Source: a virus. From it: 39,859 nucleotides of DNA. This document shows, piece after piece, positions 1-39,859 of this stretch. A program made the position numbers and the translations under genes. The notes beneath the pieces were generated by a model. It was given only the letters and a program-made list of their open reading frames with translations. It searched no databases and was not told the origin of the DNA. The first letter of the stretch is position 1, and the number at the start of each line of letters is the position of its first letter. The DNA lies in IMG/VR virus record IMGVR_UViG_3300025641_000019, positions 1 through 39,859 of that record; one strand, 5' to 3'.

Positions 1-569
1 AACTAGAAGCTGGCTCAACCCCATCAAGCTACATCCCAACATCAAGTTCAACTGTAACAAGGGCGGCTGATACACTAACAGTCCCTGCGGCTAACTTGCC
101 TTATAGTTCTACTAATATGTCTATCCAGATGGATGGTAAGATGACTTATGCTGATAATAATTTGGCATATTCAACAGGTCACTGGACAGCAGGTGAAGCA
201 ACTTGGTTTAGATGGTCGGCGGAAAGCACAGAGTTTTTGTATGCAGGAATCCATACTATTGCAAGTAGAACTGGGCAGATGATAGTAAGCCAAAGGACAT
301 TAACATCAGCCTTTTCTTCGACTACAAACGCATTTAACTATTTTACACCCAACACCAACGTTCCGTTTAACATTGCTACTCGTCACAGCTCAACCTTCTT
401 AAATGGTGCAGAAGGCGGTATAGCGTTAACAGCGGCAACCCCTACAGACATGCCTGACCTATCAAACAGCAACTTAGAACTTGGCTACGAATTCATGGGT
501 ACAATCGGACAGTTCCGTGTGTGGGATGAAGACTTAACAGACGCAGGTATTGAGGAGGCTTCAACATGA
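1..569 (+). CDS. Tail fibre / spike C-terminal part (lectin-fold), 5' partial
   Basis: The reading frame is open from the window edge (first full codon at 3), so the gene begins upstream and only its last 188 or so residues are seen. The segment opens with the hallmark EAGSTPSSYIPTSSSTVTRAAD, read here as two pieces (EAGSTPSSYIPT, then SSSTVTRAAD), which is typical of concanavalin-like carbohydrate-binding modules on phage fibres and head spikes. A later GQFRVWDEDLT segment is the last beta strand of LamG-like folds. It is inferred to bind a surface glycan on the host. Its stop overlaps the next start as ATGA, and the Shine-Dalgarno GAGGAG for the next gene lies inside it at 552-557. The fold class is fairly sure; the ligand is unknown. 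Confidence 0.75.
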   Translation, partial: LEAGSTPSSYIPTSSSTVTRAADTLTVPAANLPYSSTNMSIQMDGKMTYADNNLAYSTGHWTAGEATWFRWSAESTEFLYAGIHTIASRTGQMIVSQRTLTSAFSSTTNAFNYFTPNTNVPFNIATRHSSTFLNGAEGGIALTAATPTDMPDLSNSNLELGYEFMGTIGQFRVWDEDLTDAGIEEAST

Positions 570-877
570 TAGAAGAATCAGGAATAAAGATTGATTATTA
601 TCTTAAGTTAACTAACGAAGCATCTATGGCTACAGTACTCTCCGACTTTTATAATGAAGAAGGTGATTTAGTAACTAACACTGCAGACTACTCTATAGAC
701 GTTGTAGGTACTATATATGAACCTACTGGTGTAATCTTAACAAATGCAGAAGGATTAGATTATCCTGAGATGCAAGCTCTAACAGGTTGGCATTTAAATA
801 TTAGAACATACAATGATATGAGTGCATACGAAGAGTACTTTATGTCACCTACAACACCTTCAAGAAAGTGGTTATAA
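566..877 (+). CDS. Small protein downstream of tail fibre
   Basis: This 103-residue protein starts at the ATG overlapping the fibre stop (ATGA), with GAGGAG upstream at good spacing. It has a beta-rich composition and a conserved-looking C-terminus (SPTTPSRKWL) of the kind found on short proteins that follow fibre genes in marine podoviruses. The position suggests a fibre accessory, chaperone or small tail component. No catalytic motif, signal peptide or membrane segment is visible. Function is not recognised. Confidence 0.6.
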   Translation: MIEESGIKIDYYLKLTNEASMATVLSDFYNEEGDLVTNTADYSIDVVGTIYEPTGVILTNAEGLDYPEMQALTGWHLNIRTYNDMSAYEEYFMSPTTPSRKWL

Positions 878-1203
878 TGCCTAGTACTCCTGGATATAAA
901 AGAAATTACAAGAGAGAGCGTGCTCTTCAACTTAAATCACCTAAGTCTAACTTAGCAGCTAATGCTTCACGTAAGGCAGCTAGACGTATGTTAGAAAAAG
1001 GTGGACTAGTTAAGAAGGGAGATGGTAAAGATGTTGATCATAAGAACCGTAACCCTAATGATAACTCAGCAAAGAACCTAAGAGTACAGCCTAAAGGAAC
1101 TAATCGTAGCTTCTCTCGTAAGGCACAGGCTCACAAATATAACAAGGGTGGATATGTAGCATGCGGTGCTTCTAACCCTGGAACTCATAAGAGGAATAAG
1201 TAA
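877..1203 (+). CDS. HNH-like endonuclease domain protein with KGG C-terminal tail
   Basis: The ATG at 877 shares a base with the preceding TAA (TAATG) and is preferred over the in-frame GTG at 868. The 108-residue product is very basic. Its centre reads VDHKNRNPNDNSAKNLRVQ, which matches the HNH core pattern (DH, then N-x-x-DN, then NLR). HNH proteins next to terminase genes assist DNA cleavage at packaging in many phages; a homing-type nuclease is the alternative. The last 20 or so residues contain NKGGYVACGASNPGTHK, repeated exactly at the end of the protein encoded by 2359-2667. The HNH assignment is moderate because only the core motif is seen. Confidence 0.65.
   Translation: MPSTPGYKRNYKRERALQLKSPKSNLAANASRKAARRMLEKGGLVKKGDGKDVDHKNRNPNDNSAKNLRVQPKGTNRSFSRKAQAHKYNKGGYVACGASNPGTHKRNK
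1141..1191 (+). repeat. Copy 1 of 17-residue C-terminal tag NKGGYVACGASNPGTHK
   Basis: These 17 codons encode exactly the same peptide as 2605-2655, with nine synonymous third-position differences and no amino acid change. The peptide sits just before the stop in both proteins. Confidence 0.9.
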
Positions 1204-1517
1204 TGGATTTAAGTAAGTGTAAAGATGCATTGAAGAAGCTTGGTTATACTGTAACAGCAGATCAAGTAGTCAACAGCAGAGGTGACGTAATGGGCCAGTG
1301 TGACCCTTACGGTTCTTTCGACTCTCACGTTAAAGAGATAATGGATATTGTTTATCCTCCTAAGAAAGTTAAACCACATACTGATATGTCGAACCCTCCT
1401 AAGGTTGCTAAGAAAGAAACAAAGAAAATGAAACGTGCTAGAACAGAGAAGGGTCACTATATAGCAGACGACCCATCTACTCCAGACGTTAACGAAGCTT
1501 GGAAAGAAGTAAAGTAA
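1203..1517 (+). CDS. Small basic protein, unknown function
   Basis: The ATG overlaps the previous stop (TAATG). The N-terminal 55 residues form a compact, partly helical region with two Cys (C6, C33). The C-terminal half is Lys-rich and ends RARTEKGHYIADDPSTPDVNEAW, a tail style I recall from small proteins of marine T7-like and T4-like phages (two blocks: RARTEKGHYIADD and PSTPDVNEAW). It lies in a translationally coupled block feeding the packaging genes. Function is not recognised; a virion-associated or DNA-binding role is only inference from charge and position. Confidence 0.6.
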   Translation: MDLSKCKDALKKLGYTVTADQVVNSRGDVMGQCDPYGSFDSHVKEIMDIVYPPKKVKPHTDMSNPPKVAKKETKKMKRARTEKGHYIADDPSTPDVNEAWKEVK

Positions 1518-1882
1518 TGACAAAGAGAACCCTCACAGAGAAGCAAGAGTTATTCTTAGCTGTTCTATTTGAACAGGCAGAGGGAGACCCTTTGATGGCT
1601 AAGAAGCTAGCAGGATACTCAGACAACGTTTCAACTTCATCAATAACAGCTTCACTAGTAGACGAGATAGCAGAACTTACACGTAAGTTTATAGCTCAGT
1701 CTTCAACTAAGGCAGCATATACAATGTTCAAAGTAATGGGCGATGTAGATATGTTAGGTGCTAAAGAAAAGATGACTGCTGCTAAAGACATTATGGATAG
1801 AGCAGGATTTGTTAAAACAGAGAAGGTGGAAGTATCTACTGTAGAACCAGTATTCATTCTACCTGCTAAGAAAGAGGAATAG
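1517..1882 (+). CDS. Putative terminase small subunit-like protein
   Basis: The start is the ATG at 1517, which shares a base with the preceding TAA; an in-frame TTG at 1499 is less likely. The 121 residues show LTEKQELFLAVLFEQ near the N-terminus, then AKKLAGYS (helix-turn-helix-like), and end AKDIMDRAGFVKTEKVEV followed by FILPAK. That order (Q-x-x-F-L, GDP-x-x-A, AGYS, then ILDRAG-x-VK) matches small terminase proteins of marine podo- and myoviruses as I recall them. It would recognise the packaging site and regulate TerL. A second candidate for this role, the HTH protein at 3426, sits directly before TerL, so the assignment is provisional. Confidence 0.6.
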   Translation: MTKRTLTEKQELFLAVLFEQAEGDPLMAKKLAGYSDNVSTSSITASLVDEIAELTRKFIAQSSTKAAYTMFKVMGDVDMLGAKEKMTAAKDIMDRAGFVKTEKVEVSTVEPVFILPAKKEE

Positions 1883-1883
1883 T

Positions 1884-2174
1884 ATGCCAGTAAAGAAAGA
1901 CCCTAGATTAGCTAGAGCAGGTGTATCAGGTTTCAATAAACCTAAGCGTACTCCTAACCACCCTAAGAAGTCTCACGTAGTTGTTGCTAAGGTTGGTGAA
2001 CAAATTAAGACTATACGTTTTGGTGAGCAAGGTGCTAAGACTGCAGGTAAACCTAAAGCAGGTGAGTCTGATAAGATGAAGAAGAAAAGAGCATCATTTA
2101 AAGCTAGACATGGTAAGAACATTGCTAAAGGTAAGATGTCAGCAGCTTATTGGGCTGATAAGGCTAAGTGGTAA
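1884..2174 (+). CDS. Lys-rich small protein (FKARHGKN family type)
   Basis: This 96-residue, strongly basic protein follows the previous stop by one base. Its C-terminal motif SFKARHGKNIAKGKMSAAYWADKAKW is typical of a small protein recurring in marine phage genomes (shown here as SFKARHGKN and AAYWADKAKW). It has no Cys, membrane segment or catalytic motif. The composition suggests nucleic-acid or virion association. It is the first of three consecutive basic genes coupled to one another. Biochemical function is unknown. Confidence 0.6.
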   Translation: MPVKKDPRLARAGVSGFNKPKRTPNHPKKSHVVVAKVGEQIKTIRFGEQGAKTAGKPKAGESDKMKKKRASFKARHGKNIAKGKMSAAYWADKAKW

Positions 2175-2362
2175 TGGCTGCTAAGAAACCTAAAAGTAAA
2201 GTTAACGCATCTGGCAACTACACTAAACCTACAATGCGTAAGAGACTCTTTGCTAAGATCAAAGCAGGTACTAAAGGTGGTTCAGCAGGTCAATGGTCTG
2301 CTCGTAAGGCACAGATGTTAGCTAAACAATACAAAGCTGCAGGTGGAGGATACAAGAAATGA
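2174..2362 (+). CDS. Lys-rich small protein (GQWSARKAQ family type)
   Basis: The ATG at 2174 overlaps the previous TAA, preferred over the in-frame GTG at 2168. The 62-residue product contains GNYTKPTMRKRLF, then GGSAGQWSARKAQMLAKQY, and ends in AAGGGYKK. This pattern recurs in phages and large DNA viruses as a small conserved domain of unknown function. It is basic and probably binds nucleic acid or is packaged in the virion, which is inference from charge and from linkage to packaging genes. Confidence 0.65.
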   Translation: MAAKKPKSKVNASGNYTKPTMRKRLFAKIKAGTKGGSAGQWSARKAQMLAKQYKAAGGGYKK

Positions 2363-2667
2363 AGGGTCCTCAGAAGTCACTTAATAAATGGACTAAAGAG
2401 AAGTGGGGTACTAAATCAGGTAAAAACTCTACTCAAGGTTCTAAAGCTACTGGTGAAAGGTATCTACCTAAAGCAGCTAGAGAAGCTTTAACAGATAAAG
2501 AATATGCAGCAACATCTGCTGCTAAGCGTAAAGGTAAAGCGTCTGGTAAACAGTTCGTTAAACAACCAAAGAAAATAGCTGCAAAGACAGCTAAGTACAG
2601 GTTCAATAAAGGTGGTTACGTTGCATGTGGTGCATCTAATCCAGGAACTCATAAGAAAACTACTTGA
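2359..2667 (+). CDS. Lys-rich small protein (SLNKWTKEKW type) with KGG tail
   Basis: The start overlaps the preceding stop as ATGA. Residues 6-35 contain SLNKWTKEKWGTKSGK, followed by TGERYLPKAA and YAATSAAKRKGKASGKQFV, a recurring conserved pattern of small marine-phage proteins of unknown function. The C-terminus carries NKGGYVACGASNPGTHK, identical to the tail of the HNH-like protein encoded at 877-1203. The stop codon TGA lies inside the -35 element of the following promoter. Confidence 0.65.
   Translation: MKGPQKSLNKWTKEKWGTKSGKNSTQGSKATGERYLPKAAREALTDKEYAATSAAKRKGKASGKQFVKQPKKIAAKTAKYRFNKGGYVACGASNPGTHKKTT
2605..2655 (+). repeat. Copy 2 of 17-residue C-terminal tag NKGGYVACGASNPGTHK
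   Basis: This copy is identical in protein sequence to 1141-1191 but differs at nine third positions, so it is not a recent DNA duplication. Confidence 0.9.
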
Positions 2668-2692
2668 CAAACTAATGTGTGTGTGATATATA
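2664..2692 (+). promoter_or_regulatory. Sigma-70 type promoter upstream of 2724 gene
   Basis: TTGACA at 2664-2669, a 17-bp spacer, then TATATA at 2687-2692 preceded by an extended -10 TGA. The -35 overlaps the upstream stop codon. Confidence 0.75.
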
Positions 2693-2723
2693 TATCCTTA
2701 TGTAAATAATAAAGGATTATATT

Positions 2724-3407
2724 GTGTCTTTCTTAAAACTGCCAAACATAACACTGCGTAAGCACATAGAACTTGAAGTATACTGTTCAAGCCCTGCATT
2801 AGATAAAATGAAGTTTTTTGACTTGTCGTCTAGGTTTAAAAAACAACATATGAAACCAGAGAAAGGCAAGAGGTCTATAGCTACTTGTCATGGCTTCATA
2901 GAGATGCAAAGACACAGTGTATGTCTACAGTCTTGGATGGACTGGTCAATGGAAGTAACAGAAGAAAATATAAACTTTAAATCTGCAGAACCTAAGTTCC
3001 TTCAGACAGATACTTCTCATACTAACATTACTAACGGTTGGGCTGATAAACACAATTTAATTGTAGTTAAGGTACATGTCCCTTTTGTTGTGTATAGTAA
3101 AGACGATGTAGACTTCGTAATGGCCCCAAGTCCCTTTATGCACCATAACTTACACATGCCTAGTGGAATGGTAAACTTTCACCATACTAGGTTCCTCAAC
3201 TTCTTTATATATCTACATAAGGATTATAAAAGAGTTTGGGAGTTTCAAATGGGGGACAACTTGCTTAACTTTGCGCCTATGAGTGATAGACCTCTTAAGG
3301 TACATAACTTATACGATAAAGACAAGTTTGATTATTATGCAGAAGACACATTACACTTGACCAACTCTAATGGCTTTTATCGTAGAAGAAGTCGCTTGAC
3401 AAAGTAA
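2724..3407 (+). CDS. Conserved-type hypothetical phage protein
   Basis: It starts at GTG 2724, with AAAGGA at 2711-2716 as ribosome-binding site and no better ATG. The 227-residue protein is rich in aromatic residues and His. Its order of features is CHGFIE, QSWMDW, VHVPFVVYS, APSPFMHHN, GMVNFHHTRFLN, then GDNLLNFAPMS. This resembles a hypothetical family I recall from cyanophage and other marine phage genomes (a 'C-x-GF ... W-D ... PFF/PSPF ... G-x-V-x-F ... G-x-P-x-x-x-F-P' layout). No known enzyme motif is seen. It has its own promoter, and another promoter overlaps its 3' end. Confidence 0.65.
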   Translation: MSFLKLPNITLRKHIELEVYCSSPALDKMKFFDLSSRFKKQHMKPEKGKRSIATCHGFIEMQRHSVCLQSWMDWSMEVTEENINFKSAEPKFLQTDTSHTNITNGWADKHNLIVVKVHVPFVVYSKDDVDFVMAPSPFMHHNLHMPSGMVNFHHTRFLNFFIYLHKDYKRVWEFQMGDNLLNFAPMSDRPLKVHNLYDKDKFDYYAEDTLHLTNSNGFYRRRSRLTK

Positions 3408-3424
3408 GAAGGGTGTGATATAAA
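3396..3424 (+). promoter_or_regulatory. Sigma-70 type promoter for HTH-terminase genes
   Basis: TTGACA at 3396-3401, 17-bp spacer, TATAAA at 3419-3424 with extended TGA. The -10 ends one base before the ATG at 3426, so a normal start site would fall inside the coding sequence. It would then give an mRNA without the first ATG of the HTH gene, or serve mainly the terminase. Confidence 0.65.
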
Positions 3425-3425
3425 G

Positions 3426-3866
3426 ATGGCTAGGAAACAAGCTCCAACATTAACTGCTATTCCCGTAGACCAAGCATGGAAGATTCCTAAGAGAGGTTTA
3501 GACGGAGAGTACTACCCAATAGTAAGAGTAGGTAGACATATTCCTTTTGGATATGAGCAAGATGAAGGTGATAAAGATATACTCCAACCAATCCCCGAAC
3601 AACTAGAAATGTTAGAGATGGCTAAGAAGTACTTGAAAGAGTACAGTCTCCGACTAGTAGCCAGATGGCTTACAGAACAATCGGGTAGATATATTTCACA
3701 TGTAGGATTAAACAAACGTGTCAGCATCGAAGAAAAACGAAGGTATACGGCCTCAGCCCATAGAGACTATGCAAGGCGCTACCAAGAAGCAAGTGAAAAA
3801 GCGAGAGTCATCGAAGAAGAAAGACTCGGTGGTAGAAGTACAAGAAAGCTCGATAGAGACGACTGA
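3426..3866 (+). CDS. HTH DNA-binding protein adjacent to TerL (possible terminase small subunit)
   Basis: This is a 146-residue basic protein. Residues 14-50 read AWKIPKRGLDGEYYPIVRVGRHIPFGYE in part, followed by PIPEQLEMLEMAKKYLKEYSLRLVARWL and a C-terminal helix, GLNKRV. The last two blocks look like the helix-turn-helix of recombinase-like proteins (L-x-x-A-K-x-YL ... S-x-R-x-VA-x-WL ... S-x-x-GL-x-KR). Proteins of this type sit immediately before the large terminase in marine phages. It may bind the packaging site or regulate transcription. Its 3' end overlaps the terminase frame by up to 149 nt. Confidence 0.65.
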   Translation: MARKQAPTLTAIPVDQAWKIPKRGLDGEYYPIVRVGRHIPFGYEQDEGDKDILQPIPEQLEMLEMAKKYLKEYSLRLVARWLTEQSGRYISHVGLNKRVSIEEKRRYTASAHRDYARRYQEASEKARVIEEERLGGRSTRKLDRDD

Positions 3867-5313
3867 ACCAACTCCTACCTACGCACAACCTAAACCAGAG
3901 CCTATTGATGTCAAGAAAGCACAAGACATTATCTTTGCTCCTAATCCTGGACCTCAGGAAGACTTCCTAGCTTCTAATGAGCAGGAAGTTTTATACGGTG
4001 GAGCAGCAGGTGGTGGTAAATCATATGCGATGGTTGCAGACCCAGTACGTTACTTTAACAATGGACAGTCTAGAGGATTGTTAGTTAGACGTAGTACAGA
4101 AGAATTAAGAGAACTTATCTCAGTATCTAAACAGTTATACCCAAGGGCTATTCCAGGTATTAAGTTTATGGAAAGAGATAAGACTTGGGTAGCTCCTAGT
4201 GGTGCTACTTTATGGATGTCATATCTTGATAGAGATGATGATGTTATGAGATACCAGGGACAGGCTTTTAACTGGATAGGACTCGATGAGCTTACACAGT
4301 GGCCTTCCCCTTTTGCTTGGAACTACATGAGATCACGTCTACGTGCTACTAGTGCTTCTAAGCTACCTCTTTATATGAGAGCAACAACAAACCCTGGTGG
4401 CCCAGGACACTTCTGGGTTAAGAAGACCTTCATAGACCCTGCTCCTGCTAATACATCTTTCAACGCTACTGATGAGCATGGTGAAGTAATCGAATGGCCT
4501 AAAGGACACTCAAGAGAAGGTGAGCCTTTATTTAAACGTAGGTTTATACCTGCTAACTTGTTTAACAATCCATACTTAGCAGAAGATGGAATGTATGAAG
4601 CAAACCTACTATCAATGCCAGAGCATCAACGTAGACAGTTGTTAGATGGTGATTGGAGTATATCAGAAGGTTCAGCCTTCAGTGAGTTTAGTGTTAAGAA
4701 GCATGTAATACCACCATATGATATACCAGATAGTTGGGCTAAGTTTAGAGCATGTGACTACGGTTACGGTTCGATGACAGCAGTATTATGGTTCGCTGTA
4801 GCTCCTGATGAACAGATAGTTATATACAGAGAGTTATATGTTAATAAGACTACTGCTTCTGATTTAGCAGATATGATTATAGAGATAGAAAAAGGTGAAC
4901 GTATAAGATACGGAGTACTCGATAGCTCTTTGTGGCACAATCGAGGAGACACAGGACCTAGCTTAGCAGAGCAAATGATTCAAAAGGGTTGTCGTTGGAG
5001 ACCATCAGATAGATCAAAAGGCTCACGTATAGCAGGTAAGAACGAAATACACAGACGACTTCAAGTAGATGAGTTTACAGAACAACCTAGAATAGTCTTC
5101 TTTAATACTTGCCGTAACATAATATCAGAATTACCCTCTCTTCCTCTTGATAAGAACAATCTAGAAGATGTAGATACTAAGAGTCCCATAGACCACGGTT
5201 ATGATGCTCTACGATACGGTCTAATGACTAGACCAAGATCATCACTTTGGGATTATGACCCTTCTACACAACGATCAGGCTTTCAGATGTCTGACCCCAC
5301 ATTTGGCTACTAA
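3718..5313 (+). CDS. terL: Terminase large subunit (ATPase/nuclease)
   Basis: This is the packaging motor protein. From the GTG at 3718, Walker A GAAGGGKS lies at residues 95-102 (K101) and Walker B WIGLDE has D190 and E191. The RNase H-fold nuclease carries D347 (RACDYGYG), D402 (GVLDSS) and D492/D496 (DHGYDALRYG). The start is uncertain: GTG 3718 has AGGA nine bases upstream and overlaps the HTH gene by 149 nt, while ATG 3769 overlaps by 98 nt but lacks a clear ribosome site. The Lys-rich N-terminal 90 residues before the ATPase are low complexity. It works with the portal encoded next. Confidence 0.95.
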   Translation: MSASKKNEGIRPQPIETMQGATKKQVKKRESSKKKDSVVEVQESSIETTEPTPTYAQPKPEPIDVKKAQDIIFAPNPGPQEDFLASNEQEVLYGGAAGGGKSYAMVADPVRYFNNGQSRGLLVRRSTEELRELISVSKQLYPRAIPGIKFMERDKTWVAPSGATLWMSYLDRDDDVMRYQGQAFNWIGLDELTQWPSPFAWNYMRSRLRATSASKLPLYMRATTNPGGPGHFWVKKTFIDPAPANTSFNATDEHGEVIEWPKGHSREGEPLFKRRFIPANLFNNPYLAEDGMYEANLLSMPEHQRRQLLDGDWSISEGSAFSEFSVKKHVIPPYDIPDSWAKFRACDYGYGSMTAVLWFAVAPDEQIVIYRELYVNKTTASDLADMIIEIEKGERIRYGVLDSSLWHNRGDTGPSLAEQMIQKGCRWRPSDRSKGSRIAGKNEIHRRLQVDEFTEQPRIVFFNTCRNIISELPSLPLDKNNLEDVDTKSPIDHGYDALRYGLMTRPRSSLWDYDPSTQRSGFQMSDPTFGY

Positions 5314-5323
5314 GGAATAAAAC

Positions 5324-7441
5324 ATGGATGAGTACGAAATGGACGAACAAGTAATGGAAACTATCATGGATGATGCAGAGTCTTCCTTTGTAGATGACAT
5401 AAATGAAGGCGATACAACAGATGAGCCAGTAGGTAAGGTAGTTTCATACGTTACTGAACGTTTTAAGAGAGCTGAGACAGCTAGATACACTGATGAAGAG
5501 CGTTGGGTTAAGTCTTACCGTAACTACAGAGGTATATATGGCCCTGATGTGCAGTTTACAAGCACTGAGAAGTCTAGAATCTTTGTTAAAGTTACTAAAA
5601 CTAAAGTATTAGCTGCATATGGTCAGTTAGTAGAGGTTTTATTCGGTAATAACAAGTTCCCTATCTCTATTGACCCTACTACATTACCAGAAGGCATAGC
5701 AGAATCTATGCATTTTGAGTCTAACCCAGATATGCAAGCAGCCAAGGCTGACAAAGCTCCTACAATTAGCCCTGAGGACGCTAAATTACGCCCAGGAGAG
5801 ACTATCCCAGACCTTATGGAACGATTAGGTGGAATGGCTGATGATTTAGCTCCAGTGGCTGATATTATGGAGGAAGGTGAAGGTAGAACTGCTACTGAAG
5901 TAACCGTACATCCTGCAATGGTAGCTGCTAAGAAGATGGAAAAGAAGATACATGACCAATTAGAAGAATCAGGTGCATCTAAGAAGCTTAGAACAGCTGC
6001 ATTTGAATGTGCTTTGTTTGGTACAGGTGTTATGAAGGGCCCTTTTGCTGTAGATAAAGAATATCCTAATTGGGATGACGAAGGTAACTATAAACCTCGT
6101 GTTAAAACAATGCCTCAGTGTGATGCTGTTTCAGTATGGAACTTCTACCCAGACCCAGACGCTAATTCAATGGATGAAGCTGAGTATGTAGTAGAACGTC
6201 ACAAGATGTCTAAGTCACAACTACGTGCACTTAAGAAACGTCCATTCTTCCGTAAGAACGCTGTTGATATGGCAATGGGTTATGGTCAGTCCTACACTAA
6301 AGAGTGGTGGGAACAGGCTATGGAAGACGATGCACAACAAACAGCTACAGAACGATATGAAGTACTTGAGTTCTGGGGTTATGTAGATACAGAAGTATTA
6401 GAAGACCATGATGTTGATATTCCATCAGAACTAAAAGATGTAGATCAGCTTAACTGTAACATCTGGATTTGTAATGGACAAGTAATCCGTCTAGTAATGA
6501 ATCCATTTAACCCACAGGTTATACCTTACTACGCAGTACCATACGAAGTAAACCCTTACTCTTTCTTTGGAGTTGGTCTAGCTGAGAACATGGATGATAC
6601 ACAATCTCTAATGAATGGCTTTATGAGAATGGCTGTAGACAATGCTGCTTTATCAGGTAACTTATTAATTGAAGTAGATGAGAACAACCTAACTCCAGGT
6701 CAGAACCTAGATATATACCCTGGAAAAGTCTTCCGTAGAAACGGTGGGGCTCCAGGTCAAGCCATCTTCGGTACTAAGTTCCCTAACGTATCTAATGAGA
6801 ACATGCAGATGTTTGATAAGGCTCGTCAGTTATCTGATGAATCAACTGGTCTACCTAGCTTTGCTCACGGTCAGACAGGTGTATCTGGTGTTGGACGTAC
6901 AGCGTCTGGTATCTCTATGCTTATGTCAGCAGCTAACGGCTCTGTAAGAACAGTTATCAAGAACGTAGACGACTATCTATTAGGTCCTTTAGGTAAATCA
7001 TTCTTCTCCTTTAACATGCAATTTGATTATGACCCAGAGATCAAGGGTGATCTAGAAGTTAAAGCACAAGGTACATCATCATTAATGGCTAACGAAGTTC
7101 GTAGTCAACGACTAATGCAGTTCTTACAAGTAGTACAGAACCCTGCTTTAGCACCATTTGCTAAGATGGATTATGTTATACGTGAGATTGCTGAGTCAAT
7201 GGACTTAGATGCTGATAAGGTTGCTAACAGTTTATCTGAAGCAGCAGTACAAGCTGAGATATTAAGAAAGTTCCAAGAAGCTAACCCACCAGAAGTAGAC
7301 CCTAATGCAGAAGCAGCAGCAATGCAAGCAGCTATGGGTGCTAGTGGAGGAGCTCCAGGAGCAGGTGCAATAGGTGTAGGTGGGGCTCCAGTCCCAGGTG
7401 AACAAGGTTTCTCAGGTAACACTGGCGAAACACCAATTTAA
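5324..7441 (+). CDS. Portal protein
   Basis: The 705-residue protein directly follows TerL with AAGGAATAA as ribosome site. It is an acidic, mostly helical protein of the size of podoviral portals of the SIO1/P22-like type, longer than T7 gp8 (about 536). Recognisable segments are an N-terminal ERWVKSYRNYRGIYG, a central SVWNFYPDPDA, FGVGLAENMDDTQSLMN and GRTASGISMLMSAANGSV, the last two being the usual portal core signatures. The C-terminus is Gly/Ala/Pro-rich (about residues 655-705). It forms the dodecameric vertex for packaging and tail attachment. Assignment rests on these motifs plus the order TerL-portal. Confidence 0.9.
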   Translation: MDEYEMDEQVMETIMDDAESSFVDDINEGDTTDEPVGKVVSYVTERFKRAETARYTDEERWVKSYRNYRGIYGPDVQFTSTEKSRIFVKVTKTKVLAAYGQLVEVLFGNNKFPISIDPTTLPEGIAESMHFESNPDMQAAKADKAPTISPEDAKLRPGETIPDLMERLGGMADDLAPVADIMEEGEGRTATEVTVHPAMVAAKKMEKKIHDQLEESGASKKLRTAAFECALFGTGVMKGPFAVDKEYPNWDDEGNYKPRVKTMPQCDAVSVWNFYPDPDANSMDEAEYVVERHKMSKSQLRALKKRPFFRKNAVDMAMGYGQSYTKEWWEQAMEDDAQQTATERYEVLEFWGYVDTEVLEDHDVDIPSELKDVDQLNCNIWICNGQVIRLVMNPFNPQVIPYYAVPYEVNPYSFFGVGLAENMDDTQSLMNGFMRMAVDNAALSGNLLIEVDENNLTPGQNLDIYPGKVFRRNGGAPGQAIFGTKFPNVSNENMQMFDKARQLSDESTGLPSFAHGQTGVSGVGRTASGISMLMSAANGSVRTVIKNVDDYLLGPLGKSFFSFNMQFDYDPEIKGDLEVKAQGTSSLMANEVRSQRLMQFLQVVQNPALAPFAKMDYVIREIAESMDLDADKVANSLSEAAVQAEILRKFQEANPPEVDPNAEAAAMQAAMGASGGAPGAGAIGVGGAPVPGEQGFSGNTGETPI

Positions 7442-7464
7442 TTCCATTAGGAGAGTATATTAAA

Positions 7465-10400
7465 ATGAGTAGTACAAGATTAACTAGTAGAGAAGTCGTA
7501 AGTAGTACGTCTACACACCTTTCAGAGTTAAACCAGATGACTAGTAAAGGTGTCGTCTATGTTGAAGAAGATACTGGAAGAATGGTATTAGGTGATGGTG
7601 TTCGTAACTATAACGATATCCCTTCTAATGTCTTATCAGCAGATAACGCTACATTCTTATCTCATTGGAGATACGATGAACCTACACGTAGACTTGTTTC
7701 TGATAAAGCTATTGAAACAACACTTAACTCATTATTCTTAGGTGAGCAACATAAGATGTCTTCTGGTTCAGAGAACATCTACTTTACTAACCTAACATCT
7801 GACATTAACTTCTTCCCTATGTGGGGTGGTCTTAAAGATCAGTCTATATCGACTAATAGAGACTCTACAGGCTTCATACCTCCAAGTGGACGTGTATACA
7901 CTGATATGTTCTCTTTACCTCTAGGTGGACAACCAGACCCTCTTACTTCTGTAGGATATGATGGTGATAACTACTTCGGTATTAACATCTCTGGTTTAGG
8001 TATTACTACAATCGCTGCTGAGTCAGTTGGTCCAGAAATAAGACTTGAGTACCGTATCGTAATTAGCGGTAAACAGGTTTATATGCAGGAACTACCTAGA
8101 GCAGCTGCTCGTTCTTCTGCAGGTGCTACTATATACCCTGGTGATACTATTGAGTGGTTCTTTGACCACCCTGTAGATGTAAAAGCAGGTACTACACTAA
8201 GAGCTTCTATTTATAAAGTACGCAACTCTGATGATGCAGACTTAGGTATATTCCAAGTTCGTCAAGGTGATACTGTAGACCCTAACACTGGGTTACTAAG
8301 ATATCAATCAACAGTACATAACAGACTATATGAAGATAAAGACTTAGAGTTAATCTCACCATACTTGAAGTATAAAGCTATGGACTTTAGTGTTGATTCA
8401 ACAGGTACTTCTATCTTACTTAAAGACCTTACTTTAGCTTCTGGTTCACAGATGCTTATACCTCACAACATTAACACAATACAAGCTATTGCTAATGGTA
8501 CTGAGATTAAGATTATGGTTAAAGATGGAGCTAAGATTCTTATAGAGTCTTTACCAGTTAGTGCTGTAAGTATCAATGGTACTTTAGTAAACTCTGTATT
8601 AGCTAACGCTGTAACAGAATTAAATAACTTATTTACTAACACACTAAGCTTTGCTTCACAGGGTAACGCTGTAACTGCTTTTGCTATCAGTGGCGATGAC
8701 CTAACTTTAACTCTTGCTGATTCTACCTCTTATACTGTTGATATAACTACACTTGGTGTGGATACAAACAGCTTTGTAGCTAGTGGTGCTTTAAGTGGTA
8801 CAGACCTTGTTCTTACCATGAGTGATGCATCTACAGTAACAATAGATGTAACTAACATGATTAACGGCTCTACAATGAGTGCAGTAAATGATGAATGGTA
8901 TATATCTTACGGTGCTAACGCTAACTCACCAGTTTCATCAGATATAATAGATACTACACTAGTGGGTGGTACTGAAGTACGTTTACAAGGTCCATACTAC
9001 TTTGGTCAATCTTTACTTAAAGGTTCTGAGTTTAAGTTTAACATGCAGACAGGTAATCAACTTCGTTTGGGTATCTGGGATGGTGCTGAAGTAGCGACTT
9101 CTTACACTGGAAGTCCTTCTATGGCAGAAGCTACTAACTGGAACACAGTGTTTAGCTTTGCTAACGGAACTGGTAAGTTCACAAGCTCTACTAATACAGA
9201 TGTAACAACATACCATGCAAGTGGTTATACAGCAGTACAAAACGCTCCTATGTCTCTTAGATTCGGAAACGATGGTCACTTAACACTAATTGACTTGACT
9301 GGTGGTACTGAGACTATTGTAGCTAAGACACTTATTGCTTTAACTGTTACTTCTTTCAACTTACAGTTTGGTGGATTCAACAACTCAATCTTCCCTAACG
9401 GTATTATTAAAGATAGTGGATGGTCTATCGTACATGACTTCGATAACTCAGAAGCAGGTATAGTAAACGGTATAGAAGACCATACAGTACTTAAGTCAGA
9501 TATTTCTATTCTCCCCGGAGAGAAGATTATGTTTATGCTTGATGAATTAGGTACAGGTGATTTCTTTGGTACAGATTATAGTGCGGCTTCTACAGGCGTT
9601 GCTACAGCTGAAGAACAGTTAGACGGTGCATTCATATACCAGACTAATGAAGCTATTGTATTTGATACTGCTCAAAATGCTTCAGATTGGAATGCAAATA
9701 CAAACGCACCTAATTACTTCTATAACGCAAACCTAAACCAATACAGAGACGGTGGTGCTGGAACTATTCAAGGTATGTTTAGTTTACGATACACAACAGA
9801 TAACACAATTACACTTTTTGATGAAGACTCTAATGTTAAGATTGCTACACGGAAAGTAAACGGTGACGGAACTACTCCTTTACACCTATTCTTTGGTGTT
9901 AGAGGAAACAGAGCTTATTACTCTATTCCAGAGATATCTAAGCAATCTATTACAGGTGGCTCACAGCCTAACCTAACATTCGCACCTGACGTATCTGACC
10001 AAGCATTTACTGTAGAAGAGAACACAGCATTTAACTTCCAGATAGCACTAGATGCTAACTCTGATATTGTTAACATGTATGGTGAAAGTGATGCTCCAAG
10101 TTGGGCAGTACTAAACCAAGTAACAGGACAACTCATTGGTACTTCAGCTGCATTCACAGGCTCTAGTGACGCTTATGTCATTAACTGTAAAGCGGCTAAT
10201 GCTATCGGTGGTATAACTAACTTTACTGTAACTATCAACGTAACAGAAGCTGCTTACACTAACTCAAAGTCTTTAGACTTAGACGGTTCAACCAACTGGC
10301 TTCAAGGTAATCCTATTAGCATGACTGCTCTAGAACGAGCAACAAACGGTGACGGTAATGGTTGGACTATATCTATGTGGGTTAAACCAGATACCTCAAA

Positions 10401-11007
10401 TACAGGTAATCAGGCCTTACTAGTTTACGGTGCAGGAGATGATTACAACGGTGGAGCTATTACTCTAAAGCAAAACGGCGGTACAAGCTTAGTCTTCAAC
10501 TACGGTACTGTGTATGACAACATAATACTTGTTAACGGTAACTCATTTGTAAACAACACATGGCAACATGTAATGATTACCTTTGATGGTGGAACTACGG
10601 GAACTAACCCTAATCTTGCTACTGACTACTACGGTAGATTTAACATCTATATCGATGGTTCACAGATAACACCTTTCGGCGTTGCTTCTAATAGCGGTTA
10701 CGATGGAGCCTTAAGTGGTGCTAATCCATCTGATAATATCTTCAGAATAGGTAGGCAGAGTAACGTACACAATAACTACTACCAAGGTACAATTAACCAA
10801 GTAGCTATTTGGGATACAGACCAATCTGCTAACGTAGCAACTATCTACAACTCTGGTGTTGCACAAGACTTAAGCCTATTGGCTGTAGCTCCAACACATT
10901 ACTACGAGATAGAGACTTCTGTAACAACTATAGCTGACATCGAAGGTTCAGCTCCTTTGACTGGTTATAACTTTGTAACTGGTGACTTAGTAACAGACGC
11001 TCCATAA
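7465..11007 (+). CDS. Large multidomain fibre / spike with LamG-like C-terminal domain
   Basis: This is a 1180-residue virion adhesin. The N-terminal 60 residues contain RMVLGDGVRNYNDIP, the GDG-type element that begins many trimeric fibres. Residues about 475-800 hold two related beta-sandwich modules (compare SLRFGNDGHLTLIDL with SLRYTTDNTITLFDE). Residues about 835-930 form a cadherin/Ig-like unit (FTVEENTAFNFQIAL ... SWAVLNQVTGQLIG). The last 250 residues are a LamG/concanavalin-type domain (GWTISMWVKPD ... WQHVMITFDG ... FNIYIDG ... INQVAIWD). It is expected to bind host glycans. Its place between portal and scaffold is unusual for a tail fibre, so a head fibre is possible. Confidence 0.8.
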   Translation: MSSTRLTSREVVSSTSTHLSELNQMTSKGVVYVEEDTGRMVLGDGVRNYNDIPSNVLSADNATFLSHWRYDEPTRRLVSDKAIETTLNSLFLGEQHKMSSGSENIYFTNLTSDINFFPMWGGLKDQSISTNRDSTGFIPPSGRVYTDMFSLPLGGQPDPLTSVGYDGDNYFGINISGLGITTIAAESVGPEIRLEYRIVISGKQVYMQELPRAAARSSAGATIYPGDTIEWFFDHPVDVKAGTTLRASIYKVRNSDDADLGIFQVRQGDTVDPNTGLLRYQSTVHNRLYEDKDLELISPYLKYKAMDFSVDSTGTSILLKDLTLASGSQMLIPHNINTIQAIANGTEIKIMVKDGAKILIESLPVSAVSINGTLVNSVLANAVTELNNLFTNTLSFASQGNAVTAFAISGDDLTLTLADSTSYTVDITTLGVDTNSFVASGALSGTDLVLTMSDASTVTIDVTNMINGSTMSAVNDEWYISYGANANSPVSSDIIDTTLVGGTEVRLQGPYYFGQSLLKGSEFKFNMQTGNQLRLGIWDGAEVATSYTGSPSMAEATNWNTVFSFANGTGKFTSSTNTDVTTYHASGYTAVQNAPMSLRFGNDGHLTLIDLTGGTETIVAKTLIALTVTSFNLQFGGFNNSIFPNGIIKDSGWSIVHDFDNSEAGIVNGIEDHTVLKSDISILPGEKIMFMLDELGTGDFFGTDYSAASTGVATAEEQLDGAFIYQTNEAIVFDTAQNASDWNANTNAPNYFYNANLNQYRDGGAGTIQGMFSLRYTTDNTITLFDEDSNVKIATRKVNGDGTTPLHLFFGVRGNRAYYSIPEISKQSITGGSQPNLTFAPDVSDQAFTVEENTAFNFQIALDANSDIVNMYGESDAPSWAVLNQVTGQLIGTSAAFTGSSDAYVINCKAANAIGGITNFTVTINVTEAAYTNSKSLDLDGSTNWLQGNPISMTALERATNGDGNGWTISMWVKPDTSNTGNQALLVYGAGDDYNGGAITLKQNGGTSLVFNYGTVYDNIILVNGNSFVNNTWQHVMITFDGGTTGTNPNLATDYYGRFNIYIDGSQITPFGVASNSGYDGALSGANPSDNIFRIGRQSNVHNNYYQGTINQVAIWDTDQSANVATIYNSGVAQDLSLLAVAPTHYYEIETSVTTIADIEGSAPLTGYNFVTGDLVTDAP

Positions 11008-11013
11008 TAACTA

Positions 11014-11042
11014 TTGACAGCTCCTAGTTTATGTGTTATAAG
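11014..11042 (+). promoter_or_regulatory. Sigma-70 type promoter upstream of 11075 gene
   Basis: TTGACA at 11014-11019, 17-bp spacer, TATAAG at 11037-11042 with extended TGT. An inverted repeat (CTCCTAG at 11021-11027, CTAGGGG at 11043-11049, one G-T) brackets the -10 element and could be an operator. Confidence 0.75.
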
Positions 11043-11074
11043 CTAGGGGTTATAGTCAACCGATAGGAACTTTA

Positions 11075-11281
11075 ATGATTCTCAAACAATTAGTAAATGA
11101 TAAAACACTGTACGATGCTTTTATAGAAGAGTTGGATATACGGATTAACTTCGCATATAAACAGTTAGAACAAAGGGATGAACCCTTGGAACTACACCGA
11201 CTACAAGGTGAAATAAAAGCATTGCGTAGCTTGAAACAATTACGTGATAAAATCAACGGAGAGAGAACGGAGACATTTTAA
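11075..11281 (+). CDS. Small helical protein, unknown
   Basis: This is a 68-residue helical protein. Its layout, with L-x-x-LY-x-AF-x-EEL near the start, LHRLQGEIKALRSLKQLRD in the middle and NGE at the end, matches the short proteins found between portal and scaffold in T7-like marine phages. It is the first gene after the promoter at 11014 and lies two bases before the next start. It may be a coiled-coil head component. Function is not recognised. Confidence 0.6.
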   Translation: MILKQLVNDKTLYDAFIEELDIRINFAYKQLEQRDEPLELHRLQGEIKALRSLKQLRDKINGERTETF

Positions 11282-11283
11282 CA

Positions 11284-12882
11284 ATGATGAAGAGTAAAAA
11301 CAATAAGCTCTACGAAGAAGGTGGCTTAGCTACTGACGGTGTAGACGTAGACCCAGTGTCAGGTAATGATGTACCTCCTGGCTCTAACGCAGAAGATGTA
11401 AGGGATGATATCCCTGCACAGCTATCGTCTGGTGAGTACGTTGTACCTGCTGACGTAGTGAAGTACTTTGGTGTAGCTCACTTTGAGAAACTAAGAGCTA
11501 AAGCTAAAGACGGATTAGAAGGCATGGAAGAGGATGGACGTATGGGTGGAGAGCCTGTAGAAGAAGCTCCTGTAGGTGTGTCAGATGAAGATTTAATGAA
11601 CCTAGATGGTTATGCAACAGGTGGAATGGTAATGAAAGACTCAGATGTAAATAGCATTATAGATCGTGTAAAGGCAGCTGCAAAGTCTGACCCTTCCGTA
11701 TCTAATTTATTAAAAGCAAAAGGTATCTACATGCAAGATGACAGTGTAGGTCCAGAAGTAAAAGGACAAGCAGGTCCTCGTAAGTTTAACGAAGGTGGCA
11801 CTGCTGATAGCCCACTAACAGGTGAGTTTGACCCTGCAGGTACAACAGGTAACTACAACCCTTACACGTACACCCCAGGATTCTCTGTAGAATCAGGTAG
11901 TACAGGTTCAGCTCCTACAGTTCCTGGAACTCCTGTAGCTCCTGGTGTGGAGTCTCCTACAAAGCCTGTAACTTGTCCTCCAGGTTATATTTATGATGCA
12001 TCTTCTAACTCTTGTATTGTAGACCCTAATGCTCCTGTTGATAACAGAGATGGCGGTAATAACGTACAAGCAGACCCAGAAGCTTGGATGAAGAAGTATG
12101 ACTACACAGACCCTGCTGTACTTCTGGAACAATCATTAGATACACTCAACATGGGTGAAACAGATGAAGAAAAAGGTTTCTTAGAGAAAGCTGCAGGTGC
12201 AGTATCTGGATTCTTTGATAACGGTATCTTTGGTAAGATATTCAAGACACAGAAACATGCTGAAGTATTAGCTAACGCGGCTGTACTAGAATCACATGGT
12301 TACACAGATCAAGCTACTAAGTTACGTGAAGCGGCAGGTGGATACGCTGAGTCTAACAAGTTAAAGTTAGGTGGGTTCTTTGACTCAACTACATCTCTAA
12401 CTAAGATGGCTATGGGTCAGTATGGTCAGACTGAGATGATGAAAGGCAACTACATGCCTTCTAACAAGACTAAGAAAGCTGATGAAGGAACTTCTTCTAG
12501 TCCTTTCCTTAAGTCATCTGGTAAGAAATACCAAGATGCAGGTTTAGGTCTAGCACGTAAAATGAAAGACTACAGCCCTAGAACTAAAGCTGCTATCCAA
12601 ACTAAGATAGATAAAGGTGAGGATAGAGGGACATCTTGGAAAGGTGGTAAAGTAGCCACTAACCAAGCTAAACCAGGTAAGACTACTTCTAAGAATACAT
12701 CTGGACCTGCAGGTCAAGGTATGCCTTCAGCTTCTAAACCTAAGTCTGTAGCTCAGCGTAAAGCATCTGCAGCTAAGAAGTATGGTGGTTTAGCTAAAGG
12801 CGGAAGAGCTACTGGTGGACTAGTAGACAAAAAGACTAAACTAAAGAAGAAAGGTTTAGCTTCTAAACCAACTGATAAATAA
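11284..12882 (+). CDS. Virion-associated protein with KGG-type repeats
   Basis: This 532-residue protein has three parts. The N-terminal 100 residues include LSSGEYVVPADVVKYFGVAHFEKLR, a conserved segment in marine phages (recognised as SGEYVVPADVV and YFGVAHFEKLR). The middle is Gly/Pro/Thr-rich with a short Cys loop (CPPGYIYDASSNSC). The C-terminal 120 residues are Lys-rich and end in AKKYGGLAKGGRATGGLV. 'GG' punctuation recurs along the length (YEEGGLATDG, ATGGMVMKD, FNEGGTADS). It lies between portal and scaffold, so a head or internal protein is likely. No enzymatic motif is seen. Confidence 0.65.
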   Translation: MMKSKNNKLYEEGGLATDGVDVDPVSGNDVPPGSNAEDVRDDIPAQLSSGEYVVPADVVKYFGVAHFEKLRAKAKDGLEGMEEDGRMGGEPVEEAPVGVSDEDLMNLDGYATGGMVMKDSDVNSIIDRVKAAAKSDPSVSNLLKAKGIYMQDDSVGPEVKGQAGPRKFNEGGTADSPLTGEFDPAGTTGNYNPYTYTPGFSVESGSTGSAPTVPGTPVAPGVESPTKPVTCPPGYIYDASSNSCIVDPNAPVDNRDGGNNVQADPEAWMKKYDYTDPAVLLEQSLDTLNMGETDEEKGFLEKAAGAVSGFFDNGIFGKIFKTQKHAEVLANAAVLESHGYTDQATKLREAAGGYAESNKLKLGGFFDSTTSLTKMAMGQYGQTEMMKGNYMPSNKTKKADEGTSSSPFLKSSGKKYQDAGLGLARKMKDYSPRTKAAIQTKIDKGEDRGTSWKGGKVATNQAKPGKTTSKNTSGPAGQGMPSASKPKSVAQRKASAAKKYGGLAKGGRATGGLVDKKTKLKKKGLASKPTDK

Positions 12883-12980
12883 TACTACTAAAGGTGGGGG
12901 TGAACAGCCCTCATCAACTCCTAAATAACTAAGGCCACTCAGCTACGGCTGACCCCAACATAAACAAAAGGATGTATAAT
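12883..12980 (+). promoter_or_regulatory. Scaffold-gene leader with long-range stem
   Basis: Between the two genes, GGGGT (12897-12901) plus CAGCC (12905-12909), separated by a GAA bulge, pair exactly with GGCTG (12947-12951, using g47) plus ACCCC (12952-12956). A competing short hairpin, CAGC-TACG-GCTG, spans 12940-12951. There is no U-tract, so it is not an obvious terminator. AAAAGG at 12966-12971 is the ribosome site of the scaffold gene. Confidence 0.4.
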
Positions 12981-13886
12981 ATGGCTCAAGATATGGTAAA
13001 GAAAATGGATACTGCAGAGGCAATGATGTCACGAGGCAGTAACTACGCAGTTAAACAAGCTCGTATGGATAAAGACGAAGCAGAATTAGCAGCTCTAGTA
13101 GCAGAGCATAACGGTGAAGAAGTAGAGACAGTAGAAGAAGCTGTTGAAGAAGTAGAAGAGGCTGTTACAGAAGAGCCAGTTGAGTCAGAAGAAGAAGAGT
13201 CTGATGAGAACTTAAGTAGAGAAGAGAAGTCCTTCAAGAAGCGTTATGGTGATCTCCGTCGTCATATGGCTGACAAAGAGAAGGAATGGAAAGAGCAGTT
13301 GGAAGAACAATCATCAGCACCTCTTCGAGCACCTAGTTCAGATGAAGACATTGAAGCATGGGCTGAGAAGTACCCAGACGTAGCAGCTATAGTAGAAACT
13401 ATTGCATCTAAGAAAGCAGATGAGAAGTTTGCTGTAGCAGAAGAAAGACTACGTGAGTACGATGAAGCAGCTTATGAAGTTGAAAGAACTAAAGCAGAAA
13501 CAACTATCCGTAAGTCACATGCAGACTTCGATGAGTTAAGAGACTCAGACAAGTTCCATGACTGGGTAGAAGACCAACCTAAATGGGTACGTGATGCCTT
13601 ATATGAGAACTCAGATGATGCAGCTAGTGTTGTAAGAGTTATTGACTTGTATAAAGTAGACAACAACATGACCCCTGCAGCTAAGAAGAAAGCCACTAAG
13701 GATGCAGCTAAGACTGTAGCTAAGCGTGGAACACCTGCTGTAGACAGTGACGGTTCTGGTCAAATGATTAAAGAATCTCAAGTATCTAAAATGACTGATA
13801 AACAGTTTGAAGATAACTACGAGAAGATACAAGCAGCTATGGCTTCTGGTAAGTTCGTTTATGACGTATCAGGCAAAGCTCGTTAA
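12981..13886 (+). CDS. Scaffolding protein
   Basis: The ATG at 12981 gives nine bases from AAAAGG, the same spacing as the capsid gene; ATG 12972 abuts the ribosome site and is disfavoured. The 301-residue product is highly acidic and coiled-coil-like, with a Glu-rich stretch at residues 35-75, and it ends in a helix plus a basic tail (KFVYDVSGKAR). It lies directly before the major capsid gene, as scaffold genes of T7- and SIO1-type phages do. Expected role: guide procapsid assembly, then leave. Confidence 0.85.
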   Translation: MAQDMVKKMDTAEAMMSRGSNYAVKQARMDKDEAELAALVAEHNGEEVETVEEAVEEVEEAVTEEPVESEEEESDENLSREEKSFKKRYGDLRRHMADKEKEWKEQLEEQSSAPLRAPSSDEDIEAWAEKYPDVAAIVETIASKKADEKFAVAEERLREYDEAAYEVERTKAETTIRKSHADFDELRDSDKFHDWVEDQPKWVRDALYENSDDAASVVRVIDLYKVDNNMTPAAKKKATKDAAKTVAKRGTPAVDSDGSGQMIKESQVSKMTDKQFEDNYEKIQAAMASGKFVYDVSGKAR

Positions 13887-13909
13887 TACCAACATACTTA
13901 AATAAGTGC

Positions 13910-13938
13910 TTGACAGACAAGTACAAGTATGGTATAAC
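13910..13938 (+). promoter_or_regulatory. Sigma-70 type promoter for major capsid gene
   Basis: TTGACA at 13910-13915, 17-bp spacer, TATAAC at 13933-13938 with extended TGG. It lies 250 bp upstream of the capsid start. Confidence 0.8.
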
Positions 13939-14186
13939 TGTTGATGTCCTATTAGACCGATATGCAAGGTCATCTAGGGCATCTTCAAAGACTCACATTG
14001 AGTCATAGAACACTAATAAATCTCTAAGAATTACCTGATAATAAAGGCCCGATTAGTTAGACTGGCAAGTTGACCTAATTGCACCCTTGAAAGCTCAGCC
14101 CCTTATCTAGATTGTTTTAGGTTCATTTAACCGAGATACAATTAAGTATCTTTATTACTAGCCAAACATCATAAAGGATATTAATC
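13939..14186 (+). promoter_or_regulatory. Structured 5' leader of the capsid mRNA
   Basis: This is a 300-base gap with no plausible ORF. Downstream of the promoter, GATGTCC pairs with GGGCATC about 30 bases later, with GACC/GGTC nested inside. GACTCA-CAT-TGAGTC is a perfect 6-bp hairpin. AGATAC-n6-GTATCT follows near 14134-14151, and TAATTG (14076-14081) can pair with CAATTA (14139-14144). The capsid ribosome site AAAGG (about 14173-14177) closes the leader. Likely roles are mRNA stability or translational control of the most abundant protein. No tRNA cloverleaf could be built. Confidence 0.55.
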
Positions 14187-15260
14187 ATGGCTTTTGCAGC
14201 AGAATCAGGACATACGAACCTGCCAAATGGTAACTTCTCTTCAGTTATCTATTCAAAGAAAGTACAACTTGCTTTCCGTAAGAAGAGCATTTGTAACGAC
14301 ATCACTAACTCAGACTATTTCGGTGAAATAGCTTCTCAAGGTGATACAGTTAAAATCATCAAAGAACCTGAGATTTCAGTATCAGAGTACAAGCGTGGAA
14401 CACAGATCGCTCCACAAGATTTAGACGATGCAGACTTCTCTCTAACAGTTGATAAAGCAAACTACTTTGCATTTAAGATCGACGATATCGAAGAAGCACA
14501 CAGCCATGTAAACTTCATGGACTTAGCAACTAACCGTGCTGCTTTCCGTTTAGCTGACCAATTAGATCAAGAAGTTCTTGGTTACTTGTCAGGTTACAAG
14601 CAATCTGCTTTACATGCAAACGCTAATGCAGTTAACAACATCGTTAACGGTACTAAAGCTGACGCAGCTGCAGGTACAGACGAACTATTAACTTCAATGA
14701 AGTTGAAGAAGTCTGACTTCGGTAACATCACAACAGCATCAGCAGCTGATCACTCAATCCCAGTAGCAGCACGTCTACCAGGAGCGACTGCTCTTCCAAC
14801 TGCTTACGCTTCACCAGTAATGCTTATCAACCGTATGGGTCGTTTACTAGACCAAAACAATGTTGATAAAGAAGGCAGATGGATCGTTATAGACCCAGTA
14901 ATGCTTGAAGTATTAATGGACGAAGATTCACGTTTCTTGAACGCTGACTTCGGTGACTCAGGTGCGTTGCGTAACGGCTTAGTAATGAACAAGTGGAATG
15001 GTTTCCGCGTATACGTTTCTAACAACTTACCATCAGTTGGAACAGGCCCTGCAACATCAGGTACTGCAAACCAAAACACTGACTTCGGTGCTATTGTTGC
15101 CGGTCACGATTCTGCTGTAGCAACTGCTGAGCAAATCAACAAGACTGAAACATACCGTGACGTTGACTCATTTGCAGACATCGTTCGTGGCATGCACTTA
15201 TACGGACGTAAGATTCTACGCCCAGAAGCATTAGTAACTGCTAAGTACAACCTAGCATAA
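14187..15260 (+). CDS. Major capsid protein
   Basis: This 357-residue protein follows scaffold, has its own promoter and is followed by a terminator, the arrangement seen for T7 gene 10. The N-terminus (SVIYSKKVQLAFRKKSICNDI) and the central VSEYKRGTQI ... DDADFSLTVDKANYFAF ... DIEEAHSHVNFMD segments match HK97-fold coat proteins of SIO1-like and related podoviruses. The codon choice appears more uniform and slightly less AT-rich than in neighbours, as expected for a highly expressed gene. Confidence 0.92.
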   Translation: MAFAAESGHTNLPNGNFSSVIYSKKVQLAFRKKSICNDITNSDYFGEIASQGDTVKIIKEPEISVSEYKRGTQIAPQDLDDADFSLTVDKANYFAFKIDDIEEAHSHVNFMDLATNRAAFRLADQLDQEVLGYLSGYKQSALHANANAVNNIVNGTKADAAAGTDELLTSMKLKKSDFGNITTASAADHSIPVAARLPGATALPTAYASPVMLINRMGRLLDQNNVDKEGRWIVIDPVMLEVLMDEDSRFLNADFGDSGALRNGLVMNKWNGFRVYVSNNLPSVGTGPATSGTANQNTDFGAIVAGHDSAVATAEQINKTETYRDVDSFADIVRGMHLYGRKILRPEALVTAKYNLA

Positions 15261-15273
15261 ACTAAACGAATAC

Positions 15274-15299
15274 AGGGAGTCCCAATTCTGGGGCTCTCT
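15274..15299 (+). terminator. Terminator after major capsid gene
   Basis: A 10-bp stem (core GAGTCCC pairing with GGGGCTC) around a six-base loop (AATTCT), followed by ATTTACTTTCT. It lies 14 bases after the capsid stop and probably reduces, rather than abolishes, readthrough to the tail genes, since no promoter was seen directly after it. Confidence 0.7.
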
Positions 15300-15336
15300 A
15301 TTTACTTTCTAAAACCATTCATAAAGGATTGACATT

Positions 15337-15699
15337 ATGGCTTTTATCGCTGATGCAGTGTTTGACGGTGGACTTACAATAGTAGATACTAACGGTACTC
15401 GTTTAGATATCTGCTCTAGTGAACCAACTACTTACGCACAAGCAACTTCAACATTAACACTTGGTAACGATACAGTTAACACAGGTGCTCCAACTAACGG
15501 TGCAACTGATGGTCGACGTGTAATCGTTCCTGCAATCACTGCCGGTACTGTTACTGGTACTGGTACTGCAGGTTTCTGGGCATTGACTAACGGTTCAGAT
15601 ACATTATATGCAACTGGTTCTTTGAGTGCATCACAAGCTGTTACTACTGGTAACACTTTCTCATTAGACGCAGTTTCTATCACTATCCGTGACGCTTAG
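15337..15699 (+). CDS. Head decoration / fibre-like structural protein
   Basis: This 120-residue, beta-rich, Thr/Ala/Gly-rich protein starts at the ATG after AAAGGATTGACATT. It begins MAFIADAVFDGGL, has CSSEPTTYAQA, and ends in ITIRDA after SLSASQAVTTGNTFSLD. I recall this pattern (C-x-x-EPTTYA ... TAQALTAGNTVT ... I-x-I-x-D) from capsid-associated proteins that follow the coat gene in marine podoviruses. It probably decorates or stabilises the capsid. Confidence 0.7.
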   Translation: MAFIADAVFDGGLTIVDTNGTRLDICSSEPTTYAQATSTLTLGNDTVNTGAPTNGATDGRRVIVPAITAGTVTGTGTAGFWALTNGSDTLYATGSLSASQAVTTGNTFSLDAVSITIRDA

Positions 15700-15714
15700 T
15701 AGGCGTTACTAAAG

Positions 15715-17448
15715 ATGGCTGATCATAACTTAAGAGCAAGCGGATACGCTTTATACAACACTGCTGTCTTTGGACAGGAGCAGTATGGAGGACATGTTCG
15801 CTCTGAGGTTGCGGTCAGCCAACCTTCTTTGGGACAGGCGTTATTCGCTGATGATCTCCAAAGTGCTACGGAGACAACTTCTCCAACTCCATTCCAGGTT
15901 CATGGTATACTAGCTGATGATACACAGACAGCATCGTCTCAGATATCAGTCAACACACTTAACCAGAACCATTCTCTAATATCTGTAGATTTAAACTCTA
16001 ACTCAGAGATAACTAATCCAGATGTAGATGAACTAAACATATTAGATGCTACTGACGTTAGCTCTGCTACTACACTTACAATGGCTACTGTTGGTCAGGC
16101 TCATGGCTTATTAGCAGATGATGTTGAAACAGACTCAGAAGTATCAGTACCAGTAGCAAGACAGACACACGTAGTTGATGCAGTAGACGTAGAGACAGAC
16201 TCTGAGATAGTAACTCCTGTAATTACACAGTTACACCCGTTTACTAATGTACCTAACAATGCTTTAACTGTAGGTCAAGTAACAACTCCTTCATTCGCTC
16301 AGTTAGAAACACTTAACGCTGTAAGCTTAGAGTCAGACTCAGAAGTAACTGTACCAGATGTTAATGAGTCACATGAACTCTTTAGTGTTAGTGTAGAATC
16401 AGATACATCTGTATCCACACCAGAAGTTGATCAAGATCACGAGTTTGATGCTATAGACCCTGAGGCTACTGGTGAAACTGGTACTACTACAGTAACTCAG
16501 TTCCATGTTATAACGGCTGATGACACTGAATCAGATGCAGAAGTTAACGTACCGTTATTCTCTGCAATTATAAACTTCTTATCAAACAGTATTTCAACTA
16601 CTACTGAAACATCTAGTCCTTCAGTAGAAGAATCTAATATATTCCAAGCAGTACCCCTAGAGGCAACTACTGAAATAACTAACCCTGATGTAGACGAACT
16701 CAACATCTTTGATGCTAGTGATGCTTCATCACCTACTGCTCTAACCATACCAAATGTAGGTCAGTCTCATACTAATGATGCAGTAGATACAGAAACAACT
16801 AGTGAAACATCAACACCTGCTCAAGTAACTAATGTAGTATTCTTAGCAGACTACATAGAGACAACTAGTGAAGTAACAACTAACGGTATATCAGAACTTA
16901 ATATCTTTGGTGCTACACCAGTCCAAACTAATACTTCTGAAGTAACTAATCCAGATGTAGACGAGTTAAACATACTAGACGCTACAGACGTAGCATCTGC
17001 AACTACACTAACACTGCCTCTAATAAGTCAGAGTAACGTACTACTAGCTAACAGTACAGAAACACCTGGTGAAACTAGTCAACCAAGTGTATCACAGTCA
17101 CAAGTGATGGGTGCTACAGACGTAGAGACGACTACTCTAACTGAAACAGTTTCTGCTGTAATCCGCGTTAACTTCCTGTCAGTAGCGACTGATAATACTT
17201 CAGAAACATCAGCACCTGTAATAGCACAACACCAAGTAATACTAAATGTAAGTACAGAAAGTACATCAGAAGTAACAGAAAACACATTAACACAGGTGTC
17301 AGTCTTAAATGCAACAGACGTAGAGACTCAATACCTACTAACACCAAGACCTGTTTTAATAGACTTGAAACCTATTGAACAAGATACAACTAGAACATTG
17401 TTAGTACCTTCTGAATCAAGAACAACAATAGTAGGGAGAGCCGCGTAA
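15715..17448 (+). CDS. Structural protein built from ~24 repeats of 22 residues
   Basis: After a 41-residue N-terminal region, the 577-residue product is almost entirely a tandem 22-residue repeat with consensus L-x-A-x-DVET-x-SEVT-x-P-x-V-x-Q-x-H-x. It ends in a unique 40-residue cap (VLIDLKPIEQDTTRT ... TIVGRAA). It is Thr/Ser/Glu-rich with no Cys or Lys-rich patch. Related repeat proteins occur between capsid and tail-adaptor genes in marine phages. The regular 22-residue period suggests an extended beta-solenoid or fibre projecting from head or neck. Its stop overlaps the next ATG. Confidence 0.8.
   Translation: MADHNLRASGYALYNTAVFGQEQYGGHVRSEVAVSQPSLGQALFADDLQSATETTSPTPFQVHGILADDTQTASSQISVNTLNQNHSLISVDLNSNSEITNPDVDELNILDATDVSSATTLTMATVGQAHGLLADDVETDSEVSVPVARQTHVVDAVDVETDSEIVTPVITQLHPFTNVPNNALTVGQVTTPSFAQLETLNAVSLESDSEVTVPDVNESHELFSVSVESDTSVSTPEVDQDHEFDAIDPEATGETGTTTVTQFHVITADDTESDAEVNVPLFSAIINFLSNSISTTTETSSPSVEESNIFQAVPLEATTEITNPDVDELNIFDASDASSPTALTIPNVGQSHTNDAVDTETTSETSTPAQVTNVVFLADYIETTSEVTTNGISELNIFGATPVQTNTSEVTNPDVDELNILDATDVASATTLTLPLISQSNVLLANSTETPGETSQPSVSQSQVMGATDVETTTLTETVSAVIRVNFLSVATDNTSETSAPVIAQHQVILNVSTESTSEVTENTLTQVSVLNATDVETQYLLTPRPVLIDLKPIEQDTTRTLLVPSESRTTIVGRAA
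15838..17330 (+). repeat. Tandem 66-bp coding repeats (22-residue units)
   Basis: Roughly 24 degenerate units, 66-69 bp each. Three 99-bp segments at 16006-16104, 16672-16770 and 16939-17037 are much more alike than the rest (each encodes TNPDVDELNI followed by a DA-x-D-x-x-S block), showing a higher-order duplication. Confidence 0.8.
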
Positions 17449-17759
17449 TGAAATGGCCTATCAAAGACCCAAGTGAAATACTAGATTACTCAATAGATTG
17501 GTCAAGATTCTTAGAAGGGTCAGTAATACAGTCAGTACAATGGTATATAAGAGATGCAGATGGAGTTAAGACAGCAGTAGGTGAAGCACAAACTGTACAC
17601 GGTTTAACTCTCTTTTCTCAAGTAAGCACAAATACAGTAGCTACAGCTCGTTTTGGTGCAGGTACAAACAACGTAAAGTACAGAATTACATGTGCTATAA
17701 CATACGATACTCATTTAGTAGCTGAAAGAGTTGTCCAACTTCCAGTAAAGGATAGATAA
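17448..17759 (+). CDS. Fibre-tail adaptor-like structural protein
   Basis: This 103-residue protein starts at an ATG overlapping the previous stop. The opening KDPSEILDYSIDWSRFLEG and the closing YRITCAITYDTHLVAERVVQLPVK match small Ig-like structural proteins called fibre-tail adaptors in T7-like and SIO1-like genomes. They form a beta sandwich that links the tail or neck to fibres. Its position between the repeat protein and the tail adaptor agrees. Confidence 0.7.
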   Translation: MKWPIKDPSEILDYSIDWSRFLEGSVIQSVQWYIRDADGVKTAVGEAQTVHGLTLFSQVSTNTVATARFGAGTNNVKYRITCAITYDTHLVAERVVQLPVKDR

Positions 17760-17760
17760 T

Positions 17761-18450
17761 ATGTCTTACAACTACTTAGACTTAGTTAATGATTTAAACC
17801 GTAGAGTAAATGAAACAGAATTAGATAGTTCTAACTTTGCAAGTGCTACTGGTTATTACAACACAGCTAAAGATGCTATCAACTCTTCTATTAGATTATT
17901 AAACCAAGAGACATTCCAATGGCCTTTTAACTTTATTGAGCACGAAGAAGACCTAACTCCAGGTACAATGCGTTATGATATGCCTTACAACTGTAAGACT
18001 ATGGACTTCAATACATTTCGTATTAAGCGTGATGATACTTTGGGTAACGCTACTTCAATGCTAAAGAAGATGGATTACGAAGAGTACTTAGCTAAGCATG
18101 TAGATGATGAGTATAACGATAGCCCTGCTATTAGAACCCTACCTACACACATAATTAAAGCACCAGGAAATCAATATATAGTTTATCCTTCTCCTGATAA
18201 AGAGTATGAGATTCTATTTGAAATGTATACGTTACCAGTAGACCTTATTCTACACTCAGACGTACCTTCTGTCCCAGAAGCTTATAGACATATTATTGTT
18301 GACGGTGCTATGTACTACGTCCAGATATTCCGTAATGATAACCAATCAGCTCAGATGTCTTTAGGTAAGTTTAATGAAGGCGTTAAGAACATGAGAAGTA
18401 TCTGGATTAATAGATTTGAATATGTATATGATAATAGGGTACATTACTAA
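17761..18450 (+). CDS. Tail adaptor (head-tail connector) protein
   Basis: This 229-residue protein lies one base after the previous stop. Features include a helical start (YLDLVNDLNRRVNE), QETFQWPFNF, then TPGTMRYDMPYNCKTMDFNTFRI (recognised as the adaptor hallmark 'WPF ... T-x-G-x-x-x-Y-x-x-P ... D-x-x-x-x-RI'). The C-terminal half is helical and ends in NRVHY. It should form the ring under the portal, like T7 gp11 or the SU10-type adaptor. The nozzle gene overlaps its stop. Confidence 0.8.
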   Translation: MSYNYLDLVNDLNRRVNETELDSSNFASATGYYNTAKDAINSSIRLLNQETFQWPFNFIEHEEDLTPGTMRYDMPYNCKTMDFNTFRIKRDDTLGNATSMLKKMDYEEYLAKHVDDEYNDSPAIRTLPTHIIKAPGNQYIVYPSPDKEYEILFEMYTLPVDLILHSDVPSVPEAYRHIIVDGAMYYVQIFRNDNQSAQMSLGKFNEGVKNMRSIWINRFEYVYDNRVHY

Positions 18451-20441
18451 TGGCTACAGGTTGGGAATCATTTCCACTGGAGCTTAAGGGTGGATTAATA
18501 AGTAACATGTCTAGACTGCAACAAGGGGTTAAAGCTCCTGGTTCTGCTAGACAACTAATTAACTTTGAGCCATCTGTTAAGGGTGGTTATCGTCGTATTA
18601 ATGGTTATGCCAAGTATGATAGTAACCCTATACCTTCATATGGCTCTCCAGTCGTCCAAGGAAGCTCACAGACAGGTACTAGCCTTACTATTGCAAATAT
18701 ATACCTAGAAGTACCTAATGGAGCTACATTCGAAGTAAATGGACTAGGTGAAACTTACACAGTATCGTCTAGTGTTTGGACAGCAGCCAATAAAGAAACT
18801 GTTTTAACTATAACTCCTGCACTGTCAGGAAGTCCTATGGATAAAGCAGCAGTTTCATTTACTAATGTAGTAGGTAAGACAGAGGGTTTATTCTGGTTTG
18901 TTGATACAGCTACTAACTCTAATGTAGCAGTAGTTCTAAGAGATGGTAACTTATATACTACATCAGGTTCTGGTTACACTAATATAAGTGCACCTGGATA
19001 TGGTACAGTAAAGGTTAAGCACTCAGGTCATACTGGTTCTACAATGGACATAGATGGTATTACTAATGATAATGATGGCCCAAGAATAGGTGATACATTC
19101 ACTATTGCAGGTGTTGAGAAAGTATATACAGTATTAGCAACTCCTTCAGTTTCATCAGGACATTGTGTAGTATCTATATACCCTGCCCTAGCTAGTGCTC
19201 CTGCTGATGATGCTAATATAACATTCTTAGGTCGTTCTCAGACAGGTGGTTCTAAGGCTAGATTCCAGAACTTTAACTTTGATGGTACAGAACGTCTTGT
19301 AATGGTTGATGGTGTTAACTATCCTATTACTTGGAATACTAACGAACCTGTTAAAGTGATAGACAGTAATGTAGACATCTTAGGTGCAGAAGTTGTATCT
19401 CAATTCCATGATCATCTATTCTTTGCTAAAGGTTCTTTACTAAGCTTTACAGCTCCGTTTGCACAGAATGATTTTAACACAGGCAATGGTGCAGGTAATG
19501 TAAGACTTCCTGCTCGTATTACAGGTTTAGTAACATTCCGTGATAAACTAATCATCTTTACTAATACTAGTATACACCAGTTAACAGGTACTAGCTCAGC
19601 TACATTTCAGTTAGCAGAAATAGTAGAAGACATTGGTTGCTCAGAACCAGACACTATCCAAGAAGTAGGTGGTGATATTATGTTCATGGGGCCAGACGGT
19701 TTAAGGTTCTTAGGTGCTACTACTCGTATCGGTGACTTTAACTTATCACTAGCTTCTCGTAATATACAAGACCAGGTTACTCAGTTCCGTACAGACTTTA
19801 CAGACATTGTATCTTTAACTATAAGAGGTAAGTCTCAGTACCGTGTATTGGGTTTTGTAAGTGGTCAGACAGAAAGTAATGCTAAAGGATTTATAGGTAC
19901 ACAGTTTGCTGACCAAGACGCTAATAGCTTTGCATGGTCTGAGACTGTAGGTATTAAAGCTTACAGAGCTACATCAGCTAACACAGGTCAAGCGGATATA
20001 TCATTATTTGTAGGTGAGACAGGCTTTGTATACAGGTTAGATATAGGTAATACTTTTGATGGTGCAGCTATACTATCTTCTTTTTACACACCTTTCATGG
20101 CTATTAACGACCCTCGTATGCGTAAGACAATGTATAAAGCTACATCATTCTATGACCCAGAAGGTGCTGTTAATGGTAGTTTAATATTTAAATATGACTT
20201 CCAAAGACCTGGGGTTATACAGCCAAGTACTTCCACACTAGTAGGTGGTGGTTCTTTCTCTATATTTGGGGATGCTACGTTTGGCTCATCAGATTATGGA
20301 GGCAACCCTGAGACTGTTATAGAGACTAATACAACTGGCTCATTCTTTACAATCTCATTACAGTATGAATTTAATGCAATCAACCCACCATTTATAGTAG
20401 ACACTGTTCTACTTGAATACTCAAACAACGATAGGAAATAG
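18450..20441 (+). CDS. Tail nozzle / tail tube-end structural protein
   Basis: This 663-residue beta-rich protein begins at the ATG overlapping the adaptor stop. The opening WESFPLELKGGLISNMSRLQ, then GSARQLINFEPSVKGGYRRI and GYAKYDSNPIP, is a strongly conserved signature of podoviral nozzle proteins (T7 gp12 functional equivalent). Later blocks RLVMVDGVNYPITW, LFFAKGSLLSFTAP and MGPDGLRFLG fit the beta-propeller-like core of this family. It closes the tail and opens at ejection. Confidence 0.82.
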   Translation: MATGWESFPLELKGGLISNMSRLQQGVKAPGSARQLINFEPSVKGGYRRINGYAKYDSNPIPSYGSPVVQGSSQTGTSLTIANIYLEVPNGATFEVNGLGETYTVSSSVWTAANKETVLTITPALSGSPMDKAAVSFTNVVGKTEGLFWFVDTATNSNVAVVLRDGNLYTTSGSGYTNISAPGYGTVKVKHSGHTGSTMDIDGITNDNDGPRIGDTFTIAGVEKVYTVLATPSVSSGHCVVSIYPALASAPADDANITFLGRSQTGGSKARFQNFNFDGTERLVMVDGVNYPITWNTNEPVKVIDSNVDILGAEVVSQFHDHLFFAKGSLLSFTAPFAQNDFNTGNGAGNVRLPARITGLVTFRDKLIIFTNTSIHQLTGTSSATFQLAEIVEDIGCSEPDTIQEVGGDIMFMGPDGLRFLGATTRIGDFNLSLASRNIQDQVTQFRTDFTDIVSLTIRGKSQYRVLGFVSGQTESNAKGFIGTQFADQDANSFAWSETVGIKAYRATSANTGQADISLFVGETGFVYRLDIGNTFDGAAILSSFYTPFMAINDPRMRKTMYKATSFYDPEGAVNGSLIFKYDFQRPGVIQPSTSTLVGGGSFSIFGDATFGSSDYGGNPETVIETNTTGSFFTISLQYEFNAINPPFIVDTVLLEYSNNDRK

Positions 20442-20443
20442 AC

Positions 20444-21880
20444 ATGGGAACAGGTTATACACGTAACGATGCATCTAACAACATAGCAAACGGTAACGTA
20501 ATTGACGCTGCCGATTTGGATGGTGAGTTTGATGCTATAGTAAGTGCATTTGGTACAGGTGGTCACAGCCACGATGGTACATCTGCAGAGGGTGGAGCTA
20601 TTACAGTAGTTGGCCCTACTCAAGAATTCTTAGGAGATGGTAGTTCATTCTACCCTAAGTCAGACGCTACTTACGATCTAGGTAAGTCTACTGCTTCTTT
20701 TGATGTAGCATACGTTGAGTCAATCAACTTAACTGGTACAGCTATTACTGCTAGTGCAACTGAGATTAACTACACAGACGGTGTTACTTCTGCAATACAA
20801 ACACAGTTAGATGGTAAACAAGCAGCAGATGCTAACCTTGTATCAGATGCTAACTATGTAGCAACAGATCAGAACTTTACTAATGCAGATCACACTAAAC
20901 TAAATGGTATTGAAACAAGTGCTACAGCAGATCAAACTGCTGCTGAGATCAGAGCATTAGTTGCTTCTGCAACTGATAGCCAAGTCTTTACAGACGCTGA
21001 CCATACTAAGCTAAATGGTATTGAAACAAGTGCTGACGTAACAGACACAACTAACGTGACTGCAGCAGGAGCCTTAATGGATTCTGAAGTTGATGCTGAT
21101 ATTAAAACACTTACACTACCTGCTAACACAACTATTAGTGCATTTGGTAAAACTTTAGTTGACGATTCTACAGCTTCTGCAGCTAGAACAACTTTAGGTT
21201 TAGGCTCAGCCGCTACTACTGCAGCCTCCGCGTATGCTACCTCGGCACAAGGTACTAAAGCTGATTCAGCTCTACAGTCTGACTCTACCTTAAACTCAGC
21301 TAACCTAAGTGGTGCTTTACCTGCTATAAGTGGCGCAGCTCTAACTGGTATCGAAGGTGTTCCTTCTGGTATTATCTCAATGTGGTCTGGTCAGACTTCT
21401 GCGATACCTAGTGGTTGGCTCTTATGTGATGGTAATAATGGTACTCCAAACCTTACTGATAAGTTCGTAATGGGTGCAGGTACAAGTAATGAAACAACTA
21501 CAGGTGGTGCTAACACTAGAACACTAGCTACAGCAAACATACCAAGCCACACTCACAGTTTCTCAGGTACTACAAATACCACAGGTAGTCACGCACACTC
21601 CGGTTCTACTGCTAGTGCTGGTGCGCACACGCATAGTATTACTAATTTGGGTGGTACGGCTTACCCACAAAGTGGTCCTAACCAAGGAAACCAATCAGGT
21701 TGGGCAACAACGTCTAGTACAAATACGACTTCTGCAGGAGCACACACTCACACCTTGACAATAGATGCTGCAGGAAACCACAATCACACTATCTCAGGTA
21801 CAACAGGTTCTACAGGTTCAACTACTGGATTCGATAACAGACCTGCATACATGGCTCTAGCATATATTATGAAATCATAA
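20444..21880 (+). CDS. Tail fibre with collar domain and His-rich tip
   Basis: This 478-residue protein has a ribosome site AGGAAATAG upstream. The N-terminus (residues 1-60) carries GHSHDGTSAEGG, and residues 125-210 hold two copies of the DADHTKLNGIETSA repeat common in phage fibres. Residues about 305-345 match the Phage Tail Collar domain (GIISMWSGQT ... PSGWLLCDGNNGTPNLTDKFVMGAG). The tip has repeated H-x-H elements (HTH, HAH, HTH, HTH, HNH), which in T4 gp12-type fibres coordinate iron along the trimer axis. It is likely a receptor-binding tail fibre. It ends FDNRPAYMALAYIMKS, the usual collar-protein end. Confidence 0.88.
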   Translation: MGTGYTRNDASNNIANGNVIDAADLDGEFDAIVSAFGTGGHSHDGTSAEGGAITVVGPTQEFLGDGSSFYPKSDATYDLGKSTASFDVAYVESINLTGTAITASATEINYTDGVTSAIQTQLDGKQAADANLVSDANYVATDQNFTNADHTKLNGIETSATADQTAAEIRALVASATDSQVFTDADHTKLNGIETSADVTDTTNVTAAGALMDSEVDADIKTLTLPANTTISAFGKTLVDDSTASAARTTLGLGSAATTAASAYATSAQGTKADSALQSDSTLNSANLSGALPAISGAALTGIEGVPSGIISMWSGQTSAIPSGWLLCDGNNGTPNLTDKFVMGAGTSNETTTGGANTRTLATANIPSHTHSFSGTTNTTGSHAHSGSTASAGAHTHSITNLGGTAYPQSGPNQGNQSGWATTSSTNTTSAGAHTHTLTIDAAGNHNHTISGTTGSTGSTTGFDNRPAYMALAYIMKS

Positions 21881-21897
21881 TTAATATAAAAAAGTAC

Positions 21898-21926
21898 TTG
21901 ACAGATGTGTAAAACATGTGTATAAT
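21898..21926 (+). promoter_or_regulatory. Sigma-70 consensus promoter for acyltransferase/internal protein operon
   Basis: TTGACA at 21898-21903, 17-bp spacer, perfect TATAAT at 21921-21926. It drives the 21965-31167 block, which shows no further promoter. Confidence 0.85.
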
Positions 21927-21964
21927 TAACTTAAGGTTGCCCCCGGTAATATATAGGTATACTA

Positions 21965-22381
21965 ATGGTTATAGACAAGTACACAGCAGTAGTAGATGGT
22001 ATTAGCTTATTAGGACTAGGGGATATACACTCAACGTATACTCCTAGTGAAGTTAATACCTTTCTCCTACTTCCTATAGAACATGATAAGATAAGAATTT
22101 ATTATGAAGATACTAAACCTATAGGATTAATAACTTGGTGTTGGTTATCAACTACTAAGTCTAATCTCTTCTTAAACGATAAGTATGTACCTAGTGAAGA
22201 AGATTACAAACAAGATACCTCAGATGAACTCTGGGGTATGGAATTTATAGCTCCTTTTGGTCACACACGTAAGATGATGAGAGCCATAAGGAAGACAACT
22301 ACAGAACTATACGGAACCGCTAATCAAGTCCACTTCCGAAGATTCTATAATAGGAACAAGTTACACAAGAGGATGTTCTAA
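21965..22381 (+). CDS. HlyC-like (RTX toxin-activating) lysine acyltransferase homologue
   Basis: This is a 138-residue cytoplasm- or virion-type protein with no signal peptide. It matches the toxin-activating lysine acyltransferase (HlyC) layout: a candidate catalytic His at H22 (HlyC His23), KPIGLITWCWLS at 51-62 (HlyC YPVAYCSWANLS), a Y-V-P-S-E-E-D-Y block (HlyC LVAEDW), then LWGMEFIAPFG at 89-99 (HlyC KWFIDWIAPFG) and a basic C-terminus. E93 stands where HlyC has the catalytic Asp92, a conservative change. T7 gp13, also about 138 residues and an acetyltransferase-like internal protein, occupies the same genome slot. Role here is inferred: virion internal protein or protein-modifying enzyme. 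Confidence 0.75.
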   Translation: MVIDKYTAVVDGISLLGLGDIHSTYTPSEVNTFLLLPIEHDKIRIYYEDTKPIGLITWCWLSTTKSNLFLNDKYVPSEEDYKQDTSDELWGMEFIAPFGHTRKMMRAIRKTTTELYGTANQVHFRRFYNRNKLHKRMF

Positions 22382-22383
22382 GA

Positions 22384-24351
22384 ATGTATAATCCATTTTC
22401 AATGAAAAGAATACTTAATCCAGTTGGTTCTGGTATGATTACTTATGGTGGTGGTACGGAAGAAGGTAAAGAACAAGCAGCTAATAGACCTACTACTGCA
22501 CAACCGATCACTAACACCAACACTGGTGAAGTTATAAAAGATGGTCAAGGTAATGCTGTAATGGGTGGAGACCCTGCTACCCTGCAAGAGAGATCATTAG
22601 ATGCAATGAACACTGGTGGTTCTGGTACGTCACCTGATCAATCCGTTACTGCAAGTATAAACCCTTCTCAATTCGCTTCTCCAGATATGATTATAGGAGG
22701 TACACCTCAGTTACCAACTCCTGTAGATGGAACTAATCCTGGAAATAAAGAAACTACTCCTACTGAAACAGCTAAGTCACAATCAGATAATATTAAAGCT
22801 GCTTCTGGTAATATGATGGAAGCATCTATTACATCTCCTGGGACTATGGCTACTACTGCCGCAGTCGATAAGATAGACCCAAATGCTGAAGGAACTACCA
22901 TTGCTGAAGGTACTGGTGCACTAGACCCTAATGCTCCACAGATAACAGGTCCTGACAGCTTCAACGCTGCCTCTGTAGACCCTACTAAAGCAGCAGATGG
23001 TGTATCATCAGTAACAGACAATTTAGAAGCTGTGCAAGGCTCTTTAGACCCTGCAGCTAAAGTTGAGGCAGAACAGAAAGACCCTACTACTTTATCAGCT
23101 AAAGACTTAGAAGCTCAACAGATAGCTCAAGCACAAACAGTATCACCTGCCGCTAAGCGTACAATAGAATCAGGAGAGATGATCTCAGGTTCTGCAGTAG
23201 ACATGGCAGCAGTTGATGAAGCTCTTGATATACAAGCAGCTCAAGCTAACCCATCAGCACAAGCTACAGTAAAAGGTCAACTAGGACAGTTGATGTTAGA
23301 CTTTGATGGAACTAACCCTCCTGCATGGGCAGCAGGTGCACTAAGAAATGCATCAGCACAGATGGCAGCTAGAGGTTTAGGTGCTTCATCTATGGCAGGT
23401 CAAGCCTTAGTACAAGCAGCTATGGAATCAGCAGTACCTATTGCTATGGCAGATGCTCAGACATTTGCTAAGTTTGAGTCACAGAACTTATCTAATAGAC
23501 AACAGACAACAATGTTCGCGGCACAACAACGTGCTCAGTTCTTGAACCTAGAGTTCTCACAAGAGTTCCAAACAAGAGTAGCTAATGCATCTAAGATATC
23601 TGATGTAGCTAACATGAACTTTACTGCTGAACAGCAGATAGCTCTTGAGAACGCTCGTATGGCTCAGACAGTAGACATTACTAACCTTAATGCTGTAAAT
23701 GCTAAGATGATGTCAGATGCAGCAGCTATGTCACAAATGGACATGCAGAACTTAAACAACAGACAACAAGCAGCAGTTATGAATGCACAGTCTTTCTTAG
23801 CTATGGATATGAAGAACATGGACTTGAATCAACAAACGTCTATGTTTAAAGCACAGTCTAACATACAGGCTATCTTTAGTGACCAAGCAGCAGATAATGC
23901 TTCTAAACAGTTTAATGCATCTAGTGAAAACCAGACTAATCAGTTCTTTGCTAACATGGCTACACAAGTACAACAGTTTAATGCAGGTATGGATGTTCAA
24001 CGTGATCAGTTTAATTCACAGAACGCATTAGTAATTGCACAGGCTAACGCTCAGTGGAGACAGAACGCCTCTACTGTTAATGCACAGTCACAGAACGTAG
24101 CTAACTTAGAATCAGCTAAAGCAGCTAACATGTTTACACAGCAGATGCTCGATACAGTATGGCAACGTGAACGTGATATTATGGACTACGCATTTAAGCA
24201 ATCAGAGTCTGCAACAGATAGAGCACTTAGTATATTCTTAGCTAATGAGTCTAGGGAGTTATCTGAGTGGGAGACTAATCAATCTAATAAACAAAAAGAC
24301 AAAGAAGGTATTGGATACCTCTTCGGTCAAATGCTAGGAGGACTAGGATAA
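22384..24351 (+). CDS. Internal virion protein, Gln/Asn/Ala-rich
   Basis: This 655-residue protein starts three bases after the acyltransferase stop. Residues 1-280 are Gly/Pro/Thr-rich and disordered-looking. Residues 300-640 form a long helical region rich in Ala, Gln, Asn and Met with a recurring NL-x-NRQQ / MD-x-xN-x-x-QQ motif, as seen in ejection-apparatus proteins of marine T7-like phages. It lacks Cys. It likely sits in the capsid core and enters the host with the DNA (T7 gp14/gp15 functional class). Identity to a specific T7 protein cannot be claimed. Confidence 0.7.
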   Translation: MYNPFSMKRILNPVGSGMITYGGGTEEGKEQAANRPTTAQPITNTNTGEVIKDGQGNAVMGGDPATLQERSLDAMNTGGSGTSPDQSVTASINPSQFASPDMIIGGTPQLPTPVDGTNPGNKETTPTETAKSQSDNIKAASGNMMEASITSPGTMATTAAVDKIDPNAEGTTIAEGTGALDPNAPQITGPDSFNAASVDPTKAADGVSSVTDNLEAVQGSLDPAAKVEAEQKDPTTLSAKDLEAQQIAQAQTVSPAAKRTIESGEMISGSAVDMAAVDEALDIQAAQANPSAQATVKGQLGQLMLDFDGTNPPAWAAGALRNASAQMAARGLGASSMAGQALVQAAMESAVPIAMADAQTFAKFESQNLSNRQQTTMFAAQQRAQFLNLEFSQEFQTRVANASKISDVANMNFTAEQQIALENARMAQTVDITNLNAVNAKMMSDAAAMSQMDMQNLNNRQQAAVMNAQSFLAMDMKNMDLNQQTSMFKAQSNIQAIFSDQAADNASKQFNASSENQTNQFFANMATQVQQFNAGMDVQRDQFNSQNALVIAQANAQWRQNASTVNAQSQNVANLESAKAANMFTQQMLDTVWQRERDIMDYAFKQSESATDRALSIFLANESRELSEWETNQSNKQKDKEGIGYLFGQMLGGLG

Positions 24352-25004
24352 TGAACTTAGCTAATAAAGGTATGTACCTTAAGAACCTAGAAGCTGCTCG
24401 TAAAGCCTTAGTTAAACAGATACAAGATTCTATTGGTGGTGATGATGCCCCAGAAGAAGTAGAACAAGAAACAAGTGAATCAGGTCTAATGCGTCCACGT
24501 ATGCGTCCTGAGAACTTAGAAGCACCTGTGCAAGATGAAGAAGGTATGGGTTTAGCTATGATGAGAAGCTTTCAGAGACCAAAGGCTAGACCTGAGGGTA
24601 CTGACATGAAGAGCTTTGCTATTAAACTCAAAGACTCTGAGAGTAGTGGTAAGTCAGATGCACAGGTTAAGTTAGATGATGGTCGTAAGATGACTGGTTC
24701 TTATCAATTCTCTGATGCTAGACTAAAGGACTTTATGAAAGCAGAAGGTATGAAGTTCTCTACAGAAACATTCAAGCGTAAGCCTAAGTTACAAGAAAAA
24801 GTATTCGAATGGCATATGAAAGATATTGATTCTTCTATTGACAAATTAGATAAATCTGGTACAATGTCACGAGATGGTTTAAGAGCTGTAGCTCACTTAG
24901 GTGGTAAGACAGGTATGAAGAAGTTTGTTAAGACTAAAGGCAAGTATAATCCTGCTGATAAGTTTGGAACTAAGTTATCTGACTACTACAACAAATTCAA
25001 ATAA
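24351..25004 (+). CDS. Virion-associated lysozyme / lytic transglycosylase-like protein
   Basis: This 217-residue protein starts at TAATG overlap. Residues 1-85 are a linker with repeated RP-x-x-RP elements (RPRMRPE, RPKARPE). Residues 88-217 resemble a lysozyme-fold domain: E97 in DSESSGK is the candidate catalytic Glu, followed by TGSYQFSDARLKDFM (115-129), LRAVAHLGG near 177-185, and a closing NPADKFGTKLSDYYNKF. These are hallmarks of phage peptidoglycan hydrolases that open the cell wall during ejection. Because no other endolysin is evident in the window, a role in lysis is also possible. Confidence 0.72.
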   Translation: MNLANKGMYLKNLEAARKALVKQIQDSIGGDDAPEEVEQETSESGLMRPRMRPENLEAPVQDEEGMGLAMMRSFQRPKARPEGTDMKSFAIKLKDSESSGKSDAQVKLDDGRKMTGSYQFSDARLKDFMKAEGMKFSTETFKRKPKLQEKVFEWHMKDIDSSIDKLDKSGTMSRDGLRAVAHLGGKTGMKKFVKTKGKYNPADKFGTKLSDYYNKFK

Positions 25005-25016
25005 AGGAATATGTAA

Positions 25017-25520
25017 ATGATTATACCTGGACAGTCCCTGACTGCAGAGCCGAAGAATGCACCATATGAGAATCCACCTGAGATGAATACTGCAGAGGAT
25101 GCTATTATGTGGCATCTAACTCGCATGGTAGAAGATGAAAAGATGGAAGCATTAATTGATACTTTAGAACTAGGTCTGGATGTAGTAACTATTACAGAAG
25201 GTCTACTAAGAGGTGCAGTACTTGATGGAAGACATAGCATCGACATATCATTAGTTATAGCACCAGTTATACATGAGTTTATTGTAAGCTCTGCTGAGAA
25301 GGTTGGCATTGACTTTGATGAAGGTCTACCTGATAACTCAAAAGAACGTGAAGCAATCGAATACCAGATCAACGAAAAGAAAGCTAAAGACATGCTTGCT
25401 GAGTTAGATATGGAAGTTGAAGACGAAGAAGTTGAAGAGCCTATGCAAGAAGAGTTACCAATGGATATGCCTATGGAAGAACCTAAGGGTTTAATGGCTA
25501 GACGAGGAGAAGAGTTATGA
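25017..25520 (+). CDS. Conserved virion-region protein (helical, acidic)
   Basis: This 167-residue protein is preceded by AAAGGA. Residues 55-95 read LLRGAVLDGRHSIDISLVIAPVIHEFI in part, a segment I recall as conserved in cyanophage and other marine phage proteins of unknown function. The C-terminal third is Glu/Met/Pro-rich and ends GLMARRGEEL. No enzyme motif is present. It overlaps the next gene as ATGA. It is probably a virion internal or assembly factor, judged from its operon only. Confidence 0.6.
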   Translation: MIIPGQSLTAEPKNAPYENPPEMNTAEDAIMWHLTRMVEDEKMEALIDTLELGLDVVTITEGLLRGAVLDGRHSIDISLVIAPVIHEFIVSSAEKVGIDFDEGLPDNSKEREAIEYQINEKKAKDMLAELDMEVEDEEVEEPMQEELPMDMPMEEPKGLMARRGEEL

Positions 25521-27502
25521 GTTTCTGGGCAGGTGTAGCATCGGGCTTTAAAGACGCTAAGGCATCGAAGGCAGAGAAAGAAGAATTAGAAGCACGTAGA
25601 GCAGAACGTCAAGCTACCTTTGAATACAACAAGGGTAGAGACTTAAAGGCTGACGAAAGATATGAGAAAGACCAAGCAGAGAGCTTACGCAGATGGGAGC
25701 TTAACTATCAAGCTACTTTAGACAACACTAAGTCTAACAGAGAGTTCAGAGACAAGAAGTTTGAAACTGATCAGGCTAACATTGATCGTACTTTTACTAC
25801 TAATGAGCAGTGGAAGAACAAAGAATGGTCTCTAGGTATGGACAAATGGGACTTTACTAAAGACCAAGCTAAAGAAGCTACTGAACACTCTAACAAACTA
25901 TATAATATGGCATTAGACAAGTTTGAATACAGCCAAGATAGAGACGTGGTACAAGATGCACTTAACTTTAGAGCAGAGGCTAGAACAGTAGCTGAAGCAC
26001 TACGTGTTAGAGAAGCACAGACATTTAATGAAGAGTTAGCTACTAAGAACTTTGAGATGCGTGAAGAGCAATTCCAAGAACAGATGAGAGCAGCAGGTGT
26101 TTCTGAAGACTTAGCAAAGAGAGGTTTTGATCTTAAAGAACGTGCGGCTGATATGGCATATACACAAGCAGTTATAGAGATGATACCTGCATCCTTACTT
26201 GGTGCTTTATCAGGAGACAAAGGTAAAGCTGTACCTATTGGTTCTAAGACTACTGTAGCTGTGTCTAAGAAGTTTACTGCTAACTACAACACTCAGTTAA
26301 CTAAACAAGAACAAGAATCTCCATTCTTTAAAGCTGCTATATCTAGTCCTTCAGCACAAGCATCACTACAAGCTTTTGTAGATGCACAGGCTAAGAAGGG
26401 TAATGAGATAGAGTTGAATGAATTACCTCAGTACTTTAGTTACTTAGGTCAAGTAGAAGGTAAGAACAAGGAAGAAGCTCTAGAGATCGTAGAAGATATG
26501 ATGAAGGGTGATGGACTAAAAGACCCACAAGCTATGGCTAAAGGTTTACTGGTTCTTAAGAGTTATAGACCTACTGAAGAGTTGTTCCAACAAACAGGTG
26601 TACCTGTAGACGCTAATGAAGTTACTAAAGGTGAAGGCATTTGGAAGACTGCTATAGCTAACGAAGCTCGTATAGAGGTCGGTAAGATAACGGACGAAGC
26701 TAAGAAAGATAAAGTAGAAAGAGCATTAGCATTTATTAAGAAAGATTCAAATGATGCTAGAGGCTACCAGATACTAGCTGAGCTAAACTATGGTAAAAGC
26801 ATAATGTCTGAGTTTAACTTAGATAAGAACCCTCTTGTTCAGTCATTCTACCCAGAGGCTACAGAAGAAGATGAAGTTATTCTAGAAGAGGGTGGTTCTG
26901 GACTTACTAAACTTCCTCCAGAATCATCTACTGTCTTCTCATCTTTTGATGAAGCTAAAGCAGCTATTGATGGAGGTTTCACAGGTAAGTACTCTGTAGG
27001 TGGTAAAGCTTACAAGACTGCAGAACCTAAGTACCCTGACAATAAACCTGCAGGTATGCTATCTAATGATGCAGGTGATGAACTTGATATAGAAGATGCA
27101 CTTGCAGCTGACTTTGGTGAAGAGGCTAAGCTTAAAGAATCAGGTGCAGTAGAGAAGGTCTTTGATCAACAAGCAGAAGCTTTATCTACAATGGGTAAAG
27201 GTGTCTCTGAAGAACAAGCAGAAGGCAATAGACCTGGTGAGAAAGAAATAGATACAGAAACGTTTGTAGATAGATCATTCCAAGGTGAAGGTGATGAAGC
27301 TATGGACTTGTCAGAAGCTCCTACAGAGGTTGTTACTGACAAGATCATGGATGTTGTTGATGCTATACCTCCAAGAACACCTAAGAAGAATAGAAAAGAA
27401 TGGGCTATGAAGGAGTTTATGAAACGATACTCAAACGCTAACATCACACCAGAAGAGTTAGAAGTTAAAGTAGATACGTTCCTAGAATTCGCTAACCAGT
27501 AA
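25517..27502 (+). CDS. Internal virion protein, long coiled coil
   Basis: This 661-residue protein has residues 10-215 forming an uninterrupted charged coiled coil rich in Lys, Glu, Arg, Trp and Phe (repeated D-x-x-F/W-x-x-x-x-A/D spacing). A mixed helical region and an acidic, Pro-containing C-terminal third follow. The size and place next to a >1200-residue partner match the T7 gp15-gp16 arrangement of ejection proteins that build the trans-envelope channel. Sequence-level similarity to gp15 is not evident to me. Confidence 0.68.
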   Translation: MSFWAGVASGFKDAKASKAEKEELEARRAERQATFEYNKGRDLKADERYEKDQAESLRRWELNYQATLDNTKSNREFRDKKFETDQANIDRTFTTNEQWKNKEWSLGMDKWDFTKDQAKEATEHSNKLYNMALDKFEYSQDRDVVQDALNFRAEARTVAEALRVREAQTFNEELATKNFEMREEQFQEQMRAAGVSEDLAKRGFDLKERAADMAYTQAVIEMIPASLLGALSGDKGKAVPIGSKTTVAVSKKFTANYNTQLTKQEQESPFFKAAISSPSAQASLQAFVDAQAKKGNEIELNELPQYFSYLGQVEGKNKEEALEIVEDMMKGDGLKDPQAMAKGLLVLKSYRPTEELFQQTGVPVDANEVTKGEGIWKTAIANEARIEVGKITDEAKKDKVERALAFIKKDSNDARGYQILAELNYGKSIMSEFNLDKNPLVQSFYPEATEEDEVILEEGGSGLTKLPPESSTVFSSFDEAKAAIDGGFTGKYSVGGKAYKTAEPKYPDNKPAGMLSNDAGDELDIEDALAADFGEEAKLKESGAVEKVFDQQAEALSTMGKGVSEEQAEGNRPGEKEIDTETFVDRSFQGEGDEAMDLSEAPTEVVTDKIMDVVDAIPPRTPKKNRKEWAMKEFMKRYSNANITPEELEVKVDTFLEFANQ

Positions 27503-27513
27503 AGGATTATAAC

Positions 27514-30500
27514 ATGCCGGCAAGAGCACCTATTGGATTAGAAACAGCACAAGATAGACTAGAAAGACTAAACAATCCAGTCATACAGCAGTCCACTGAC
27601 TTAGATGTACCTGAGTGGGCTGTGTCTGATGAGCCTGAGATACCCTCAGAGCCCCAAAGAGCACCCGTAGAAGCCGAGGAGACACCTTCTTGGGCTATAC
27701 CTGACTCAGAGGAAGAGGAAGTACCTAGTTGGGCTATTTCTGATGACTCTTCTCCTAGCGTAGATGTGCAAATGTCTAGTATGTTAGATGAGGATGGACT
27801 AGTTAAACTACCTACAGGTGTTGAAGCCTTTACATATTCACAAGATGATATGTCTCTACGTGATGAACTATTCAATCCTATCAACGACTTTGTTAAGTCT
27901 AGGTATGGTATACAAGCTATTGAGAATAGAAGTAGAGAAGAGATTGTAGATACATTCCTTAATAACAGACGAGGAGTATCTGCAGGTAACTCTATTAAAG
28001 CTATAGCCGAAGTTGATTGGCTAATGGATGCTAAGAAAGACCCTGAGAAACTACTAACAGCAGGTAAAGCCTACTCTATCTTTGAGAAGATGGAAGGTTT
28101 AACTGGTGAAGGTGTCACTTGGAGTGAGTTCGGAGAAGGTATTAAGGACTATGTAGGTTCTGTTATACTTGACCCTGTAAACTTAGTAGGTGGATTTATA
28201 GGTAAAGCTGTAGGTGGTACTGCAGTTAAGACTTCTGTTATGACTGCTGAGAAGCTAGCTATGAAAGAAGTAACTAAACAATTAATGGCAGGTGCTTCTA
28301 AAGAGATAGCCGCTAAAGCAGGTACTAAGGTACTTAAAGCAGCATCTAAAGTAGCTACTGTTAATGCTACTAAAGAAGTAGCTGAGTTCTCTGCTAAGAT
28401 GGCAGCTAACAAAGGTCTAAAGAAAGTACTTAATAAAGGTGCACTTAAAGAGATAGCTACTGTAACAGCATTTGATGCGGCTACAAATGGTGGCTTTGAG
28501 TACCTATATCAACGTGCATTAGTAGACACTAACGTACAAGAAGAGATCAGCACAACTGCTGTAGGTATTGCTGCCTTATCAGCTATGGCTATGGGTACAG
28601 TACAAGCAGGTGTAGTTCTTAAACGTGGTTCATCTGACACCGCTCTTATTACTGAGACTGTAAAGAAGGTATCTCCTAAACAGATAGCTAAAGAAATGCA
28701 AGATGCTATCAAGTCTTTTGTAGAGAAAGAACCAGAAGGTACAACTACTTGGTTACAGAAGGTTAAAGCAGGGGATGATATCACTAAAGGTGATACTGAC
28801 TTCTTTATTGATGTACTACTAGGTATACACAAAGGCGAAGGTGAGAACAACCTCAAAGGTCTAGCACAGATCATGCAAGAAGGTGGTTACTTATTTAGTA
28901 AACGTGATGACAATGATAAGATATCAAACTGGATAGCTGACTTTATGAAAGAAGAGCTAGACCAAACTGATATTGATGGTATTATGAAAGCATTTGGTGG
29001 TAAAGCTAAACGTAAGAATACTAAGATTACACCAGAAACATTTGGTGATTCATTCTCCTCTAAGATGAATGCAAGTGCTCGTAGCATGAACAGTGTTATG
29101 CAAGTTGCTAAGAGATTAGATGTTAATGTAGAAGACTTAGACATGGATAGCTTTATGAAAGAAGCTTTAGACTTAAACCTTATGGATGACATTATCCTAC
29201 AGAAAGATAAGTTTAAACCAAGAGGTGCTGTTGCATCTAACATATCTGAGCTTCAGAATAAGTTTATTAGATCATTAGTTTCACACCCATCTACTTCTAT
29301 CTTAAACGTATTAGGTTATGGAGCAGCAGCAGGTTTAGATATATCTACTGATGTAACATTAGCTTTGTATAAAGGTGGTAAAGGTACATTCCAATCAGTA
29401 CTAGGGTTTGCAGATGCAGGTGCTAAGAACACTTATGTAGCTAAGCAACTACTACTAGCTTCTAAAGACCGTGTTAAGTTTGCATTTGATAATGATATGA
29501 CATATGCGGCTTATAAGAGTGCACTACAGAATAACACTGGTGCTTTAGATAAACTTAACCGTACATTGTCTGGTGGTGTTGAGATTAGTAACACTGTAGA
29601 TCAGATGACTACACTAGGTAAAGGTTCTTTCTTACAAGACAAATCAGACAGTGTTATCAATGCTGTTCAAAGAGCTACATTCGTTAATGCTCAAGATGCT
29701 TACACTAAGTCTCAAGACTATGTAGGACAGATGAACAAGCAACTAAGACTTAAGTTTGGTAAGAGTTGGAATGAGTTCTACAATAGCCCAGAAGCTGTTA
29801 AGATCATGGCTACTAAAGAATACAAGCAAATGGAAATGGATGCTGTAGCTAAGACTATGGAGAATACATTCTCTAAGTCATACAAGAACCGTACTAAACT
29901 AGGTGAGCTTGCAGGTTTCGTAGAAGATGCACGTAACATCCCAGGTCTTGGTTTCATGGTTCCGTTTGGTAGGTTCTTTAACAACACTATAGACTTCGGT
30001 ATCAAGAATACACCAGTACTTAACATAGCAGTTAAGAAGGTTAGTGGTAAGTATAATGATGTACCTATAGAGGAACTAGCGGCAAGAGGTGCTGTGGTTA
30101 CTGGTTTAGTATACACAATGGCTCAAGACGAACAAGAGAACCGTAAAGCAGGTCTAGGGTTATATGATAACATCGTAGATGGTCAAGTTGTATCACAACA
30201 GTATGATTATCCTATCTCCTTATTCAAAGCAGCTGCTCGTGTAGTATCATACCACATGGCAGGTGAAGAAGTTCCAGAAGAGATACTAGCACAGATTGGT
30301 AAAGACTTTGGTGGAGGTGGCCTAACACGTAACCTTACTAAGACTACTGGTGAGATTGCTGACTTCACAATGGCTATTCTTAAAGGTGAGATAGACAACG
30401 CTTACGATGAAGGTTTGAATGTTGTAACAGAGATATCTGCACAAGCTATATCAGGTTTTGTTAGACCTCTAGAGCCTATTGATACTGCATTTGGTTTGTT

Positions 30501-31167
30501 CATGGACATAGATCAAAGCCCTAAAGACTTAAAGCAGATAGAAGGTAGACTAAATAGAACTATCGCTGAGTCATTCAAGTACGTTGATTCCTTTACTGAC
30601 TTCTTGAGCACAGGTGAAGGTATGCCAACTAAACAATCTTCAGCTGCAGGTGAGACTAAGCAACAGTCTGCTAAGAACGTAGGTGTTAGAACTGTAGAGT
30701 TAACAAACACACAACGTATTATGAACCTAATGGGATTAGACCAATGGAAGATTAATGCTCCTTTGTCTAAGGACAAGAAGCGAATGATACCAGAGGCTGT
30801 TAATGAGTACCAACGTCAGATGTATCAGTCTATAGAAGCATGGTCTACTACAAAGATGGAAAGTATGAAGTTCCGTAATCTACCACAAGATGAACTACGC
30901 ATTATATGGAAAGATAAGTTGAAGGAAGTTAAAGAATTAACTAAGCTTCGATTGGTAACGAGATATGACGGAACAGGCACAACGTTACGCAGTCAGTATG
31001 ACCTAGTGTCTAAGTTTGCAGCTAATGATATTAAGAAAGCTATGGCAGACCTAGAGTTAGGTGATAACATGGGTGATCTTAGTGAAGGTCAATTAATGTT
31101 GATTGATGCAGAGTTAAACAATGCTGAGACAATCAAACGAATGAGAATGGACCCAACCAACTTCTAG
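27514..31167 (+). CDS. Large internal virion (ejection) protein
   Basis: This is the largest gene of the window (1217 residues) and the last late gene, preceded by AAAGGATTATAAC. The N-terminal 80 residues are acidic and hold three copies of a short motif (VPEWAVSDE at 32-40, TPSWAIPDS at 57-65, VPSWAISDD at 70-78). Residues 210-385 are Ala-rich amphipathic and partly hydrophobic helices (e.g. GIAALSAMAMGTVQAGVVL), suited to membrane insertion. The rest is helical and Lys-rich. T7 gp16 is of comparable length but carries an N-terminal transglycosylase, absent here; the separate lysozyme-like protein from 24351 may supply it. Confidence 0.75.
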   Translation: MPARAPIGLETAQDRLERLNNPVIQQSTDLDVPEWAVSDEPEIPSEPQRAPVEAEETPSWAIPDSEEEEVPSWAISDDSSPSVDVQMSSMLDEDGLVKLPTGVEAFTYSQDDMSLRDELFNPINDFVKSRYGIQAIENRSREEIVDTFLNNRRGVSAGNSIKAIAEVDWLMDAKKDPEKLLTAGKAYSIFEKMEGLTGEGVTWSEFGEGIKDYVGSVILDPVNLVGGFIGKAVGGTAVKTSVMTAEKLAMKEVTKQLMAGASKEIAAKAGTKVLKAASKVATVNATKEVAEFSAKMAANKGLKKVLNKGALKEIATVTAFDAATNGGFEYLYQRALVDTNVQEEISTTAVGIAALSAMAMGTVQAGVVLKRGSSDTALITETVKKVSPKQIAKEMQDAIKSFVEKEPEGTTTWLQKVKAGDDITKGDTDFFIDVLLGIHKGEGENNLKGLAQIMQEGGYLFSKRDDNDKISNWIADFMKEELDQTDIDGIMKAFGGKAKRKNTKITPETFGDSFSSKMNASARSMNSVMQVAKRLDVNVEDLDMDSFMKEALDLNLMDDIILQKDKFKPRGAVASNISELQNKFIRSLVSHPSTSILNVLGYGAAAGLDISTDVTLALYKGGKGTFQSVLGFADAGAKNTYVAKQLLLASKDRVKFAFDNDMTYAAYKSALQNNTGALDKLNRTLSGGVEISNTVDQMTTLGKGSFLQDKSDSVINAVQRATFVNAQDAYTKSQDYVGQMNKQLRLKFGKSWNEFYNSPEAVKIMATKEYKQMEMDAVAKTMENTFSKSYKNRTKLGELAGFVEDARNIPGLGFMVPFGRFFNNTIDFGIKNTPVLNIAVKKVSGKYNDVPIEELAARGAVVTGLVYTMAQDEQENRKAGLGLYDNIVDGQVVSQQYDYPISLFKAAARVVSYHMAGEEVPEEILAQIGKDFGGGGLTRNLTKTTGEIADFTMAILKGEIDNAYDEGLNVVTEISAQAISGFVRPLEPIDTAFGLFMDIDQSPKDLKQIEGRLNRTIAESFKYVDSFTDFLSTGEGMPTKQSSAAGETKQQSAKNVGVRTVELTNTQRIMNLMGLDQWKINAPLSKDKKRMIPEAVNEYQRQMYQSIEAWSTTKMESMKFRNLPQDELRIIWKDKLKEVKELTKLRLVTRYDGTGTTLRSQYDLVSKFAANDIKKAMADLELGDNMGDLSEGQLMLIDAELNNAETIKRMRMDPTNF

Positions 31168-31176
31168 ACAAAGAAA

Positions 31177-31208
31177 AACCCCCAACAGTAATTAAACTGA
31201 AGGGGGTT
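31177..31208. terminator. Bidirectional terminator between convergent arms
   Basis: AACCCCC (31177-31183) pairs with GGGGGTT (31202-31208), and CAGT/ACTG pairs inside around AATTAA. Read on the minus strand the stem is followed by TTTTTCTTT, a good U-tract; on the plus strand it is followed only by AAGTTTAG. It separates the late (+) and early (-) transcripts. Confidence 0.85.
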
Positions 31209-31218
31209 AAGTTTAGTC

Positions 31219-31455
31219 TTACTTATTATATCGAAGCAGGAGGTCCACATACCTGTATGCTTCATCGACGAGTTCTTGTGCTCGACTTGATCTGTTGGAG
31301 ACTAACAGTCCTGCTAGGACAGAAGCTGCTAGCTGTTCCCTGTGAGAGGAGAGGCTCTTAGGAACGCTCTCAACAGATGTCTCTTTCAACTTAATAAAGG
31401 CTTTAGCCTCTTGTTCCAGACTAGGAGCAGGGGGCTTTTTGCGTTTGGTGGTCAT
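31219..31455 (-). CDS. Small basic protein, last gene of early arm
   Basis: The chosen start is the ATG at 31455, with AAAGGA about ten bases upstream. An in-frame ATG at 31515 lies within the -35 element and is rejected. The 78-residue product has a basic N-terminus (TTKRKKPPAP), a helix, and a SSHREQLAASVLAGLLV segment followed by an amphipathic helix. No family is recognised. It has its own promoter and is followed directly by the convergent terminator, so it can be expressed as a short separate transcript. Confidence 0.55.
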   Translation of the reverse strand: MTTKRKKPPAPSLEQEAKAFIKLKETSVESVPKSLSSHREQLAASVLAGLLVSNRSSRAQELVDEAYRYVDLLLRYNK

Positions 31456-31486
31456 GTTAACATATTCCTTTAATTGAATATAAGGA

Positions 31487-31515
31487 AGTGTACCATAAGT
31501 ACACCCCTTTGTCAA
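31487..31515 (-). promoter_or_regulatory. Sigma-70 type promoter for the 31455 gene
   Basis: On the minus strand: TTGACA (31515-31510), 17-bp spacer, TACACT (31492-31487) with extended TGG. It begins right after the ClpP-like stop codon. Confidence 0.7.
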
Positions 31516-31518
31516 GTC

Positions 31519-32139
31519 CTAATATGTATTAACTATCTCATCTACAATACCATGTTTGATGCACTCTTCTGGAGTTAACCATTCATCAGTAGGATGTAAA
31601 AGATGTTTGCGTATATACTTCTCAGACTTCTTAGTACATTTCTTATAGTGATTGACCATACGATCTCCTGCTAGGTCAAACTCTTTAATCATTGCGTGTA
31701 GTTCATGTTCTTTACCTTTAGAACCCCAAGCATATTGATGTGACATAACAGACGTGTTGTGGGTTAGTAGTCGTCTATCTCCTGCCATTATAGTTAGTAC
31801 GCCGCATGAAGCTACTAGACCTTTACCTATTGTTACTATAGGTATCTCTGACATCTTCATAGCATCAATAAGGTGGAAGGCTGAGTGTACTGAACCTCCA
31901 GGACTATTGATAACTAATGTAATCTGATCTGGTCTAACATCTTCTGGCATTAAGTTGTATTCGTATATAGCAGCTACTAGAGGCATGATCTTCTCTTGAT
32001 CAAACTTATCTACTAACATTAACATACCGTGTTCCCTCAGGTATGAACCTGGAGGCAGCATAGTAGTCTCTGGTTTATCTTCAGCAACTATCTTAGTTGT
32101 TTCTTTGATAGTCTTCTTTGCCATTTCCATTATAGTCAT
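31519..32139 (-). CDS. ClpP-family serine protease, cytoplasmic
   Basis: The ATG at 32139 overlaps the preceding TAA and has AAGGAGG at ideal spacing; ATG 32145 is too close to it. The 206-residue product has the ClpP/crotonase fold signatures: INSPGGSVHSAFHLIDAM (78-95) for the oxyanion region, candidate nucleophile S111 in GLVASCGVLTIMAG and H134 in SVMSHQYAWG. The C-terminal handle has KKSEKYIRKHL and TPEECIKHGIVDEI. The ClpP catalytic Asp position (usually in 'I-x-R-D') reads IRKH, so the third triad residue is unclear. It probably degrades or processes proteins, perhaps with a host Clp ATPase. It is encoded in tandem with an exported paralogue-like protein. Confidence 0.85.
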   Translation of the reverse strand: MTIMEMAKKTIKETTKIVAEDKPETTMLPPGSYLREHGMLMLVDKFDQEKIMPLVAAIYEYNLMPEDVRPDQITLVINSPGGSVHSAFHLIDAMKMSEIPIVTIGKGLVASCGVLTIMAGDRRLLTHNTSVMSHQYAWGSKGKEHELHAMIKEFDLAGDRMVNHYKKCTKKSEKYIRKHLLHPTDEWLTPEECIKHGIVDEIVNTY

Positions 32140-32783
32140 TACCATCCTCCTTGTAAAAGTCTTAGTCTTAATGGGCTGTATATTCTATCTGCTACAAAGT
32201 TCTTAGGTAGGTCAATGAACTTACCGAAGTCATTGTCTTTCATTTCAAATAGTGTTAAGTCTTTCTGACTAAGTATTAAGAAGTCATCTTTACTAGTCAT
32301 CTGTGAGATAAGTAAACCTAGTTGTCCTGTGTATCCCATCTTGAAGTGATAGATACTTTCTATAGTACCGAACATCTGACCTATCTTCATACCGTGGTTG
32401 TAGTCTTTACTGTTTTGCTTTGTCCAAGCTACATGAAACCCCATGATACCGTAGTTAAACTTGTACTTACCGCCTAGGAAGGCAACAGCACAAGCACTGA
32501 GACACGAATCTCCTCTGCGTATAACTGTTGACATCTTGTTCTTGTTGATGGTGTAACCTAAGTTATAACCTTCAAGAGCTGAACCCCCTGGACTATTAAG
32601 ACGCAGAGACTTGATACCTGTTCTATCTATAACTCTCTGTAGATTCTTGTAGTCTCCATCCATTAACCTACCCTCTATCTTTATCTGAGAAGAGGTATAG
32701 GTGATGTTAGCTGAGTGAGCAGTCATTGGAACACTAATAGCTAAAGCTAGTGCTACAAATATTACTGTTACTACATATTTCAT
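32139..32783 (-). CDS. Exported ClpP-like serine protease (periplasmic type)
   Basis: The ATG overlaps the upstream stop as ATGA. Residues 1-25 are a clear Sec signal peptide (Lys2, a hydrophobic core FVALALAISV, cleavage near TAHSA). The mature part has RLNSPGGSALEGYNLG (61-76), candidate nucleophile S96 in GDSCLSACAVAFLGG and H117 in IMGFHVAW, the pattern of bacterial periplasmic ClpP-like proteins (COG3904 type). The two Cys flanking Ser96 (C94, C98) are typical of that group. It acts in the periplasm if exported. Such an enzyme in a lytic phage replication arm is unusual; the substrate is unknown. Confidence 0.8.
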   Translation of the reverse strand: MKYVVTVIFVALALAISVPMTAHSANITYTSSQIKIEGRLMDGDYKNLQRVIDRTGIKSLRLNSPGGSALEGYNLGYTINKNKMSTVIRRGDSCLSACAVAFLGGKYKFNYGIMGFHVAWTKQNSKDYNHGMKIGQMFGTIESIYHFKMGYTGQLGLLISQMTSKDDFLILSQKDLTLFEMKDNDFGKFIDLPKNFVADRIYSPLRLRLLQGGW

Positions 32784-33109
32784 AACTTGTCTTTTCCTTT
32801 CAAGTGATTAATCCTCATTTCTGAGTAACGCATAACCTTCTCTAAATCAATAATCTCTGACTCGATCATGTCCTTACCTTCGTAAGACTTGAACCCTGCC
32901 CTGACTACATACTTAATTATGTTGCCTCTCCAGAACTCAAACTTGTTACGCATTATAAATTCAATGGGCTCTATTACCCAACGTGAGTAGTGTTGTGGTT
33001 CTCTCACTATTTCTTCATTCTTCTTCTTAGCCATAGTCTTCTCTCCGCATAATTTACATTTAAAACCTTTTAGTGTGCTGTCTCCGCACCATGAACATTT
33101 GGGCATCAT
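32780..33109 (-). CDS. DUF3310-type protein with N-terminal zinc ribbon (T7 gp1.7-like nucleotide kinase family)
   Basis: The start ATG overlaps the phoH stop (ATGA). Residues 1-25 have C5-x2-C8 and C18-x2-C21, a zinc-ribbon knuckle pair. Residues about 40-105 match DUF3310: QHYSRWVIEPIEFI, FWRGNIIKYVVRAG and DLEKVMRYSEM. In T7, gp1.7 of this family acts as a nucleoside mono-/diphosphate kinase, so a dNTP-supply role fits the neighbouring NrdJ and MazG. The zinc ribbon fused in front is the unusual part. Confidence 0.78.
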   Translation of the reverse strand: MMPKCSWCGDSTLKGFKCKLCGEKTMAKKKNEEIVREPQHYSRWVIEPIEFIMRNKFEFWRGNIIKYVVRAGFKSYEGKDMIESEIIDLEKVMRYSEMRINHLKGKDKL

Positions 33110-33810
33110 ATCTTTTCTGCATAGAATACCTTAACCCATTGTGCACAGATATCTGATCTTACGATATCGTCTAGTGTGAACTCAACTATAGGTACTGGTA
33201 AGCAATGTTTCTTAGCTAGGTGAGTAATCTTAGTTAAGCCCTCGCCATCCTTTAGATCAGTCTGTTGGACATCTCCATTAAGAACGATAGTAGAACCTTC
33301 TCCTACTCTAGTCAGTAGCATCTTGAGTTCGTGTGTAGTTATATTCTGAGCCTCATCACAGATGATGAAAGCGTTGTCGAATGAACGTCCTCTCATCATT
33401 GCTAGAGGAGCCATATCAATGTTACCGTTCTTGATACCTGTCTCAACAGCACCTCGTCCTAGGTGTTTGATCAGTACATCAATAACTGGTAGACCCCAAG
33501 GAGCTACCTTCTCTCCCAAGTCTCCAGGGAGAATACCTATTTCTCTGCCAACAGATACCATAGGACGTGTAATAACAATCTTATCTATATCTTTCTTTGT
33601 ATACAGATCAGCCGCTACTGTAGTAGTAACGTAAGTCTTACCTGTACCTGCAGGACCAAATACTATTACTTGACATGATGTCTTAATAGCGTCAATCAAT
33701 AGCTTCTGGTTTTCATTCTTAGGCAGGATACCAGAGGTGCTTTTGTTAGCCGCACCCTTGTACTTAGTCTCTCGTTTCTTACTCTTAGTCTTTGGTTTTT
33801 GTTGAGTCAT
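33106..33810 (-). CDS. phoH: PhoH-like ATPase
   Basis: The ATG at 33810 has AGGAG upstream; the in-frame TTG at 33840 lies in the leader hairpin and is rejected. The 234-residue product has Walker A GPAGTGKT at 52-59, TRPMVSVGREIGILPG around 81-96, Walker B FIICDEAQN with D152 and E153, and GDVQQTDL (sensor region). It belongs to the short PhoH form common in marine phages; biochemical studies of PhoH proteins point to RNA binding or helicase-like ATPase activity, not simply phosphate starvation. It is followed by a coupled cluster ending in two ClpP-like genes. Confidence 0.93.
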   Translation of the reverse strand: MTQQKPKTKSKKRETKYKGAANKSTSGILPKNENQKLLIDAIKTSCQVIVFGPAGTGKTYVTTTVAADLYTKKDIDKIVITRPMVSVGREIGILPGDLGEKVAPWGLPVIDVLIKHLGRGAVETGIKNGNIDMAPLAMMRGRSFDNAFIICDEAQNITTHELKMLLTRVGEGSTIVLNGDVQQTDLKDGEGLTKITHLAKKHCLPVPIVEFTLDDIVRSDICAQWVKVFYAEKI

Positions 33811-33831
33811 AATCTCTCCTGTTAAATGAAA

Positions 33832-33855
33832 AGGGAGCAACCGAAGCCACTCCCT
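33832..33855 (-). terminator. UUCG-capped hairpin in phoH leader (terminator / 5' stabiliser)
   Basis: Minus strand: AGGGAGTGGC, TTCG loop, then GTTGCTCCCT, with all ten pairs formed (three G-T), followed by TTTTCATTT. A C(UUCG)G tetraloop is exceptionally stable. It lies between the NrdJ stop and the PhoH start. Confidence 0.7.
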
Positions 33856-33856
33856 A

Positions 33857-33886
33857 ATAGTATCATATTTATGATGTTGTTGTCAA
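33857..33886 (-). promoter_or_regulatory. Promoter for phoH-clpP cluster
   Basis: Minus strand: TTGACA (33886-33881), then either GATACT after 16 bp or TACTAT after 18 bp with extended TGA. The predicted start site falls at or inside the 5' arm of the adjacent hairpin. It is weaker than the other promoters because of its -10. Confidence 0.55.
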
Positions 33887-33888
33887 GG

Positions 33889-35637
33889 TTATTCGCAAGT
33901 ACGAAGACCTGTTGCAGGGTCGAAGTAACATGCCCCACCTTCATCTATAAAGTTATCTTCTTCTACTTCTGGCTCGATAACTGCATCCTCTGACGTTGCC
34001 GCATTGAGTATGCCGAATCTCTTGCCTGATGCCCTAAAGGTAGTACAACCTGATGAACCTCCATCGTAAGCCGCCATGTATACATCCTTGAACTGTTCCC
34101 ATGTTACATCGTCTCCAACGTTACATGTCTTAGAACAAGCACTGTCTACATACTTAGATGCTAAGTTAAGAACCTTGACGTGATCGAATACTGATAGTTC
34201 ATCAGCAGTCTCTCCCTTGATACCGAATACTCGGTAGCCGTAGTCATCTACTCGTTCTACAATCGGACCATCGAATGTTTGGATAGTTCTATCGTAGAAG
34301 TGAGAGAACACTGGTTCAATACCAGAGCTTACATTATCAGCACTGAGACTGATAGTGCCAGTAGGAGCCACAGAAAGTAGGTGGCTGTTACGGATACCAT
34401 GTTTAGCGATATCTGAACGGATGTCATCAGGTAATGTTTTAGCGAAGTCACTGTCTAAGTATTCCTTTTCGAATAATGGAAATGCACCTTTTTCTATAGC
34501 AAGGCTTACTGATGTTTGGTAGCATGTATCTCTGATAACTGCCATGATCTCTTCTAAGTCATTTAAGAAACCCTCTGAACCGTAAGGATTACCAAGTGCT
34601 TCAAGAGCATTAGCTACACCAGTTACACCTAGACCCATACGTCTCTTACTCTGAGCTTCCAGCTGTTGAGCTGGTAAAGGATATGTAGCTCTATCAACTA
34701 CGTTATCCATTGCTCGTACAACATTAGGAATGTCATGCTTTAGCTTCTCTAAGTTGAAACCAAAACCTGCATCTATGTTCTTCTCAACATACTGAGTCAA
34801 GTTGAATGAACCTAGTAGACATGCACCGTTTGGTGGCAAAGGTTGTTCTCCACAAGGGTTCGTAGCTGCGATGTACTCACAATAATGTAAGTTGTTCTTA
34901 CGATTGATACGGTCAATGAACAAGATGCCTGGCTCTGCCCAGTCCCATGTAGAACGTAAGATGTCATCCCATAAAGCTTTAGCTCGGATAGTGCTATATA
35001 CTCTACCTTCAAATACTAGATCAAAGTCTGTGTCTTCCTTAACAGCAGTCATAAAGTCATCAGTAACACCGACAGACATATTGAACTGTGTGAAAGCAGA
35101 TGAATTGTTCTTAGCTTTGATGTACTCTAAGATGTCTGGGTGATCTACCCTTAAAACTGCCATCTGTGCGCCCCTACGATGACCTGCAGAGCTGATAGTC
35201 TTACATAATGCATCGAATATACCCATGAAGCTAAGAGGGCCGCTAGAACGGCTGTCTAGGCTCTTGATAAGTGCACCGTGTGGACGTAGTGTAGAGAAGT
35301 CGTAACCGATGCCTCCACCTAGTTGCATAGTCTTAGCAGCTTCCGTTGCTGCCTTCATTATGCCTTCCATACTATCTTCTATAGTCATTGATACGAAGCA
35401 GTTGTAAGGTGTCACTTTACGAGGTGAACCCATTGCAGATTGTACTCGACCTGCAGGTAAGAAGCGTTGATCTAACAAGATGTCTCTGAACTGATTGTAA
35501 TGATCTTCACTATCTTTAAGTGAGTCAGCTACTCTTGACATAGCTTCTCTAAAGCTCTCGCCCTTAGAGCGATACTTCATTGCATGTATTTCTTCTGATA
35601 TACCTAGGCTTGGTCCTTGGTGGTTTTTAATACTCAT
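33889..35637 (-). CDS. nrdJ: Class II (adenosylcobalamin-dependent) ribonucleotide reductase
   Basis: This 582-residue enzyme reduces ribonucleotides to deoxyribonucleotides for phage DNA synthesis. Catalytic motif NPCGEQ gives N260, C262 (thiyl radical site) and E264. C80 (YNCF) and C273 (GACLLG) are the candidate redox pair. QLGGGIGYDFSTLRPHG (106-121) and PTGTISLSADNVSSGIEP are typical of NrdJ. No class I small subunit (NrdB) gene is present, and the length fits monomeric phage class II enzymes. The C-terminus has Cys570 and Cys581, possibly a swinging redox arm. Activity needs host vitamin B12. There is no intein or intron. Confidence 0.92.
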   Translation of the reverse strand: MSIKNHQGPSLGISEEIHAMKYRSKGESFREAMSRVADSLKDSEDHYNQFRDILLDQRFLPAGRVQSAMGSPRKVTPYNCFVSMTIEDSMEGIMKAATEAAKTMQLGGGIGYDFSTLRPHGALIKSLDSRSSGPLSFMGIFDALCKTISSAGHRRGAQMAVLRVDHPDILEYIKAKNNSSAFTQFNMSVGVTDDFMTAVKEDTDFDLVFEGRVYSTIRAKALWDDILRSTWDWAEPGILFIDRINRKNNLHYCEYIAATNPCGEQPLPPNGACLLGSFNLTQYVEKNIDAGFGFNLEKLKHDIPNVVRAMDNVVDRATYPLPAQQLEAQSKRRMGLGVTGVANALEALGNPYGSEGFLNDLEEIMAVIRDTCYQTSVSLAIEKGAFPLFEKEYLDSDFAKTLPDDIRSDIAKHGIRNSHLLSVAPTGTISLSADNVSSGIEPVFSHFYDRTIQTFDGPIVERVDDYGYRVFGIKGETADELSVFDHVKVLNLASKYVDSACSKTCNVGDDVTWEQFKDVYMAAYDGGSSGCTTFRASGKRFGILNAATSEDAVIEPEVEEDNFIDEGGACYFDPATGLRTCE

Positions 35638-35698
35638 ACGTTAATCCTTTTTAAATTCTTTATCTATTAATAACATTACATGAAAGAGAGATTGAGCT

Positions 35699-35959
35699 TC
35701 ACTTATCACCATTAGCTTCGTGACCCTCACCTCTTACTTTAAAGTCTTCTCTCATCCAGACTAAATTGTCAATGTCACCGCGAGTTAACCCAATGTCATT
35801 TAGTTCTCTGTTAGACAAACGGTTGAGATGCTTGATTGTATCTCTGTGCATTTGCCATGTTTGTAAGTAGTTATAAAATCTATATAACCAAACAAAAGGT
35901 GATCGTATACCATTGCATACAATACGTCTTGCTTTACTATCTAATATTCTTTTAATCAT
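35699..35959 (-). CDS. DUF1127 domain protein (YjiS-like)
   Basis: This 86-residue basic protein starts at ATG 35959, overlapping the MazG stop (ATGA). Residues 44-66 read HLNRLSNRELNDIGLTRGDI, the DUF1127 signature (L-x-x-LS-x-R-x-L-x-DIGL-x-R-x-DI). An amphipathic Arg/Trp/Tyr-rich helix precedes it. DUF1127 proteins are common in alpha- and gammaproteobacteria; some bind RNA and affect phosphate, carbon or small-RNA control. A phage copy would probably modify host gene expression. It supports a proteobacterial host. Confidence 0.82.
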   Translation of the reverse strand: MIKRILDSKARRIVCNGIRSPFVWLYRFYNYLQTWQMHRDTIKHLNRLSNRELNDIGLTRGDIDNLVWMREDFKVRGEGHEANGDK

Positions 35960-36276
35960 CTATTGTCTCCTGAGCCAGACAGAACACCACGTTCTTGTCT
36001 ATCGTTAAGTTTAATCATGTTAAGTTCTAACACTTCGTCTAAGCTACTGCCAAAGTAATTCGCCAGAGCAGTTAAGTAGAATGCGACATCTCCTAGTTCT
36101 TTAATAATGTCTTGGGCTTCTACTTTAGTATTGTCACGTAAGAGCTTCTTAATCTTCTCAGCTATCTCACCTGACTCTCCGATAAGACCTAAGGTGTTTT
36201 CAATTAACCTAGTTTCACCTTCTGTCATTATCTTACCCTCTACCCATTGAGAGTAATTACTTGTTGTTGTTGTCAT
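35956..36276 (-). CDS. mazG: MazG-like nucleotide pyrophosphohydrolase
   Basis: This 106-residue protein has an N-terminal lead, GLIGESGEIAEKIKK (30-44; the E-x-x-E of the metal site) and IIKELGDVAFYL (57-68; the second E-x-x-D site). These form the all-alpha NTP pyrophosphohydrolase four-helix core. It hydrolyses (d)NTPs or alarmone-type nucleotides; in phages it is thought to adjust nucleotide pools or host stress signals. Both its start and stop overlap neighbours. Confidence 0.88.
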   Translation of the reverse strand: MTTTTSNYSQWVEGKIMTEGETRLIENTLGLIGESGEIAEKIKKLLRDNTKVEAQDIIKELGDVAFYLTALANYFGSSLDEVLELNMIKLNDRQERGVLSGSGDNR

Positions 36277-36440
36277 CCATCTATCTCCGTTACCATCATA
36301 AATTCTATTATACCATCTTCTAAATCATACAGTACACCTAGAACTTCATCTTTAACTAAGTCTTCACGATCAGTCTGATCTAACTCTAATACAAACTGAT
36401 CTGCTTCCATCCTTACTTTAAATGTTACTTCGTATTCCAT
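36273..36440 (-). CDS. Small acidic protein, unknown
   Basis: The ATG at 36440 has GGAGG upstream and follows the phosphatase stop by one base; an in-frame ATG at 36491 inside the phosphatase gene is rejected. The 55 residues are acidic (MEYEVTFKVRMEAD ... YDLEDGIIEFMMVTEIDG) with a beta-alpha-beta pattern. It is coupled to MazG by ATGA. Function is not recognised; small acidic early proteins of phages often inhibit host factors, but nothing here shows that. Confidence 0.55.
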   Translation of the reverse strand: MEYEVTFKVRMEADQFVLELDQTDREDLVKDEVLGVLYDLEDGIIEFMMVTEIDG

Positions 36441-36441
36441 A

Positions 36442-37239
36442 TTATCCTCCGTAAGTTTGCTTAAGAACGTCCATAGATACCCACTGAGCATCGTACTGAC
36501 CGTCTACAATGTTGCGCTTTATTAGTACGCCTTTCCACCATTCACCATTAGACTGACCTGCCCATGACTCTGGAGCACCTTTGAAACAGCCTACGACTGC
36601 ACCGATACCACCGTTTTGTCCTACGTCTTCTTTGAAGTACATGTCACGCTTATGGCTGTGTCCTACTGAACAAGACCTGTAACGCTTCTGTAGTAAAGCA
36701 TATGCGTGATGTGTACCACTGATTGCTCTACCGAAGTTACCTGCACCAATGAAGTGTGCATAGTCTACACCATCGTAGTTACGAATAGCAGGTGCACCAT
36801 TCTCATACTGGTGATACTCATCAAACCATTTCTTAGTACCTAGGTGAGAGAAAGAGATACCATACTTCTCGCCTTCTAGTCTAGGGTCATAATTAATAGC
36901 TGTTGTAATACGTGCTTCGTGATTACCTTCGAAGCCATACCACTTTGGTCGTCTACGTCTTTGTTGTTTGAATCTGTAACGTAGAAGTTCTTGAGACTCG
37001 TTGTATGACTCAATGTCACCACCGTAGTTCTGAGCAACCACACTCTTAGGCTTAGCTTTATCGTACATGTTAAGTGACTTCATATCTGCTCCGTCACCTA
37101 GGTCTATACAATAATCAGGCTTAACATCATATATCAATCCACCTAACCAATCAAATCTTTCGTTAGTAGTTTCTGGTGATGCGTGTGCACATGACCAAAC
37201 GATTGCTGTCTTACCCATTGCTGATTTACTTATAGTCAT
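36442..37239 (-). CDS. Calcineurin-like metallophosphoesterase with altered motif I
   Basis: This 265-residue protein starts at ATG 37239, overlapping endonuclease I (ATGA). It shows motif II DLGD at 46-49, motif III GNHE at 105-108, H177/H178 (GTHH) and the last motif GHSH at 193-196. Motif I, normally D-x-H, reads C17-A-H19 (SCAH), so one metal-ligand Asp is replaced by Cys. SPETTNERFDWLGGLI aligns with the usual helix after motif I. It is common in SIO1-like phage genomes; the substrate is unknown (nucleic acid or nucleotide). Confidence 0.85.
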   Translation of the reverse strand: MTISKSAMGKTAIVWSCAHASPETTNERFDWLGGLIYDVKPDYCIDLGDGADMKSLNMYDKAKPKSVVAQNYGGDIESYNESQELLRYRFKQQRRRRPKWYGFEGNHEARITTAINYDPRLEGEKYGISFSHLGTKKWFDEYHQYENGAPAIRNYDGVDYAHFIGAGNFGRAISGTHHAYALLQKRYRSCSVGHSHKRDMYFKEDVGQNGGIGAVVGCFKGAPESWAGQSNGEWWKGVLIKRNIVDGQYDAQWVSMDVLKQTYGG

Positions 37240-37637
37240 TTCTTTATCTCCTTAGTCCATTCCTCTGGAATAGTTTTATCTGAATATAGAAAGCCATTAC
37301 TTTTACACCAATCTCCGTAGGTGCTTTTAGCTCCCTTGTAGAGCTTGGCTCGTGAGTTGTTGAATACAAAGCGTATATCGTGTTCTGGAAACTGCTTTTG
37401 TATCTCTTTATGTTTACGTCGATCTGTAGAAACAAACCTACCTTTAGTCTCGATGATGATACCATTCTCAAGAACAAAGTCAGGTGTATAGTTCCTCACC
37501 TTTAAGTCTGTCCATTTGATCTTAGTCTCTTCATATGTGAAGCTGACACCGCGTTCCTTTAGATCATTAGCTGTCTGTTCTTCTAGCCCTGATCTGTAAC
37601 CTGCCGCGATACCATGAAATCTACTTCGCTTAGCCAT
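37236..37637 (-). CDS. Endonuclease I (T7 gp3-like Holliday junction resolvase)
   Basis: This 133-residue protein lines up closely with T7 gp3: YRSGLEE (E19/E20), SFTYEETKI (E36/E37), YTPDFVLENG (D53), IIETKG (E63, K65) and RFVFNNSRAKLYKG, YGDWC, PEEW. All acidic catalytic positions are present. It cuts branched DNA and host DNA to provide nucleotides. It overlaps the exonuclease stop by one base. Confidence 0.95.
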   Translation of the reverse strand: MAKRSRFHGIAAGYRSGLEEQTANDLKERGVSFTYEETKIKWTDLKVRNYTPDFVLENGIIIETKGRFVSTDRRKHKEIQKQFPEHDIRFVFNNSRAKLYKGAKSTYGDWCKSNGFLYSDKTIPEEWTKEIKK

Positions 37638-38497
37638 TAGAAATCCTCCACTTCTGGAACCTTGAGTTCTTTCTTAATCTTAGTTAAGTACTGAGGTCCG
37701 TATGAATAGGCAAACTTCTTTAATCCTGGCCAACATGCTTTCTTGAATTCACAGTAAGAACATTCCATACATAGTTTCTTGTTAGGAGAAGTCTTGCTTT
37801 GTGGTTCATCTTTATACTCACGAGGTGGTGGTACTTTACTCTTTACCATCTCCTTGATTGCTTTGATCTCTTCTTCTTTAGTCTTAAGCTCATCAGTAAA
37901 GTCGTACATGTCTAAGCATATACTTCCGTTTACTTTATCTATAACTAAGAATGCACCATGTGTTTTGTTAGTAACTAATGGGTCATCTTTAGCCGCATAG
38001 ACATATGAAGATAGCTGAGAGATGTAGCCGAATGGGTCTTGATCTCTTAGGTTGCCTTCTTTGAACTTCTTAAAAGAGTAAGGAGAAGCTGACTTAACAT
38101 CTACTGTCATGCCATCTATAACACAGTCTCTACTTCCTTTGATACCGTGTGCATTCATCTTATCTTGTTGACCAACAACTTCGTGTCCTGCTTGCTGTGC
38201 GATACCTAAAGCAAGTTCTTCAATCATGTCTCCATAAAAGAACTTGAGCAGTGCGTTGGCTTGTAAGGCTTCTGCCTTATCTGTTTGATTAATCTTGTAC
38301 CATAACTTGCGAGAGCAAGGTGTGCCAAGTGACGACATAGATAGATAACCCCTAGGTTCTTGTGGAGCTTTGAATCTATCAGAAGCCATTTGAGCTATGT
38401 TAGTTCCAACCAGTTGACCGATTGTATTGTCCCAACCTTTCTGACCGAATATAACACTCTCCATGTCTTGTACTAATGTAGCTATTTGTTTAGCCAT
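37637..38497 (-). CDS. PD-(D/E)XK exonuclease with Cas4/AddB-type Fe-S cluster
   Basis: The start chosen is ATG 38497 with AGAAGGA upstream; ATG 38533 is inside a hairpin loop. The 286-residue protein has the nuclease core GSRDCVIDG (D124), TVDVKSAS (D133-x-K135) and QLSSYVYA (Q161, Y165). Four cysteines, C61 near the N-terminus plus C246-x2-C249-x5-C255, match the 4Fe-4S arrangement of Cas4 and AddB nucleases. It probably takes the place of T7 gp6 exonuclease in host DNA degradation and recombination, next to endonuclease I and SSB. Confidence 0.87.
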   Translation of the reverse strand: MAKQIATLVQDMESVIFGQKGWDNTIGQLVGTNIAQMASDRFKAPQEPRGYLSMSSLGTPCSRKLWYKINQTDKAEALQANALLKFFYGDMIEELALGIAQQAGHEVVGQQDKMNAHGIKGSRDCVIDGMTVDVKSASPYSFKKFKEGNLRDQDPFGYISQLSSYVYAAKDDPLVTNKTHGAFLVIDKVNGSICLDMYDFTDELKTKEEEIKAIKEMVKSKVPPPREYKDEPQSKTSPNKKLCMECSYCEFKKACWPGLKKFAYSYGPQYLTKIKKELKVPEVEDF

Positions 38498-38525
38498 TTT
38501 GTATCCTTCTGTTAGAGGTGAGAAA

Positions 38526-38541
38526 GGGCGCATGTGCGCCC
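38526..38541 (-). terminator. GC-rich hairpin between SSB and exonuclease
   Basis: Minus strand: GGGCGC-ACAT-GCGCCC, extended outward by GGAG against TTTC through G-T pairs, and followed by TTTCT. The sequence around it (ATTAGGGAG ... CCCTTT ... TAACAGAAGGA) is similar to the phoH leader. It is likely a partial terminator or mRNA-stability element that favours SSB over exonuclease. Confidence 0.65.
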
Positions 38542-38570
38542 CTCCCTAATGCTTACCGAGGTCCTTGGCC

Positions 38571-39104
38571 TCAGAAGGGAATATCTCCTGGAGTTGCCTT
38601 GCTTGGAGCAGGGGCAGCTGTTGGAGCAGCGTTGGCGTAGTTCTTAGGTTGGATACCTGCCGAAGCACCTCCGCCACCTTCTGATTCAAATACTACGTGA
38701 TCAATTACTTGAACACCGCTTAGTCGAGAACCTACACCCATCTTAGTATCGTATACATCAACGTAGACAACACCTACTGAGCCGTTGCCGATCATACCAT
38801 CAGCATCTGTCCATGCGTCACCGCTTGGGTTGAATACCTTTGGAGCACCTGCCGCCCACTCACGATCAAACTTGTCTTTCCAAGGACGCTTGAACTTGAC
38901 ACGAGTACCGCGTCCATCTGGGTCTGGTTTACCTTGCTTCCGTACACCAGAGTCTTTCATCATCTTGAACGTAGCATCGTCCATAATAATGTCAACAGTT
39001 GTAGCACCATCTGTTTCTACATCGTACTCACCGTTGTCTCTGTTACCTTCGAATAGTTTAGCCCACTCTAGGATACCTGTTAGTTCTATTGTTTTAGTAG
39101 CCAT
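38571..39104 (-). CDS. Single-stranded DNA-binding protein (T7 gp2.5 position)
   Basis: This 177-residue protein has the gp2.5/OB-fold layout: LTGILEWAKLFEGNRD, YDVETDGATTVDIIMDD, GTRVKFKRPWK, then VGVVYVDVYD and LSGVQVIDHV. The C-terminus is a flexible Ala/Pro tail ending GDIPF, the acidic tip used by SSB proteins to recruit polymerase and helicase. It is the first gene after the strongest early promoter in the window, so it is likely abundant early. The ribosome site is AGGAG. Confidence 0.85.
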   Translation of the reverse strand: MATKTIELTGILEWAKLFEGNRDNGEYDVETDGATTVDIIMDDATFKMMKDSGVRKQGKPDPDGRGTRVKFKRPWKDKFDREWAAGAPKVFNPSGDAWTDADGMIGNGSVGVVYVDVYDTKMGVGSRLSGVQVIDHVVFESEGGGGASAGIQPKNYANAAPTAAPAPSKATPGDIPF

Positions 39105-39141
39105 ATATAATCTCCTAATGATTATTTGTTGTTGTTCTGCA

Positions 39142-39170
39142 ATTATAGCAGATGTTTAGTGATATGTCAA
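39142..39170 (-). promoter_or_regulatory. Consensus sigma-70 promoter for SSB-exonuclease operon
   Basis: Minus strand: TTGACA (39170-39165), 17-bp spacer, perfect TATAAT (39147-39142) with extended TGC. It is the best promoter in the window; it lies just after the DNA polymerase stop codon. Confidence 0.9.
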
Positions 39171-39174
39171 TACG

Positions 39175-39859
39175 TCAATGTGTATCATACCACGATTTTC
39201 CTATATCATAAGAACCTGGAGTTGGTATCTTGAAACCTAGCTCAACACCTGTCTCTGACATAGTAGTAGCAATCAGTTTACCTAGATGCTCAGCCTCTTC
39301 ATAAGAGCCTATAACTTCTACTTGGTATTCGTCATGCACAAAAGCACACATCTTGAAGTTGATACCCTCTGCCCTAGCTTTCTTGTGAAAGTTGAGAAGT
39401 GTATGCTTCATTAAGATAGACTCACCAGATTGTAGTATACCTGCTAGAGTCTTGTGCTCGTTAGGTACGATAACCTTACGACCATCGTAACCTGTGAAAT
39501 AGCCCTTGTCTGCAATATAAGGAACCATTCTTTTCTTGAGAGGTGCTAAGCCATCAATGCTTTGCTCAAAGCGTTTCATAGCTGATGCGGCTTCTTGTAC
39601 GCCAACCTGCATGATACTAGCAGTCTTAGCAACACCTGCACCTAGTAGCCATCCGTATATGAAGGTCTTGGCCATGTCACGAGTAGCATGTGATATACCC
39701 AAAGCTTTCTTGTTCATATTGTGGATGTCTGTCTCGTTCTCTTTCTTACCCTTCATAATAGCATTGGCATACATGTCAGCGTCAAAGTGTCGCCACATGT
39801 AGTCAGCAAGTACTCGTAACTGAATACCGTCTGCATCACAGCCGACTAAGTAACTACCC
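39175..39859 (-). CDS. DNA polymerase, family A (T7 gp5-like), 5' partial
   Basis: Only the C-terminal 227 or so residues lie in the window; the frame is open at the edge. Visible are motif A (GCDADGIQLRVLADY, the D-x-x-x-x-LR site), motif B/O-helix RDMAKTFIYGWLLGAG (T7 RDNAKTFIYGFLYGAG), GYDGRKVIVP and motif C VHDEYQVEV. The match to T7 gp5 in the O-helix is very close. It replicates the phage genome; primase-helicase would be expected upstream, outside the window. Confidence 0.95.
   Translation of the reverse strand, partial: GSYLVGCDADGIQLRVLADYMWRHFDADMYANAIMKGKKENETDIHNMNKKALGISHATRDMAKTFIYGWLLGAGVAKTASIMQVGVQEAASAMKRFEQSIDGLAPLKKRMVPYIADKGYFTGYDGRKVIVPNEHKTLAGILQSGESILMKHTLLNFHKKARAEGINFKMCAFVHDEYQVEVIGSYEEAEHLGKLIATTMSETGVELGFKIPTPGSYDIGKSWYDTH

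Follow-up and report, generated by a model that had tools for sequence, protein, structure and literature searches.

The window, i.e., the whole 39,859-nt stretch of viral DNA that was analysed (IMG/VR record IMGVR_UViG_3300025641_000019), encodes two small basic proteins that flank the terminase small subunit (TerS) gene and lie upstream of the genes for the terminase large subunit (TerL) and the portal (Table 1). Each protein ends in the same 17 residues, NKGGYVACGASNPGTHK, followed by three more residues and a stop codon. The first-pass annotation had reported this identical C-terminal tail and had counted nine third-position differences between the two DNA copies with no amino acid change, and both statements proved exact. 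Its further claim, that the bodies of the two proteins are unrelated, was borne out as well. The first body belongs to phrog_4590 and to Pfam HNH_3 (E = 4.7e-6; 26.6 bits against a cut-off of 24.8) and carries the HNH motif DGKDVDHKNRNPNDNSAKNL, whereas the second is matched by phrog_14910, whose profile covers residues 1-81 only. When the two proteins were compared by BLAST, the tail aligned, and a weak alignment with gaps continued from it into lysine-rich sequence. A degenerate pattern of the tail matched the window twice, as against no matches in 100 shuffles. AlphaFold models gave body block means of up to pLDDT 88 for the HNH protein and a body of about pLDDT 90 for the phrog_14910 protein, while the tail segments (residues 91-108 and 85-102, respectively) fell below 50; the tail is predicted to be intrinsically disordered in both window proteins. 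Foldseek found no match for the phrog_14910 product, and sequence searches of the PDB returned nothing useful.

Table 1. Coordinates of the tagged genes, their tails and other features of the window.
Feature	Coordinates	Strand	Basis
Tagged gene 1: small basic HNH protein, 108 aa, pI 11.0	877..1203	+	Pfam HNH_3, phrog_4590
Tail copy 1: NKGGYVACGASNPGTHK, then RNK-stop	1141..1191	+	Translation, pattern scan
Terminase small subunit (TerS), between tagged genes	1517..1882	+	phrog_2538, E 2.8e-6
Untagged companion phrog_7595, small basic, conserved in module	1884..2174	+	E 6.3e-42
Untagged companion phrog_17747, small basic, ends AAGGGYKK	2174..2362	+	E 2.2e-35
Tagged gene 2: small basic protein, 102 aa, pI 10.4	2359..2667	+	phrog_14910, E 1e-31
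Tail copy 2: NKGGYVACGASNPGTHK, then KTT-stop	2605..2655	+	Translation, pattern scan
Terminase large subunit (TerL), downstream of tagged genes	3718..5313	+	
Portal protein	5324..7441	+	phrog_332 / phrog_1216
Large protein between portal and scaffold	11284..12882		
ClpP/SppA-like serine protease	31519..32145	-	Head maturation protease PHROGs
ClpP/SppA-like serine protease	32139..32783	-	By eye
Product resembling DUF1127 (YjiS-like)	35699..35959	-	By eye

Approximately 24% of random single changes in the tail stretch are synonymous, and the chance of nine in nine being so is roughly 3e-6, or less than 1e-4 if transition bias is allowed for generously. Since only about a quarter would be expected at random, the observed pattern would hardly arise unless the peptide were under selection, in agreement with the earlier proposal that selection holds it constant. 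Other within-genome pairs of tails gave a concordant picture, with nine synonymous and two changed codons at locus L361 and seven synonymous codons at locus L067. Among 125 copies of KGGYxxCGAS, two of the glycines and the alanine each drew on all four of their codons, serine was encoded in several ways and the two tyrosine codons were about equally frequent. Because that scan fixed the amino acids, the codon spread shows only that the DNA is free to vary, and it is the within-genome pairs that demonstrate retention of the peptide. A function of the tail at the DNA level (e.g., a pac/cos or recombination site) was rejected, as third positions vary freely.

DNA-level scans of 2.9 million viral contigs, made without regard to position, found KGGYVACGA in 20 stretches and the looser KGGYxxCGA[S] in at least 120. 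Among the matches listed from the first scan, in-frame motifs of the latter type had the K of KGG 13-61 residues before the stop codon, and one further motif was interrupted by the contig end. A scan with GASNPxTQK gave 68 stretches, and all 53 in-frame cases in newly fetched loci lay near the C-terminus. The core of the tag is [C/V/I/L]GAS[N/M/V][P/K]xTQ[K/R], usually with KGG[Y/M] before it; cysteine was rejected as an essential residue, since V, I, L, A, or M takes its place in 28 of 190 tails. The first-pass annotation had proposed a search of viral metagenomes for the peptide at protein C-termini and a tabulation of the bodies that carry it, and the scans placed it C-terminally on about 30 BLAST clusters of bodies among the matches listed (directly or after trimming of repeats), a count drawn from contigs that are fragments, with gene starts set by simple rules and a clustering that may split distant relatives. 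These bodies include HNH, LysM, and phrog_14910 proteins, most match nothing, and all of the listed cluster representatives have a pI of 9.7-12. Four loci (L071, L108, L115, and L110) encode a LysM domain and then the tag in one protein, which suggests a peptidoglycan-binding cargo. At five others (L339, L342, L343, L348, and L353), ORFs of ~50-70 codons consist of nearly nothing other than the tag core and GGMAKK repeats, e.g., KCGASNPATQKSTPKMMMGGMAMKKK; the tag can thus be nearly a whole gene.

The same pattern occurred in 39 stretches of 84,980 bacterial and archaeal species genomes, in other contexts and at a chance-like level, and a bacterial origin of the tag was rejected on that ground. 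Among the matches of 99 tagged proteins, no Pfam, PHROG, or NCBIfam family lay over the tail, the Pfam KGG repeat included, and bodies such as HNH and LysM were matched instead. A tblastn search of phage records with the bare tail (24 and 36 aa) returned no real relative, such a query being too short, and a concatenated-query search was dominated by LysM matches and was rerun without LysM. A search for the motif strings, in which coverage of the literature was incomplete, found no paper.

Searches with the bodies only, which are blind to the tail, were sampled as the best 80 of at least 600 relatives. In this sampling, 88 of 106 phrog_14910 relatives ended within 12 residues of the core, without the tail, and 13 of the 106 carried it. 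Similarly sampled, HNH relatives lacked the tail in 57 of 88 cases and had the KGGYxxCGAS form in 11, while about 11 more had a cysteine-less tail such as KKYGKNIGASNPPTQRKYKK, exposing the core that persists. Tail state changed at least seven times on the phrog_14910 tree and at least three times on the HNH tree, both built from short sequences by a fast method. The old duplication or transfer first suggested for the window was therefore an understatement, as the element recurs across a whole phage clade and has been gained and lost repeatedly within one gene block. The tail is not part of a longer shared domain, and it stands at the C-terminus in every relative found. That it is a real, portable C-terminal tag at the level of the peptide is well supported.

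The two pattern scans yielded 184 loci among the matches listed. A TerS homologue was present in 163 of them, in every case on the strand of the tag, and in all 131 loci with a TerL homologue the latter was on the same strand and downstream of the tagged gene, with median tag-to-TerL distances of 2.8 and 2.2 kb. The companions phrog_7595 and phrog_17747 were found in 132 and 114 of the 184 loci, respectively. In 25 whole records of up to 58 kb, the looser motif occurred one to two times per tagged genome and a reversed control never. The tag lay 0.4-5.5 kb upstream of TerL in whole records having both, with the exception of one in which tag and TerL were at opposite ends (8.6 kb apart if the record is circular). 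The TerL of the window is 65% identical to that of HMO-2011, and the TerLs of tagged records are 63-96% identical to that of the window, with one truncated match at 56%. Taken with the position of the tag near TerL, these identities tie it to a single terminase clade and a single gene block, the small-gene block of HMO-2011-type phages and their relatives. Cultured roseophages carry it (CRP-1 gp65, CRP-345 gp75, and CRP-13 gp65, the last of these on a phrog_14910 body), and CRP-603 has a divergent HGGLACGADNPP end. Since HMO-2011 itself and CRP-9 have no tag of this form, the tag is not essential to the clade.

Several other genes of the window are of note in their own right. Besides its own family, the phrog_7595 protein matches a portion of a PHROG whose annotation reads "minor head protein and DNA pilot." The large protein encoded between portal and scaffold, which has homologues in 64 of 237 tagged loci, is possibly, as judged from sequence, an internal virion protein. 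The first-pass annotation had this product ending in related KGG/YGG elements; GG/K-rich repeats (KYGGLAKGGRATGGLV...) are indeed there, but they have no CGAS core and are not the same tag. Likewise, the KGG/GGM repeat ends of marine phage proteins, e.g., this product and HMO-2011 small proteins, are Gly/Lys-rich C-termini, some of them in the same module, but are without the GAS...TQ core, unlike the tag. The two serine protease genes are adjacent to each other and far from the head genes, and the product that resembles DUF1127 has a counterpart in CRP-603 gp69, which is annotated as DUF1127.

Tails borne on unrelated bodies resembled one another more within a locus (mean score 64.5) than between loci (48.6), a value as high being reached in none of 500 randomisations, where the 20 within-locus pairs include several from closely related genomes that are not independent. 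Tail similarity also rose with relatedness of TerS, TerL, and portal, about equally for each (r of about 0.3, common loci), which indicates that the tail goes with the phage and not with the body. TerS at first seemed to co-vary with the tail more than other genes did, but this hint was gone once the same loci were compared and, since all three genes were tracked equally, no single partner is singled out.

The early suggestion of a sorting, packaging, or protein-interaction tag is supported by the C-terminal position, the many bodies, the optional occurrence, the free synonymous sites, and the predicted disorder. An element that is short, disordered, swapped among bodies, kept in sequence, genome-shaped, and confined to the assembly/packaging block has the look of a docking label. 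We judge it only a little short of an even chance that the tail serves as a portable docking peptide which, in one clade of marine phages, would direct a variable set of small basic accessory proteins to the particle under assembly. The tail would bind one common partner, a component of the procapsid, the portal, or the packaging machinery, and the tagged proteins would most likely be loaded into the procapsid and travel with the DNA, encapsidation being the outcome that we infer.

Virion loading is favored because of these docking-label traits and because of two precedents. The internal proteins of phage T4, diverse as they are, have nothing in common but a capsid-targeting sequence (CTS; PMC3012670). 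As with the CTS, the tag is one short sequence common to otherwise diverse, here unrelated and basic, small phage proteins, i.e., a conserved label on variable cargo. The CTS of T4-type phages, however, is N-terminal and is removed by the head protease, whereas the tag of these HMO-2011-type phages is always C-terminal, has an unrelated sequence and has no known cleavage. Encapsulin cargo peptides are short, usually C-terminal and dock cargo inside an HK97-fold shell (PMC10960027, PMC8346489). The tag shares their shortness and their usual C-terminal location. In contrast, encapsulins are bacterial nanocompartments that usually have one cargo type, and the tag has a core, GAS[NMV][PK]xTQ, that differs by inspection from the encapsulin-type consensus. 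By membership, then, the tag falls outside both the T4 CTS and the encapsulin peptides; by analogy, it may work like them.

Counting against virion loading, the terminase linkage would also fit an adaptor of the packaging motor, in which the tail would bind TerS/TerL or the portal on its outer side, recruiting nucleases and DNA-binding proteins to the motor with no entry into the head. This is the main rival because the HNH protein gp74 of HK97 acts with terminase in cos cleavage (PMC9410871), and tagged gene 1 is similarly an HNH gene beside terminase; moreover, linkage to TerS/TerL is invariable and the tail tracks both. However, the parallel covers a single body out of about 30, gp74 is not known to carry the tail, LysM (peptidoglycan-binding) and many non-nuclease bodies do carry it, and the correlation with portal is just as good, so that we regard the adaptor as unlikely, if by no means negligible. 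A further step down in probability is a nucleic-acid-binding or condensate tail resembling RGG/KGG boxes, whose Gly/Lys/Tyr-rich end would stick to DNA or RNA and not to any particular protein. The Lys/Gly/Tyr richness, nearby GGM/KGG repeats, basic bodies, and predicted disorder would suit it, but what persists upon loss of KGGY is the uncharged GAS[N/M/V]PxTQ core and not K/R or GG, and simple charge-rich tails do not need a fixed sequence. Hitchhiking, in which a functionless, recombination-prone 3' end is copied onto neighboring small genes at GG-rich repeats, might account for the single gene block, the repeat-rich ends, and the repeated gain and loss; it is very improbable, since within-genome copies (nine of nine in the window, L361, and L067) keep the peptide despite many synonymous changes and hence are neither recent nor freely drifting. 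Least probable of all is a proteolysis or processing signal (a degron or protease site), as the tail, although short, C-terminal, and predicted to be disordered in a window that encodes two ClpP/SppA-like serine proteases, ends mostly in charged Lys/Arg, which ssrA-type ends do not resemble, and is carried by packaging-block proteins and not by regulators.

Roles have yet to be assigned to most ocean phage genes, and the tag allows dozens of unrelated small proteins to be grouped from their sequences. It predicts a common destination for its carriers, which is directly testable in cultured roseophages. If the tail is a virion-loading tag, as we prefer, it would list the cargo of these phages and could also offer a means of putting proteins of choice into phage heads. 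A bolder version, to which we give rather less credence and against which the balance leans, is an open cargo system, in which one docking site would load some thirty swappable, unrelated proteins into marine phage particles. If that were true, uncharacterised genes beside terminase would become predictable as delivered cargo.

Follow-up and report, generated by a model that had tools for sequence, protein, structure and literature searches.

A HlyC-family lysine acyltransferase gene in the late module of marine bacteriophages and its possible role in lipidating a virion protein

Why would a bacteriophage carry, among its structural genes, a member of a toxin-activating acyltransferase family, and what would such an enzyme modify? 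The question is raised by IMG/VR virus record IMGVR_UViG_3300025641_000019, whose 39,859 bases are the stretch of DNA analysed here (the window). Because related isolates measure 52.7–55.3 kb, the window is probably a partial genome of a marine bacteriophage. Its plus-strand late module runs in the order terminase, portal, capsid, adaptor, large tail protein, tail fibre and a 138-aa open reading frame (ORF), followed by genes for a 655-aa protein, for one resembling lysozymes and for other large proteins. The adaptor or small tail tubular protein, in a gp11-like position, has 229 aa (17761–18450; SU10_adaptor, E 1.8e-18; phrog_10775, E 2.2e-32). It is followed by a 663-aa large tail or tubular structural protein in a gp12-like position (18450–20441), which matches structural PHROGs such as phrog_1302 (E 3.8e-19); the top match of the same protein is phrog_5107, named amidase (E 2e-43). 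A 478-aa tail collar fibre protein (20444–21880; phrog_1800, E 1.4e-18) lies directly 5′ of the 138-aa ORF, which begins with ATG and occupies 21965–22381. Two nucleotides past its stop starts the gene for a 655-aa protein rich in Ala, Gln and Asn (22384–24351), judged from position and composition only to be a probable internal or ejection protein of the virion, and a candidate substrate. This protein has kin in HMO-2011, CRP-2, CRP-345 and other phages (27 records); CRP-345 is treated, together with CRP-235, in a paper on HMO-2011-type phages (PMC9038755). Further downstream on the plus strand lie genes for a 217-aa endolysin or tail-lysozyme-like protein (24351–25004; phrog_26675, E 2e-12), a conserved protein of 167 aa, which comes after the lysozyme-like gene in many relatives too (25017–25520), a 661-aa probable internal or ejection protein placed by its position and a weak pilot-protein match (25517–27502; phrog_35928, E 0.15), and a 1217-aa protein in a gp16-like position, the last large one of the module (27514–31167). 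A ribonucleotide reductase large-subunit-like gene is found on the minus strand at 33889–35637.

The original prediction had read the 138-aa ORF as a homologue of HlyC, and this reading was borne out by profile and structure comparisons. The only Pfam-A family matched at E up to 1 was HlyC (PF02794; E 2.7e-15), with 56.8 bits against a curated cut-off of 25, and the predicted WCWLS and EFIAPFG blocks are in place. A profile of phage homologues, from which the window and nine close relatives had been excluded, detected the ORF at E 3.8e-61, compared with 0.053 for the best of 1000 residue shuffles; in a search space of 279 window segments of at least 40 aa, it was the only window segment among the best 8 of 44 matches at E up to 10. 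In the PDB, ApxC (4whn) ranked first for the single sequence (E 0.011), and a 25-homologue profile raised this match to E 1.1e-7, with all others at 0.18 or worse. An AlphaFold2 model built from 47 sequences (pLDDT 88.3, pTM 0.84) has the ApxC-like GNAT fold: Foldseek returned ApxC at E 1.2e-8, ahead of the N-acetyltransferase SbzI at 8.4e-3, and VIA aligned 4whn_B (ApxC) with Z 16.5 and an rmsd of 2.5 over 129 residues, the runner-up being the SxtA didomain with Z 10.4.

Consistent with this assignment, the ApxC alignments pair H22 (codon 22028–22030) with the catalytic histidine, His23 in HlyC and His24 in ApxC in the numbering given in PMC8510554, and E93 (22241–22243) with the aspartate that precedes IAPFG. 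This aspartate would be Asp93 of ApxC, provided that the numbering offset of 11 residues seen at His24 (chain position 35) is constant. HlyC is described as using an acyl-ACP donor and His23 (PMC3034196), and in the direct-attack model set out in PMC8510554 the aspartate of the dyad activates the lysine while the histidine protonates the ACP thiolate. As judged from alignment and predicted fold, H22 and E93 would likewise meet in one pocket. Positions 21965–22381 of the window thus encode a real member of the HlyC/TAAT family.

Both catalytic positions are conserved in phage homologues, as anticipated. Two scans of IMG/VR yielded 43 loci, with the partial locus L044 dropped, and then 80 retained of 108, with many contigs common to both; these 80 loci, the window and CRP-235 gave 62 distinct podovirus-type proteins once identical proteins had been removed. 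Position 22 is His in 59 of the 62 and Tyr in three, and position 93 is acidic in all 62 (Glu in 40, Asp in 22). The three Tyr22 sequences form one clade (support 99/97) with 36–37% G+C; Tyr-for-His homologues of the podovirus type are found at L027, L080 and L085 (and L031, L032 and L036). The Asp-to-Glu change to which the original prediction drew attention is therefore present but not special, and among 11 bacterial members found by profile, four mutually close kin that exceed the Pfam HlyC cut-off (L327–L330) have Glu as well. In the same 11, read from motifs, one (L331) is non-acidic at this position and three have Tyr at the His position. HlyC was present in 7 of 148 genomes of one bacterial order, including the starting genome, and in 0 of 14 control genomes. 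The dN/dS ratio was 0.11–0.36 across 11 pairs of phage homologues (12 pairs were tried, and L033/L089 was skipped for unequal lengths), so the 138-aa gene is under purifying selection. In ordinary GNATs the acid and base roles are played by Tyr and Glu; by analogy, acid–base chemistry in this family could survive the replacement of His by Tyr and of Asp by Glu.

The gene is closely tied to the one that follows it. In 81 of 81 podovirus-type loci the next gene starts between −11 and +3 nt from the acyltransferase stop. The next gene belongs to the family of the 655-aa protein in 69 of 80 IMG/VR loci; nine of the remaining 11 have another gene of 413–858 aa, and in the other two it is shorter or truncated where the contig ends. 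CRP-235 encodes a HlyC protein, gp30, which falls in the same sequence group as the window protein with 37% identity, then a 491-aa protein, then a lysozyme. The downstream products are mostly one family of probable virion proteins, and this tight coupling supports the earlier suggestion that virion proteins are plausible acylation targets.

A similar arrangement occurs in a second, SAR11 siphophage-like phage type. HTVC112P gp46 is a HlyC protein (Pfam E 3e-16) whose gene overlaps the next by 1 nt, and the product of that next gene matches the central tail fibre J (phrog_31, 5.9e-55). The group is widespread in SAR11 siphophage-like contigs (L152 8007–8393, and loci L165–L244): among 80 HTVC112P-like relatives retained of 129, 79 have the same 1-nt overlap with the next ORF, 41 of these next ORFs running off the contig. 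HTVC111P (gp50) and HTVC026P (gp47) show the same order with a 13-nt overlap with a J-like gene, and Pfam confirms both as HlyC. HTVC202P has no HlyC-family gene beside J. The acidic residue is present in all 63 HTVC112P-like rows left once identical proteins had been removed, and none of the 63 has His at the aligned position; this absence, together with the Tyr found in 3 of the 62 podovirus-type proteins, counts against virion lipidation. Podovirus-type and siphovirus-type HlyC proteins, taken as one clade, gave a p-AU of 0.46, which neither establishes nor rejects a single phage ancestry for them.

What would the enzyme act on? As the original prediction held, there is no RTX toxin gene beside it: none of the 18 window proteins scanned against Pfam, neighbours on both sides included, has an RTX or HlyA domain, and none of the 18 is the product of an RTX protoxin or type I secretion gene of a hlyCABD-type operon. 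Because no toxin gene was found beside the 138-aa gene, the enzyme may lipidate proteins of the phage's own particle. With most reserve for the substrate and the benefit, we infer that the 138-aa protein would be a working lysine fatty-acyltransferase of the HlyC/TAAT type that takes an acyl chain from host acyl-ACP and attaches it to one or more lysines of a phage protein from the same late operon. The likeliest target would be a virion protein that touches or passes into the host envelope, namely the large downstream protein or a neighbour. Its lipid would hold the tail or ejection apparatus fast in the host's outer membrane, a role also proposed for the lipid that CdiC adds to the receptor-binding domain of CdiA. 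We hold with moderate confidence, at about even odds, that an active lysine fatty-acyltransferase has been recruited to lipidate a phage virion protein. A more specific form of this proposal, to which we incline somewhat less, is that in both marine phage types a HlyC-type enzyme translationally coupled to J or to a probable ejection protein acylates that envelope-contacting protein, so that the particle can be anchored in the host outer membrane or breach it.

If a particular lysine of a virion protein is acylated, it might be conserved only where the enzyme is present, as in CdiA, whose enzyme-less relatives lack the acylated lysine according to the account of cdiC-less systems in PMC8510554. 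We therefore compared lysines in loci with and without HlyC. Identical proteins were dropped from the alignments of the downstream protein and of the product of the following gene, and CRP-235-like loci were kept outside the HlyC-containing side there; in the comparisons of the lysozyme-like, 663-aa, 661-aa and 1217-aa proteins they were counted apart. The downstream protein has no lysine that is invariant with HlyC (60 sequences with HlyC and 77 without), its most conserved lysine being present in 83% and 84%, respectively; some lysines are commoner with HlyC, for example 50% versus 8%, and none of these reaches two thirds. The product of the following gene, aligned after lengths outside 140–420 aa had been dropped, also has no HlyC-specific invariant lysine (50 versus 54 sequences), the best being present in 24 of 50. 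In a smaller alignment of the lysozyme-like protein, 14 of 20 HlyC-containing rows have a residue at K130 and all 14 have Lys, compared with one of four rows without HlyC; this lead is weak because no lysine exceeds 24 of 50 in the wider alignment. K115 of the 663-aa tail protein is Lys in 12 of 12 HlyC-containing rows with a residue (25 in all), and the single row without HlyC has Asn. For the 1217-aa protein, the best lysine, K732, is Lys in 23 of 23 rows with HlyC but also in 35 of 36 without, and for the 661-aa protein no row without HlyC was found for comparison. Tail fibre J has no HlyC-specific invariant lysine either (39 rows with HlyC versus HTVC202P and CRP-406): each lysine present in at least 90% of the 39 rows is also Lys in HTVC202P or varies within the HlyC-containing set. 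It is mainly because this CdiA-type test failed in three candidate proteins that our confidence is only moderate. The acylated position may shift between lineages, so these results leave the proteins in place as candidate substrates.

One other possible explanation is that the enzyme is an active acyltransferase that modifies a host protein of the membrane, the envelope or metabolism during takeover, the late module being a convenient place for its expression. In none of the virion proteins tested is a lysine invariant specifically with HlyC, which favours this explanation, as does a predicted promoter. The 84-nt gap 5′ of the gene contains a perfect sigma-70 consensus site, TTGACA and TATAAT separated by 17 nt (21898–21926, plus strand), 38 nt before the start codon. 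It is the only 12-of-12 site in 17000–32000 and one of two in the window, where 0.05 would be expected; the other lies on the minus strand at 39142–39170, before minus-strand ORFs. In general, promoter-like sites are no more frequent in the region than expected (30 found versus 39.0 expected). Of the 79 loci (from 81) with at least 120 nt upstream, 27 have the same perfect site 29–49 nt ahead of HlyC, with differing spacers; all 27 belong to the window's clade, in which L069 has none. Random 200-nt windows from the same loci contained a 12-of-12 site in 20 of 2000 cases, some possibly these very sites. In 60 relatives without HlyC, all with at least 700 nt upstream, the 700 nt before the downstream reading frame never contained a perfect site. 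Host RNA polymerase could therefore make the enzyme independently of late expression. However, we found no terminator-like site between the acyltransferase gene and the next, so the promoter would drive both. The tight spacing in 81 of 81 loci also argues against a host target, as does the ORF overlap seen in the second phage type (79 of 80 loci), and the TAATs described in PMC3034196 and PMC8510554 act on the products of adjacent genes. We therefore regard modification of a host protein as unlikely, though it deserves weight.

The HlyC gene is not a fixed part of this place in the genome. Among 52 relatives of the downstream protein, six have HlyC and 46 have a match to none of three acyltransferase-like profiles; these 52 are the ones with at least 1.5 kb upstream among the best 80 of at least 579 confirmed relatives, a sample biased towards the window. 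The gene is therefore accessory, which suits a host target and, like the J of HTVC202P without its enzyme, counts against virion lipidation. In 23 of 47 HlyC-less loci with a readable preceding gene, that gene belongs to one family of mostly 84–88 aa with a C-terminal hydrophobic stretch, possibly a holin (loci L248–L321); the others have different small proteins or lysozyme-like or tail-like proteins. CRP-738, CRP-3 and CRP-212 carry, where CRP-235 has HlyC, a different protein of 149–154 aa related to phrog_7642 (L163 1544–1999; L161 2327–2791; L164 2126–2575), which precedes a 481–503-aa protein and a lysozyme gene. The CRP-738 protein is annotated as a putative acyltransferase. We considered this family as an equivalent acyltransferase and set it aside: no kinship of the CRP-738 protein to HlyC was detected, no Pfam family scored above its cut-off in the 149–154-aa proteins, and GNAT identity could not be shown. 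The protein at the same place in CRP-345 was likewise rejected as an equivalent, having no kinship to HlyC and a C-terminal hydrophobic stretch. A scan against NCBIfam gave nothing useful.

The loss of the catalytic histidine in some lineages raises the possibility that the protein is a former enzyme that no longer catalyses a reaction and now serves the downstream protein as a chaperone or assembly factor. Its place before the first internal protein resembles that of T7 gp13, and a paper on cobaviruses compares a GNAT encoded beside internal virion proteins with gp13, which has a suggested role in virion morphogenesis (PMC6775973). However, the acidic catalytic residue is kept in 62 of 62 and 63 of 63 proteins, the second position is His or Tyr in 62 of 62, and the majority of the downstream protein's relatives do without such a partner. 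We judge a chaperone to be improbable, to much the same degree as a host target, and continue to prefer lipidation of a virion protein.

Is the 138-aa protein simply this phage's gp13? The original prediction placed it in the T7 gp13 slot and raised the possibility of a common origin. T7 gene 13 (27307–27723) also encodes 138 aa, lies after gene 12 (tail) and before gene 14 (internal virion protein), and is preceded by the promoter phi13; its product gives a confident model of a canonical GNAT (pLDDT 93.6). The likeness in length, relative place, preceding promoter and GNAT-type fold thus holds. The slot does not: in the window a tail-fibre-like gene separates the gp12-like gene from the 138-aa gene, which stands directly before the first internal-protein-like gene, itself encoding only a probable internal protein, and with 46 of 52 relatives lacking HlyC there is no dedicated gp13 place. 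Nor is the common origin supported: HHalign of the phage HlyC profile with that of gp13 gave a probability of 0.1 (per cent) over 13 aligned columns, and the 138-aa ORF, matching HlyC alone in Pfam at E up to 1, does not match PF11090, the gp13 family. The top structural matches of the gp13 model are ordinary acetyltransferases, ApxC being absent among the 50 listed, and the N-terminal order of secondary structure differs, with two helices first in the window protein and a strand first in gp13. The profile comparison and the separate structure models thus led us to reject a shared origin beyond the GNAT superfamily as unsupported, and we give almost no credence to a recent common origin with gp13. 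GNAT-fold proteins recur at this place in different podoviruses, and they may have a function in common.

Could the protein activate an RTX or other toxin whose gene lies somewhere else in the phage? The family name and two gammaproteobacterial contigs with a HlyC-family gene adjoining ABC-transporter and HlyD genes might suggest so, but we consider it highly improbable: no RTX or HlyA domain occurs in the 18 proteins scanned from a window that is probably a partial genome, and none is named in the CRP-235 annotation, which covers 40.4 of 52.7 kb with many genes hypothetical.

GenBank already applies the family name, as toxin-activating lysine-acyltransferase or RTX toxin acyltransferase, to CRP-235 gp30, HTVC111P gp50, HTVC026P gp47 and HTVC112P gp46. 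In the literature found on phage and acyltransferase, no title or abstract opening takes up phage HlyC-type enzymes; the word acyltransferase is absent from the main text of PMC9038755, on CRP-235, and occurs in PMC7029224 in the reference list alone. If our proposal is true, the addition of fatty acids to their particles would give phages a novel means of engaging a membrane, and would put to a new use a toxin-activating family that the papers cited here link with RTX toxins and with effectors of class IV CDI systems. The phages concerned are marine relatives of HMO-2011-type phages and SAR11 siphophages, of which isolates exist, so the proposal is directly testable.

Compared with known systems, the locus is a phage-specific deployment of a real HlyC-family gene. 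It resembles HlyC and ApxC (PF02794, 4whn) in profile, predicted fold, dyad positions and place before a large partner gene, as hlyC precedes hlyA, whereas those proteins are longer (168–183 residues in 4whn versus 138 aa) and have Asp rather than Glu, and the window has a phage late module in place of RTX protoxin or type I secretion genes among its scanned proteins. T7 gp13 (PF11090, phrog_308) has the same length, a GNAT-superfamily fold and a similar place, the window gene standing before that of a protein only probably internal to the virion, but it is a canonical acetyltransferase-like GNAT with no detected sequence kinship. The HlyC proteins of HTVC111P, HTVC026P and HTVC112P likewise belong to the family and lie directly 5′ of a large late gene; unlike the window protein, they have no His at the aligned position and are followed by a J-like tail protein. 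A parallel in mode of action only is CdiC of class IV CDI systems, described in PMC8510554 as a HlyC-type enzyme outside an RTX operon that lipidates the receptor-binding region of the adjacent CdiA. Like the phage enzyme, CdiC adjoins the gene of an envelope-binding protein that has enzyme-less relatives. In the CDI system the partner, CdiA, is a secreted effector whose acylated lysine has been demonstrated, whereas the phage partner and its lysine are candidates only, and the phage gene has no CdiA or CdiB genes adjacent to it, its neighbours being phage tail, lysozyme-like and other late-module genes.
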